A DNA stretch of 64,000 bases, taken from Sordaria brevicollis (Eukaryota > Ascomycota > Sordariomycetes > Sordariales > Sordariaceae). The position numbers were made by a program, and so were the translations under genes. The stretch is taken from NCBI GenBank assembly GCA_033439795.1, contig JAUTDP010000020.1:124001-188000 (forward strand), written 5' to 3'. Of this stretch, positions 1-64,000 are shown piece after piece. Numbering within the stretch: the stretch's first letter is position 1; every line of letters begins with the position of its first letter. Below the pieces are notes generated by a model. That model did no database searches. It was given only the letters and a program-made list of their open reading frames with translations, and was not told the DNA's origin.

Positions 1-757
1 TCGGCAAGTGAAATACGGTCTGCATTTCATCGTCAGTCGGGGAAGGTGTATATAGGTACCTCTAACAAACCGAGTGAGAGCCCAGGAAGGTACTTCCACT
101 TGATGACCGCCGCGTCCTTTCTGTTCCTTATTGGCCATGGAGAGGGTGGCACAGCGGAGGTCTCTGGTTTTGGGGTTTTCTGCCATGCGACACCCCCTCA
201 CTCACTTTATCCATTTCACTCACTGCAGTCTGTGCTTTCCCTTGACACACTTTATCGATGACTTCATGACAGAACGAGCACTGTGATGCGTAACGCGTCC
301 TCTTTTCTCATGCTGCTGCCTCATACCGTACAGCTCCGTCTCATTTCCCCGGACCACTTTACGCTCACGACAACCTCTCGTGCTTTAACAGACTCCCGTC
401 TCGTGGCTTCAGTTTGTCTTTATCAGCAGCATTCTGGTGAACTCACATCTTCATTTTTCGACTCATGCAAAGTCACATATGTAACGATGCGTGATTGCTC
501 CTGAATCCCACCACGAGCTATCAACCTTTGTGGAAGCCAAAGACAAAACACAAAACAGAGGCAACGGAAAACTGGACGATGCAGCGCAGTTAGATGGAAC
601 CACAAACAGCTGAATGGTGAGTACAAATATCACCGATTTGGCTGTCTTTATGACTGGACAATAACCATGTCACAGAACAGCATCACACTTTGCTGGTGTT
701 GTATATTCCTTCAGCTCATAAACAGGTACAGTGAAGGCTACAGCCCCATGGTGACGG
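1..757. other. No gene seen
   Basis: Only short unsupported reading frames occur, without splice-signal support or recognisable protein features. It lies downstream of the minus-strand gene that ends at 906. Confidence 0.5.
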
Positions 758-866
758 TATGTGGGTCGTATCCACTTATGAAGTTATGCCAAGACATGCG
801 AATGCCTTCAACACCAGCCTAAAGATTTCCCAAAACGGCAAGCACGAACAAGTACACCAACGTCCT
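758..866 (+). repeat. Dispersed repeat A, copy 1
   Basis: About 110 bp that aligns with the minus strand of 8037-8145 over nearly its whole length, at roughly 75 percent by eye, including exact blocks such as TATGCCAAGAC and AACAAGTACACCAA. A shorter piece (TATGCCAAGACATG and about 12 further bases) recurs at 28218-28243. Relative to the neighbouring gene (minus strand, ending at 906) this copy is in the 3' flank in antisense, the same relation the second copy has to its own neighbouring gene. It is either a remnant of a duplicated gene 3' flank or a small dispersed element. Confidence 0.65.
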
Positions 867-905
867 TCCCACCACATCCTCCAAAATTCCAATCCTTTCT
901 TCCTC

Positions 906-2111
906 TCACGCCTCACCATCAAGGACATCCTTTTCAAACAACCACCCCGACTCCGCAAGCTCCACCTCCACCCCCTCCCACTCTTCCCCCTCCTCCTCCT
1001 GGGGCTTCTTCCTCACCAACCCATAAACATCCTCCCCCTCCACCCACCAACTCACATAATCCCACCTCAACCATCTTCCCTCCCTCCTAATCTCCCTCCC
1101 CAACTCCCTTCTCTTCTCCTTTAGCTCCCCCCTCCTCACCCGCCTCGCCTCATTCCTCAGCTCCGCAGCCTTTTCCACAAAACCATCCCTCGTCATCTCA
1201 AACTCCATCAAAATGTAATACTCCCTCACCAGCCTCGCCAAAATAGCAAACCCCCCCGCCACCTGTTCAACGTTGATACCACCTTCCGGAGGAATACCAT
1301 TAACACCCACGGCCGCATGCACCACGGCCAGCACCGCCTGCCTCGCTCGCTCCATTTCGTTGTCGTCGAGCACAAGTGTTGTTTCCCCCATCAAGTCGAT
1401 GAAATATCCCCCACCGTTTTCGTCTTGGACGAAGCGATCGAAACTCGCCACGGCTTCGATTTCCATGGCTCGGTTTACCGCCTCCTCTAACGCCCCGCCG
1501 GGGTTGTAATGCTGGGAAAACGGGAGAAGAGGTCCGAGACTGTGACTAAAACCCGTCCGGCGGTAGATGGCTTGGATGGTTTGTTGGGACTGGAGGACGG
1601 ATTCTTGCCACAGGGAGGCCAGGTGGGCGGATTCGCGGCGTTGGGATTGGAGGGAGAGGAGGTGGTGGTGGGTGGTTAGGATGGCTTGGGAGAGGGTGGT
1701 TTGGGTTGTGGGTGGGAATGGTTTTTTGTCTTCTTGTGTGCCGACTATCGTGGTGGTGGTGGTGGTGGTAGAGGCGGGATTGTTGGTTGGGTTGTTGGTA
1801 CTGCCTGTCGTAACGAGACGGCGATGGTGGAAGGTGGAAGATGATGATGATGCCCTTGGGGCTGTGGTGGTGGAACGGGTCGGTGGGGTGGTGACCAAGT
1901 CGAGGTTCAACGACTTTTGCCTAGCGAGGATAAGGTATGTTAGTGAAAGTTGACGAGGAGATGGGGACCTATGGTAGGGTCGTGGGTTGGTTGGTGTTGA
2001 TTTTTGGACGGGTACATACGAGGTAATGCCAAGATTGGCAGAGTCCGAGACATCCCAGTTGTGCTCCTCCTGGCGAGGAGGACCTTGTGGTGTTGAGCTT
2101 GATGATGCCAT
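906..2111 (-). CDS. Hypothetical charged alpha-helical protein (region 1 set)
   Basis: I do not recognise this protein. Exon 1 is 2020-2111 and exon 2 is 906-1920, giving about 368 residues. The 99-nt intron (1921-2019) has a GTATGT donor, a CTAAC branch site 20 nt before a TAG acceptor, and phase 2. It is a multiple of three without a stop, so an unspliced 401-residue form is also open. The N-terminal third is rich in Ser, Thr and Pro. The middle and C-terminus are helical and charged, with Arg/Glu-rich segments and a Trp-rich stretch (RWLRWDYVSWW) near the end. Like other genes of region 1 it has a short first exon and a phase-2 intron, and its 3' flank shares a repeat with the 3' flank of the gene ending at 7618. 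It is probably intracellular, since no signal peptide is visible. Function unknown. Confidence 0.6.
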   Translation of the reverse strand: MASSSSTPQGPPRQEEHNWDVSDSANLGITSYVPVQKSTPTNPRPYHRSPSPRQLSLTYLILARQKSLNLDLVTTPPTRSTTTAPRASSSSSTFHHRRLVTTGSTNNPTNNPASTTTTTTTIVGTQEDKKPFPPTTQTTLSQAILTTHHHLLSLQSQRRESAHLASLWQESVLQSQQTIQAIYRRTGFSHSLGPLLPFSQHYNPGGALEEAVNRAMEIEAVASFDRFVQDENGGGYFIDLMGETTLVLDDNEMERARQAVLAVVHAAVGVNGIPPEGGINVEQVAGGFAILARLVREYYILMEFEMTRDGFVEKAAELRNEARRVRRGELKEKRRELGREIRREGRWLRWDYVSWWVEGEDVYGLVRKKPQEEEGEEWEGVEVELAESGWLFEKDVLDGEA

Positions 2112-2892
2112 GGCTGTGGTGATTCAAGTCGGTAGTCTTGGTGCGATGGATGGGTCTTGGAAAACAAAACTTGTGCGAGAGTCTTGGAGAGACAGGTCTT
2201 GGAAGATAAAACTTGTGCGAGAGTCTTGGAGCAGCAGGTCTTGGACAGTGATGGTCGTAAAAGTTTGGTAGGAGTGTTAAAGAAAAGATGGATATCCTAA
2301 CCACTTGAAAGGCTTTTAAATGGGCACGAAAGTTCAGTTTAGGTCAGGGCACAAATTCTAATTCTTGTGGATCATGTGCCCAGACTATGAGGGTTGTTGG
2401 GCTGCCAGTGGCATTCGACGCCAGCATGTACGTACGCACAACGTTAATGCAGATGACAAATCCTTCACCCCTGCGCTGGCTTTATGCCTCAGCTTTTTCC
2501 CTCAACAACAGAATTGGATTGAAAGAGAATCTCAAGTACAGTATTGGAGGCTATCAGCCATTCGTCGTCGTGTTCCTTGTTCAGAGAAACCTTACTCAAA
2601 CACCACACACCACAAAGTGGTATCTGACGACCACCGTCCACCGGCTCTGCTGTAGCTTCTTTCCTCCATACTAGCACCAGGACCGTGCCCCCTCTTAAAA
2701 CTTCCTTCACATCATTATTCCCACCAGGCACCAGGTGGCTGATCACGGCAACTTCCTGTTTTATGCCCCTATCCCATCCCACCACCACCCACCTTTTTTC
2801 CTCTCCCAGTCTCCCTCTCCCTCTCCCACTCCCTCACATCCGAAGTTCCAACCAGACGTTCCGAACGGACGTGACGTGACGTGACGTCGGGT
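2112..2892. other. Intergenic, tandem motif in 5' flank
   Basis: This lies between two minus-strand genes and includes the likely promoter of the 906-2111 gene. On the minus strand a short repeated phrase (CCAAGACTCTCGCACAAG-like) occurs about twice near 2160-2235. Nothing else is supported. Confidence 0.4.
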
Positions 2893-3563
2893 TCAATCCC
2901 TCCAAATCATAGTCCTCCACCTCCCACAAATCAACACCCTCTCCTTCCTCACCGTACCCCAACCCTTCTTGGTCCTCTTCACACTTGTAGAGATACCCTC
3001 GGCCTCGTCATCTCCATCCTCCCCTGACTCTTCGTCCGGCGTCAAATTACGTTTTGTCCACTTCCTCTTGACGTAAATGGCGGCGAACTCTCCACCGTCA
3101 ACACCAGTGCGGCCAGTGCTTCCATATCCGCCGGGATAGGCGAGCGAGAGCATCCGGCTATTGCTGCGCTTGTGGTTATTTGCTGTTGTGGTGCTCGTGG
3201 TGGTCGTGGTGTTGGAGAGCATACCTCTAGTGATGGAGGTGGTCGTTGGGGTGGGTGAGCTGGGGGAGGTGGGTGGCTTTACTTGTACGGCGGGAATGGG
3301 AGCTGAGGACTCGGTTTTGATTTCCACTTTGGGGGTGGGCGAGGTTGGGGGAGGTACTGGAGCCGGGGTATTAGCGGCGGCGGTAGACGCGGCGGCTTTG
3401 GAGCGGGTAATCCTGGTGGTCAAAAAGGGTTGTTGGCGCAAAAACGGAGAGGCGGGCTTGGAGCTGAAATAAGATGTTAGTGTTGGCTGATTGGATATAA
3501 CTTGACAAGAGGATCAAGGATTCAAGGGTTGTCATAGGGTTCGACCTACTCTGCACCGTCCAT
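2893..3563 (-). CDS. Hypothetical basic Ser/Thr/Pro-rich protein, looser member of the MQSL/GxWR family
   Basis: About 194 residues. Exon 1 (3550-3563) encodes only MDGA plus two bases. The intron (3464-3549, phase 2) has a GTAGGT donor and a textbook CACTAACATCTTATTTCAG 3' end. Exon 2 is 2893-3463. The protein has a long Ala/Thr/Pro/Ser low-complexity region, then the phrase SRMLSLAYPGGYG (compare YREMQSLxxLxxPG in sister genes), a V-K-R basic segment, an acidic patch and a C-terminus ICGRWRTMIWRD that resembles the terminal GxWRxVV box of the 10811 and 12485 genes. The spacing inside the first box differs from the sisters, so membership is less certain. No known domain. The intron phase, the very short first exon and the C-terminal box are what tie it to the family. 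Confidence 0.6.
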
Positions 3564-4094
3564 GTCAACTTTTTGGCTTTTCTCAGCTTGACTTTTAGCG
3601 AACGAGCTGTTCAGGACATGGACATTGTCTGGTTCCTGTCCTGAAGACATTGTTCGAGAGGGTTGCCGTCGCGTCTTTCGCCTGTCGCTGTCTGTCTGTC
3701 GGTTGTTGAAGGAGTTGCTAGCTAACTACAAAGCTGGTTGGGGGTACTTCGCCTTTGCGACTTGCGTACTTGGGCGAGATGTTTGGCTGCCCTGACGATT
3801 CGAAAGACGTTGCTTCATGAGAACCATTTCATGGAGAGAACTTTATGTTGGAAGAATGGAACGCCAAAGGTTTCTCTTCCGCGGTCCCTGGATCCTTCAC
3901 CCGCCTGGAAGTGAATGGACGGGAGTGTTTTCCACATGGTTGGAAACATGCCTGGCCGCCTTTACGGCCCAAAGTGAATGTCTCGATGGTGAATGGTTTT
4001 GTAGATCCTGGACCTGAAGCTGTCGAATGCCAGTCCTTGCTACGGCTCTTAGAAATGCTGCCCCCTCGTGAGGCTCTCGCCTGTCAGAGGTGAA
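3564..4094. other. Intergenic, 5' flank of the 2893-3563 gene
   Basis: No gene is supported. It ends at a GGTGAA hexamer (4089-4094) that is repeated after the inverted-repeat element. Confidence 0.4.
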
Positions 4095-4535
4095 TACGTT
4101 GGCCCAGGGCGGCCTTCGTAACACATCCACAAAGTTGAACAAAGTTGAAATTCTATCACCTGCAGGTCATAGAATCGCACCCGGGTAAGGTTCTCTCATA
4201 TTGTTAGCTATCACCTCGCACTCTTTCTCCAAACCCCTTTCCTATTACATCGTTATAAGAAAGAAGAGGGGACGATGAGAAGAGAGATGAAGAAAAGAGG
4301 AAGCGAAGGAAAACGCCCTTCTTCGTCTTTTCACTTCCTTCATCAACTCCTCTCTTCTCATCATCTCTCTTCTCACCATCTCTTCCCTTCTCCTATCATC
4401 ATGTTTTTTAATGGGTGAGGTTGTATTTTGGGGGTAGGGTAGGATTCACGTTGTGCGCCACTTGCCCTTAATTGAAGTTAGGGCCCAAACCTGATGTGTT
4501 ACGAAGGCCGCCCTGGGCCACCGTAGGCCACCGTA
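4095..4535. mobile_element. Putative MITE-like inverted-repeat element (441 bp)
   Basis: The left end (from 4095) and the reverse complement of the right end share about 33 bp that begin TACGKTGGCCCAGGGCGG and continue through CCTTCGTAACACATC, with one mismatch. The right terminus carries an extra 10-bp duplication of its end (TACGGTGGCC). The hexamer GGTGAA flanks both sides (4089-4094 and 4536-4541) and is a candidate target-site duplication. The interior contains a second, imperfect purine/pyrimidine fold-back (about 4258-4390) and no coding capacity. This is the structure of a non-autonomous DNA transposon. The short duplication makes the superfamily uncertain. Confidence 0.7.
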
Positions 4536-4867
4536 GGTGAAAGCTATTCGGTCTCTATCGAAGGAAGAGGTTCCGCTTCATAACAAGGACTATCTTCGTT
4601 TTGGACCTGTCATCGTCACTGTCACTGTCGGCGTGCGTCTACCTCTAGTCGGTGTGGTGTGGATTGGTCGACAGTAATACCTCATTTTCGGGCTGAGGTC
4701 TGAGGAAGTCAGAAGGAAGTCGGTGGAGGCTGATCTGTTGTAGATCCAAAATGGGCTGTAAGAGGAGCCTTGAAGAAGGTAGATGGTATTCGCATCATGA
4801 TCGTTTCTCTGTACGCTTCGATTTCGCAGCGGTACGACAATGACCACAAAGCGTCGGGTTTGACATC

Positions 4868-4963
4868 AACTGAAAATGACGGCAACTGAAAATGACGGCA
4901 ACTGAAAATGACGGCAACTGAAAATGACGGCAACTGAAAATGACGGCAACTGAAAATGACGGC
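4868..4963 (+). repeat. 16-bp minisatellite, six copies
   Basis: AACTGAAAATGACGGC is repeated six times head to tail with no mismatch, preceded by a degenerate fragment of the unit. The perfect identity points to recent expansion. It is not a multiple of three and lies outside any supported gene. Confidence 0.95.
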
Positions 4964-5072
4964 AAGCCAAAAAAGGAACCTGGGGCGCATGTGATTGGAT
5001 GCCCCTGGCGTCGGGAAAATGGGTGGAGACGAACTCGGGTACCTTACAGGTAGGTAACCAGCGAGCGGGTGT

Positions 5073-5127
5073 GTTAGTGATAGTGCACGCGCTAAAGTTT
5101 AGCGCGCCATAGCGTCTGTGCACTAAC
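5073..5127. repeat. Imperfect palindrome
   Basis: GTTAGTG at the left and CACTAAC at the right bound a sequence whose core (CGCGCTAAA / TTTAGCGCG) is also self-complementary. It would form a hairpin or cruciform. It may be a very small inverted-repeat element. No target duplication is visible. Confidence 0.6.
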
Positions 5128-6056
5128 ATCAAAACACTGCATGCCGTGGAGCGCAAGCCAGGGAACTCGGCGCAGCCTAAATCGCATGGGGAATAAAACG
5201 AAGGAGGACGGGAAAGAAGGAAGGAAGGAAAGGAGAGAAGTGCGATAAGTACCTACCTGCCCTAGGAATGGTGGAAAACGAGTGACGCGATGCGGAAACG
5301 TGAGGCCACAAATTCACAATGGACAAAGAGCCGCATGCAAAGGGAGAAAGGAGATGGAAACAAAGACGATATCGTCGCTCTGAAACGAGATACCTACGCC
5401 TTTTTCCCACGCCCAATGCCCATTAGCCGACTCTGACTACCACGACGGGCGGTCATTGATTGACGCCCGATCATACCAGAATCAACAACATCATCGCTTT
5501 GATTGACGAGCTTCGCTACGCTGTGTCGTGATTCCACGCATCAATGGTACTCAGCCAATCAACAACAAACGATAGAAGCCACGAGACTTTGTCTCTCTGC
5601 TCTTTTTTTCTTTCTCTCTGTCGTCATCCCCCGAACCTCCTCCGCATGGTTCGACGTTTACCGTGGCGCCCGGCCCATGACGACAAGACCGACGGGAGTT
5701 GTTGAACGGACGCGTTATATCGAACGACTCTGACTCTCTCCTTTCCTCCTCCGTTTCTCCTCCACACATTGCTGCCTTGGCTTACAAAGTGATGTGTTCG
5801 CTCACGTTGACGTATTTACCATCTTCAACATATAAGAGGTTCGGATTTTTAAAGATTTGAGAGAGACCTATCTGCACCAGAATGTACCCCGGCCTGCATT
5901 GAGTGATGATGAAAACTACAGTACCTGTGTAGACCTGGGGGGACATCTGGGTCTTTTACCCCTCCCGGGTCTGGCACGTACTTTCAGGTGCAAAGACTGC
6001 CCCCGTTGGTACTTGCTAATGCCTTGTCTATCTGCCTACGGAAGGTAGCGGTCTGT

Positions 6057-6212
6057 CTAACGTAAGTACTGCCCTCCATAGCTAAGTACGACAAGGTGGT
6101 GCGGCAATAGGCCGGCGGCGATGAGGCCGGCGGCGAGGAGGATGGCGGCTATGACGCCGATTACGAAGATGGGGGTTTCGTTGCCGCGGTTGTAAATGGG
6201 CTTGAGTGTCAA
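6057..6212 (-). other. Possible small membrane-spanning ORF or exon
   Basis: Reading the minus strand from a TTG at 6212, about 51 codons encode a polar start with an N-x-(S/T) sequon (NET), then a strongly hydrophobic Ile/Ala/Leu/Gly segment of about 25 residues (VIGVIAAILLAAGLIAAG), then a short tail. No in-frame ATG precedes it, so it would be the last exon of a spliced gene, a relic, or chance. It is listed because a clean transmembrane helix is unusual for random GC-rich sequence. Confidence 0.25.
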
Positions 6213-6656
6213 CTGTCAAGACCTAGGAAGTAACTGGTTGCACATGGGTTGCCAAGCAGGCACCGGCGGCGGCGCACCGCCCACAACATATCTACAAGTC
6301 CCCGCCGGTGTTGCTGGCCGGGCAGAATTGAGGTCCTTACATTCTGCAACCACAACAACATGGGCATAGGGGCTGTGAGAGCTGTGTGCGTTGTGCTGCC
6401 GCCATCTTACCTTTGTGACGATTTTGACGATTTTGACGATACCTCAGATACTAGTGACGATGGCCGGTTGGGAACTTGGGAATCGTCTATTTAAGGACAG
6501 GGACGCTCTGTCTTGTGTCTCGGACGAAAGAAGAACTTGCAACGACAGAGGCATGGCCTTGGATGACTGAAGCACTTTTCTGTTTTCATGACAGCCGTGC
6601 CATTGACTACATCTACGTACCGTAACCTACCAGGAAACGACGAGTCCCAACAAGCC
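6213..6656. other. 5' flank of the 6657-7618 gene
   Basis: It contains a six-codon upstream ORF (ATG at 6553) and an in-frame upstream ATG at 6588 that would add 23 residues to the downstream protein. Repeated TTTGACGA units occur near 6413-6440. No separate gene is seen. Confidence 0.4.
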
Positions 6657-7005
6657 ATGTCTTCCAACTCAGCATCCAGCCAGGCTCAGTGCCAGCCAAG
6701 AGGTGGGCAAGCCGACACGGTCAATGACAGGTATGTACAACCGCAAGGGCGGGCATTCCTGACCGTCCGTTCCGTTCTCCTGGCATTTCTCTCATTAACA
6801 GTTGATCACCAAATAGGCCAACCCCGCTCCAGCTCGACACGCAATGGTACCATGAAAGGTTCATGTCGATATGGGGACACCTTCGGGCTGTGCCTGTCAT
6901 GCAGAGTCAGACGGCCGCCCCACACTTCATGCCTCCTCCCCCTTCATGCCAACCCCTGCACTGGGCGGCCGCCCCACTCCCCTGGAAAGGGGAACCCTCC
7001 ACTCT

Positions 7006-7036
<31 letters not shown>

Positions 7037-7618
7037 TACGACGACTATATCGATCACAATCCAAGATCCCACGCAAGTTTCACGAGCTACCAGGAAGGGC
7101 TCGCCCAGCGCATCTCTCGCGCCCACCACAACTGGCAACGCGGGAAAGTCCTACTGGACATCGCCGAGACGCGTCTGGACGAGATCAGACATGCAATCGA
7201 CAAGAAGCAGGAAAGGGTGAGGCGGATGGAAGCCGTGATTACGCGCCGGCGTAGAACAAGATGCGGGATCATCCGTCGTGACGGCAGCAACCGGAACGTG
7301 GTAAATGGAGGAATCGGCTGTGACCGGGAGTCACCCCGCCTCCGAAAAATCGAACGGTACCGGAGGGAGCTGCCGCCGCTTCGGAAAAGCCTGCATGACC
7401 TCCAGCGCAAGGAGACCAAAGCGCTCATTACCAAGACCAAGGCTTTGGGGCGGCAGAACGGCTTACTAAAAAAGCATTTGGATTTAAAGTGGCAGTGGAC
7501 GTTAGCAATATGGACGCTGGAAAAAGAGTCGAGGCAGAAGGTGGCACATGCCGGACCTGCTGCCGACGGGCCTAACGGTGTCCATGGCAGCGTACAAGTA
7601 CAGGATTCACATCGTTAG
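6657..7618 (+). CDS. Hypothetical coiled-coil protein (region 1 set)
   Basis: Exon 1 is 6657-6730 and exon 2 is 6817-7618, about 291 residues. The 86-nt phase-2 intron has a GTATGT donor and an AAATAG acceptor. An in-frame ATG at 6588 is possible, but starting at 6657 gives the MSS start seen in the sister genes. The protein has a Pro/Ala-rich N-terminal part, a run of about ten Asp (GAC codons near 7009-7034), then about 170 residues rich in Arg, Lys, Glu and Leu with heptad-like spacing, predicted coiled coil. Segments LAQRISRAHHNWQRGK and RRELPPLRKSLHDLQRKE align loosely with LATKLPLVTERWDMWK and LRLLQRKIKALRRE of the 8568 gene. No catalytic motif or signal peptide. Function unknown. Confidence 0.65.
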
Positions 7619-7623
7619 CCAAC

Positions 7624-7650
7624 CCATCCATCCATCCATCCATCCATCCA
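7624..7650 (+). repeat. (CCAT)n microsatellite
   Basis: About 6.75 perfect CCAT units, immediately after the stop codon of the 6657-7618 gene, probably in its 3' UTR. Confidence 0.95.
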
Positions 7651-8567
7651 CTTCCACTTGCAATTCAGCCTCGCACAGCAGCACCCACCACGACTCCACG
7701 AGTTTGGGCAAGCCGACGCCCAACCAAGAAGCCGGAACGAGTGCGACTGGAAAAGGTTGACATTGTTGGGAGAAAAAAAAAAAAGCGCGGCAATAGACAA
7801 GGGGATTAAAGGCCCAAGGGTGCCAGAGTCCAGACGCCAAGGGAGACACTCTGACGTGAAGAGAGGGGGAAAAAAAAAAGAAAAGCAAGGAAGCTTGTAC
7901 ATGACCAAGATGCACAGTTGCACAGTTTCGATGGGTCAGCAAGATGGAAGGAATGGCGCAGATAATTCTGCTGCAAAGCGAGGGGAACGAAAGGGCCACC
8001 AGGCCCTGCCCCTGGGTTGTTGTGGCTTAAACGGGAAAAAGGGAAAGGAGTTTGGTGTACTTGTTTGTACTTGCCGTTTTTGGGAAAATCTTTTAGTGTT
8101 GAAGCCATTCACAAGTCTTGGCATAGCGGATAGGGTCCACACATGGATCACAGAGCCTGTATTTACGCTAAAGTTTTGTCTTTCCTTTTTCCTTTTTTGT
8201 CTCTGTCTTTCTTTCCAACAATCAAGCAAGGTGATCACCAAAACAGGAACCGCCCCATTTTCGTCCGATCCCGCATCTGAATTTCGTAGCTTCCTTCGGT
8301 CCTCGGTAGGGCCGGCATGATCGGACCACCCGCATTACAGATTACATGTACAGTTAACACTGCATCGAGGCTTCGCACCTGCGTTTAACTCACAACAGTC
8401 ACGACTATGACGTCGGTTGTCTTCCAGCCGAGGGAAACTGGAGGAATAAAGACGATGCTCCCTTCCCTGTTTTAGACTAGTAGCGAGAACGAACCCATTC
8501 TAGAACTCGAACAACTTGACGCAACTGTCTGCGGCAGAAACCAAGCACAAAGCAACCAACCATTGCC
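7651..8567. other. Intergenic with dispersed repeat
   Basis: 3' flank of one coiled-coil gene and 5' flank of the next. Short A runs occur near 7773 and 7871. Apart from repeat A copy 2, nothing is supported. Confidence 0.4.
8037..8145 (-). repeat. Dispersed repeat A, copy 2
   Basis: The minus strand here matches plus-strand 758-866. It sits about 420 bp downstream of the plus-strand gene ending at 7618, in antisense, the same relation copy 1 has to its neighbour. It supports common ancestry of the two gene-plus-flank segments or insertion of the same element. Confidence 0.65.
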
Positions 8568-9442
8568 ATGAACCTCATATCATCACGTCCGATACCTCTA
8601 CTGCGAGACCTTCTTCAACTTGGAGAACAAATGGTCGTTTCTTACTCCAGGAATGTTGAGGAAGTCCCGTAAGTTCAGCCGGATCACCCTACAGAGTATA
8701 TCGTAACACCTGCTTTCCTGGACTTCCACTTGACTAACAAACAATCCCCAGCCCGAGACCGCCCTCCCCAGATAACCTGTTAACCCCTTCCCACCTCTTC
8801 CTTGAGGTCTTTCTCGAGGAGTTCGAGCCTGCTCACCCCCCTACCAAGCCGAAGCCCACTGAACTATCCCGCTGTGATCTCGACGACCTCCAATCAGACC
8901 TCGCCACCAAGCTCCCCCTCGTCACCGAACGCTGGGACATGTGGAAAGCCCGGTACGACTCCGCCGCCAAGCAAATGAAGCGGAAAAAAACCATATACAA
9001 GGACAAGCTGGCGAGGATCGAGCGCGTCCAGAGGGAGATGGCGGACCTGAGGCGGGCGATAGAATGGGAGAAATGGGTAAGGTCATCTGGGGAACGGGTT
9101 CGCATTGTCCATGCCCGCAACGAGGAAAAGGAGGAGGACGAAGAGGATAGTGAGGAAAGGAAGCAAATTCAAATTCAGGAGTTGCTGGATGAGCTGCGCT
9201 TGTTGCAGCGGAAGATAAAGGCTTTGAGGCGGGAGCTGGGGTGGCTTCAAGTCAAGAAGTGGTGTCTACGGGGGAACTGTAATGATTTGTGTAGTGTGTT
9301 AAGGATTATGGAGGAGTGGTTGGGGTTGTTGAGGAGGGGGAGGTGGACGTGTTCGAGGAGCGAGACGTGCTTGTTGAGGGATCAGTTGGATGAGGCGTTG
9401 TGTGTTATGGAGGTTACGGGTCCGGGTGTTGTGGGTGGGTAA
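8568..9442 (+). CDS. Hypothetical coiled-coil protein (region 1 set)
   Basis: Exon 1 is 8568-8668 and exon 2 is 8752-9442, 263 residues. The intron (8669-8751, phase 2) has a GTAAGT donor, a CTAAC branch site and a CCCCAG acceptor. Exon 1 encodes a hydrophobic/polar leader without a clear signal peptide. Residues from about 85 onward form a long Lys/Arg/Glu-rich helix with an acidic break (EEKEEDEEDSEE) in the middle and a Cys-containing C-terminal part. The pattern of helical blocks resembles the 6657 gene, and the two are adjacent in the same orientation, suggesting tandem duplication followed by strong divergence. No enzymatic motif. Function unknown. Confidence 0.65.
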
Positions 9443-10810
9443 GGTAGGTGGAGATGCTGGGTGGTGGTATTGGCGGGGGAGGGGGAGATAAATGGATGAT
9501 GGGCGGTTGAATATATGGATCGTCAGCTCGTTGCGAAGGAGATTAATGCAGAGAAGAAGGATTCAAGTCATACAAGGTCCGATCAATTGTCCGAGGCCAA
9601 CAATACCTATCTCGCCTGTTCCCAAACAGGGCACAGCATCATGACCTAAGTACCCTTCTACCGTGGAAGGCCAAGAAATTGGGGAACATCGTTGTTGGAA
9701 GACAAAGGTCAACGTCAGGACGGGTGTTAAGGGCCACCAAATTCTAGAGGCGACTGTGTGGATATTCCCGCCGTCCCAGACAGCGAGGTGTGGTGTTCGG
9801 GCCGCAGAAGAACAACATGAGGGGATGCATTACATCAAGCCTGCCCAAAGGGACTGGAGCTGTCAACTCCACGGAAACTGCAAGGGAAGGAAAGAGCGAC
9901 CTGACAGCAGAAGTGAGAGATGGCGGGAGAATAGAGGTGTGATGCAGTGGGGAAGGAGCTAGGTGACAACAACCGCACTTGCCATCTGGAAATAACTCTC
10001 CAGGGGGTCAGGTCACCCATTAGGGCATCATGCCCCATTAGGTACCGGAGAAACAAATTTCTTCGTTTTTTACGGAATCTCTCAAGCGAAATGAAGCCAA
10101 AATTCCGTGACTTCTTCTCGTTACCATGTCCAAACAAGTTTCCCGTCTACGACTTTTTGCATCTCGAGACAACTTTCGAACATTCATTCACTTCTCACAC
10201 TCTTCTCTAACTGTATGATACTTTGCTGACAACCCTTGCTTCAGTTCCGCGTTACCAGAGCCACGTCGACGGCTCATCATCTCTCCAGCTTCTTATCTTC
10301 TTGATACAGCATCACGATGTGTGTTGATGGAACCTACGAACACCATGGCGGCGAGATGCATAAACCCGAAAGGATCCTGAGAGTTTGAACGACAATCTCT
10401 TCACTGAAAACCATTTGGAGTTGTAGCGTCCAGCGCATCGCCACTATATATCATGGGCGAGTGAATCCTACGGTCCAACGCCAAAGACCTCGACACCTAG
10501 GTTACATTCGACAATGGACAAGCACGTTGAACACAGAGTGGCTGGATTCAGAGGAAGAGACAACTGAGCCTGAATGACACTATTGTTCTCATTGTTCTCC
10601 ACGATCGCAGTCATGAATCCCACAAAGCAGACAAAGGACTGCCTCTTTTCTCTTTGTCTGAAACCCCCAACAATGACATTCTACCAGCCCTTTGTTTCGA
10701 ATTCGAGTAAAACCCCAGTCCCGTCCCGTCTGTCCGAGTCGACGACCTTTAGCCCCAAGTTTTCTGGATCTTCCAGACATCACAAGCGACAATACATTAC
10801 CGGCAAAACA
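9443..10810. other. Intergenic
   Basis: A 23-codon ORF (ATG at 10318) and several unsupported frames occur. No gene is supported by splice signals or protein features. The last 200 bp are the probable promoter and leader of the 10811 gene. Confidence 0.4.
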
Positions 10811-11472
10811 ATGTCTTCTCCCAAGTCTCCCGAGGGCATCGAGAAGTACGTCAATCCCAATACCTAACGTTGTATATATTCCATGACCACTAACGGGTTT
10901 ATCCTTACAGTAACCCTTCTCCGTCCAATTCAAGGGCAGCTGCGCCTAAAGCGAAATCGCCTGCCAAATCCAACACACCGCGTACCAATTCACCCGCCGC
11001 CAAAGCCCCTGTGTTGATATCGCCTCCCAAACGCATCCCCGCCGTCCGCAGACGTGGCCTCTTCATGTCCGCTTCCTCATTCCATGAATGCGATAGCATA
11101 CCGGCTACAAACCCCGAGCCAGAGCCAGAGCCGGAGCCGGAGCCAGAACCAGCCCCATCCCCCCGAGCTGCCGTCAACAATAGAGGTAGGCGTGCTGCTC
11201 ATCAAAGGCGCCCGCGAAGGCGCCCGCGAGGCGCGCTCTACCGCGAGATGCAGTCCCTCCGCCAGCTCGGTGGACCGGGAAGCATGATCGACTGCGTTTT
11301 TGTTCGGAGAGACGGGCTACCGCTGGCTGCCGCTGTTGGCGGAAATGCGGGTGTCCATAATAATAATAATGGTGGGGGAGGTCGGAGAAGGATTGGGACT
11401 AGAGCTCGTGGGTTGGGGGTTGAAAGAGAGTTTATTGATGGGGAGTGGAGGAATGTGGTTGTGGAGGAGTGA
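10811..11472 (+). CDS. Hypothetical basic protein, reference member of the MQSL/GxWR family
   Basis: Exon 1 is 10811-10845 and exon 2 is 10911-11472, 198 residues. The 65-nt phase-2 intron has a GTACGT donor, two CTAAC sites and a TTACAG acceptor. The protein starts MSSPKSP, has an Ala/Lys/Pro-rich region, a segment APVLISPPKRIPAVRRRG that is recognisable in the 12485 gene, a Pro-Glu dipeptide array (about seven PE), an Arg-rich basic stretch, the box LYREMQSLRQLGGPG followed by IDCVFVRRDG, a Gly/Asn spacer and the terminal box FIDGEWRNVVVEE. The basic stretches and low complexity suggest a nuclear or nucleic-acid-associated protein, but that is inference. Of the family members seen here it is the cleanest, with no frame damage. 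Confidence 0.7.
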
Positions 11473-12484
11473 GGGGGTTGGTGGGGATGGTGCTTGGAGG
11501 AAGAGGAGGACGGGGGGAAGGAGGAGAGCAACTTGGGGATTTGAGTAAGAGTTGGTGTAGATAACGTACGTGTAAGAGGTTCGGAATTTGATGTACCTTA
11601 CGATAGAGTTGTACAATAGAGTCTGGTCAAGGACTAGTGTAGTCTTTACAAGGGGCTGGAAAGAGGTATATATCCAAACGGGTAAATCCAACAGTGTAAC
11701 TCACACGTCTCAATACGTGACCAACACGGCGTCGCTGACGAGATGTCAAGAGGGGAGCTTAACACCACGATAGCTTCGAGTGAAGAAGGGAAAACACTCC
11801 AACATGAACGAGCCTTCGAAGGTAGACACGATCTACTGGAACTAGTGTTCGGAGAGGGACCATGCGGCCCCTCCCCTTCCCTTGGCTAAACAGGCTGCGT
11901 GCTCCTATCTAGAACGTCTGCGTAGGAGCACTAACAAAAGGAACAGAGTTTTTGGCTAGGCCTAACAATTTTTTTGCGGGTGAAAAGTGCAGTTTTCGTC
12001 CGTGCGATAACAGTTTGTTAGTACTTACGTGGCTCAGTATGGAGACCGCCCGCAAAAAGGCTAACAACCTTACCCGTAACTTTTAGCGTGCTAGGAGCTA
12101 TTAGTAAAGTAGAGATGAGGGAGAATATCCTTGCGGAAGATGGGGGGTTTGCGTGGAGGAGAACTGAGGAGTGTCTCGGTGAATTTGTGTTATGACCATG
12201 GCGGAAGAAGTGAAGGGCTTGGACAACTATTCCGGCTTGTGTACAGCTAGTGGTTGTCACTGACTCAAAGCTCGTCATGGTGTAAACCTGAATGGGAGCC
12301 TTCACTCCGTTTCTCCCAAGTTCGTAAGGTTTGGGGTAGGCATAAAACCGCCGTTCCTCCACCTCGTCAACGGTTCTGACAACCTCAACTCGCCCGGCCA
12401 ACACTCTGAAGTCTGGAAAAAAAGGCGTCGCTGATACCTCCCCTTAGCATCTCGAGCTTCCCCACGGAGAGAGACCACAGGACA
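11473..12484. other. Intergenic with small hairpins
   Basis: Around 11895-11925 the sequence GCTCCTA...TAGGAGC can form a hairpin. TTTTTGCGGG near 11970 has its complement near 12050. These may be remnants of a small inverted-repeat element, but no clear ends or target duplication were found. No gene is supported. Confidence 0.35.
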
Positions 12485-13697
12485 ATGTCTTCACCCCTGA
12501 AGGCTTCCCCTTTTACTAGCCGTACCAATCTGGATGCCCCTGACCACGAAGAGACACCCAAGAACGGGGCCACCACAGTCGACGTCGTCCAGTAAGTTGA
12601 TCCCTATCGTCCTGTTACCTGCTAGGCCTCACTAACGCACATCTCCAGGTCTTCACCCGATGCCACCGTCTCTGATTCCCCAGTGTCCCCTCACGAACCA
12701 TCGCCCAGTCCATACCTCAATGCGGCTGCCCCCGTTCTAATCTCGACCTACGCCCCAAGACTGCCGATGCGTCAAAGAAGCCGCTTCATGAACCCTTCCT
12801 CTTGCGACGACGACGGCATCGAACCCACCCAAGTCACAATCCCATGTCTCATCACACCCACGACTGCGGCTTTAACCGTTCCTCACTCTACCGCAACTCC
12901 GACCATCTCCAGAGGTACACGCAAACCGAAACGTTCCGACCGCCCCCGCGGCCCCGTCTGCCTCCGAGCCCACTCGCGAGGCCAAAGCAAAGACTGCGCG
13001 CCCGAACGCTGGCACCACCCCCGCCACTAACGACACGTCTCTGAAGAAAAAGCGCTCGAAGAGCGCCCTAGGGGATCTCTGTACCGCGAGATGCAGTCTC
13101 TTTGTCAGCTGGACAGCCCCGGGAACTTTGTCGATTGTGTTTTTGTCAAGAGAAGAAGGGCTATTAAAGAGCTTGACTTACCGCACCCCCCCTAATGTCT
13201 ACGTGCACCCGATTTTGACTTCACGCACCCGAAAAAAAGATCTACCGTCACAAGTGGTAAATTTCGATACCAAAACGTTCCAAACTTTCACCCACATACA
13301 ACGCCACAGCTCAAAACACAACACAACGAACGTTCTAAAGCTATTTCTACCTTAGAGATAATGATAATTTACCTCCTTTAATATAAATCTACCTTTGGAC
13401 CCCTTTTCGCTTTTTCTTAAAGCTTTGGAAGGCTTTTAGAGGTTTAGGTAAATATAGCGTTACGTTTGAAAGACGGAAATTTGTATATAAAAACGGCTAT
13501 AGTTTCTTACGGGTGCGCGAAGTCAAAAAAGGGTGCAACAAGACATTAGGGGGGGTGCGGTGAGTTAAGCTCCTATTAAAGGGGATAATTCGCGCCGCAG
13601 CCGAACTCGCTGTACAAAGATCTGGACGATATCGAGCGGAGTTCCGGTGATGACTTTCCTGGGGGGGAAGTGGAGGGTTGTGGTTGAGGAGGAGTAG
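12485..13697 (+). pseudogene. Broken MQSL/GxWR family gene, interrupted by an inverted-repeat element
   Basis: Exon 1 (12485-12591, MSSPLKASPF...) joins exon 2 at 12649 through a phase-2 intron with GTAAGT, CTAAC and CTCCAG. Exon 2 carries APVLIST and RSRFM segments alignable with the 10811 gene. The reading frame then meets a stop at 13028-13030. The expected basic tract (KKKRSKS) lies in another frame, and the box LYREMQSLCQLDSPG with DCVFVKRR resumes at 13079. Twenty-eight codons later a 404-bp element is inserted (13169-13572). Its bases add ELDLPHPP and a stop. After the element, 13581-13697 continues the same frame and ends GGKWRVVVEEE, the family terminal box. The gene therefore carries at least one frame lesion plus the insertion. 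If transcribed, it would give only a truncated product. Confidence 0.75.
13169..13572. mobile_element. MITE-like element with 8-bp target duplication (404 bp)
   Basis: The ends are 31-bp terminal inverted repeats (starting GAGCTTRACTYACCGCACCC and running to TAATGTC, two differences). The similarity resumes inward for about 27 more bases around the TGCACCC, TTTTGACTTC and GCGCACCC blocks. Direct repeats CTATTAAA flank it exactly (13161-13168 and 13573-13580). The duplication length and its T at position 2 and A at position 7 fit hAT-type target preference, but the termini are not a typical hAT end, so the superfamily is tentative. The interior is AT-rich and non-coding. It has inserted into the 3' part of a region 1 family gene. 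Confidence 0.9.
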
Positions 13698-14429
13698 ACA
13701 TCTGGGTCACATTGGTGTGGTGTATCGAGAGGGAGAGTACCTAAGGGGGGATGTGGGAGGTATGGGAGAGTGGATTTTATGGACGTGGATGTTGGGGACA
13801 TGTACAAGTGTGTGATAGCGGTGGGATGCGATCGCGGATTGTCCTGTAGTGGCCCCTAAAGGAAATTTGACGGATCCTGATTATTCTACCTAGATTTTGC
13901 TGCCAAATTGTCAAAGTCTCTTTTCTCACCTCCTTCTGCCATTGGAATTGGGCTGGTTCTACTGGTGAAACATGAAGAACTGTCAAATCTCAACCTCGAG
14001 TAACTCCATATCATATACGACCCAACTTCACCAACATTGTTTAGTCAATCTTGAGGTGTTCTTCGCCTACTCGATGGATGGAGAACCTTGCAAGGTACAC
14101 GCTTCTTGCGAGCCCGGACTCAGGTAGGTAGAGGTACCATGCTTCAGCTTGCTCAGGACGGCCAGCATCGCCACAAGGTTTACACAATGCGAAAGTGGAA
14201 CTGAGGCCAAGAATTCCATTCACACACCCAGCAAAGGGCCAATTCACTGCCCATGCCCTGTCGAGGTGGACAAATTCCTGCATTCATATCTTCCTGAGAG
14301 CTGGCCCTTACCTCTGTCCTTGCTTGTTGCTCCCACCTTTTCTCCTAGGAGACCATCTCACACCAAAACACCGGAATCTTTGCCCTATTTCTGTCTTTTC
14401 TTTCACAAAACCGCCTTAACTCGACTGCA
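13698..14429. other. Intergenic
   Basis: 3' flank of the broken family gene and 5' flank of the 14430 gene. No supported feature. Confidence 0.4.
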
Positions 14430-14878
14430 ATGTCTATCACCAAGACGTCTCTTCACGCCCAACAGGGGCTTACCGCCAAAAGCGGTCACTCCCACCGCAA
14501 GCGAGCCTCTCCGCTGGCCGGCAGTGAAGAACGTCGTCGGCACAAGGTCTTTGTCCGTGTATGTTACCTGCCTACTTGCTCCTGTTCCAGAGCCATAACA
14601 AGCTAACAACCTAACCCACATAGAAGCAACACAGATACAAAGCGTTCTCCTACAAGCTTGTCCAGGGCCAGAAGAAGCTTCAGCAGAAGCAGCAGGAAGA
14701 AGCGCAGAAGAACCTCCAGTTGGACGAGGAGCGCCGGATGGAGTTGTTTGTGTCCATGGCCGATTTCGAAGAGTTTTCGGAGAAGATGATGCGTTCAATT
14801 CTGGCTCTAGTTCAGGAGGCCATGGTGCCGCTGAGCAGCCTGAGCTTGCTTGAGAGGGAGGAGGAGTTGGATCGCTAG
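14430..14878 (+). CDS. Hypothetical small coiled-coil protein (region 1 set)
   Basis: Exon 1 is 14430-14558 and exon 2 is 14624-14878, 127 residues. The 65-nt intron has a GTATGT donor, CTAAC sites and a CATAG acceptor, but it is in phase 0, unlike its neighbours. The N-terminus is basic (SHRKRAS, EERRRHK). Exon 2 encodes a Gln/Lys/Glu-rich helix (QGQKKLQQKQQEEAQK) and then a more hydrophobic amphipathic helix ending in LEREEELDR. No known domain. Its position between family genes and its exon layout suggest it belongs to the same expanding block, but sequence similarity to the other coiled-coil genes is weak. Confidence 0.6.
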
Positions 14879-15761
14879 GAGTAGGGGTGCCGAAGAGGTT
14901 TGGTCACCTCCTGTTTGATGCCGATTGGATTTCACGATGACTGTTAGAGGAGTCATAGTACGCTGAACAATCACAGGTGGCTTATTTCATGCGCCGATAT
15001 AAGAGTTGGAGATCCTACATCTAGTCAAACGAATGTCTGTCTACTTGTTCCCCAAGAAGGGAAATTGGACCTATTATTTGCCCAGGGATGGGTTGCTACT
15101 TCCATGGATGTGGGTGAGTGTCACATCTCCGGAAGGAGTCATTGACATTTGCGGTAGTGGTTCCGCTTGATGAATTGCAATGGTTTAGGAAGGAGTCACC
15201 TCTGCTAACGGGAATGTAACGCATTCGTTGAGTGGCACATGTTCTTCGCTCCCAATTTGAACATTTGAGAAACCGACTCTTCCCTTTTCCATCCTTCATC
15301 CTATAACCTGCTCGCCATATATATCCAACTACACACTCAACACCCATCTCTTGATCCCCATATCCTCATGATCCTTCTTTCGGTGCTTTCTGTCAATGAA
15401 AATTCTCTGACCAGCCAACATGGGTGGTTCCCGGCCGTCATGACACTTCACCGACCATCACGTGGATGGAGAGATGAAGTGACCCGGCCGCCGCCCACCC
15501 ATTCACCCATCCCCTCAACTGTTGCGCGGAGCCACTTCACTTTCTCCCCCAAGAAGTAGGTGAATGCCCCCGTGGTCGCACGCACGGTCCATGGCTCCCT
15601 GGCGGCGCAGTACACAACGGTTCTCCCACCCGTCCTGCACCTCTTGTTTTCCTCTTCCGACAACCATCTCGAAAAGCCATCCGAGCAAAACCAAGTTGGA
15701 ACACAATTCCATCCCACGACAACACCACATCATCACAATCACCCTAGAAATACCATCCAAC
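14879..15761. other. Intergenic
   Basis: No gene is supported. The last 100 bp are CA-rich leader-like sequence upstream of the 15762 start. Confidence 0.4.
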
Positions 15762-17228
15762 ATGTCTTCCCAGCACACTCCTACCTACTCCCAACAGAGT
15801 ATCGTCCAGAACGGACAAGCTGTTGACAATGGCGCCGTGATGTCGAGGTACGTGTAACCCTGCTCTCCCGTCCCTAACGTATTTGCATCGTGGATAAATA
15901 GCCAACATACGAACACCGGATCCTATAGTCACAGCAGCACTACCTCTGGCCCGCGCACATCGGGATCGGTCAGCCCACCGTCAACGCCCATCAGATACTC
16001 GACCAACCCGTGCACAAACCGTGCCTTGGTTTCCTCATCCCCTCCGCCCGCTCCTCCTCGCCAGGCTTCTTACAGCCCGCGCATACCTTCTCCAATCAGC
16101 TCCGGTGCTTCGGACATCACGTCCACCGCACCGACCAACGAGCAGTCCGACAGCGAAGCGGGCGAGTTCTTCGAGAGCGATGAGGAAGAGATCGCTGCAG
16201 ACGACGCGAACGATGCCGTTGACGGCCCAGCGGGTGAAATTCTCGACAACCAACAGAACGAGGTCGTTGAGGACCCCAACCCAATGGGCGCGGCCCCCAA
16301 CAACCAAGATAATGAGGTTGTTCACCACCAAGTCGACGATGTTTTCGATGAGGAGGACAGCGAGGACGAAGAACCCGGTGAGGACTGGATCCGGCTGGTT
16401 ATGCCCTGGGACCAGCCAGAGATGAACTACTGGTACCGGCCAGGGTGGACTCCAAGGCCCGTCCTCGTGCCGCCCACTCCGCCCGGACTGCTACCGGGCG
16501 GGGCAGAAGCAACAGCGTTCTACGCCGACCGGGAAGAACGACGAATCCATGCAATCGAACGAGACCACGACAGATATGGGGCGTTCATCGCGAGGAGGAT
16601 GCGCCGACGTAGACGACGGAAGGAGATGCTTCAACAGACTGAGATCAACGAGCAGCAGGCTCGGGAGCGGTGGGGAGCTTACCCTCCCACTCCCGGGTCT
16701 GCTCCTCCGTCCACGCCTCTGTCTTCACCACCCACAAGCATCGCATCGTCTCAGACGCCGGATCCGATGCCCCCGGTCAATCGCCGGCAGAAGGGTATTC
16801 TCCCTCCCCCTCCCGAGGCCGATCCCTCGTCTTCTCCGCGGTCGTCGTCGTCACTATCGGCCCTCTCCAGCACGCCGTCCTGGATGTCTCCGAGTCCACC
16901 ACAACAGCCCAAGCGCCGCCCTCCGTACAGTCCGGTATACTCGTCCCGGACCATTCCATACACCCCGTCGCCGAGTCCGTCGCCACCTCCCAAGCGCCGA
17001 AAGAACAAAAAGTCGACGCTGGTCCTCGAAATGCGATCCCTTGCAGAGCTTGGAGGACCTGGGAATACCATCTCGCAGAGGAATCCCGATGGCAACAGCC
17101 AGCAATCCGATACGGCACTTGGAAATTTGTTGATGGGAGACCGCAACGTACCTGGATTATGGGCTGGACGACTTCGCCCACGGCCTGTCCGCAAAGACGA
17201 GGACCGAGATGAGGATCGGGAATTGTAG
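15762..17228 (+). CDS. Hypothetical Ser/Pro-rich acidic protein, MQSL/GxWR family member with altered C-terminus
   Basis: Exon 1 is 15762-15847 and exon 2 is 15902-17228, about 470 residues. The 54-nt phase-2 intron has a GTACGT donor, a CTAAC branch site and an AATAG acceptor. A second in-frame acceptor at 15928 would remove nine residues. After an MSS start come a Ser/Pro-rich part, an acidic region (about residues 95-160), an Arg-rich tract (RRMRRRRRRKE), a long Pro/Ser tail, a basic segment RRKNKKS and the family box LEMRSLAELGGPGN. Downstream of the box the annotated frame diverges from the family, while a different frame reads KFVDGRPQRTWI at about 17125-17160, resembling the family terminal box. 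A frameshift just after the box is therefore likely. It is the longest family member here. Confidence 0.65.
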
Positions 17229-17838
17229 AATGATGGACAGGGTCAACAAGAGGCTCGACTACAATGCACTCGGCCAACTGGTGACAATCCCCGAGTGAGG
17301 AAATTGAAGAACATCTTGGATGGTGTCATAGGAGTTCAAGGGCAGCATGTGACTTCGGCATAAGTCTGGAAGTTGTGTGGGAACATGGAGATTGCCGCGC
17401 CGGTACAACTGTGGTGAGGTCTGGTGTAGAAGTAAACGTGTTGCAAGACGTACAAACAAACAAGTTTTATTGTCCACATTACATATGCCATGTGTTTAAT
17501 GCTCGATCATGCTCATCCCAGTGCCTGTTCACTCGATGCCATGCTTTTCCAACCCAAATAATACGGCAGCTGCATCTGCTTCCCGCAGGATGTATGTGAC
17601 TGTACCATTATTTCTTCTTGGCCAGGTGGTGAGAATTCTAATAATTCCATTTTTGGCTTCAATTTTGATCGGTACAAAAGTTGGTATATCTTCGCCCATC
17701 TTCCTGGTTTCTCTTCATTCTCTTCTTCTTCCGAATCAATCAAGACTTCAAAGAACACGCCCAGACATTTCCAGCACACCACAACTTTTCTCGTGCAATC
17801 AAAACCTCGTTGACATCTTTATTTTTCTCTTGGACACA
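17229..17838. other. Intergenic
   Basis: No supported gene. It ends in a pyrimidine- and A-rich leader before the ATG at 17839. Confidence 0.4.
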
Positions 17839-18531
17839 ATGTCTTCCATCATGAACAGCAACACTCCACAGTTGGGTCAGTCCCAGGAGGCACCCACCGG
17901 CCATGAACGGCACCTCAGTTACTTGGATGAAGATGGCAAACCTGATGTTATGTCGAAGTAAGTAAAAAATTGGGAAACCCTTTGATAGACGGTACTCAGC
18001 AAAGAGTTGAGTCTATGAAGCGAACACTGCCTTCCACCTGGGTCGAGCAGTCTCGGTTTCTCCCTTGAGTCCCATCCCATGGTGTGGTTCGGTGTTCAAT
18101 CTTGGGCGACGATTATGAAGAGAGAAGTTGGATAGACCAGAGGGCAGAGGAGCGGGCCCTTGTCCCTTGAACTCGAAACAGCCCCAAAATCGCTCCGCCT
18201 CTTTGCCTCTCGTTTCTTTCCTGTGCTCTGTCGGGGCAGCTGTGACGCCAGTCTGGCCCTACTCTTCCCAGAACCAGCACTGCACTAGCTACCTAGCTCG
18301 AACTCACACTCATACATTCGCGTCCTTCTTCAACACAACATCAACTCCCCTCTCATCTTCTCGCTATCCCTGTAGCCCCTGATTTCCCCTACCCACCCGT
18401 CCACCATCCACCAAGCCCTCCCCATGCTAACATTCGTTCACGGTTCACCAGATTAATCACCTACCTAAACCGCCACACCCAAGCCGAACTCGCCCCGACC
18501 CGAGCCTTCATCACCCCAGCCTTCATCACCC

Positions 18532-18564
<33 letters not shown>

Positions 18565-18942
18565 ACCCCGCAGCCGCAGGCCCCGCCGCAGCCCATAACC
18601 CCCCCGGTTCCGGTTCCGGTTCCGGTATCGCCGCCCAGCCCGCCCGCCGCGCCCGGGCATGTTCCTCGTGTTCCTCGTGTTCCTCCTCGGGGAAAAAAGG
18701 GTAAGGGTAAGGGTAAGGCCGGTAAGACTAAGCTGGTGAGGGAACTGCAGTCTCTTGCTCAACTTAATAACTCGGGGAATTTTGTTAAGGGGGTTAGGGC
18801 GCTGGATTTGGATATAAATAGGGGGAGGTGTCGGGCTGGTAGTGGTTGTGGTGGCGGGAGTGGTGGTGGGAGTGGTGGGAGTGGTGGTGGTGGGAGTTTG
18901 AGCTCTGGGTCTGGCTCTGGTACGGGGTGTAAGGGGGTGTAA
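17839..18942 (+). CDS. MQSL/GxWR family member, uncertain structure, possibly degenerate
   Basis: Exon 1 (17839-17957, MSSIMNSNTPQ... to VMSK) ends at a phase-2 GTAAGT donor, exactly as in the 15762 gene (both exons end with codons for V-M-S). A good branch and acceptor (CTAAC...TTCACCAG) ends at 18451, which implies a 494-nt intron, unusually long here, or an unseen exon. From there the frame runs through Ala/Pro-rich repeats to a stop near 18703, but shifting one base inside GGGGAAAAAAGGG (about 18690-18702) gives KKGKGKGKAGKTKL and the family box VRELQSLAQLNNSGNF, then a Gly/Ser-rich tail. Further downstream VYLVRGHVWRL (about 19067-19100) vaguely recalls the terminal box. It is either a decaying copy or a consensus error at the A6/G3 run. 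Confidence 0.45.
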
Positions 18943-19798
18943 GGGGGTGGAGGGGGAGGGGTAGGGGTACTGGGCCCGGGTACTGGGGTACTGGGGTACT
19001 GGGGTAGGGGTACTGGGGTAGGAATGTGGAGGGAAGGACATAGGTTTGTGGGAAGGGAGGGGGTGTATCTGGTACGAGGCCATGTGTGGAGGTTATAGAT
19101 AGGGTGATAAAATGTTATGGAACGCATCAATGTTCAATACTAGTACCTCTACTAATGAGCCTAATTGTATGTATCCACGTTATTAGAGGTATTGAAGTTG
19201 ACTGTAGTGAGTAATTACCTACCAGTGTCTGTCTGATGTGCATGTGCCATGTATGTCGTACAAAATCCAACCCCTGAATGCCTTTTTGTCTTGGCGTGTC
19301 ATCTGCGGCTTCTACCTTCCATCGTTCGTTGGCTGCCCGTGATCGCTTGAACTCGATGGACCATTGATGTGTGTGTGTCTGAAACAGGGAATTTTGGCGA
19401 CATCCCGAATGGGTGGTTGACTTATGACGTATACCCTCCATTACGGGCATTTAGTTTGCATCAAGGTTGGACCAAGATTGGAGAATGTTATTCTTAACGG
19501 GGTTGGCTTTTGCTGGTGAATATCAGGGAAGGATGATTTCTTGTGCAACCGGGTTAATGATGATGAAGGGTTGGGAAGCCATGAAACAAATATTAAGGCC
19601 ATTCCCGCTGTACATACCTAGTTGGAAAAGAGAACCACGCAGACTGGGGTTTTGAGTTTTGACATCCCCAACACCAGACGCGACTTCTTCTCGACAACAG
19701 ATCTTCTTCAACATCATCAGAAACTTTGTAAAGGAACAACAGGAACCCGTGCATCGCCTCGACCCACGCACGAGCTTTATTGACTCCGAAGAGCAAAA
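18943..19798. other. Intergenic with GC-rich short repeats
   Basis: It begins with a G-rich repeat array (listed separately). The rest shows nothing supported until the leader of the 19799 gene. Confidence 0.4.
18961..19020 (+). repeat. GGTACTGG-type short tandem repeat
   Basis: GGGGTACT/GGTACTGG units recur about five times with small variations. The array directly follows the Gly-rich 3' end of the 17839 gene and may once have been coding. Confidence 0.8.
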
Positions 19799-20495
19799 AT
19801 GTCAACTCAACATCAAGACCAACAACCCCAAACCACCTCCTCCGGCAAAGACGCCCCCGGGCAAAAACCCGGTACCTGGTCCGAATGGGCCAAAACCCAC
19901 TACAACGCGCAATACGAGTCCTGGGTTCCCTGGCTCGAAGATCTCTACCTCCGCTACTTTACTAAGGACAACAAAGCGAGTTATGCCACCAAGGGTCTGT
20001 ATTCCCCCTCTTTCTTCCTCTCCCCCTCCTCTCCCCCCCCTCTCACTACCCTCCTCTTCCCCCTTTTGCCCTTTTCCTCTCCCTTTTTCTTCCCTCCCTC
20101 CCTCAATTCCCCTACTTAACTCTTGTTACCGTCCGTCCCCTTGTTATCCCCCCAGTCCCTTGACCCGTCTCGCCAAAGTCAATTGCCGCAGAAACCGCGT
20201 GGGCGTGGCTGACCGTGCCGTATATATGCAATGAGCAATAGACACCCTCTCCAAAACCAAACTCACCAACATCCAACAAGTCGACACCCTCCAAGACGGT
20301 ATCCACAATCTCGTCGCCGGGCAGGTGGGTCAGGGGGGGCTAGGACAGCCCGTGGGAGATGTGCTGTCGAAGGAAGGGGTGAATAGGGTGGAGAGAAAGG
20401 GGAAGGGTGAGAGGGGTGGGTATGTGCATGTACCGGATGTTGTTGGTGGTGGGTTGTTGGGGTTGGGGTCGGAATCGGGATCGGGGAGGAAGTGA
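19799..20495 (+). CDS. Small conserved-looking hydrophilic protein, unknown function
   Basis: Exon 1 is 19799-19994 and exon 2 is 20242-20495, 149 residues, with a 247-nt phase-1 intron (donor GTCTGT, acceptor GCAATAG). The protein starts MSTQHQD, has an aromatic block (WSEWAKTHYNAQYESW, then WLEDLYLRYFTKDNKASY), and exon 2 gives TLSKTKLTNIQQVDTLQDG, NLVAGQVGQGGLGQPVGD and a Gly-rich tail. The dense conserved-type motifs and their continuity across the splice suggest a real, constrained protein. From general knowledge I believe similar short proteins occur across Sordariomycetes, without known function, but I could not check this. No signal peptide or membrane segment. Unlike the region 1 genes it lacks signs of decay. 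Confidence 0.75.
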
Positions 20496-20940
20496 ATCGG
20501 GGAGGAAGTGAGTTGAGTTGAGTAGGTAGCCTGATGGATCTATGGGGGGAGATGGGAGAGGGGAGAGGGTGGTGGAAGAAGGATCTTGTACTTGTTGTAC
20601 TTGTTGCACGCTCTTATGGCGAGGGTGGGATTGGTTGTTTGGCACTTGATCCTTGGGGAGGAGAGTGGAAACCGTTAGGGGTGTACGAGAGTGGGAAGGA
20701 AACAACTTTTGTTGGTAGCGTCAACGGGTAAGTCAAGTACGCTAAGCAGTGCATTTCAATTTCAACGATGTGCCGTCTCGATGACAATGAGTGATGGTCT
20801 TGGCTAGGTAAGTAATGGATCGTTGCCATGCGCGCGGTACTTTTGTCATCGAGACCACCTTCGGGCCGACCCGAAAAGAGAGTCCTACATACTTCCATCA
20901 AACCACCACCACCACAAGCACAACATCCGTCGCTGCCCCC
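20496..20940. other. Intergenic between convergent genes
   Basis: It holds the 3' flanks of the plus-strand 19799 gene and the minus-strand 20941 gene. No feature is supported. Confidence 0.5.
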
Positions 20941-22373
20941 TCAAGCAGTAACAGCCGCAGGATTAACCTCCTTCACAATCACCGCATCAACCCCCATCGT
21001 ACCAGCCTCCGACATTACCGCCTCAAACTTGAGCTGCGCACTCGACACATTCTCAGGCGCCGTCCAATAAACCGTATTCGGTCCCCACCAACCAATCCCT
21101 CCCTGGCCCAGATCCGCCGGATCTCTCGTGTAGATCGGCTGGTTATTGACCATCAACCCCACAAACCCGATGCCGAAAGCGTCAAAGTACGTGCTGAAAC
21201 TAATCAGGTACTTCCTTCCGGGAACCACAGCCACCGTCGGCGAGATCAACCGGGCAGAGACCAGGAATTCTTGGTTGGCAGGGTTCGGCTTCAGGGGAGA
21301 CACAACCCGCCATGCCTTGGAGCCGAAGCGGTAGTTGGGGGAAACCTGGCCGGGAAGGGGCAGAGAGACCACGCCGGCGGTGGCGCCAGGGTCGGGAACT
21401 TGCTGTGTCCATGACCCGAGACCGTTTTCGAACTCGCCGCCGGGGAGGATACCCAGAGGTGGAGGGGTGGTTGTGGAATAAGCAGAGACGGGAGCGAAAG
21501 TGACGGTGTCGAGGAAGGAAGGAGGGCCGATCCATTCGATGCGAATCTCGGCGGTTGTCTCATCTGCTAAAGAACGCCATGGTGATTGAGTGAAGCGCCA
21601 TTTCTCACGGCCGGGGTTGTCGTTGGCGTCAATGGTCAGGCCTGCACGCCCGTTGATCAAGACGCCGATGAAGCCCGTTGAACCGGTGCCACCGTTAGTG
21701 TTGTTGGGGAAGAAAGTGGCGAGGGTCAGTTTGTAATCGGTGTTGGGTGTGATGGGAAGCAGAGGGGAGATGATCCGGGCGTTTGTGCAGACGCCGGAGC
21801 AAGTGGATGGGCCAGTTAGGGCAGCCCGGAGAGAGCGGAGGCCGGTAAAGAAGTTGGACGTCGTGGTAGAGAGGGTGAAGGCCGGGTCAAGGATTTGGAC
21901 GGTCCAGGGTGGAGAGATGGAGGGACATTCAAAGTCGCCGTTGATGAGGCCGCCATTGGATGGGGTTGCCGAGGGGCAAGCGGTCGTGGTAGTAGTGGAT
22001 GTTGTAGTCGAGGTAGCGGTAGTGGTCGTGTAAGAGCAGGTCGGACCGCATTTGCAAGCGGAGATGTAGCGGTCCGGAGTAAGACCGCAGGCGTTGGTGG
22101 CACGGGTTGGATAGTTGGTTGCGGTGGTGCCGGAGGCGGTTATGGTTGCACAGAAGGCCGAAGCGACGGAGACGGCGGAGGGAGAAGGGCAAGGGAAGAG
22201 GGCGCGGTAGCAGCTGGAGCCCGGTGTCAGTAAACATCTTCTTCCAAACATTGGGACAGGGGGTGGACGTACTTGTCAGCATTGCACTTGGGCGGGCCTC
22301 CAGCAGTTGTTGTGGTCCCAAAGACGACAAGTCCTTGGGCCAGGAACAAGGAGAGCTGCAGAAAGGCTCTCAT
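20941..22373 (-). CDS. Secreted protein with Cys-rich N-terminal domain and carbohydrate-binding-like modules
   Basis: Exon 1 is 22273-22373 and exon 2 is 20941-22213, 457 residues. The 59-nt intron has a GTACGT donor and a CTCCAG acceptor, phase 2. The N-terminus (MRAFLQLSLFLAQGLVVFG) is a signal peptide. Residues about 28-90 hold paired Cys (NCYRALFPC, AFCATI, ISACKCGPTC), the arrangement of the small N-terminal domain common in fungal secreted proteins. A Thr-rich linker of about 20 residues follows. Then come two jelly-roll-like segments, each starting with L-[IP]-x-G-[DE]-F-E, carrying W-x-x-Q/V-x-D-P and ending with W/E-x-V motifs, as in CBM4_9/galactose-binding-like modules. It probably binds cell-wall or plant polysaccharide outside the cell. 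No catalytic domain is visible. Confidence 0.8.
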
Positions 22374-25300
22374 GGTGTCTTTTTTGCTGATGTCTCGATG
22401 AGAGATGGCAGTGTCGGTGATGATGCAGCTCTCTCTCTTCATGCCCCGCATGTCCACTGATCTTTATACCCATCGACTCCCAACGCTTCCAGTCATCTCT
22501 CCTTCTGGAAGATACCCGGCCTCGTCAGCGGAAAGACGTTGAGCCGTCTCATGATCCAATTTTGGCGTTGAAGGTCAAACACGATGTGAAGGCAGGAAGA
22601 TGGCTTGCAGACACGATAATCCAAGTGCCGTGTTTGGGCCATGGCGAGGTATAAGACTGGCTGTCGGTAGCCAATATTCGCTTGACAGCTCCGAACGCGG
22701 GAGCGGCTGAGTCTCTTGAGGCGGATTGGCAAGCCACGTGGGATGAGGCCCCGTGTCAGCATGAGTGCCGTGGCTTCCACCGTGAGGTAATCCTTCCATG
22801 ATGTGCCGGAGAAACCCATTTTGGCTGACACTTGATCCGATGGCAAGTTGGATCAACACACCGACACTCAGTCAGGGTCATCCAGGAGAGAGAACATCCC
22901 AACATGGAAGCTTAGGTCCGACCGAGGTTCGCCGTGACAGGATGAAGGACGCCGACTGTGATGGAAGGCCTCATGATTCCAAGTCAGAATGTCTCATGAT
23001 GACACAGGTTGTCGGTCGTGGTTGAAAGCTGAGAGAGTATGTTAGTCGTTGTGCTTAGCGTAGGGGTAATGACGGGAGTCGGGAATGTCGCACTTGGAAG
23101 GGGAAACCTAGCCCGGGGTGGTGATGACAATCAAGGCCACATGTTTAGTTGTCCATTTCACAAAATCAAAGTGAGAGAATGCGCAAGAGGAGAACAAGGC
23201 CGAGTCGTTTCATTCAGTTGGAATTAAAAGTTTCTTCCAATGCCAAGGGGATAATGTCGACGTTGAAGGAAAGAGCAACTGCCCGTTTGTCACGCACTGA
23301 CAGTACCCGTCCCGTCCCCGTCAGCCGTGGCTGGTCAGGTGACGCCACCTGCAACTTGATGCAATGGGTGAGGTGCTCCTTCCCCAATTCTTCCTTTTCC
23401 AACTTTTCTCATTCAACCAGCAATTCAAGTTCTTTCCAAGTTTTGGCAAAATATTGCGTTGCGAAATCTGCCCAATCCATCCTCCATCGCCACCTCTCAA
23501 CCGTGGTGGATGACCGTCGTCCAAACACTCCAGCACCGGTCGCCTCTTGCATTGGAAATCGCTCCACAATTCCTCGCAGACGACATAATGTGTCTTCTCC
23601 TTTGCCCATCACCAATCGTTGCCAGTTACCTTGCTGACTTGGTTTAGACCCCGATTCTACCGTCTCTGCCCTTGAAACTCGACTTCTTGTTGCCAGACGC
23701 GCGACCAAATGACTTGGGCCTTGTGTGACAGAGCCCAGCGCGACCGAGGCTAGAGCAAAAACGGCACAGCGACCAGAAAGAAAGTGTTCTAGCAGTTGAC
23801 AAGATGATCCGTACACGACCCATTACAAGACTGAAGACTCGTTGGGGCCCGTTGATCAGGCACAATCTCGTTCCAGCGAGCAATCCATATCCGATACCCA
23901 CCAGCGAAACACGGGAGAATACCTCCGACGTAAGACAAGCTTAATTCCATCATGGCCTTGTGGGAACGTGGAAACATCGGATGCAAGACATTCCAAGTAA
24001 AATCTCCCGCTTCTGTCGCACAACAGTCAAGTCTCAGACCCTTTTGTTGTGCTAGCAAGTCAAGCCCGAATCCCCCGGTTGTTCCAGACACGCTTCGGTA
24101 CACGACCCTCACACTGCAATCAACTGGATATCAACCGGCAGATGGTGTCTCTCCTCTAGCCATCCGTCAAGGCTTCCCCTGAAAAGATAACCGGCCACAT
24201 CGAAAGAGGGAGTGTGCAACCAAGCGAACATACCCTGGACCCCGACGTTTCAACCAGCAGCCTCCATCAGCCACAAGACACGTCTCGTAAGTCGTAACCA
24301 CGCGATATGTCCCGAAATGCTTGGTCCTGCAACCTCTTTTGCGACCTTCGGACCTCAGGACTCGATTGATAACGCGCAGCATGAACAATGGGCAAGAGAC
24401 GTCGAGAAAACAAAGAGATTAGGATCGCCAGACATAAAAGCTGTGGCACATGCCAGGTCGTATCATAGCCAGGGCTTTCTTCTTTCTGCTTGCGACCCAA
24501 GCTGTGGTGGTAGGTGACCTGTTCAAGCAACCTGTCATGCCTCGTGTTGCTGTCCTCCGAGTTGACTGTCAAAACTGTTGATAGAAAACTGCAACAGCAG
24601 CCGAGCGAGACAAACTTCCTCTTGCACTCCACTAACTACCTGCGACTTGTTGCACTCCCACCTCAACCTGTTCCAACACCTTCAACTACCATAGCATCAA
24701 CACAATGAACAAAACCTTTTAGAGAACTGAAAGGTCTTATCCCATGGGCGCCACGAAGCCCGAATGCAATATCACTCAGGAGTTCTGCATGCCTTGGTCT
24801 TCCCAACCGGCCAGTCGCCGCTGCATTTCCTCATGCGGCTCGCCATACAAGCGTTGGCCCAAGCCCGATCTGCAGGAACCAAATCCCATGCTCGGGACTC
24901 GTCGGGAGTTGAAGCGGCTACTGGCATGGTTCGCCAATCCAGTCCAAGATGGCTAGGACTTGACTATATGCACTGGAGGCTACGCGACACACAGTGTCGT
25001 TCGGTGACCGTTGGTGCTTCCAGTCAACTCTATTTTCCATCCACTGTTGTCGCGAATTTGAGTTTCACGGAATTGTTACTAACATGGCCCATTGACCAAT
25101 CACGCTTTCTTCAAGTTACTAGAGACCTCCTTTCCAGGTTATCGCGGAGAAGGGGGCAGTCACGGAGGGCTTGGAAGCACTATGGAACGGCTTCCCTACA
25201 CAGAAAACCTCATCAGCATGTGTCGGCTCAGTCTGGACCAGATGGATGCTCTTCAAGGTGACACTAATTTGTTTCCAGAAAGGTAGCCGTATTAGAAAGA

Positions 25301-25600
25301 GAATGGGGAAGAGTCAACGCCAGCAAGAAATTATGTTAATCCTTCCAGAACCACAGAGTCCATGTCGTAAATGTGATCAATTCCACTGACCGCCACATGG
25401 CTTGCCGTAACACGACGACTGCACTAAGCCGTCAGTTGCGTATCCAAGTCACTTTACCATGTTCAACCCAGCTCGCAACTCGATATATGATGCCTTTGTC
25501 CCCCAAGAGCAATGATGAGAAGTGCTAGGCAAGCTCAGTATCCATTGTCCTCGGTCCTCGCTCAGCATCTCTTCGTGCTCATTTGGCACTTCTCGATACC
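22374..25600. other. Long divergent intergenic region
   Basis: A 3.2-kb gap between the divergent CBM-like and laccase genes. Several frames of 60-165 codons occur on both strands, but none has splice or protein-feature support. It may hold extended promoters, as is common for secreted hydrolase and oxidase genes, or an undetected non-coding RNA. Confidence 0.4.
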
Positions 25601-27741
25601 ATGTTCAAACCCCTTTGCGGACTCCTCCTGAGTCTGCTTCTGGGTACTCTTGCCCACGGCAGTCCACTAGCAGAGTCTCAACCACACGTTCTGGAGACCC
25701 GTCAGTCGTGCAATACTGCGTCCAACAGACAGTGCTGGAACAGCAACTTCAACATCAACACCGACTATGAAGCAAATGTGCCCGAGACCGGGGTTACCAG
25801 ACAGGTAAAGACGAAGAACTGAAGGCCAAAGGAGGCGTGACTGACAAGAATAGTACACCCTGACCTTGACCGAACACAGCACTTGGAGAGGAGGCGATGG
25901 GCGGTTAAAGTACAGTGCGATGCTCGTCAATGGTGAGTCTCTATGCATAGTTTTAAGAGAAAATCAGCTAATATCTTCAGGCCAATATCCAGGTAAGTCA
26001 TCACTGCTAGACGACGCATAGCCATTGACTGACACTCGATACCCCCAAGGCCCAACCATCAGCGCAAGTGAGTGATCCCTTTACCACATCACAACACACC
26101 TACTAACCTTACGCAGACTGGGGCGACAGAATCCAAGTTACTGTCATCAACAACATGAGATCCAACGGGTAAAGTCCTTCCACCTGTCAAAGAGACAACG
26201 ATCTAACACATCCAGCACCTCCATCCACTACCACGGCCTTCGTATGCTCAACGCCAACACCCAAGACGGAGTCAACGGTGTCACCGAATGTCCAATTCCT
26301 CCTGGAAGCAGAAGGACCTATACGTTCCTTGCAAACCAATACGGCACAGCATGGTATGTCTCCTCTCCAAGTCCATCAACATCTGCTAACAACCCAGGTA
26401 CCACTCGCACTTCCCGCTGCAGTACGGGAACGGCGTCCTCGGACCCATCGTCATCAAGGGTCCCACATCCGCCGACTACGACATTGATCTGGGACCGATG
26501 ACTCTCACCGACTGGTATTACGGTTCCGTCTTTGAGATCGCCCACCGAGTCAACAACCCCAGCAACCCCTTTATCCCCAACTTCCCCGGTTCCCCTCCCG
26601 CAGCCGACAACGTCCTCATCAACGGCCGCAACATCAACTTTGCTGGCTCTGGCGGCAGCTACACCCGCAAGACCCTCACCAGGGGGAGGAAACACCTCCT
26701 CCGACTGATCAACACGTCCCTCCAAACCGCCTTCACCGTCAGTCTCGTCAACCACAACTTCCAAGTCGTAGCCACCGACATGGTCCCCATCCGGCCCATC
26801 ACCCGCTCCCACATTTTTTTGGGAATCGGCCAACGCTACGACGTCATCATCGACGCCAACCAGCCGACCGCCAACTACTGGTTCAACGTGACCTTTTCCG
26901 CCCTACCCTGCGGCCAATCCGACAACCCCTACCCAGCCGCCATCTTCTCCTACTCGGGCGCCTCCACCACCGCCCTTCCCACGCAGCAGGGTACCACCCC
27001 GCCAGACTCCCGCTGCGCCGCCCCCGAGCGCGACTACGTCCCCGTCGTCACCCGCTCCGCACCCGGCGTCACCTCCTTCGCCCCCTCCCTGTCCACCTCC
27101 CACACCCTGAACGTCGACCTAACAGTCGACACCGCCCAAGCCCGCGTCTTCTGGCCCGTCAACTCCACCCCGCTAAAAGTAAACTGGCAAGAACCCACCC
27201 TGCGCTACATCGCCAACAACACCTTGTCCACAATCCCCCGCTCCAGCAACGTCATCACCATCCCCCCCAGTTCCGGCTCCGGCTCCGGGTCCGGGTCCGG
27301 GTCCACCCTCACCTATTTTTTGTTGCAGAACAACTCCTCAATCCCGCACCCAATTCACCTCCACGGCCACGACTTGCTAATCCTCGGCTCTTCCCCCCCC
27401 TAAGCAACCCCCTCGCCGAAACACAGATTCGTGAGTACAACCCCACTACCGACCGGGGAACGTTGAGGGGGGATAACCCCCCCAGACGAGACACGACCAT
27501 GTTACCTTCTTGGGGGTGGTTGTTGGTGGCGTGGCGGACGGGTACGAACCCGGGGGTTTGGTTGTTTCATTGTCATGTGGGGTGGCATGTTAGTCAGGGG
27601 CTTGGGGTGCAGGTTGTTGAGAGACTTGAGGCGTTGAGGGATGGGGGTGGGGGGGGACTGGGGGATGTTGAAACAAATTGTGGGAGTTGGGGGCGGTGGT
27701 ATGAGGGGAGTCGGTGGAGGCAGGATGATGCTGGGTTGTAA
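25601..27741 (+). CDS. Laccase (secreted multicopper oxidase), one-base frameshift near the C-terminus
   Basis: Seven exons: 25601-25804, 25854-25932, 25981-25992, 26050-26067, 26117-26168, 26216-26353 and 26398 onward. All six introns are 44-57 nt with good signals. A signal peptide (MFKPLCGLLLSLLLGTLAHG) precedes three cupredoxin domains. Copper motifs are IHYHG, WYHSHF, HPIHLHGH and HCHVGWH, so all four ligand clusters exist. The product would oxidise phenolics with reduction of oxygen to water, extracellularly. After LILGSSPP a run of eight C (27393-27400) leads into a stop at 27401-27403. One more C would open the frame through PLSNPLAETQ, PPRRDTTMLP and the fourth copper motif to 27741. 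The restored C-terminus ends DDAGL, close to the DSGL-type processing tail of ascomycete laccases. The lesion is a true null mutation or a homopolymer error. Confidence 0.85.
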
Positions 27742-28850
27742 GTCTTTAAATAGTGTAGGGTAGAGGGAGGGAGGTAATGGGAGGGGGCGAGGAGGGAGGG
27801 TATGGAAGGGGAGATGGTGGGGGTGAGGGTGTGGGAGAGGGTGGTGAGGGGAAGTGGTGGGGAGTGGTGGGAAGTGGTGGATGTAATACGGACTTTGGAT
27901 CGATGGAGAACATGTCGACGGGTGCTTTTCATGCGGGTAATACTGGTAATGACTTGTTATCCCCGAGTGTCTTCCTCAGGTTGACGGTGATGATGTGACA
28001 ACCCTAACCCTTCTTCATCAAACATGTGGTTGGCGACAAGAGAGGTATGTAACGCTGTCCCCAGGGCTCGAAATGCAGAACGAATCAGTTGTAGACACCA
28101 TGAAAACAAGCTTTGAGAATGATCCCCTCCCCGCGTAGTCGTTGACCTTCCGAGGCTGGCTGTTGCTTGGATTGAAGTACTCTAGTGACCGTGGCCCAGG
28201 CAGCTTTGACGACTACCTATGCCAAGACATGGGAATTGCTTCATGGCTCGAACAAGAACATGGAATCCTAATAGCAGCCCCCAAGGTCAACCAAAGGCGA
28301 AATAAAAAAAAAAGAACAGAGATTACCATGCAATGGAATACAAAAAAGAACATACAACACCAGGGATTCGCTGGTCGTCACCGACCCAACTACTAGTCTG
28401 GCCCTCACTGGCTTATCTATGGGAGAGCGGACGGGATCCCGAGTTTTCCAGTGGGTATGGTCGTATGTACTGGAGTAAGGAGTTGGATGTGGTTATGAAG
28501 CGATGTTAAAGGGGATTGGGGGGTGCGTTCGGTGGTGGTTTTTGGTATAGCTGTTGTTGGGAGGGCATGGTATTGGTATAGACGGGATGGACTTGCGGAG
28601 TTGCGGAGTTGCGTAGGGTGTACTTCAACATCACGATATTACTAACCTGTACAAGAAACTGCATCCGAGAAAATATAGTTGATCTCCTCCATTATTGTAG
28701 GCACTATCTTCAACCGAGCCTTCGCACCACAACCCACGCCCTTCCCATCATCCCCAATCGTAAGCTTAGACCTGAACTGTAAACGGCGCCGTAAGCTCCC
28801 AACCCCCTTCCACCTCCCCCTACCTCACACTTGCACTGCAAAAGGCCCCA
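27742..28850. other. Intergenic between convergent genes
   Basis: 3' flanks of laccase and the glucosidase. Positions 28218-28243 match the core of dispersed repeat A (TATGCCAAGACATG and following). No gene is supported. Confidence 0.45.
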
Positions 28851-31553
28851 TCAACCCCCACCCCCCTCCACCACCTTCTTCCCTCCTCCCCTTCCATCAT
28901 CCAAAACCACAACCCTCCTCACCCTAACCTCAGTCTCATACCCAAACACCCCTCTAACCTCCAGTCTCCCCCCACCACTTCCACTCCCCTCCCACAAAAA
29001 CTCAATCTCACTCTCCCTCCCCCCTACCTCCATCGACTCCCCATCATCCAAATACAACCTCCCCCTCGCCTTCCCCTCTTCATCAGGAGCTACCAAAATC
29101 TCAAAGTCTCTTTCCCTTACTTCCTTGGTCGTCATCGCCTGTTTCTGTCCTTTCCCCTCTCCTCCGTCCTCAGGGGACTCAGGCGAGGATAAGCGGAGGG
29201 GTAAGATACTCCCGCCGCGTATATAAACAGGTATCGAATCCCAATCTACTCCTTCAACGGTAATAGTTTGTCCGCCGGAGGACTGATCAAGAACAGAATG
29301 AGAAAAGAAATCATACCAAACACTCCTTGGCAAGTAAAAAGACACACTCTGCACATCATCCTCCACCACCGGACTCACCAACAACGCCTCCCCCAAAAAA
29401 AACTGCGTGTCAATCCCATACGTCTCCTCATCTTCGGGGAACAAAAACCACAACGGCTTCACCAGCACCTCCCCCGTCTTACTCGCATAATGCAACCCGG
29501 TATATATGTAGTCCAACAACCGATACCGCGTCGCCACCGCTTTACGGGCAGCACCAGCCACAACCGACCCCCACCGATAAAACTCCTGATCGGGCGCTGA
29601 CACGTCAGCGTGGTTCCGATAAAAGGGGTGCCATGCACCTAGCACCGCCCAGCGCGCGCACATCTTTTCTTGCGCTGGGCCGTTGAAGCCGCACACGTCT
29701 GAGCCGACCATGGGGTAGTTGTGTATTGCGGAGAAGGACAGGAGTTGGCGGATTGAAGCGCGGTAGTCGGCCCAGGAGGAGAAATTGTCGCCGAACCAGT
29801 GGGCGGCGTATTTGGAGGAGCCGGAGAAGGTGGAGCGCGTCAAAAGAAAGGGGCGGACAGTGGGGGAGCGGGAGAGGAGGGCGCGGTGCGTGGACATGGA
29901 CATGGTTAGGCCGTGCAGGTTGTGGGTGTCGTATTGGGAGGTGCCGTCCGAGTTGGTGATGTTGGTGAATAAGGTGCGGGAGGATAGGGAGGGGTAGTGG
30001 TTGGATATGGAGTAAGGAGGGGTGAAGAGGTCCCGGTTGGGGAGGCCGATGTGTTTTCCGTCTGCGGCGGCCCGGGGGGAGAGGTGGGTTTGACCGCGGA
30101 CGGGGATGGGGACGGAACGGCGAGACTCTTGAGCGGAGGACAGACACGTGGTGTCGGCGCACATGTTGCTTGCTTCGTTCATGTCGATCCAGAGTCCGTC
30201 GATGTCAATCCCCGTGTTGGGGTCGTAAAACGTTAGGATCTCTGTCGTCCACCATTCTGTCGTCTGCGGAGCGATCCAATCGGGCCATACCACTTCGCCA
30301 GGCCATTGCAGGCCGCGATAGCATGACCCATCAGCGGCCTTCAAAAAGACATCCTTCTGGGCTCCGCGCTGATAAGTCCCATAGTCCGATTTATACCGAA
30401 TCCCGGGATCCAAAATCTGCACATACCGCATCCCCTTCCCATGCAACTCCTCCACAAACTCCCTCAGCTGCTCCCGGGGGTACCTCCCCGGATCCGTCGT
30501 AAAATCCAGTTTGCCATCCATATAATCAACATCCCCCCACACCGCCTCCAACGGAATCCCCGCCTCGCTATAATTCCTCACCACCCCCCTCACATGGTCC
30601 AAGTCCGGCCAGCCATACTTACACTGATGAAAACCCAGACTCCAGTACGGCATCATAGCCGGCAACCCCACCACCTCGGCATACTGCCTACTCACATCCT
30701 CCGGCTTCGGTCCAGCAAGGAAATAAAAGTCAAACACCCCGCCAATGGCGTTATACTCCAGATACCTACTATGCTCCCCGTCATCATCACTCCTTCCAAT
30801 CACTATATCCATCCCCGCGGCGTTTCGCAAAAACACCCCGTGCGTACCATCGGCGCGATGATCAAAATAAACCGGGTGACTCCCATACAAATTCTGGTTC
30901 TGCGGGATGTACGGCGCTTCGGAATTCCATAACGTCCGTTTATACCCCTCTTCCGTTACGGGTAAACGAAAAGAATCCGAGTGTTCCCCCAGTCCGTACA
31001 AGTTTGGATTTTTGTTGGGAGGTAGGCGCGTGCGCAGGCGGAGGTATTGCGTCTCGAAGATAAGTGGGGAGGGGGAGGTGTCGAAGAGGACGTCGCCGGT
31101 GCTGGCGCGGGTGATTTTGAAGGAGAAGAAGGGGTTTGCGGCTTGGTAGGTGAAGCGGAGGTCGGAAGAGGTTTGGGAGGTGGTGTTTTGGGAAGAGGAA
31201 GAGGGGCGGGGGAGGATGGAGTCTTGGATTTGATAGACGTTTTGGTCGCGGTCTTCGATGAGGACGTGGAGGCGAGTGTCTAGGTGCGCGTCTGTTAGTG
31301 TCTGTCTGGGTCAGATATACCTAGGCGAGGTGATGGGAGCATAAGTACCAGTCTGGTATTCTACCGTCAAGCGCAAGTTGGTGATGTCTTCGCTGTAGAG
31401 ATTGCAGGGGGTACCGGCGAGAGTCAAGTCGGCGATGAGATAGGAATCTCCGGTCTGGACGGTGGTGACTCGGTATCCGGGACAAGTTGCCAGAGGTGCG
31501 GCGGATGCTATCGACACGATTGCCGACAGCGTGAGAAGTTTAGGTATCATCAT
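28851..31553 (-). CDS. Secreted GH31 alpha-glucosidase
   Basis: Exon 1 is 31349-31553 and exon 2 is 28851-31279, about 877 residues. The 69-nt phase-1 intron has donor GTACTT, branch CTAAC and acceptor CTAG. A signal peptide (MMIPKLLTLSAIVSIASA) is followed by the N-terminal beta-sandwich with YGLGEHSDSFRLP, the catalytic barrel with WIDMNEAS (nucleophile Asp near residue 434) and HWFGDNFSSW (acid/base Asp near 566), and the C-terminal domains (YIRGGSILPL). Length and motifs match fungal secreted alpha-glucosidases that release glucose from starch and maltose-type oligosaccharides. Some relatives also act on beta-linkages, so the exact substrate is open. The frame is intact. It is convergent with the laccase gene. 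Confidence 0.93.
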
Positions 31554-32969
31554 GGTGGTCAATCACTCGCTTCCACTTGATTCTGTGCAGCAAGGTGTAG
31601 TTCGAGTCAGGAATCCAGGACGGTATCCTCACTCTCATGTCGAACAGGAAGTGGCAGCACCAGTGTAAATAACTCCTTCGTCACTGCCCTTCTTTCTGAA
31701 CTATTCGCGGTTCGGTTTGCGATGAGGGCAAGGAAAGACCAGACGGCCGACCAGATGACAATTTGAACCGACCACCACCTGCCGCACTATCACATCCGAC
31801 CTACCTAATATCCGATTCTGAGAAAGGGCTGCCCTGCATCTGCACAACTGTCCGCCACAACTTCAATCCCTTTAGGTTTCCTTCCATTCACTAATGAATA
31901 ATGATGCGCTCACATGTCCCGTACTACACCAAACCACGTTGTCTTTCGTCTCACAACCCACCAGACAAACCAGTGGAGGGCAGGGCTGGCAGCAACCGGT
32001 AGCGGCAGCAGCAATGATGATCATCAGCTGCTGTACCTTACAATTATGGTAGGTAATGCTGTTATACTATGTCGTGAGGTGCAGCACGAACTGAATGCTA
32101 CGTCAATGCTAACCTCCCCCTTTTTTCGGCAATCCGTTTATATTTTGTTCCCTGATACGCCGTACGTTTACTACCTACGTACGCCGCCGTTTGGGAAGCA
32201 ACCTACCTACCCGACAGGTAGTAGGTGCTGTAACCACAAGGGGTTCGTGACCCGAGCGCCGCATGATCCCCCCCCTGGCCCTGGGGCCCTGAAGAGGAGG
32301 GTATCACAAGAGAAATGCGGGGGAACCTTCAACCTTGTTACCTTGATGGAGGCTGGAGAAGAATGGAAGATGGTTGGTGAGTGCACGAGGTGTGTACTGC
32401 AATCACCAATCAATGTGTTTTCTCGATGCCGACTATAGTAAGATTATAGCGATTTTGCCGGTCTTTAGATAAGTTAAGTGTAGATGATGCCTATATCATG
32501 AGTCGTGGGGTTTCTTGGCTAGGCTCGTCGGGATAGTGCAGAGTGGCATTAAAGATGGAATTCTGTACAAAATCGATGGAATGGAAGAATCGGATGAAAC
32601 GTCCTTACAACACTGCTGTCTGTCATATGACAGCACTGTCTGGGTCAACAACTGAGACTGGATGGGGACCAAACTGACGGAAGGCCGCTTCAACATGGTC
32701 ATCCTCGAAATGGCCACGCGCATGGCTAGCTAAACGAGGAAACACACCGCTCGTCGACCGTTAACCAAACACGTGGATAACGGGGTTTCACCGTCGCGAC
32801 GTTGTGCAACGTATGATGCACCTCATGGGGCGGCCCATGGGGCGGGCGGGAGAGCAACCAGAGATTTCCCGCTTGTAGCTTGTGGGAAGGGAAGTTGAGG
32901 CGAGTTAGTGGCCAGGGTCACAAGCCCATCATGGACCACAGATCACCAATGCCTTCTTCAACTACCGTT
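31554..32969. other. Intergenic
   Basis: Promoter side of the glucosidase and 3' flank of the HET gene. One 174-codon frame (31914-32438) has low-quality composition and no support. Nothing else is seen. Confidence 0.45.
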
Positions 32970-35282
32970 CTAGACAATGACGACTGTCTCCTCTCTTCCT
33001 CCTCGTTCCAAGCAACTGGGATAGCGCTTCCAAAAGTCGTCCCTCGCATCCTCCACTCCCTTGTAACCTTCACGGCCTTCGTGAATAATCCCAATCCGCC
33101 TGTAGGTCTTTGTCGTCTTGTCACCCTCAGTCGTCATCGGCTCATTGTCAACACGTGCCAAAACGAGCGAATACTCAGTATCAACCAACCACCTCGTCTC
33201 ATCAGGAGGAGGCATCCTCCTCCCCACCCTTGCCATCCTCAGCACCCTGATATCACTCCCCATGTACTCCCTCCCGTCCGTCCTCTCGACGGACAAGAGC
33301 TCAGCCATGGAGTCGGGATTAAATCCCTCCTTGATCAAGGTGCCCAGATCATCGGGCTTGGAGCCTTCTTTGAGGCCCTTTGCATCAGACTGAGTCATCA
33401 AGACAAAGCTGCTACCTCGCTCGGAAGCATACGAGGTAAAAGTCTTGACCCCTGTCGCCGGGTCCATGGGAGTGGTGATGGTCAAAGTGACGGTAGCCTT
33501 GGTCTCTCCCTTTCCGGACTTTGAGTCAGGGCCAGGCCGTTCAATGTCCCTATAGAGAGTGGCATAAAAAAGTTCACCCTTGACAACCAGCCGCCCATCG
33601 GATATGCGACCGGTTCTGTCCGTGGTAGCTAGCGTAGTCTCGGCAGCGATGATATCGCAAAGCGGCTTGACCTCACACGTAGACCCGTTGCGTTCCGTCC
33701 CCAACCGTGGGAAGATGACGGGCACGTCACGGGCGGCCCAAGACCAGCTGGGGGCTCGCCACTCGTTTGCTTGCAAGATGCGGTCGATCGCGTGTAGACT
33801 CCACACGTATGCTGCTGTCCACAGCAGGTCTGTCAGGAGGGAGTCACTCCACAGGCCGGCTAGGTAGCGCACTTCAGGTCCTCGGGTTTTGCTCATCTGT
33901 TGGGCGAGCCCTGATAGAGCAGGGAATTTGTCTCCGGCAAACGACAACTTGAGACGGGAATAGGACTCGATGATGGTGTGCCATTGGCGAGTCAACAACA
34001 ATGACTTTTCGGGGGAGGGGTGCAACAGCGCTTGGTAGTGCGCCTGTTTGAAGAAGGTACTCCTGAATGGTGGTGGCTGAGGACACTGACAGGTTCCTCC
34101 CGTCTTGCACTCCCAGAGCAGTTCTTTCTTTGCGAAATGAATCACTCTTGGACTCAGGATCATCTCTTGATGAACCCATCCGCGAGAGAGCGAGGGGGTT
34201 CGATAGTTGGTGGGAAAGGGGTGCTCGCCTAGACCCAGCTCGAAGTATGCCAGTATCTCAAAGGGCTTGCTTTCGGTGCCCGATGTGATGCCTGTGAGTC
34301 GGACAAAGTTGGAGGACTCGCGAACAGGGAGACCACCGGTGCCATTGGAAGCAGCAGTAGCTGCGATGGTGAGATGGCCGTTCTCGTAGATGCTGCACAT
34401 CTTGGCTGACTCTTCTGCCCAGTCGTGGGCAGAGTCTTGAATGATGCATAGTGAATCGATCCAGATGTAGGATATTCCGAGATGGGCGGTAAACTTGATG
34501 GCGTCTTGGAAGGTCTTGGGGATGCTGTTCCACTCGATTCGCTCCAGGTGTTGGGCAATATTATGGGTAGTAGTGATGAGTGGTTGCGCTCCTCCCCAGC
34601 AGTGACTGAGGCAGTTGTATTGGCCCAGAGTTGGTGAGTCGTGCTGGACGAGACGAATGTCGGTGTAGTTCTCGCCGATGCGGATGACTCGACGCGGGAG
34701 AAGGGTTTCCTCTGAACTGTGACATTCCGGATGGTTGGCCAGGCAGTCCTTGAGCCAGTAGGAGGCTACATCGTAAGAGTGAGAGTCCAGGATATGGACG
34801 GCTGAAGGGGTGTGTTTCCTGTCGTCGAAGGTATTCCAAGGACACGGGAGAGTGTCGAGTGAAGTGAAGGTCATGATGCGGTGCTCGTCTTCATCTCCGG
34901 TGCTGAGTTTGGAGCCTTCCCGCACACGAAAGGTGCTGATTTTGGGAAAGGCTTCTGCCGAACTCCAGATTTCCAGTTCCTCGTCCATTCCCAGCCGTCT
35001 TTTCACCTTTCTTTCGGCCAGAGTGGTTAGGATGCGGCATTGCCAGCAGGTATCGGGCGATGCGTTTGCGACCTTCAATACGACCGAATGCGAGAGAGAT
35101 GACTTTTGTTCGTCGACGGCGAAGGCCCTCTCGCATTCTGCGCATCTCGTGTCTGGAAGAGGGCCGCGGGATACCAGGGTGTTTCTTGACGAAGACGCCT
35201 CTTCCCACCATCTTGACAGTGTCCAGGGGGCCGTCTGAGGTTGAGGGTCTGGGAGGGGAGCGTCATGGGCGGCCTGGGACAT
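32970..35282 (-). CDS. HET-domain protein (heterokaryon incompatibility type)
   Basis: A single-exon gene of 770 residues. Residues about 222-330 contain the hallmark HET blocks: YNCLSHCWGG, the IPKTFQDAI helix, YIWIDSLCIIQD, and the tail block MCSIYENGHLTIAATAA. Further downstream SRGWVHQEMILSPRVIHF and WSWAARDVP are also typical of fungal HET proteins. Upstream, Cys pairs (CAEC, CWQC) form a CxxC-like N-terminal motif seen in many of them. HET proteins mediate allorecognition and regulated cell death when unlike mycelia fuse. Many family members have no known partner. No NACHT, WD or ankyrin region is present, so this is the HET-plus-unknown-C-terminus type. The frame is intact. Confidence 0.93.
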   Translation of the reverse strand: MSQAAHDAPLPDPQPQTAPWTLSRWWEEASSSRNTLVSRGPLPDTRCAECERAFAVDEQKSSLSHSVVLKVANASPDTCWQCRILTTLAERKVKRRLGMDEELEIWSSAEAFPKISTFRVREGSKLSTGDEDEHRIMTFTSLDTLPCPWNTFDDRKHTPSAVHILDSHSYDVASYWLKDCLANHPECHSSEETLLPRRVIRIGENYTDIRLVQHDSPTLGQYNCLSHCWGGAQPLITTTHNIAQHLERIEWNSIPKTFQDAIKFTAHLGISYIWIDSLCIIQDSAHDWAEESAKMCSIYENGHLTIAATAASNGTGGLPVRESSNFVRLTGITSGTESKPFEILAYFELGLGEHPFPTNYRTPSLSRGWVHQEMILSPRVIHFAKKELLWECKTGGTCQCPQPPPFRSTFFKQAHYQALLHPSPEKSLLLTRQWHTIIESYSRLKLSFAGDKFPALSGLAQQMSKTRGPEVRYLAGLWSDSLLTDLLWTAAYVWSLHAIDRILQANEWRAPSWSWAARDVPVIFPRLGTERNGSTCEVKPLCDIIAAETTLATTDRTGRISDGRLVVKGELFYATLYRDIERPGPDSKSGKGETKATVTLTITTPMDPATGVKTFTSYASERGSSFVLMTQSDAKGLKEGSKPDDLGTLIKEGFNPDSMAELLSVERTDGREYMGSDIRVLRMARVGRRMPPPDETRWLVDTEYSLVLARVDNEPMTTEGDKTTKTYRRIGIIHEGREGYKGVEDARDDFWKRYPSCLERGGREETVVIV

Positions 35283-36369
35283 GTTCGCTGTGCAGACGAT
35301 AATTGAAGCGATAGCTGCGGAAGTGGCATTCAGTTCGCCGTCGTTGGTGTTGCAGAGGTTATCGTGTCAACTGCGATGACGAAGGATTCATCTTGTCACA
35401 ATTGGTAGCGTCGTAAGCACTAACTCATGAGCGCCAAGACAAACCAATTGGCACCATGATAGCGGCGCCATTGATGTCAGGGCATGATTGCCGATTTTTT
35501 TTTTTTCATTATCTGTTTGAAATGAAGAATAAGTATTGGGAGTCATGGTTTGCGTGAACTGAGGAGGATCGAAAGTCGGGATGGTAGCAGGGTACCTTGA
35601 GGTATGAAGATGTCGACAAGCAGAAGTAGGATGGCGCTCTATCTGGAACCCCGCACAATTGGATGTCCAGCTGATAGTGTGGTAACTGGTCCCAAGACTC
35701 TTTGCGAGTTTGCGCCCTGTCGGAACAACCTTATTCGGGGCATGATGGTAGCAAGCACCGAGTATAAAGAAAACAAGCGGGCTTCCATAAGGTAATTCTG
35801 AATTTGAGGATGATACTCAAAGCAGTGCCCCTAATTTGGTGTGGTTGACAAGATGTGTGTGTTTGCTAGAAGAAAAAATTTTGCAGGAAGAGAACTGAAT
35901 GGGCGGGTGCAGGAACCATCAGTGGCATTCGGCATCGAACAATTTCTTGTACAGGGCAGTGACGACAGACCAGGGCATGACCGATAGCGAAAGGAAGGAA
36001 CAACCAACGAGAAAAGCAGCCCGCAGCATTTCGATCCTGCCGTGATGGCATCTGACCGAGTAAAGGTGCAATTGGAATATTAGCTAGATATTGATCATGG
36101 TGTAGGCAGCAGATTCGACAATCATCCTTAGACAGGCGCGAGTTAAATTGTCCGTTTGTCTTCTGAAAACTGATGTGAACCATATTCCGTTACCTCACTT
36201 ATTCTCACCATCTTCGTCCACGTTTGTCGTTACAACGCGGGCCACCAGGATTGGCAATCTCAAATGGCCAGTGTAAGCAAAAATAATGAAAGACAAAACA
36301 AGGATAGAAAAAGATTAGGGATGGCTTTGACAGCATGTCATGAAAAAAATCGCAAAAAGATATTGAGAC
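35283..36369. other. Intergenic
   Basis: 5' flank of the HET gene and 3' flank of the tRNA. Nothing supported. Confidence 0.45.
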
Positions 36370-36460
36370 TCGGATACCGGGAGTCGAACCCGGGGCTGTT
36401 GAGAGAGCAGTCACTCCTAAGAAGTGAGAGTCAACGATGTTACCGCTACACCATACCCGA
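36370..36460 (-). tRNA. tRNA-Glu (CTC), intron-containing
   Basis: The minus strand folds as a tRNA: acceptor TCGGGTA/TATCCGA, T arm CCGGG-TTCGACT-CCCGG, and anticodon stem GTTGA/TCAAC with loop C-T-CTC-A-C. A 21-nt intron (36404-36424) sits after position 37, the canonical nuclear tRNA intron site. The mature length is 70 nt without CCA. The anticodon CTC reads GAG. Confidence 0.92.
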
Positions 36461-37015
36461 TTGAACTGGTATGGTCCGACTTTGATGGTGGATTGGGTCC
36501 GCCGTGGGCCTTATGATTCAAAGATAAATAACTGCGGGGTCCGGTGTTTCCCCGCATTCATGATCATCAAGACTGGAAGCAAACAACAACAATAACAACA
36601 ACACCATCACCAAGAATCCCAACCCACGATGAGTCAAGTGTCCAGCTCTCTTTTTTAAAACTTTGGGATTCTCGCGCTCACGGACCGTCATCCCGCCAAA
36701 CCCGACGCACGCTGACAGCTGACCTCGTGTTCGTGCCGATGTTCAGCCAGGACGGGACCCCGCTCCGCCGAGGCCAGCTAACCAACCGACGACGGCAGCC
36801 GGGGCGGGAGCTTGACTGACAACATGAACTCCGCCTGGAACTCCGCCAAATGACACAATACCTTTGATGAGTTACACAGGACAGGTGGAAGGAACCAAGG
36901 ACAACACTCATATATATCTTCACTTCCCCTATCCAAGCTCACATCTTTCACAGTTCCAGTTCAACAACACCTCACACAAAGCCCAGCCAGATCAGCACCT
37001 CTCACACACAGCAAC
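36461..37015. other. Promoter and leader of the acetyltransferase-like gene
   Basis: CA-rich leader with a TATATAT sequence near 36911. No separate gene is seen. Confidence 0.4.
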
Positions 37016-37850
37016 ATGTCCTCACCAGCCTTCATCCCCGACCCCAAGAACCCCGACGACTGCGCCGAGAACCATCGCCGCATGCTCGCCGGCGAGCTCT
37101 ACTACTGCTGGACGCCCAACCTAGTCCAAGGCCGCGCAAGATGCAAGTCGGCAATGCTCAAGTATAACACCGAGGCGGCCGATGGTAACACGACAAGGAG
37201 GAGACAGGCCGAGTTGTTGAAGGAGTGAGTTTCTCTTTCCCCTCACCTCACTTACATCCCTTCTCGTCCTGTCCCCCTACCTACCTACCCTCATCTCCCT
37301 ATCTCACAAAACAAACAACTAACATCCCCCAAAGCCTCCTCCAAAACCCCACCCCCTCCCTCCCAAGCTCGACGACCCCTCCGCCGACGCCTCCCAATTC
37401 TCCGACTTCCCCTACATCGACACCCCCATCAAATGCGACTACGGCAGCAACGTGCGCCTGGGAAAGGGAGTCTATCTCAACTCCAACTGCACCCTTTTGG
37501 ACGTCTGCACCATCACCATCGGCGCCCGCACCTTGATCGGTCCCGACGTCAAATTTTACAGTGCTACGCACCCCATTGACCCTGTGATTCGAAACGGGAT
37601 GAGAGGACCGGAGCTGGGGAAGCCGATTACGGTGGGGGAAGATTGTTGGTTTGGTGGGAGCGTGGTGGTGTTGCCTGGGGTGACGATTGGGAGGGGGTGG
37701 TGGTGGGGGCGGGGAGTGTGGTGACGAAGGATGTGGAGGATTTTGTGGTGGTGGCGGGAAACCCGGCGAGGGTGGTGAAGAGGTTGGATGTGGATAGGGG
37801 GGAAGTATGAGGAGATGGTTAGGGAGAATAGGGAGAGGAGGGGGCATTGA
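37016..37850 (+). CDS. Maltose/galactoside O-acetyltransferase-like protein, frame broken at three homopolymers
   Basis: Exon 1 (37016-37224) encodes the N-terminal maltose-acetyltransferase (Mac) region, with [24 protein letters not shown] phase-2 intron (37225-37334, GTGAGT to AAAG) leads to exon 2 with the left-handed beta-helix hexapeptide domain: [37 protein letters not shown] and [22 protein letters not shown]. The family uses acetyl-CoA to acetylate sugars. The histidine of ATHP is the usual catalytic residue. Three one-base shifts stand between the present sequence and a full protein: a missing C near 37361-37364, a missing G near 37691-37696, and an extra G in 37797-37802. With those the protein would continue VVTKDV...[10 protein letters not shown] and end near 37850. 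It is a pseudogene or a consensus artefact. Confidence 0.75.
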
Positions 37851-38345
37851 GGGTTGTGAAGAAGGTGAGAGTATGCCCCTGGGGGCTGAGGGGGGTGAGG
37901 ATGGATAAGGGTGGATGGATATTGACTGGGTTGAAGTGGCTGATATCACTACATCAACATCGGAATATTGAACAAGACGGGCAGTTATCACAAATAGCAG
38001 TTTCGTTCGTACAGATCCGTCAAACAAACACATACGCTTGGCCATTATCCTCCCCTCTCGTCGAATTCGTCAACCTCGTTCATCATTCTTCATCCATACA
38101 CGACACATATTCTTACACTATCTCGACACTTTCCATCACAATATTCTTCCGCTCCATCAAATATGGTTGTGTGATATCCAATCTTTCTTCCACCCCTTTA
38201 CTTCCTCCCGCCTCTCTGAACTTTTCTTCTTCTTTTCACCCCTTCCCCCTTTTCCTCTGTGTCCCTTCCCTCAATCAACACAGGTTTCCATCCACCCTTC
38301 TTCCTCCCCTCCCCTCTCTGTATTCCTCCTTTCCTCCGGGAACAC
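37851..38345. other. Intergenic between convergent genes
   Basis: AT-richer and pyrimidine-rich sequence between two 3' ends. Nothing supported. Confidence 0.5.
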
Positions 38346-39085
38346 CTAAGCAACAGCCCCATTCCTAACCCTCAACCTCATCACATCCCCCAGCTCTCCC
38401 TTGGTGTTATCATGCGTCAGCACGTACCGGTCGCCCGGTTGGTTGTAGAAGCCCGTGCGCTCGAGCATCTTGGAGGTGTACAGGACGGCGCAGGTGGCGG
38501 CTACGCCGAAGGCGGTGCGGGTTGCGTATTTCCTTTTTGTTATTCGTTTGTGGTCAGCCATATTGTTTCTGAAATGCCATCCATAGACAGCTTAAGTGTG
38601 GTATAGGAACTTGGGGGGGGGGGGGGGAAGGAGAGAAAGGGAGGGTTACGGGGCACGGGGTGTGCGCTTGTGTGCTGCCATGGGAAAAGTGAGGTGAACA
38701 TGTCATGTCGAAGGATGATCAAGGAAGATGAGTGAGGGTAACGAAAATGGTACGATAACGGAAGCTTAAATGATGGATGATGTTTGTAAGGGGAGAGAGA
38801 TACATTCTATGAAGCTGCTCAGCGAGCTTTTGTCTTTTGTCTTCCCAACAATCTATCCCCAACGGGCAGATAAGAAACTCACCGATGAATAGCACTAGCA
38901 TAAGGATACACCTCCTGTCCACTCGGTCCGCCACAATCATCTTCCACATCCTGGCCGTTTGCTCTCTTGTGGTGGATATTCTTCTTTTGTGTCTTCGTCG
39001 CGACCGGCTGGCGAGGGCCTCTGGGGTGAAGAAAAGCCAGACGGGGTCGGACCAAAGTCCGGGAGAAGATACGGGTTTGTAACAT
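38346..39085 (-). CDS. Small protein with probable mitochondrial presequence and one membrane-like helix
   Basis: Exon 1 is 38883-39085 and exon 2 is 38346-38532, 129 residues, phase 2. The donor is GTGAGT and the acceptor is AAAAAG. The N-terminus MLQTRIFSRTLVRPRLAF has the Arg-rich, acid-free pattern of a mitochondrial presequence. A central DCGGPSGQEVYPYASAIHR joins across the splice to KYATRTAFGVAATCAVLYTSKML, a moderately hydrophobic helix, followed by FYNQPGDRYVLTHDNTKG. The spliced frame is continuous, which supports the 350-nt intron, although its acceptor is weak and it holds a G15 run. An inner-membrane small protein is plausible. No specific name is assigned. Confidence 0.65.
38613..38627 (+). 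repeat. G15 homopolymer in an intron
   Basis: A run of 15 G on the plus strand, inside the proposed intron of the minus-strand small-protein gene (a C tract in the transcript). Confidence 0.95.
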
Positions 39086-39564
39086 GATGTCTGCTTTTGG
39101 TTGGTGTAGTTGGTTGTGGTTTGGATTTCGTGTGGTTGGGTTGGGTGTTTGAATGTGATCTTGTGAATGTTGTTGCGTTTACTTTTGGATGAAGTAAAAA
39201 GATGATGAGTCGAGCGATTTCAAGACCATGGTTGGCTTCGAAATAATATCATTAATTCTCGACAACCCGCTGCGCATGTCATCGTCCAGTCTCATCCATA
39301 GTCAAAAATGTAATAGTGACGTGAACCGTTGAGGTGGGAAAACGGCGGAGAAGAGGACCGTGAGCGTTGTTCCGGGGTGTGTTCAATAACATGAATTCCA
39401 TGTGCCATACCTATCTCGAAACACCATTTACAACACCAAACAAGGCGGATGATAAACCGCCAACGAAGGACGAATAAATAAAAAAGAAAGAAAAAAATGC
39501 CCAAGAAGATACTCGGAAAAGAGAAAGTGTCGCGATACAACAGAAAAAAAACCGAAAAAGAAAT
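39086..39564. other. Intergenic
   Basis: 5' flank of the small-protein gene and 3' flank of the tRNA-Thr gene. No feature seen. Confidence 0.5.
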
Positions 39565-39665
39565 GCCCCCACGCGGGATTGAACCGCGGACCTCATCATA
39601 TCGTAGTTGCACTTTCCGAAAGGAAAGCTTACGAGTGATGCGCTCTACCACTGAGCTATACGGGC
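39565..39665 (-). tRNA. tRNA-Thr (CGT), intron-containing
   Basis: The minus strand folds as a tRNA: D arm GCTC/GAGC, anticodon stem CATCA/TGATG with loop C-T-CGT-A-A, T arm CGCGG-TTCAATC-CCGCG. A 30-nt intron (39600-39629) lies after position 37 and contains its own CTTTCC/GGAAAG hairpin. The acceptor stem GCCCGTA/TGGGGGC has a G-G mismatch at the fifth pair, which is unusual for a functional gene. The anticodon CGT reads ACG. Confidence 0.9.
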
Positions 39666-40059
39666 TTAACCCTGTTTTGGTTTGTTGATAGGCGGTACTG
39701 GGATAATCCTTATCATTTCCTTACCATCTACCCAACCTAATGTACCTAGACCAGAACAGAGTATCAACAACATTCCGTCCGTTAGCGACTCAAACTAGGA
39801 CAACTTTTAAACCGACTTAACACGATATCATGCTTAGACCTAGGTAAACGAATTTCGCACATAGTTTACTCTATATAAGAAACCAACCAAAGACACAAGG
39901 AAATAAAAACAAGGCGGCGCATACGAGCAAAACTACAAAGAGATTCCAAACCAACCTCCAAAATTCCGGGCCTTGACGAAAGCACACAAACCAACATCAC
40001 CACCATTGCTCACTCGAATCCTCCTCTTTCTCTTCTTCCTCGGTAAAACAGTACGGTAC
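39666..40059. other. Intergenic
   Basis: 5' flank of tRNA-Thr and 3' flank of the metallopeptidase-like gene. Nothing supported. Confidence 0.5.
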
Positions 40060-43000
40060 TCAAGGACCCATACCACCCATCGAAACATCCGAATCCGAAT
40101 CCGAATCTGAACGAGACGCCGCCGCCGCCGCCGCCGCCGCTCCTCGTGATATTCCACCAATACTCTGCGGATACGGATAGGGCCTAGGGTGCCCCGAGTT
40201 CGGTCTTGCACCCGTGTTTGCACCCGCACCAGGTCTCGCACCCGCACCAGGTCTTGCACCAGCACCGGGCCTTGCACTTCCACCTGGTCTTGAGGTCACA
40301 GCGGGCCTCGAAGTCATACCAGGCCTAGCACCGCCACCTGGCCCTGAGGTCACACCTGGCCTTGGAGTCACACCTGGCCTTGAAGTTACACCGGGCCTTG
40401 AGGTTACAGCGGGCCTTGAGGTTACAGCTGGCCTCGAAGTCATACCGGGCCTGGCACCAACACCCGCACTCGGCCTCGCACCCGTCGTGGTCCCCATCCC
40501 TGTTCCAGTTCCCGGCCAGGCCGGCGTTCCAAACCCCGTTCCAGTTCCTGTTCCAACTCCAGTTCCAGTTCCAGTCGTCGTCGTTCCAAATCCCGGCCCG
40601 GCCGCCGTTCCAAACCCCGTTCCAGTCATGGTCCCCATTCCAAAACCCGTTCCCATCCCCGCCGTTCCAGTCACCGTTCCAACCGCCGTCCCCATCCCCG
40701 TTCCAACCGCCGCCCCCATCCCCATCCCCGTCCCAGTCCCAGTCACCGCCCCCGTCCCCATCCCCACCCCCGTCCCCCCAACACCCAAAGGCGACTGCAC
40801 AACCATATGCTGCCACACCGGCCAAACATCCGGCCCATTCGCCCCCACCTCATCCTCACTAGGATAATACACCTCCGGCGCCCCCCCTTGCGCAGCCGTC
40901 CCTGCCATCCCCCCTGTTGCTCCCCCTGGTGCCGTCCCCCACCCACTCCCAGTCCCAGTCCCAGCAGCTCCCCCAAAACCACCAGACATCCCCCCACCAC
41001 CACTTTCTCCCTAAACTCCACAAAATCCGGACTCGCACACCCGGCATTAACCCACCCCTCCAACGTCGCCACGCCACCGCCACCGCCGCCGCCGCCGCCC
41101 CAGTGCTGCGTCTGCTGCTGCCACGTCGTGAAATCCATCAGCCTGCTGAGCTGATCGAGGCAGACCCACTCGGTGCCGAGTTCCTCGGCGTCGTATGCGG
41201 GGAAGGAGAGGTCGAAGTCGAGCCAGGCGCCGTTGGAGTTGTTTGCCCCGAGCGCCAGGTTTTGGCGGTGCAGGGATTTGTACTCGTTTATAAGAGCGTC
41301 CCAGAGGGATTTGGGGATGGGGTAGGCGGCCATGGCGCCGGTGATGCGCGGGGTTTCGACCCGGAGAAGCATTTCGAGGCGGGCGATGAAGACGCCGGTT
41401 TGCGGCGGGCGGTTGGCGGGCGTGGGCCAGGCGCTGGTGATGGGGGGGAGGCCGGTGCGGGTGTCGGCCAGGGGCGGCTGGACGCTGTAGGGGTCGGTGA
41501 CCTCGGGAGGCGGCGGGGGGCCGCCGGGGGGAGGGGGACGGGTATTTGGGCGGATTTGGGACGGTTCCATTGTGGGGGGTAGGTGAAGAAGGCGCCGGCT
41601 TTGACGGCGGCCTTGCTGGGGATCCAGCGGTTGGGAATGTGTTGGCGGTTTGCAAAGTGGTATACCGTCCGGGTCTTTGGTTTTTTTGCTTTGCCGGGAG
41701 GTGGTGCAGCGGCGGCGGCCGCCATCGTCTGGGTATAATTCCAGTCGTACGGAAGGCAGGCGTGCATCATGAGCTCGATCATGAGAAAGGGCCACAGGGC
41801 GGCATGTTGGTGGAAATCAAAATCCATCTGGCCGTTTGAAAAGGTCAGATCCATGGCCGTGGCCTTGAGTCTGGTGGTATAGGCATAGACCACGCGTTCG
41901 GCCGCCCTTCGGTTCCGTGTCGCGACTGCCTGCCTGAACTGGTCGACAGACAGGCGAAAATCGACCATCGAGTACGGGGTTCTCTGCCAGATGTTGTACG
42001 ACTGCTTGTACCAAGGCCGCAGGCTCTTCCAAAGCTTCTTGCGGAACTCCATGTACTGGTACGTCTGTTCTTCCTCGAGCAGGAACCTCGCCCGGTCCTG
42101 GCCGTAAGTGAACGGCCGATGACGGCTGTACAACGACTGCACGAATCTTTTCGCGTGGTAGAACCGCACCTGGTAGTATTTGTAGTACCTCGTGTGAGCA
42201 CGCATCACTGGCTTGGGTACGAGCGCTGTTAACCCGTACACGTTCACGCACGAGTCCCAGTAATTCTGCGACTGCAGCCGGTAACTCCAGTACGTGGGCA
42301 AAGGGTCCACCTCGAGAAGATTTCCCGTTCGCGGAAAACGAGCCTCGCCGGTTGATGTATATATTAGTTGATTGCCCTTTCCGCGGTTTTGCGGGTGGGT
42401 AATCCACGAGGATCCATATCTCAACGCAGGACCAGCCCGGGAGAGGAACTTGCTGTCAGGCACGAAGACGTTAACGGGTCCTAAGCTGGTGACTTTGCCC
42501 TGGAGGGCCTGTTCATGCGACCAGCCCAGCTCCGCTGACTCGTCGTTCCCGTATACCTAGAAGCAGAATGTTTGGTCTGATCAGGAAAGAGAACAAAATG
42601 CCGGTGGGCAGGAATCAAGACTTACCGGTTCCAGTTTGTAGTAAGTCTGGCCATAATCGACCATGGTCTTTGTAACATAAAGTGCATGCTAGGCCCGCAA
42701 AACGCGTTAGTCAACGGCGACCGTCCGCATATGAACATGCGATGAGAGGAAATCGGTGCTTGTACTTGCCATCAACTCGTGTATTACCTGGCACGTCGTT
42801 GTTAGCCTTGGTCTCTAGTCTATAGAGACTTGCGGTAAACTCACTGTTAACGCCAAATGGGCCCGCGTAATATGCTTCGCGGCCACTTCCTCTGCAGTGT
42901 TGGAGACCTTGAGCAACGGTTCCAGAAGCATCGTGTTGATTTTGATGTCGGTAAATATCCGAGGGTCTTTTGGGTGTGGAAGGGCAGCAGCATCAAGCGT

Positions 43001-43957
43001 TGTCGAATTCGTCCCGGTTCTTGCAGCTGCATTTTCGCAGTAAGCAGCCGTGAGATCTTCCCTGTCTATTGACCCGTACTTGTCCACGTCCCGCGGGTCA
43101 AAAAAGGTCCAGACAATCCACTCTGAAAGTTGCTCAACTGCGGCCCATAACCTCTGGGCAACACCGCGGTCGGGCTGCCTGGGGCCGGTGCCGTCCTCAC
43201 CCGGTGAAACCATGCGCCGGGGCATCCAGAAATTGATGCCGTTCTTTCCCCTTTCAAACGCTTCAACGTTCGGGACCGGGACGGTTTTACCCTCCAGCAG
43301 TGCATAAAGCCAGTCGCCGAAAATGACTTGAAAGAATAGCCTGTTGGCCATCTCAAGCACGATGCTCAGTTCTTTCCAGAGGTCCTTGTCATCCACAGAC
43401 CAACTTCGCCTCTGTGTAATGTTACCCTGGGCATCCTTTTGCAAGACGGCGTTGGCCAAGTCGTACCAGCGACCCCGGGAAAAGACTTTATTCCACTTGC
43501 TCTCGTCCACGGTGACGAGATCGACGTCGGGAAAGTCTTGAACGTTAACGGCGACCTGGGGGAGTCCCATGGAGGAGAGGTCACACATCATGACCTCTTG
43601 CCAGAAACTTGTCCCAACGACACCCTGGTTGAGGATAGGGAGCTCCCATGTCCTGACGCCAAAGAGATTGGTTTGCTGCCAGTATTCGGTGAAGAATAGT
43701 TCGTCGAGTTGCCTGCTTGAAGGTTTTGGTATGGACTTGGGCTGGGGATCCGGGCCTGTAGCCGCCGCCTCCTGCAACGCTCGCCGGTGTGTGTACCAAA
43801 GGTCTTCCCCAAGGCCAAACGGCTCCAAAAGAGTTGGGAACATGGGAAGCATACCAGAGCTGACCGTGCCGTTGCTGTCTTCATCCAGTTTGACGCCCCA
43901 ACGCTCGAACAAATGATCGCCATGTTTGGACGGAGGAGGTAGTTGCTGGTTAGCCAT
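40060..43957 (-). CDS. Large fungal protein with HExxH metallopeptidase-like core and Gly/Thr/Pro repeat tail
   Basis: Exons: 42845-43957 (371 residues), 42770-42787 (six codons), 42626-42688 (21 codons) and 42556 downward. Exon 2 ends VIHELM and exon 3 begins HALYV, so splicing creates HELMH (residues 374-378), the zinc-site motif of zincins, followed by [11 protein letters not shown] where a third ligand is expected. The intron between exons 2 and 3 is GC-AG (donor ATG|GCAAGT, branch CTAAC, acceptor CCTAG). The others are GT-AG. This resembles fungal putative secreted or orphan metallopeptidase-like proteins, but no signal peptide is visible. Activity is inferred from the motif only. Exon 4 shifts frame near 41515-41545 (C/G runs) and again near 40988-40995 (G6) before a tail of Gly-Thr, Arg-Pro-Gly and Ser-Asp repeats ending at 40060. 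The start at 43957 is the first ATG in frame. Confidence 0.7.
40207..40780 (-). repeat. Coding tandem repeats (GARPGA, SRPxVT, GTG/GMG units)
   Basis: In the C-terminal tail of the metallopeptidase-like gene, 18-24-nt units encode repeated Gly-Ala-Arg-Pro-Gly and Ser-Arg-Pro-x-Val-Thr, and 12-18-nt units encode Gly-Thr-Gly and Gly-Met-Gly. Such arrays change length easily and would give low-complexity, possibly disordered protein. Confidence 0.85.
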
Positions 43958-44349
43958 GGTGCGTATGCATGCGAAGAAAACCGATGGTGATGGTGATGGT
44001 GCAAAATTGAAGTGAAAAAAGGGGTGTGGAAAGCCAAGGTGATGTTGAAGAAGTGCGCGTGTGCGTGTCGGCAACGTCGCTGGAAAAATTCGATAGCTCT
44101 GGGTACTCGTGGGGGGAGAGGAGACGTTTCTAGTCTTGACGAGTAAACAAAGCGCATCATGCCCGGATCCAGTAACCTTGTGCTAGGTCTCTGTGGCTGC
44201 GTAAACAAAGACGCCCAGAACACGGATGCGGATAGAGGGTTCCTGTATGGGAACTGTGTCGAAGTATGGCCTTGTTCGGAAAGGAGCTACGGCAAGGGTT
44301 TCTTTGTCTCGAATTCTAGCTCCGGCGCATCCCTCATAAGCTTGCCGGA
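43958..44349. other. Short intergenic
   Basis: 5' flank of the metallopeptidase-like gene and 3' flank of the MFS gene, both minus strand. No feature seen. Confidence 0.5.
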
Positions 44350-45861
44350 TCAAGGCTTTATCTTGGACACGACGAGCATGGCAAGCGCATAATAGGCAGA
44401 ACTCAGGAGGTACGGTAGACCCAGGGCCGATCCGCCGACCTTGACGCCTTGAACCCACAAAGCGGCCATGCTCGGTGCACCTACCAGCAAGCCAACCGTC
44501 TTGACCAGCATAACGATGGAGAAAATCTGAGCTTCTGAAACCACAACGGTGGCATCTTCAGCCCTCGCATCTGGCAATAACGAAGGCGATTTGAGCAGCG
44601 AGTAAGTAAACATGGGGAGGGCGATGCCCATGGCGTAGAGCAGCAGTGACGGTACCAAGGTCCAGATGGTGGAAGCCATGGCTATAGCAATGGCACCCAG
44701 CACAGAAAAGACGAGACATGTTTGAGCATTGCCGACGTTGTGTCTATCAGCCTCCTTGTGGTCTTGCATCGGGGAGACTTCCGGGTCCGAGAGACGTCGA
44801 GACTGCTGAGAGGGTAACGAAGATGACCGGCGCCGACGCAAGATGGCAGGGATGACAAAGTAGAGGAGGAAAAAGTTAAAGACTGCCTTTCCCGAAAGCA
44901 AATAGCCGACCGAGGTGAACTTCCAGCCATAGCGCTTGGAGATGTACTGAGCCATGAGCTTGGTGTCGGAGCTGGCCAACGACGTGAGGAAGAAGCTTGC
45001 CAGCAGGAATCTGAAGTGGGGCGGATAGCTGGTGATGACCTTGACAAGGGAGGAGATGCGACCAACGACCGAAGTCTTGAAGCTTGGATGTCGACGGTCT
45101 TGCGATAACAAGGGCACACTGGACTCTTGGTCATCATCATCATCATGCTGGCGTCTCGGAGTAGGGCTGCTGTCGGTGTTTGATTCAGGGAGCCCTACTG
45201 GTAGCCGGGAGATGGCGAGCACAGCGGCGAGAAGGAGAACGACGCCAGCACACAGGGGAAGCCACAGAGAGATGCTCATGGTAGCAGAGGCCAAAGCCGG
45301 ACCCAGCTGGGCGACGAATATAGACGAAACGGCATTGACCTGGCCAAAGAAGGTGGCTCTTTGCACAGGGTCATGGGTAGCTGTCGAGACCAGCGAGTAG
45401 ACGATCGAGTTGAAGACACAGTCTCCGCCGAGGACTGACGAGAGGGGGCCAAGGGCCAGGGCTGGCAAGGGAACCTCAAGGGCGTGGTCCGAGTAGCCAA
45501 CAGCAAGGGTCCAACAAAGCACGAGAATGCGAGGGACGAGGTTGAGCTTGAGGACAAAGGAATAACCGTAACGGTCAGCAAGCAGGACCAGAGGGATGGT
45601 CATGACAAAGTCGCCAGCAACCCAGCCCGTCTCCATGAGGCCCATGATGCTGCCCAGGTCCTGTTGGATGGCATCCAGCTTGCACAGCTCCTCGGGCACG
45701 CTTCCATCCTGGCCAACTGCTGAAGGGTCGGTGTCGAGGTAGAAGTCGCGGCAGAGTCTCCGTTCAATGACGCGGTTGAGTGGGAGATGGTAGAGACTCC
45801 AGGCGAGGTTGACGAGGGCGACCAGGGCCAGCAGAGGGCGTATCGAGGGGGAGGAGGGCAT
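44350..45861 (-). CDS. Major facilitator superfamily transporter
   Basis: Single exon, 503 residues. Hydrophobic segments spaced as in MFS proteins run from about residue 8 to 500, in two halves separated by a hydrophilic central loop (about 225-270) with an acidic patch (HDDDDDQESS). The motif ADRYGYSFVLK after the second or third helix matches the cytoplasmic loop-2 signature (D-R-x-G). A second loop (RRRRSSSLPSQQSRRLSD) lies between later helices. Substrate cannot be told from sequence. It looks like a fungal multidrug or metabolite permease branch rather than a sugar porter. The frame is intact. Confidence 0.85.
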   Translation of the reverse strand: MPSSPSIRPLLALVALVNLAWSLYHLPLNRVIERRLCRDFYLDTDPSAVGQDGSVPEELCKLDAIQQDLGSIMGLMETGWVAGDFVMTIPLVLLADRYGYSFVLKLNLVPRILVLCWTLAVGYSDHALEVPLPALALGPLSSVLGGDCVFNSIVYSLVSTATHDPVQRATFFGQVNAVSSIFVAQLGPALASATMSISLWLPLCAGVVLLLAAVLAISRLPVGLPESNTDSSPTPRRQHDDDDDQESSVPLLSQDRRHPSFKTSVVGRISSLVKVITSYPPHFRFLLASFFLTSLASSDTKLMAQYISKRYGWKFTSVGYLLSGKAVFNFFLLYFVIPAILRRRRSSSLPSQQSRRLSDPEVSPMQDHKEADRHNVGNAQTCLVFSVLGAIAIAMASTIWTLVPSLLLYAMGIALPMFTYSLLKSPSLLPDARAEDATVVVSEAQIFSIVMLVKTVGLLVGAPSMAALWVQGVKVGGSALGLPYLLSSAYYALAMLVVSKIKP

Positions 45862-46698
45862 CGTATTAGAGTAGTCCGAGTATCAATAAGGTGAAAGAAC
45901 AAAGGCGACGATACTGTGATATGTCATGTTTTGCGGTGATGGTGATGGTGGAGGTTGTCGTCGTCGTCGTCGTCGTCGGTGGGAGTCCATGGGAGTAGAA
46001 TACCGTGGTCAAGTCTAGTGAGAAAGTGACCGTCTGGAAAAACTAAAATATCCGAGTTCAAGTCATGATGCTGATGATGAGTGTCCTCAACCAGAGAATT
46101 TCATATGTAATCATGAAAGGTGGAAATTGTCCAGTCAAGGAAACTGCGGGGATTAGGTTGGTGATGGGATTGAAAGTGGAAGCTCTGTCTCCATCCGATC
46201 TAAACTCTCTCCACTTTTCCCGTTCGGCTCCCGGCTAGGTCCCGGCCCCCCACGGCCCCGCCTGGAGTGCGTGCTCGCGTTGTCCCGCCAAACCGTCCAG
46301 TGGGCCAACAGCCCCTGAAACAGACCCAAAGACAGGGCCTGGGCCAGACCCTGATCAAGACTCGGCGCGTCTAATTCCGCCAAAGACTTTCTCGAACCAT
46401 TTCAGGGGATTCATTATTCCATTCTTCCACTTTTTCACTTTTTCTGCTTTCGACTCTCTTTTGCCCTTTTTAATACTCTCGACAATATTCTTAGAAGTAC
46501 GGCTATACACAATTCGACATCCCTTCTCGCAGTACGCTATCATTTATCTCGACGACGACAAGGTGCACCCAGCTCATCGCGACAAGACACACTACGACAG
46601 GCAGGATCCTGGTACCACGATCTCGCTCTCTCTCTCTCTCGGTCTACCAATAAAGTCAAACTCGTCCACCGGGCGCTATTTCACTCGAAATCACCACC
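45862..46698. other. Divergent promoter region
   Basis: Shared 5' region of the MFS (minus) and sulfhydryl oxidase (plus) genes. It contains a (GTC)7 trinucleotide run at 45957-45977 and a (TC)n stretch near 46622-46640, close to the oxidase leader. Confidence 0.5.
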
Positions 46699-47379
46699 AT
46701 GGCGCGACGACCACACATAACGCTGATGCTCGTCGTCGGCGCCATCCTCTTTGTGTTTACGACCTACATGCTTTCCACCAGTGGTTCCTCAGGGGCGACG
46801 ACACCACAAGCAGGCACTATCGATTTGGGCAGCAGCAGCAGCAGCAGCGTAGAGCAGGGAAGCAACAAACCTGCGCTTGGCCTGGTATCCGAAGACATTC
46901 TCAAGGGCGGTTCGATCGCGCCCAAGCTGGAGAATGCGACAGCCAAGTATGTTCTACCACATCAAGTCCCTTTCTCTTGTAAGATATCACGTCACTAACT
47001 TCTTACACTACCTCAAAACAGAGCAGAACTAGGCCGCGCCTCCTGGCGTCTCTTCCACACCATGATGGCCCGCTTCCCCGAGACGCCCACCGCCGACGAA
47101 TCTCTGGCGCTAAAAACCTACATCCAGCTCTTTGCGCGCTTGTATCCATGCGGCGACTGCGCGTCGCATTTCCAGAAGTTGTTGAAGAAATACCCTCCCC
47201 AGACAAGTGGGCGCAATGCGGCGGCGGGTTGGGCGTGTTTTGTGCATAATGAGGTCAATAAGAGGCTGAAGAAGGAGCAGTTTGATTGCAACAAGATTGG
47301 GGATTTCTATGATTGTGGGTGCGGAGAGGATGGGGGTGAGAAGAAGGAGGTGAAGGAGGGAGGGGATCTTAAGGAGTGA
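46699..47379 (+). CDS. ERV2-type FAD-dependent sulfhydryl oxidase
   Basis: Exon 1 is 46699-46946 and exon 2 is 47022-47379, 201 residues, with a 75-nt phase-2 intron (GTATGT, CTAAC, AACAG). Residues 7-25 form a signal anchor (ITLMLVVGAILFVFTTYML), placing the enzyme in the ER/secretory lumen. The ERV/ALR domain has W91-R-L-F-H, the redox pair YPCGDC (about residues 126-129) and the FAD-contacting HNEVNKRL. The C-terminal CGC may act as the shuttle dithiol. It would oxidise thiols to disulfides with oxygen, feeding protein folding. Low-complexity Ser run (codons AGC) in the linker after the anchor. Confidence 0.9.
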
Positions 47380-48256
47380 AGGTTGAATGGGGGGATAAAC
47401 TGATACTGTTGTGAAATGGGACATATCTGAAGCTTGCAGGCGACTTTGAGCAGCCTGTGTTGGTGATTTCTCCTTGGAGTCTGGATGGGAACATTTTGGA
47501 CATCGCAAGCTTGAAACTGATCCCGACTGCAGCATCCTGTCGCAACTCGGATGAGCTCAACCCGAGGGAGATTCAAGCTGTCAACGACATGGATGTGCCT
47601 GTTTCTTTCCAGACGCCAGCTCCAGGGCCGTTTTGCGACTCTTTGAAGTGCTGCGCGTTGTCTTTGTTCGCCAGCCAAACGTCGTTGTCCAAAAACGTCC
47701 ATGTTTGAAGTGGTCATGTTCAACAAAAAGAAACGTCCACCCCTTCGTTGTCTCGGCAATTAGCCTACCGTAGCTGCATAACTCGATTAGACAATATCGC
47801 TTTGCGGTTCCCGAGGAACGAAAGACCAACGATGACGTTATCCGATGGAGTCCCGTCGCGTTCAGGAAGGCATTGATAAGATAAGACTGATAAGAGCATC
47901 AACGCGGCTATCGCACCTGATCCACTTTTGCCAAGCCGTCACTGCAACACGCGTGTTTGGAGCTGCCTTGAGCTGTGAGGGGGGCCTGAGCTTCGACCTC
48001 ACTGGCCGGTCCCGCCTTCTGGATGGGCCCGCCGCCGCCGCCTTCGAGGTTCCCGTCACCTGGGAGTTGGAGCTTCCATCTGTAGAAACAACGAACGAAC
48101 AACACAGAATCCACGACAATCCATACCATAACAATTTGACGACTCCACGACTTTTCCAATCTAGACCACGGCGAGCATTTGACCGACTGTACACGAGATT
48201 ATCATTGCGCCTTGAATTAGAACAACAACCCTCGACAACACCCCCCCGTCATCACA
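47380..48256. other. Intergenic
   Basis: 3' flank of the oxidase gene and promoter/leader of the proteasome gene. Nothing else supported. Confidence 0.5.
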
Positions 48257-49509
48257 ATGGAGTTTGGAACATCGGGCGTGCTCAGCGAAGGTGAGCTCCA
48301 ACTTGCAATTCGGCGGCGCATTCCATGTCGAGCCATCACCACCACGGCGTCACCACCAGTTACCCGGCGACGACCTACCAACATTATCCTACCTCACCAA
48401 TTTGCGCCATCAACACCGTACCCTATTCGTGGTGGATCGCAGTCAAACACATGTTAACCGGTCTTGTTCCCTACAGATGGCATCCATGTCGACATGGACA
48501 GGTTGAAGAAGGGTGAGGTCAAGTAAGTACACCACGCTACTCCATGCCTGTCATCAAGTCGCAAGCGGTGCGCTTGAACAAAGTGAAGTTGTTTGCTAAC
48601 TTTCGGTGTCTTTACATAGCTTGGGTACCTCGATGTAAGCTTCCTCCGACCGTCCTGCCCCTACCTTACGGCCTCCCGTCTCTCCAAGATGCGACAAGAT
48701 CCCGATCTACACGAGAAGCAACATAAGAGACGATGTCTAACGAGGTTCATACAACTACAGCATGGCGGTCACATTCAAGGACGGTGTTATTCTCGGTTAG
48801 TGTCTTCCAGTCAAGAACACCAAAGGTTCCAGCCAGAGACCGGATCGCTGGATCGCATGCTGACACCAACACCTTCCCCAAACAGGAGCCGACTCCCGCA
48901 CAACCACAGGCGCCTACATCGCCAACCGCGTAACCGACAAGCTGACGCAAGTATCCGACACCATCTGGTGCTGCCGCTCCGGTTCCGCCGCCGACACACA
49001 AGCCGTTGCCGACATTGTGCAATACCAGCTGGGACTCTACGCCATGACCAACGGCCGGCCTCCGACGACACAGACGGCGGCTGCCATTTTCCAGGAGATT
49101 GCGTATGCCAATAAGGATCGGTTGACGTATGTTGTTCTTTCATTTACCATTTATACACCGGTATCCCCACTAACTCTCATATTCCACCAGCGCCGGCCTC
49201 ATCATCGCCGGCTGGGACGCCCGCCACGGCGGCCAAGTTTACAACATTCCGCTCGGCGGCTCCCTGCACAAGCAGCCCTACGCGATCGGCGGTTCTGGTT
49301 CGACATACATCTACGGTTACTGCGACGCCAACTGGAAGGAAGGCATGGATGAGGCCGAAGCCGTGGCGTTCGTCAAGGGGGCGCTTCAGGAGGCCATCAA
49401 GTGGGATGGTTCCTCGGGCGGTGTCATCAGGATGGTGGTGTTGACGGAGAAGGGCGCCGACAGGCATTTGTACTTGCCTGATTCGGATTACAAGGTCAGG
49501 CACCAGTGA
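48257..49509 (+). CDS. pre3: 20S proteasome subunit beta-1 (PRE3 orthologue)
   Basis: Six exons: 48257-48290, 48477-48522, 48620-48634 (15 nt), 48761-48795, 48886-49126 and 49191-49509, giving 229 residues. The propeptide [20 protein letters not shown]... ends at the cleavage site NLG|TSIMAVTF, so Thr30 of the precursor becomes the catalytic N-terminal threonine. [23 protein letters not shown] and [11 protein letters not shown] are family signatures. Beta-1 gives the caspase-like activity of the core particle in cytosol and nucleus. A tiny 15-nt exon carries the LGTS sequence. All splice sites are GT-AG and the frame is intact. The intron-rich 5' half is typical of this gene in filamentous fungi. 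Confidence 0.96.
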
Positions 49510-52247
49510 GTCGCCATGAGAAGGAGTCGTTAAGCTGGGGGGAGGTGGGTGAAATAGAGGAGAAGACAAGAGCATAAGAGCTCAGTCTCAGAAGCGCCCT
49601 TGCTGCTCTAGAGTGCACCGAAGAAGGTGTGTTAATACGATAACATGCACAAATTAAGAAAGTTAGAACATGATCCATGTTCCTTTTGCTGAGAGAATCA
49701 GCTATGGGAAACGGCTGTACATTTCCAGGAAGCCTCGACCTATTACAGCTAAAGCGGCTCTCTTTACTCCCACATATTGACTTGTCTTTGAAGAGGTAGG
49801 GTATGAATGGAACTTTTTATACCCAGAGAGCTTGAGGGTAAATGATGTTGCTGTTCGCCCAGTCTATCCTATGATGCTGTTTACAGTAAGGTAGCTATTG
49901 TCACCATGCCCCACTATGATATACAGCGTGGCGAACAGGAGCTCAAGGAGGTTGGCGATGAGATGTGGTTTGGCGTCATAGTCGTTGTTTGTTACACCAT
50001 GCAGTGAGTTTTACGAAAGAGACGAATTAGATCTCGAGTGGTAGTATTGTAGAATAGGACAATAGTTCGTTATCACAAAAGAAAGAATCTTCTTTTCTTC
50101 TTCTATTCACAGAGAGGTCTTCAGACAGTGCCAGGGTGCTTGCTTACTACATATACCTAGCAGTCTCCCTCTCCCTTCACGTCGTCTACTAGGTAAGTGG
50201 AAGTGGAAGCCAAGATCAGGTTATATAGCTAAATTCCCGAGATAAGCGCAAGGTAAGTAAGTATAGTTGAAGTTGCCAACGTTGCTACGAGCTAGATTTA
50301 GTTGCCACATCACCACATCACCCCATCACTCACCAACGAACGATACCATGAAGCATAAACCTATCAGCGAAGTTGGCGGCGAAAGGCTTGAAGCTTAGCT
50401 TGTTGCGTCAAACGGTTACAACATGAAAGGCGAGTCCCACTTTGATGTCAATCTTTCGGTGATACTGGGGGATAACGTAAATTACCGAGATGGCTTCATA
50501 TCTTCAACGCAGAGATGTATACATAGAGGTATGGTAGGCGTTCAAGTTGTCGTCGTCCGGAGTAAGAACTGTTGTACGAGGATTAGATAGTAGAAAGGTG
50601 TTGTCCTACCTTTGAGAATCTTTGGGGTGATGATGGGTATGTCTTTGAGTTCAGTTGAGGTAAGGTGTTTCGGAGTGACGTCGGTAGGGTAGGTGAACAC
50701 TCCAGGTCATTTTTACCTGCCTGGTATTATCCTCTACTCCATTTTCATCCGAGAGAACCATCACATATACTGTAGCTCCCATAACTTGCCCCCAACATGA
50801 CAAGCTCAAGGGGTAGAAGGAATGCTCATCACGCCAACTTAACCTCTCTTTGAACCTATACCTGCGGTAGGTGCTGGAGGAAGGTTGTTTGCTGGCAGCC
50901 TAGGTAGACCTAGCTTTCCGCTCTCTAAGCCCCTCCCATACCTAGACAAGGCGTCGAGAGGGCTGAACGGCAATGGCGTCAACGGTATCAACGGTGTCAT
51001 GCCCTAAAAGAACAACAACAACAAAGAACAAGCGAGATGGATGAGCCACGCAGTCAGCGAGCGGGATGGCGGTTAGCGGTCAACATGTTTGAGAGAACGG
51101 AGGCTGGCCAAGTTTCTTGCTTTCTTGCCCAAAATGTTGGTCTGGACCGAAGCACGTATTCTCGGAATTCTCGTGGTGCTTGCTTGTTGTACAACGCATA
51201 GACATGACGCGCACGACATTACCGTCGACGAGGGTAGGCGCATGCTGTTGTTGTTTTTGTTGAGATAGGGAAAGTTGGAAGCGTGTCGTTATCGTGGGAT
51301 GTGATTGCTGTCCTTTAAGGTGTTTCAGCTGGGAATAACCCTCAACTTTTCTTCTCTGGCTGAGGTTTCGATGTTTACAACTCGACTCGCGCAATGCCCA
51401 CGTGTTGGTGTGGTTGGTGTTTTATCCGCGAGGAAAAGGAAAAAAGGGATCATGGATGTTTTGTTTGTGTGATGAAAGATACGCCTGGCTCGGCTGAAGA
51501 GAGGTAAGTATCACGTATTGATACGCGTATTAATACGAGATATACGATATATACGCCATCCCGCGTGCGGCTAGACACAGCCCCCCTAGCAGACCCGTTA
51601 AAGACCCCCCAGCGTTCCCACAGCCCCCACTCTGGCGGGCGGGCGTCTGGGCGTTTCGACCTGATTGCGGTCCCGATACCGATTAGTACCTTACCACTGG
51701 GCTCTGTTAGCAATTACCTTAGCTCATCCAGTCCACATCCCGTCAGTCCAACCCGACGGACAGCACCATCCAATTTCGACAAGTCGGAGAGATTGCACTC
51801 AGCTTTGCACCTGCCTCACCTCACTGCACGCAGTCTGCACTTTACACCACTGCACCTACTACTACTAACCACCGGCTATCGCATCCATCGCATCAATCAA
51901 TCCCGCAGGAGTCACTGGACTTGATAGCCGACGATTCTGATTGACGACTCTTGAACTGATACCATCACCTCAGCCTCGACTTTATCAGTTCCGACCACAG
52001 ACCACACACATCACGGCCTCTGCCTAGTGCTAAACGCCTCCGATAGATAGCAGCTCAGCTCTACTCCAACAACACACCTCACAGCCTACCGCCCGCCCGC
52101 CCGCAATAGCATCACATCACATCGCATTATACGACGACGACGACGACGACAACATCCAGTTCTAATCCGATTGACGACAGGAGTCACCACGGCAACAACA
52201 GACACAAACAACAGACGCCAGATAGACGATAGACAGACAATGCCAGT
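49510..52247. other. Long intergenic region
   Basis: 2.7 kb between the proteasome gene and the cyclin gene. The last 600 bp (CA-rich, CGACGA-rich) look like a long 5' leader of the cyclin. GTAGGTA- and TAGGTAAG-type short motifs recur in 50.1-50.9 kb. No coding feature is supported. A non-coding RNA cannot be excluded. Confidence 0.45.
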
Positions 52248-54198
52248 ATGGCCGCATTAATGGGTGACGTCTTTACCGATACTCCGCGCTTCCACGACAG
52301 GATGCATTCTCAACACCAACACTATCAATCATCATCGTCGCCATCTACGACTACGACTACCACCACCACCTCCTCCTCCTCCTCAGGCACCACAGCCACT
52401 CGCCCAAGAACGACCTCAATCAACCAATCTCGCCCGACCCCAAGCCCCAGGAGGCAGGCCTCCGCAACTGCAACCGCCACCACCCCAATCCCACGATATC
52501 AACAAGGCTGGACAGAGCCCACTCCATCCACCGATGACGCACACGCACACGTAAAGCATCACCAACAAGAATCAACTACCGGAGGCGCCTCCCGCTTCCC
52601 TTCTCCACCTTCGTCTGCCTCTCCAAACAGACCTGTCCGACACCAACAACAGCAGCATGGCCTTCAAGATACAGCAGTCCCAACACCAACGAATGACCAC
52701 CCCTCCTCATCTTCCTCTTCCACCGCCTCATCCACCAGCACCGCGGCTACCGTAGTCCCCGCCGACCATTCTGCACCCGTGAGGGGTATCCCGTCTCCGG
52801 CCCCGGACCCCGATAACAACAAGCGCCAATGGCGGCCCAGCCACCGCACCGTTCCATCCAACGGCCATCTCCAATTCGATAACCGAGCCAACACCCCCAC
52901 CGGCCGCAACCCCGTCTATCAGCAACACGCTCACCACCTCCCTCCTCCTCCTCCCCAGCCCAAGGTCATCAAGATCCGCGACCTTCACCACATCCAGACC
53001 CTCGTCGCACAGGATGGCCACCCGCTCTCGGCCTTTTCCGGAGCCAGCAACGGCATGCTGACCGACGACCCCCCGCTTCAACAAATGCGCTACGAAATCA
53101 GCGGCATGCCCATTTCCGATATCATCGAGATGGTGGCGGCCTTGTTGACTAAAATCACAACCACAAACGACCTGCAACATGACGCCTTGCAGAGGAATCA
53201 GGTGCACATGAGGCAAGCCGAAGCGCAGGCTCGACACCAAGAGGAACGACAGCGACGAGAAAAGGAAGCGGAAGACGGTCCTGGGGGCCGCGGTCGGGCT
53301 GGGAGTACCAGCGGAGGCGGGACGGGAGGAACCCGCAGTAGTGATGGCGCAGAAAAGAGCCGGGAGGTCGGACACAGCAGCAACAGCAGCAGCAGCAGCG
53401 GTGGACACATGTCCCCTCTCTCGTCGTCCGTCCTCGCCTTCCACGGTAAGAACGTGCCGGCCATCACCATCCTCAGCTACCTCACCCGCATCCACAAGTA
53501 CTGCCCCACCACGTACGAGGTTTTCCTGTCGCTGCTGGTCTACTTTGACCGCATGACGGAGCGGGTAAACGACATGGTGGTCAAGAGCGAGGAAGAAAGG
53601 AGGAGACGACGTCTGGAAGAACAGCAGGCCCGACAGGCCCGGATTCAGATTCAAGAAAGAGAGAAGCAAGCGGCGGCGACGACGGCTGGCTACGAAAAGG
53701 GGACGGCGGATGACCCAGACGTCACCATGCGGGACACGCCTGATGATGATGAACATGACAACAAGGCTCATGATAGTGATGAGACGGATTCGGATTTGGC
53801 TGATGATGATGATGACGACGAGGAAATGGCTGATAGTGAGCCACGACGAAGCGGTGGGAGGACGATAGAAGAGGAGGAGGAAGAAGAAGACGAGCAGGCG
53901 ACGTATTTCGTCGTGGACAGCTTCAACATTCATCGGCTGATCATTGCGGGCGTTACGTGCGCGAGCAAGTTCTTTAGCGATGTGTTTTATACTAATTCGA
54001 GATATGCTAAGGTATGTTTTACTTTGTTTCTTTACCCCCTTTTCGCTAACTTCTTTCCTCTTCACCTTCCCCTCTGCGTCCTTCATCCTACATCACTCTT
54101 ATTGCCAAAACCCAAACCCTTGTCTCTTTACCATTTCATCCCGTCCTCTTCCTCTTTGCCCCAACCCCTCTCCTTCCATCCCATCTCTCTCTCTCTCT

Positions 54199-54243
<45 letters not shown>

Positions 54244-54644
54244 CTTTTCCTCTCCTTGTCCCGAACCCCGACGTTTCCCCAACACAAAACAAGTAACTAA
54301 CCCAAAAACACAAAAAACAGGTCGGCGGCCTCCCCCTCCCCGAACTAAACCACCTCGAACTCCAATTTTTGCTTCTCAACGACTTCCGCCTCGCCGTCCC
54401 CGTCGAAGACCTCGAGGCGTACGCTACCATGCTCGTCGAGTTTTATGCTAGGGAGGTAGTAGCGCAGACTACGAGGGGACGGGCTGGTAGCTCTGCTGCT
54501 ACTTCTGCGGCTGGGTCTTCTGCGGCTGGGTCTTCTGCGGCTGTTGCTGGACCGAGCACGAGTGCTGCTGGTGCTGGTGCTGCTGGGGATGGTGCATCGG
54601 TGGAGAAGTCGGAAAAGTCGGAGAAGTCGGAGAAGGGGTATTAG
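52248..54644 (+). CDS. preg: PHO80/PREG-type cyclin (PHO85 cyclin)
   Basis: Exon 1 is 52248-54011 and exon 2 is 54321-54644, about 695 residues, phase 0. The first 250 residues are Ser/Thr/Pro/His-rich. The cyclin fold starts at MPISDIIEMVAALLTKI and continues LAFHGKNVPAITILSYLTRIHKYCPTT, YFVVDSFNIHRLIIAGVTCASKFFSDVFYTNSRYAK, joined across the intron to VGGLPLPELNHLELQFLLLNDFRL, the conserved end of PHO80-like cyclins. Two low-complexity inserts (around residues 345-395 and 450-545) interrupt the fold. The protein would pair with a PHO85-type kinase and repress phosphate-starvation genes when phosphate is plentiful, as known for PREG/PHO80. The intron is 309 nt, long for this genome, because of a pyrimidine and T tract. 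Confidence 0.88.
54202..54243 (+). repeat. T42 tract in an intron, preceded by (CT)n
   Basis: 42 consecutive T follow a CT dinucleotide run, all inside the intron of the cyclin gene, about 75 nt before the acceptor. Confidence 0.97.
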
Positions 54645-57600
54645 GGTGCTGAGTTCTCTGAGGATGCTTCCGAGAGGGATGTTGAGGAGGGTGTTGAGGA
54701 CGCTGTGGAGGACGCTGTGGAGTATGGTGTTGATGGAGCTGCCGACGATGTAATCGACGGTGAAGAGAGTCTCGAAGAGAACCTCGAAGAGAGACCAAAC
54801 CTCGTGGAGAATGAGGTCCAACCTCGTGAGAGAACCGAGGGGAGATGGAGAGGATGTGTGTTAGTGTGAAGGGCTGTTGTTGCGGTATGTAAAGAGGGTG
54901 TAAGGGGGTGGTGCACTGCACGGTACGGGGTCCGGGTCTGTCTTGGGGGGTACAGAAGGGAGGATTTAATTTGCTGTTTCAAGCGGCTCGTCCTATGGAA
55001 CGATAAGGACTGGACTGGACGTGGACGCTGGCAGCCAAGCGAGGAAGCGAAGCGGAGCGGAGGTAGGGGTCCGGGGTATACCGAGAGCGGGTGTTGTGTT
55101 GTGTGTATTGTTGGAGCGTTGTTTGTCGTTCTTTGTTGTCGTTCTTTTTGTCGTTGTTGACGGAGTGTTGGTGTCGACGGATTGTTGGTGTCGTTTTTGT
55201 TGTTGTTTCTGTCGCTGTTGGCCAGCAGCAAGCAGGTTTTCTGTCGATGATGTCTTGTTCTCTTTTTCGTTCTTATTTCGGGACCTTTACCTACACACTA
55301 CCTACACACTACCTACACACTACCTACACTACCTGCTACGGCTTTACAAACCTTTATGGAATGACGGCATGATGAATTTTTCTATTTTTTTTTCTTCTGG
55401 TTCTTCTCGTTTGGCTTTCTTTTGCTGTTCATGTTCATGACGAGCTTTCCAACCTGATATACATAGACTTTTTGGCTGGTTTGCTTTCGGTTTCTCACGT
55501 TTTTTTTCTATCCTTTCTTGCTGGTTTCGGCTTGCTTCTCGTTCCTTCCTAAGTTCTTTTCGTTTCATACGTTTGAGCTCGAGTTGTTTAGTCCTGACTG
55601 GCTGGCCTCTTGACTCTGTTCGTGGAGAACAGCGAATGAATGAATGACATGAGAATCATTATCATAGGCAGCGCCATATTTTTTATCGATCGAAATATTC
55701 ATGCTTCTACATGTGGAGGCATGACTGGTTTTGATGAAATGAATAGATGAACTTTTTTTTTCTTCTCTCACTTTGACCTTGATGACCATCGCCGCCCTGA
55801 TGATATCTGAAAGCTTCGTCCGTCCTTGACCCTACTACTACTACTACTACCTCTATATCATTTTGGCTTTATTCCGTACTTGAGGTAAGTAGCTTCTACC
55901 TGTTACACTGTCAACCCCCCAAGACAGTTAAAGGGTCCTTATTCCGGATTAGTTTTACCCCGAACGAGCGGCATACACCCGACGTAGCATCGTCTTACGG
56001 CGTCTAAAAAACGGGGTGGCTTGCCAGCCTTGTTAACGCCCGCCGCGCTCGGTACGGTTCGGGTGTTCTCTTGGCGAGTGAAATAACTCGGTTATAACGG
56101 CACTTTTATCGAGTTAATTAATTCCGTTAATATCTCGTGATTTTGGACCTTGGCTTCTGACCTCCCATCGAAGGACTCGAAGAACAATTCGGGAGGTTCA
56201 AATCTACAGAAAGGATGCGAGGGAGGGAGCTGTGAGGGAGCTGTGGGTGACAAGCGAGGAAAGCAAAGGGTATCTTCTGGAAAGAGATGCAAACACCATC
56301 CTCGGATTCGGACCAGTCACTTCCATTCCCTCTTCCCTTCTAGATACTATTTCGGATAACGGTTGTGTTGATCACCACCTCCATCACTCTCATCCCCAGC
56401 TTTAAAGCGCGATAAAAGGCTGTGTATCACAGTACACGTGCAACCACAAGAAAAAGCGGCTTGAATGATGTTAAACGGATACCGAGAGCACGAGCAAGAG
56501 ATGACCCCGAGGACCCTGAGACTGATTGCTTCTCGCACGTGAGAATACCTTCAAAAGGCCAAATCCAAGTTCCCCTACTTCCAGACAAAAGGGAAGAATT
56601 TCGCCTGCGGCTCGTTCAAACTGCCACCCACTGAGCCACCGTCGTCAGCCAAGCCGCGTTGCTACACAGTACCTTTTTTCTAGCGTTAAACCCCGTGGGC
56701 AGGCGTTTTTGTTGCGTCTGAGCGCCTCTCCAACATCATCTTTTTTTTTTTTTTTCTCCTTTTGAAGGAAAAGAGATGCTGACACGGCGCTGTCCGAACT
56801 TTGTTGGACATTTCTTTGTTCGCCGCCATGTAAGCCAAGCTTGCCCTGACTTGCCCAAGCAATGTCCAGGGAAAGACAAGGAAAGACTTAAATGGATTAA
56901 GAAAAGAGGCGGCAACGGTTTCAGCGCCAAGGTTAATCGGGACCGAGCTATGTGCTATGGTAAGGATGATTGGAGGTATTCATTGGGGTTGTTGGCTGTC
57001 AAGTCTCTGTGTTTGGTGCGTAGAGTGCGCAAGCGTCATGGCAGTGGCGGTCTTGGGACGGACGGGAGCATCCAGATTGGGGGGACACAACCAACGGTCA
57101 GCGAGGAAATGTTAAAAGATTTTACTGGGGTTCGGATTGAATTCCGATGAATTCTCAAGTCTTGTCAATGTATGTCAAGGTGAGGATCATGAAGATCATG
57201 GTGAAGGCGGCGAGATGTCAGTGATGGCCAGAAGGGACGACGGGAGACCAGCAGAATAAGAAGTCCAAGCTTCTTGGGTCGTGGTCTGGTCTTTCCTTAT
57301 GGAAAACTGATCGAGATGAAAGTGGATTTGGATGGACCGAAGAAAGGAAGGAAGGACCGGATTGAAACACTGTTTGGGAAGGGACGAACTTGTACGTGCC
57401 TGCCATTACCTCTACTGTGTAGACGGAGTCTCCGCGGGTCATGATCTTCGAGATCTGTCTAGTAAGTCGATATTCTGTCCACTCAACTGAATTAACAATG
57501 TCTTCATGAAAGAGGACAATATCGACACAACAAATCAATCAGATGCGAATAACTGTCGAGGTGTTGAAACCGGGATGACGAGGTGCAGTGAGGGGTAACA

Positions 57601-58774
57601 CACCCGCACGAGTTAAGGACCCCAAAAAGCATGCAAGTACGACCCATCTTTTTGCCGACCGACATTGACTCTTTCCTTCAGTTTCCTCCATCAGTCAAGC
57701 AATTAAACCAATGAAGAAAGGAAAGCAGTCCGAGAATTTGTGACCGGGAATCCAGAAACTTGTCCGATGCATGCAATATTTTACGAAAAAATTAAGAGAG
57801 AAACTTGGCCAAGTCCTCCGAAATAATCCACCAGAACCAACACGGAAAAGGCCGACAACAACCTTCACCAAAAACCTCAAAATCGACAGACGGCCGTCAA
57901 CTGTGGAGGACCACACGAGCAACACATGGCCTTGACGTTTTCTTTCCTAAGACGCCTCCCCACTCCTCCGCAAAGAAACAATGTCACCCTCCTAGACCTC
58001 CCCCCATCCACCCCCGCATAAGAACCCTTGAAAGGCTGGGGGTGAACGGGGACCCGGTGGCTGAGACAAGTCAAGATCGGCGATATGCCGAGACGGATAT
58101 CAAGGCAGACAAGCCAGTCACATAGCAAGACATGCCGAAGAATAGCCAGACATTCAAAAAAGAACCAGGCCGGCCAGGAATTTCAACACAAGAAACACAC
58201 AAGGACCAGCCAAGCGGACTCGATTTTCTGACAGTCTCACACAGCCAGAACAAGCCCACATCAACAACTACGTTACACTACGGCCTACCATGTGTGATAA
58301 ACGTATACCCGGACGGTTCAACCAACAAGACAAACCACTCAGCGCATGAGCTCATCCCGTTTTCTGAGAGTGTGGTACGACCTCTACCGACGGGTGTGAT
58401 ACTGTGCTCCTCATCACTATGTACCGATGATCCCTTCCTCAACTTGTGCAAGCCCTGGCCCCGGGAATGGCAACGCTGAGTGAGATCCAGCTTAACTCCA
58501 GCCATTGTTGCGGAGAGGTACCATGGAAAAACTCATCTTCACTCATCTTGAAAGGCTGGGGCTGGAATCCGGGGACTGGGGACTGAGGACTGGGGCGTGA
58601 TGGACACTCGACTGGGAAAACGTATATCTTCCCCAGACACCCCGGATTTGGTGATCCATCTTCTTGTAACCGTCTTGTCCTCCACCTTCATCCCTCCCTT
58701 CATACTTCCCTCATACCAATCACAAACAAGGCTTGCTTGGTGTCAGTCACCAAGCATCCACTCACTCGCCAACC
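54645..58774. other. Long intergenic region
   Basis: 4.1 kb without a supported gene. It includes an 11-bp tandem repeat (55289-55330), a T14-16 run near 56740 and the promoter of the sugar transporter at its right end. A 124-codon frame (56776-57150) and a 106-codon frame (57805-58125) lack any recognisable feature. Confidence 0.45.
55289..55330 (+). repeat. 11-bp tandem repeat
   Basis: ACCTACACACT three times in a row plus a shortened fourth unit. Confidence 0.9.
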
Positions 58775-60964
58775 ATGGACTCCAGTCCAGACCGCAGCAG
58801 CATGGGGACTGCCGTGTAAGTCATCAGTTCCACAACTTCTCCAAGACCGTATCACTAACACCCAACCCAGAGACCCCAAAGGTGTTGCCGGCTCACACAT
58901 CGAACAATCCCCCTCCAACATCGAAGCCAACACCAACCTCCAAGCCAAGCTCAAGAACCCTCTCGAAGGCCTCTCCCGCGCCGAGCTCTTTTCCCGAGTT
59001 GACCACTTCTGCGAGGAGAAGCAACTCACCGAACACCTCCCCCTCTTCCGCAAGGGCGCACTCGTCGCCCAATCCCCAGACGACTACGAAACCATCTCTG
59101 GCCCGGAAGCCTTGGACGAAGAAGAAAAGGCTGCCCTCAGATTCGAAGTCGAACACAAGTGGCGCCTGCCCGCAAGACTGTTCCTGACTATTGCGACCTG
59201 TTCCATTGGTGCTGCCGTCCAGGGCTGGGATCAGACGGGTACCAACGGCGCCAACATCTTCTTCCCGGCTTATTATGGCATCGACAGTGACAGCGCCAGA
59301 GACAAGATTCTTGTTGGGTTGATCAACGCTGGTCCTTATATCGGTAGCGCGTGAGTTTTGCTCTTTCTTCTCTTGTGATTATGCCTCCGGCGGCCCCTGC
59401 CGGGGAGGCAGGCCTCGCTTCGCTCGAATATCGTAGGCTGACAACACACAGATTCATCGGTTGCTGGCTCTCTGATCCCATCAACAACTGGCTTGGCCGT
59501 CGTGGTGTCATCTTCGTCTCTGCTCACTTTTGCATCTGGCCCGTCATCGGTTCTGCTTTCTGTCACACTTGGCCCCAGCAACTGGTATGCCGTCTGCTGA
59601 TGGGTATCGGTATGGGTGTTAAAGCGTCTACGGTTCCTATTTATGCTGCCGAAAACTCGCCTGCTTCTATTAGAGGCGCGCTGGTCATGTCATGGCGTGA
59701 GTGCCCATAGCCCGAATGTCCTTGAGTCAAGAGCTAACACCTCCCAGAAATGTGGACGGCCTTTGGCATCTTTCTTGGCACCGCCTTCAACCTGGCCGTC
59801 TTCAAAACCAGCGAAAACATCAACTGGCGCCTCATGCTCGGAGCCCCCTTTATCCCCGCTGTTCCCTTGCTTCTGCTCATCTATATCTGCCCTGAATCCC
59901 CTCGCTGGTACATGAAGAAGAACCGCTACCCACAAGCCTGGAACTCGATGATCAAGCTGCGAAACCATCCGATCCAGGTAGCCCGCGACATGTTTTACAT
60001 CCACTCGCAACTCGAGATTGAGCACCAGCTGCTTAACGACTCCAACTACGCCAAGCGCTTCGTCGAGCTCTTCACCGTCCCTCGCGTGCGCCGCGCTACT
60101 TTGGCCGCCTTCACCGTCATGATCGCCCAGCAGATGTGCGGTATCAACATCATCGCCTTCTACAGCACCACCATCTTTGAGCAATCGGGCTATAGCAAGT
60201 TCCAGGCCATGCTATGCAGTTTCGGTTTCGGTCTCGTCAACTGGCTCTTTGCCTTCCCTGCCTTCTGGACCATTGACACCTTCGGTCGTCGCTCCCTCTT
60301 GCTGTTTACCTTCCCGCAAATGATGTGGACTCTCCTTGCCGCCGGTCTATTCACTCTCCTCGAAGAGGGAACTGCCCGCACAGCTTTGGTTGCGCTCTTC
60401 GTCTTCTTGTTCGCCGCCTTTTATTCCCCCGGAGAAGGCCCAGTGCCATTCACCTACTCAGCCGAAGTCTTCCCCCTATCTCATCGTGAAGTAGGCATGG
60501 GTTTCGCCGTCGCCACTTGTCTCTTCTGGGCTTCCGTCCTGGGAATCACTTTCCCTTTCCTTTTGGAGTCCTTGGGTACCGTCGGCGCCTTTGGTCTCTA
60601 CGCCGGCTTCAACCTGGTGGCATTCATCGCCATCTTTTTGTTTGTTCCGGAAACCAAACAAAAGACTTTGGAGGAACTGGATTATGTCTTTGCGGTCAAG
60701 ACGAGCGATTTCATGAAGTATCAGTGCACCAAGGCGCTGCCGTGGTTTATCAAGCGCTGGGTCTTCTGGCAGAGGAATGCAAAGTTGGAGCCGCTTTATG
60801 AGTTTGATAGGGTGAAGGAGGCGGAGAGGGAGAGGAAGGCGGAGGAGACTGGCGCGGTGACGACTGCGGCGGCGGCGGCTACGAAGGCTACGGGGGTTGA
60901 TACCTCTATGGCGCGTGCGGATGAAAAGAAGGGGTTGAGTCAGGTGCATGGGCCTGATGCTTAG
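58775..60964 (+). CDS. Sugar-transporter-type MFS permease
   Basis: Four exons: 58775-58815, 58871-59350, 59452-59696 and 59748-60964, 660 residues. All introns have GT-AG ends and CTAAC or CTGAC branch sites. After a cytosolic N-terminus of about 120 residues come twelve hydrophobic segments with sugar-porter motifs: GRRGVIF (loop 2-3), [10 protein letters not shown] after helix 6, [13 protein letters not shown] in helix 7, DTFGRRSLL and [12 protein letters not shown] after helix 12. A cytosolic Ala/Lys-rich tail ends the protein. Substrate (hexose, disaccharide or polyol) cannot be fixed. Intron 2 carries a GC-rich self-complementary stretch (see findings). The frame is intact. Confidence 0.92.
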
Positions 60965-61926
60965 ATGGCAATGGGAAGATGGGTGTGTTTGAGTCGGTTC
61001 TCTACCTGTAGAGGCCGTTCAAGGTTGTTTGTTTTGGATTGATCTGAGTGCGGTCAGTCTTGGTTATGATATCCCTTTCCTATCGCTCGCTCTTTTTGAG
61101 ATTCATGTTGTACTATTTGATGCTGGTTTATTTGTTAGCGCGGTTCTCGCGACAAGGGTCTGCAAAAATATACCGAAAAACAACGAAGCAACCATATAAA
61201 AAACTAAAAAATTGAGTAGCGTGTAGAGACAGTCAAAAAGGCATTTGGTTGATACCAGTTTATTGCATGAAAATTGGTAGAAATCTGGCTGAGTTGCGGA
61301 GAGGGCGTTGTGAAGTCCCGTGCTAACGAACAAACCAGCAGAAGGGTGTACGCTTGATACCAATTGTTATTTTTGGGGAAGCGCAAAAGCTTCCCATACC
61401 TCTTCTACTATACCTGAACCAAAAAAAAAAAAAAAAAAGAATCTAAACAAATGAAGGAAATCCAACGACATGTCGTGCGTCTTGAACTTTTGTCATTCCC
61501 CGATCTCGGCCACAGATGATTCGTCCATCCCAAGAAAGCCAATTGTTTGGCTGAACTTGGCGAACTTCCTAAGCTCATGGAGTGTGTCACGATACAGCTG
61601 AAAAGATGAGGGGTAGCTTGGGTAGATAGGTAAAAATTATCCCGAGATCGCTTTGACTCCCGCCCGTCCTTATCGTCCACTAGTTAGTAATGGGAAACTT
61701 GTGGTTCCCCTCTGTTTCCCCTCTGCTTCCCCTCCTGCTCGTCAGGTACCCGACGTCACTTGGTCCATTTCTTTATCAGCACCTGGCAGCGTCGTTATCA
61801 ACAACACTTCATCTATAACTTACAGAATCAGAATCAGAATCAGAACCAACATCAGATGAAATCTTCATCACTCATTCATTTGTCTTTTTTAGGAGTTCAG
61901 TCGTCCAGTCGTCGGAAGTCATCGAA
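60965..61926. other. Intergenic
   Basis: 3' flank of the sugar transporter and promoter of the DUF3445 gene. It contains an A18 run at about 61421-61438 and three AGAATC units near 61823. No gene is supported. Confidence 0.5.
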
Positions 61927-62277
61927 ATGATCACCACCCCATCAACTTGCTTCATCATCTTACTCCTCACTGTCCTCCTCGTCGTCGTAGGAGCCCGTTT
62001 CTGGTTTTGGGATTGGACGAGGAGACGGGGATGGACGTCTTCATCACCACCGTCGCCATCGTCGTCGCCGTCGGTTGGGGATGTTGATGAGAAGACGTCA
62101 CTTATTCACCACGGAAAGGCCAAGAAGGGAGGAAAAGAGGAGAAGAGGAATGAAGATGAGGGAAGGATTGAGGTGAGGATTGAGCCGTTAAAGGATTTCG
62201 ACTGGAAAACGACGGAGCCGTTGAGGTTTAGACCGTTTAAGGAGATGTATCATATTACCATGGGTGGGTATTTGCAA

Positions 62278-62335
<58 letters not shown>

Positions 62336-63855
62336 TCGTCCATCTTGCCCGATGTTATATTCACCATCACCGCCTTGATCGCACCCCTTCCAATCATCGG
62401 GCCCCCTATTTCTCCTTCCCGCGACCCTCTTACCTGCAACCCTCTAGTTCCCTTTCTTCCCTCCAATATTTTCCTATCTTCCCAGTTTCTTACGTACTTC
62501 ACGTATGTCCTCTCAAACCTTTTTATCCCTTGTGCTCCCTTTAACACCATCGCCGTCGGTATCGCCATCGTCATCGCCATCACCATCGCCATCGGCATCA
62601 CCTCCAGTTCCAGTTCCAGTTCCAGTTCCAGTTCCAGTTCCAGTTCCAGTTCCAGTTCCAGTTCCAGTTCCAGTTCACCCTAATTAGATGTACTAACAAC
62701 CAACACAACCACCGCACAGCCCTCCAAGCCTCCACACCCTCCGACCTAATCCTCATAGACTCCAATTACCTCTCCCGCATCCACTACCGCCGCCACATCC
62801 TTTCCAAGCATGAATCGGAAGTAATCGGTTGTTTACCAGAGGGGAAAGAGGCGGTTAGGGAGTTGTACAGCTATCTCTTGGGGGAGTATTTGGTGGGGAG
62901 GTATCCTAGTATGTTCAGGGTTGTCTCTTCTTTAGATACTGGGGCCGGTTTGGAGTTGGGAACAGGACCTGAGGAACAGAAAACAGGAGGCAACAGCGGG
63001 ACGACGACGACGACAATATTCGAGAATCTAGTCACGGGGGCCAAGTTCGAGGTGGTTCCAACCCCGGAGGACCCGTTGGAGTGTTTGAGACGGATGGCGG
63101 TGACGGTGGAGGATGATTTTTATGTTTTGCTGCCTTTTCCTGTTTCGTATCCTACTCTCCATGTCTCCTCTTCCGCTACCTCTACCACCACCACCTCTCT
63201 CACCCCCTCCTCCCCCAGTCCTACCTCCCCCAAGGCCCCGGAAACAGAGCATCGCGCCGTCGCCTTCCTAAACCTCCACCCCTCCGGCTTCTCCCCCGCC
63301 TCCAAACTCTCCCTCCCCTTATCCCAAATCCACTCCCCCGTCCCATCCTACTCCAAAATCGGCCCCTCCCTCGAAAGGTTTTTCTCCCGCTTAACGCCCA
63401 ACACACTTACAAAGCGGGTTAATTGGTCCATCCAGCTTCATTCCGAGCTCTACTCCCCGTCAGGGAATCATGTGCATGAACATGAACTGGGGGAGGTGGA
63501 GGAGGTGGAGGGGTTTGGGGATGAAGAGGCGGAGGAGGGTAGGTTGAGGGTTGAGGTGCAGAGTGTTTTTGCGCTGCCGGTAAGAGGAAGGGAGGGGGGG
63601 ATGGAGGGGGGGAAGGAGGGGGGGAAAGGGGAGGGGGTGGTGAAGGTTTTTGGGTTTAAGACTTATTTGTATTCGCTCAAAGAGGTGAAGGGGGAGGAGG
63701 TGGATGAGACGGAGGAGGGTGGGGGGAAGGTGAAGATGGGGGAGGTACTGGCGAGGGCGATTGAGGGGTTGAGGGAGGGAAATGCGCCGGGGATGTGGAG
63801 GTATAAGGGGGCTGTGAGGTGGGGAAGGGGGGTGACGGGGTGGTTGAGGACTTGA
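61927..63855 (+). CDS. Membrane-anchored DUF3445 (heme-dependent oxidative N-demethylase-like) protein
   Basis: Exon 1 is 61927-62263 and exon 2 is 62720-63855, 490 residues, phase 1. Residues about 5-28 form one hydrophobic anchor (CFIILLLTVLLVVVGARFWF), then a basic/acidic linker. The DUF3445 domain begins at FRPFKEMYHITM, continues across the splice as ALQASTPSDLILIDSNYL, then GCLPEGKEAVRELYSYLLGEYLVGRYPSMF, VEDDFYVLLP, HPSGFSPASK, SYSKIGPSLERFFSRL and RVNWSIQLHSELY. Bacterial relatives are heme-dependent oxidative N-demethylase subunits. Fungal versions are uncharacterised, so the enzyme role is inferred from family. Low-complexity inserts (Thr/Ser/Pro and Glu/Gly) occur between blocks. 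The intron is 456 nt with T53 and a hexamer array. Confidence 0.85.
62280..62332 (+). repeat. T53 tract in an intron
   Basis: 53 consecutive T, starting 16 nt after the donor site of the DUF3445 gene intron. Confidence 0.97.
62603..62676 (+). repeat. (CCAGTT)n hexamer array in an intron
   Basis: About twelve perfect CCAGTT units in the same intron, roughly 43 nt before its acceptor, preceded by a CCATCG-type degenerate array. Confidence 0.95.
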
Positions 63856-64000
63856 TACTATCACGGAGAGGCACATGGGCCTTGGGATGGTCTGGTCGAA
63901 TGTGCTTTTATGGAAGGACAGGACGGTGATGGAACGGGCAGATAGAGGTAGTAATGGGAATACCGAAGGGAGAAACGAGAGGTAGAGGTATCGGACGCTG
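63856..64000. other. 3' flank of the DUF3445 gene
   Basis: No feature is seen before the window ends. Confidence 0.5.

Follow-up and report, generated by a model that had tools for sequence, protein, structure and literature searches.

Clusters of orphan genes at chromosome ends are a kind of locus already known in fungi. In Neurospora crassa, as set out in the main text of Kasuga et al. (2009, PMC2684829), clusters of orphan paralogs are lineage-restricted and arranged in tandem, mostly head-to-tail, show enrichment near chromosome ends, and have diverged despite RIP. For lineage-specific Neurospora genes, the main text of Wang et al. (2023, PMC10684091) describes clustering with HET-domain genes.

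The locus analyzed here lies in a window of 64,000 nucleotides on a Sordaria brevicollis contig (JAUTDP010000020.1, positions 124,001 to 188,000; C13 in contig coordinates). The contig ends in telomere repeats, and seven of its 31 ten-kb blocks combine a GC content of 0.21-0.25 with a TA/AT ratio above 1.1, a compositional pattern resembling that left by RIP. Two HET-domain genes were identified among the 37 contig ORFs scanned, a scan that outside the window covered 18 of the 31 longest ORFs listed (three of the 18 as truncated sequences). One of them (32970..35366, reverse strand; PF06985, E = 2e-28) is located 14 kb 3' of the gene cluster described below, and the other maps to C13:251919-253934. 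In its location, grouped close to the end of a chromosome and in the vicinity of HET genes, the family matches the lineage-specific chromosome-end genes of Sordariaceae.

A short C-terminal module shared by five paralogs

The first-pass annotation of the region proposed a family of clustered paralogs that diverge quickly, some of them intact and others broken, and suggested a search with profiles built from its shared box. Leave-one-out profile searches over 5517 contig ORFs bear this out, with each of five copies on the contig recovered by the other four at E <= 2e-6 (6e-12 for the 10811 gene, 3e-14 for 12485, 2e-6 for 15762, 9e-7 for 17839 and 1e-9 for the copy at C13:106118). All five fall below the threshold adopted for membership (leave-one-out core profile E <= 1e-5), and the top non-member frame was returned at E 0.42. 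Four copies lie in the window, with the E codon of the core box at 11245, 13088, 17028 and 18742 (forward strand), and all four carry both the box and the MSS start ascribed to them. Of the at least four to five copies estimated in 16 kb, these four were recovered; a fifth is found 17-18 kb ahead of the window and, with the module present in Neurospora proteins too, the family extends beyond both the window and S. brevicollis.

In the module, a basic tract leads into a short helix (pattern L-x3-[ML]-x2-L-x2-L), which is followed by a turn of the GGPGN type and a tail that varies. The five Sordaria cores have no invariant residues other than L, E, S, L, L and G, and the GGPG turn is replaced by DSPG in 12485 and by NNSG in 17839. 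When five proteins of Sordaria, Neurospora and the P0004 source are aligned (alignment A3), the core, the preceding basic residues and one following G account for 16 of the 22 invariant columns, and RKR..L.RE..SL.QLGGPGN makes up the chief conserved block. Within the helix and turn, pN was lower than pS in all ten pairwise comparisons (pN 0.18-0.42, pS 0.59-0.84), supporting the suggestion of a constrained short core through a crude test that spans 18 codons, with dS saturated or nearly so, and that for broken copies reflects the past. Both AlphaFold models have a helix over the core, at low confidence (core-helix pLDDT of about 50-60). Overall, this seems to be a genuine but undescribed family, and the original observation holds for the most part.

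Intact and broken copies and their neighbors

Copy 1 has a first exon encoding MSSPKSPEGIE. (10811..10845, forward, as are all features in this and the next two paragraphs), with a phase-2 GTACGT donor, and a second exon open up to its stop (10911..11472), yielding an intact model of 198 aa. It presents a block shared with copy 2, APVLIS...RGLFM (11005..11067), the core module with its basic tract (LYREMQSLRQLGGPGSMIDCVFVRRDG, 11218..11316), detected by profile and overlaid by the low-confidence AlphaFold helix, and a terminal box, GEWRNVVVEE (11440..11469), read from the sequence. Copy 2 is broken: its first exon (12485..12591, phase-2 donor GTAAGT) is followed by a second (12649..13030) ending at an in-frame TAA (13028-13030), and the profile-detected core module (SLYREMQSLCQLDSPGNFVDCVFVKR, 13061..13153) lies 3' of that stop, with a weak basic tract (EERPRG in the box frame). 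The block APVLIS...RFM (12728-12790) can be read in its sequence, as can, past a MITE, a remnant terminal box, GKWRVVVEEE (13665..13695). The MITE (13170..13572) has 70-bp terminal inverted repeats that are 86% complementary and a 9-bp duplication (CTATTAAAG) at 13161 and 13573; it has other copies genome-wide, one of them at 98% identity, and is probably young.

The reported likeness of 10811 and 12485 in APVLIS...FM was substantiated, with the score of their N-terminal halves reached by 6 of 500 shuffles. Their common end box, GxWRxVVxEE, is indeed present at 11440 and 13665 and belongs to this pair; four of the seven family tails examined lack GxW. The three tails with GxW (copy 1, copy 3 and P0004, against P0001, P0002, P0003 and P0005 without it) compare with 12 of 720 contig ORF tails, and copy 2, outside this count like copy 4, retains its remnant box; close to the ends of 15762 and P0004 the GxW occurs in a looser form.

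Copy 3 (exon 1, 15762..15847, phase-2 donor GTACGT; exon 2, 15902..17228, open up to the stop) is an intact model of 470 aa consisting mostly of Pro/Ser/acidic low-complexity sequence. Its core module (TLVLEMRSLAELGGPGN, 17001..17072) was located by profile, and downstream of it GLWAGRLRPR has a counterpart in P0004. The middle of this protein showed no likeness to the helical domain of copy 5 described below (score equaled or exceeded in 279 of 500 shuffles) and no clear likeness to the 6657 gene (40 of 500). In copy 4, the first exon (17839..17957) has a phase-2 GTAAGT donor, and the likeliest acceptor, with a branch site 25 bases upstream, is at 18452. The core module (KLVRELQSLAQLNNSGNFVKGV, 18715..18801) lies in a frame that stops separate from exon 1, none of the six acceptors tried opening a stop-free path to the box; this copy, the basic tract of which is weak (GKGKAGKTK), is probably frame-broken, the alternative being an unresolved gene model.

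Copy 5 was identified by profile and genome search at C13:105993-107147 (window -18007 to -16853) on the reverse strand. It is annotated as P0001, which has the same exon junction as our model and matches it at 100% over 359 aa, and P0002 matches P0001 on either side of that junction.

Copies 1-4 all have a phase-2 first intron, in which the donor is GTACGT or GTAAGT and the branch site reads CTRAY. A phase-2 intron after a short first exon, listed as a shared trait, thus occurs in all four genes but does not mark the family, since it is also found in the box-less 6657, 8568 and 2893 genes. Phase 2 was observed in 8 of 10 first introns (2893, 6657, 8568 and copies 1-5, but not 14430 and 19799), using hand-chosen models with a provisional acceptor in 19799, and suggests that these genes may share their 5' ends. 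The 2893 gene, put forward as a loose member, gave no profile match up to E 30, but its C-terminal half aligned with one Neurospora member and with 10811 at scores reached by 1 and 6 of 1000 shuffles, respectively; it is not counted here. The coiled-coil neighbors 6657 and 8568 present a weak mutual likeness, at a score matched by 8 of 500 shuffles, and no clear likeness to the copy 5-type helical domain (133 and 58 of 500, respectively).

Relatives in Neurospora and searches for known domains

The module was also detected in two N. tetraspora proteins, in Neurospora sp. IMI 360204 and in P0004 (source 'lgn'). P0002 (Neurospora sp. IMI 360204), P0003 (N. tetraspora) and P0004 combine it with a helical domain shared with copy 5, through a linker that is short in P0002 but rich in Pro in the other two. 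P0005 (N. tetraspora) carries the module without this domain, which was not seen in the four window copies either, and a genome search with the helical domain returned copy 5 only. The protein search with the core covered proteins of about 125-400 aa sharing 5-residue words, missing the longer P0001; in protein searches bounded by length, by word sharing and by the number of candidates scored, no relatives were found beyond Sordaria, Neurospora and P0004, and no N. crassa protein was seen among the protein matches.

Prefiltered genome searches with five core-holding protein queries, several of which missed copies 3 and 4, yielded no convincing copies elsewhere in the genome. Two matches from these searches, L004 (C24, E 4e-4) and L007 (C13:191786, E 0.39), revealed no core on translation, and a third, L006 (C22, E 0.13), was absent from the results of the core queries; all three were attributed to chance. 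Weak matches were also obtained for copy 5 on C2, C24 and C1 (E 0.14-0.56) and, with the tail of P0005, for part of the core at C21:149852 (E 0.31) and C8:936117 (E 0.59). The full-length copy 1 protein matched none of the 7991 candidates scored, perhaps on account of its low-complexity words, and nothing in the plasmid collection matched this copy.

In agreement with the annotation, which recognized no domain, no Pfam-A family exceeded its curated cut-off in copies 1, 2 (up to the stop) and 3, copy 5 as P0001, or P0002-P0005; the HET domain PF06985 was absent from these same proteins, and a PF05887 match covering the PE repeats in copy 1 scored far under its cut-off. NCBIfam gave no match above cut-off for the five proteins submitted. 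The 20 sequences that a PDB profile search returned at E <= 10, with a best E of 0.014, were antibody chains and USP1 and were attributed to chance, and none of 19 Foldseek matches to the helical-domain model reached E <= 0.001. The Neurospora name 'mod-A' led nowhere, with no occurrence in the main text of PMC2684829.

Possible roles of the module and comparison with known systems

While the family itself is established by the profile searches, its function is one that we infer from sequence features. Our tentative reading, plausible but somewhat short of probable, is that of an orphan family restricted so far to the Sordariaceae, in which the module serves proteins that are variable and largely disordered as a tag for nuclear docking. 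Tandem amplification of the family would have taken place at a chromosome end also holding HET-domain genes, and in each protein the constrained terminal module would follow an N-terminal part that varies and is mostly disordered (one subtype having a small helical domain there). The basic, NLS-like tract, to judge from its KRKR-type sequences, would take the protein into the nucleus, where the amphipathic helix, as its leucine spacing suggests, may dock by its hydrophobic face on one conserved partner; the GGPGN-type turn would cap this helix, ahead of the short variable tail. Docking of this sort would explain why the module stays conserved while the remaining sequence is free to diverge. 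Copies would arise by duplication and be lost via stops, frame breaks and transposon insertion. Weighing against this reading are the weak basic tracts and non-GGPG turns of copies 2 and 4, the breakage of copy 2 and probably of copy 4, and the low confidence of the modeled core helix. A bolder proposal, in which this Sordariaceae mini-domain is a portable nuclear tag duplicated onto unrelated new N-termini at the chromosome end, aiding gene birth, appears quite improbable.

It is rather unlikely that the locus contains mostly decaying paralogs of little present function, that is, one functional ancestor of the copy 5 type and its degenerate duplicates. Such decay would fit the broken copy 2 with its probably young MITE, the probable breakage of copy 4 and the failure of the copy 1 model to match any record among the 7991 candidates scored, but copies 1 and 3 retain long open frames and intact cores despite near-saturated silent sites, and N. 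tetraspora retains P0005, a protein devoid of the helical domain. The basic tracts directly adjoin the helix, and the RRPRRRPRG of copy 1 is reminiscent of an AT-hook, so the core might itself bind DNA or chromatin, as a basic arm and a short helix ended by a turn, the disordered proteins bearing it serving to coat chromatin or regulate it. We consider this unlikely, given that none of the invariant L, E, S, L, L and G is basic in the five Sordaria cores, that copies 2 and 4 have a weak basic tract, and that no Pfam family, DNA-binding or other, was detected in the proteins scanned. Lastly, a role in allorecognition or meiotic conflict, for instance as small proteins of the HET or spore-killer kind acting as partners, toxins or antidotes, would account for fast divergence and frequent loss and is in line with the HET genes at 32970-35366 and C13:251919-253934, the clustering of Neurospora lineage-specific genes with HET genes in the main text of PMC10684091 and the rapid turnover at the locus, but it is quite unlikely, being an argument from proximity for proteins in which no HET or other Pfam domain was found on scanning and whose helical subtype, conserved in two genera, looks like vertical descent.

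Chromosome-end orphan genes of fungi are many and functionally opaque, and a family that keeps one short module amid divergence provides a handle on them, with a single peptide to address both location and partner. Should unrelated N-termini truly carry the module, this would illustrate how a working cell address is gained by newly born genes. Like the N. crassa orphan clusters of PMC2684829, the family consists of tandem, mostly head-to-tail paralogs near a chromosome end that have diverged despite RIP and, as far as the searches reach, are lineage-restricted; the main text of that paper, for its part, gives counts and positions and mentions no common C-terminal module (the term 'motif' does not occur in it). 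It likewise resembles the system of PMC10684091 in its domain-less genes beside HET genes, its close paralogs and its AT-rich RIP sequence at chromosome ends. A family with a short C-terminal module is not described in the main text of the latter, where 'motif' and 'gene family' are absent, and, in contrast to the lineage-specific Neurospora genes reported there, the members identified here span Sordaria and Neurospora.

A clustered gene family defined by a C-terminal module

The box genes constitute a real family that occurs in two genera and is arranged in tandem here. It shows turnover of members and a single constrained module at the C-terminus. The module, or core, consists of a basic tract, a leucine-spaced helix and a GGPGN-type turn followed by a variable tail. 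Five matches were identified: four inside the window, in forward-strand genes starting at 10811, 12485, 15762 and 17839 (copies 1-4), and one before it, on the reverse strand at position 106118 of the contig (copy 5). The first-pass annotation had proposed the box as a shared feature, and leave-one-out profiles regained each held-out copy at E ≤2e-6 against a background of 5517 ORFs of at least 30 aa, in which the top non-member scored 0.42. With a profile including Neurospora sequences and the five copies themselves, the five were recovered at E ≤3e-18 and the next ORF at 1.9. Five core-bearing protein queries against the 53-Mb genome yielded convincing core matches on this contig only, in a prefiltered search in which copies 3 and 4 escaped several queries and distant copies could hence escape too. 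Weak matches were returned off the contig (E 4e-4 to 0.6); one of these, L004, revealed no core on translation.

The proposed constraint on the core is supported. Over the 18 codons of helix plus turn, pN (0.18-0.42) was lower than pS (0.59-0.84) in all ten pairs, the ratio being imprecise because synonymous positions approach saturation. The five cores agree without exception at just six residues (L, E, S, L, L and G); in place of the GGPG turn, copy 2 has DSPG and copy 4 NNSG. Elsewhere in the proteins, an APVLIS block links copies 1 and 2 (score equalled in 6 of 500 shuffles), and copy 3 resembles the core-bearing hypothetical protein P0004 (score 113; the 1000 shuffles averaged 31.7 with s.d. 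6.1, and 0 of them equalled it) up to a second G-x-W-x-x-RLRPR block. No extra-core similarity was found beyond these pairs and the copy 5 group.

A search with the copy 5 protein (7996 candidates scored) returned its own record and P0002, from Neurospora sp. IMI 360204 (E 6e-23), and nothing more. A core-only search, with non-core positions set to X (4050 candidates, E ≤10, P0001, the copy 5 record, and copy 3 being too long to be seen), detected four hypothetical proteins: P0002 (1e-20), P0003 (N. tetraspora, 8e-19), P0004 (2e-11) and P0005 (N. tetraspora, 1e-3). Copy 5 and P0002-P0004 have in common a helical domain (...QWALFQ.YRQ.HL...R..LC.AYYRW...), a linker that is short in P0002 and Pro-rich in the others, and, after a basic tract, the motif L.RE.RSL.QLGGPGN. 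P0005 presents the same core on a different, Ser/Pro/Thr-rich N-terminus, so that two genera have the core joined to N-termini of two kinds or more. Among the matches of these length- and candidate-limited searches, none came from N. crassa or S. macrospora, which does not prove absence from these species.

Intact copies, broken copies and neighbouring genes

The coexistence of intact and broken members is supported. Copies 1 (10811-11472, 198 aa) and 3 (15762-17228, 470 aa) are open, and copy 5 (C13:107147-105993, reverse strand) is intact, all 359 residues of its model being identical to part of the annotated 432-aa hypothetical protein B0T20DRAFT_140063 of S. brevicollis, the start of which lies 73 residues upstream. 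Copy 2 is stopped by an in-frame TAA ahead of the box, and a MITE of ~403 bp (13161-13581), bounded by 70-bp terminal inverted repeats and flanked by a 9-bp target duplication, separates the box from the terminal box. Genome-wide, this element maps to 22 candidate places counting its own (59 matches), among them partial copies and five further ones of nearly full length (80-98% identical); the 98% identity of one copy suggests that it was probably active recently in S. brevicollis. Copy 4 has a normal first exon and a likely 494-base intron with its acceptor at 18452, and none of six acceptors tried gave a stop-free path from first exon to core.

The phase-2 first intron put forward as a family trait is present, with good donor and branch signals, in all five copies, but also in the 2893, 6657 and 8568 genes, which lack the core by profile. 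The adjoining genes at 6657-7618 and 8568-9442 are coiled-coil-like, with short first exons; Pfam gave no family above cut-off for either, and their mutual similarity is weak.

The 2893 gene (2893-3720, reverse strand), with an MSS start, RMLSLAYPGG and a terminal GRWRTMI, had been placed loosely in the family. It was absent from the core profile results up to E 30, and its C-terminal 104 residues had no other genome match at E ≤1. Local alignment scores of its C-terminal half were equalled by 1 of 1000 shuffles for P0005, 6 for copy 1, 150 for copy 5 and 161 for copy 3. Its end reads GRWRTMIWRD, and GxWR was found in 8 of 720 ORF tails. Its sequence resemblance to P0005 is borderline; we leave the gene out of the family, to which it may be distantly related.

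Predicted structure and putative function

For the last 110 residues of copy 1, AlphaFold (7 sequences, mean pLDDT 56) predicted a helix on the core at 30-42 and, at 92-109, a hairpin near the C-terminus. For P0004 (4 sequences), helices were predicted at 29-66, 72-87 and 109-122; the block means are 72-84 across residues 31-130, apart from 91-110, where they drop to 45-56; further on, confidence is low until ~281, and a helix at 283-298 covers the core at ~50. A fold search of the PDB with the helical-domain model returned no matches at E ≤0.001, and no description of the module was found in open-licence papers. The basic tracts suggest that these proteins could be nuclear. The core helix may dock through its leucine face, the remainder of each protein being putatively disordered and free to diverge.

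Chromosomal setting

The window occupies positions 124001-188000 of the 307,911-base contig C13. TTAGGG repeats at the right end of the contig place the window ~120-184 kb from a telomere. Seven of 31 ten-kb blocks combine a GC content of 0.21-0.25 with TA/AT >1.1, a composition as left by RIP. Since the contig also carries conserved-family genes (Nrap, Tcp11, a condensin subunit and Argonaute), it looks like a chromosome arm end rather than an accessory fragment. The Argonaute/Piwi gene (C13:55046-58081, forward strand; L019:5046-8081 in locus coordinates) lies at the same chromosome end as the family. The window also contains a 5S rRNA gene (28349-28468) and two tRNA genes (36369-36460 and 39564-39665), all on the reverse strand, and a perfect tandem array at 4867-4965 (6.2 copies of the 16-mer CAACTGAAAATGACGG). 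HET-domain genes are encoded on the reverse strand at window 32970-35366 and C13:251919-253934. In Neurospora, orphan paralog clusters at chromosome ends (PMC2684829) and chromosome-end orphan genes keeping company with HET genes (PMC10684091) are already known.
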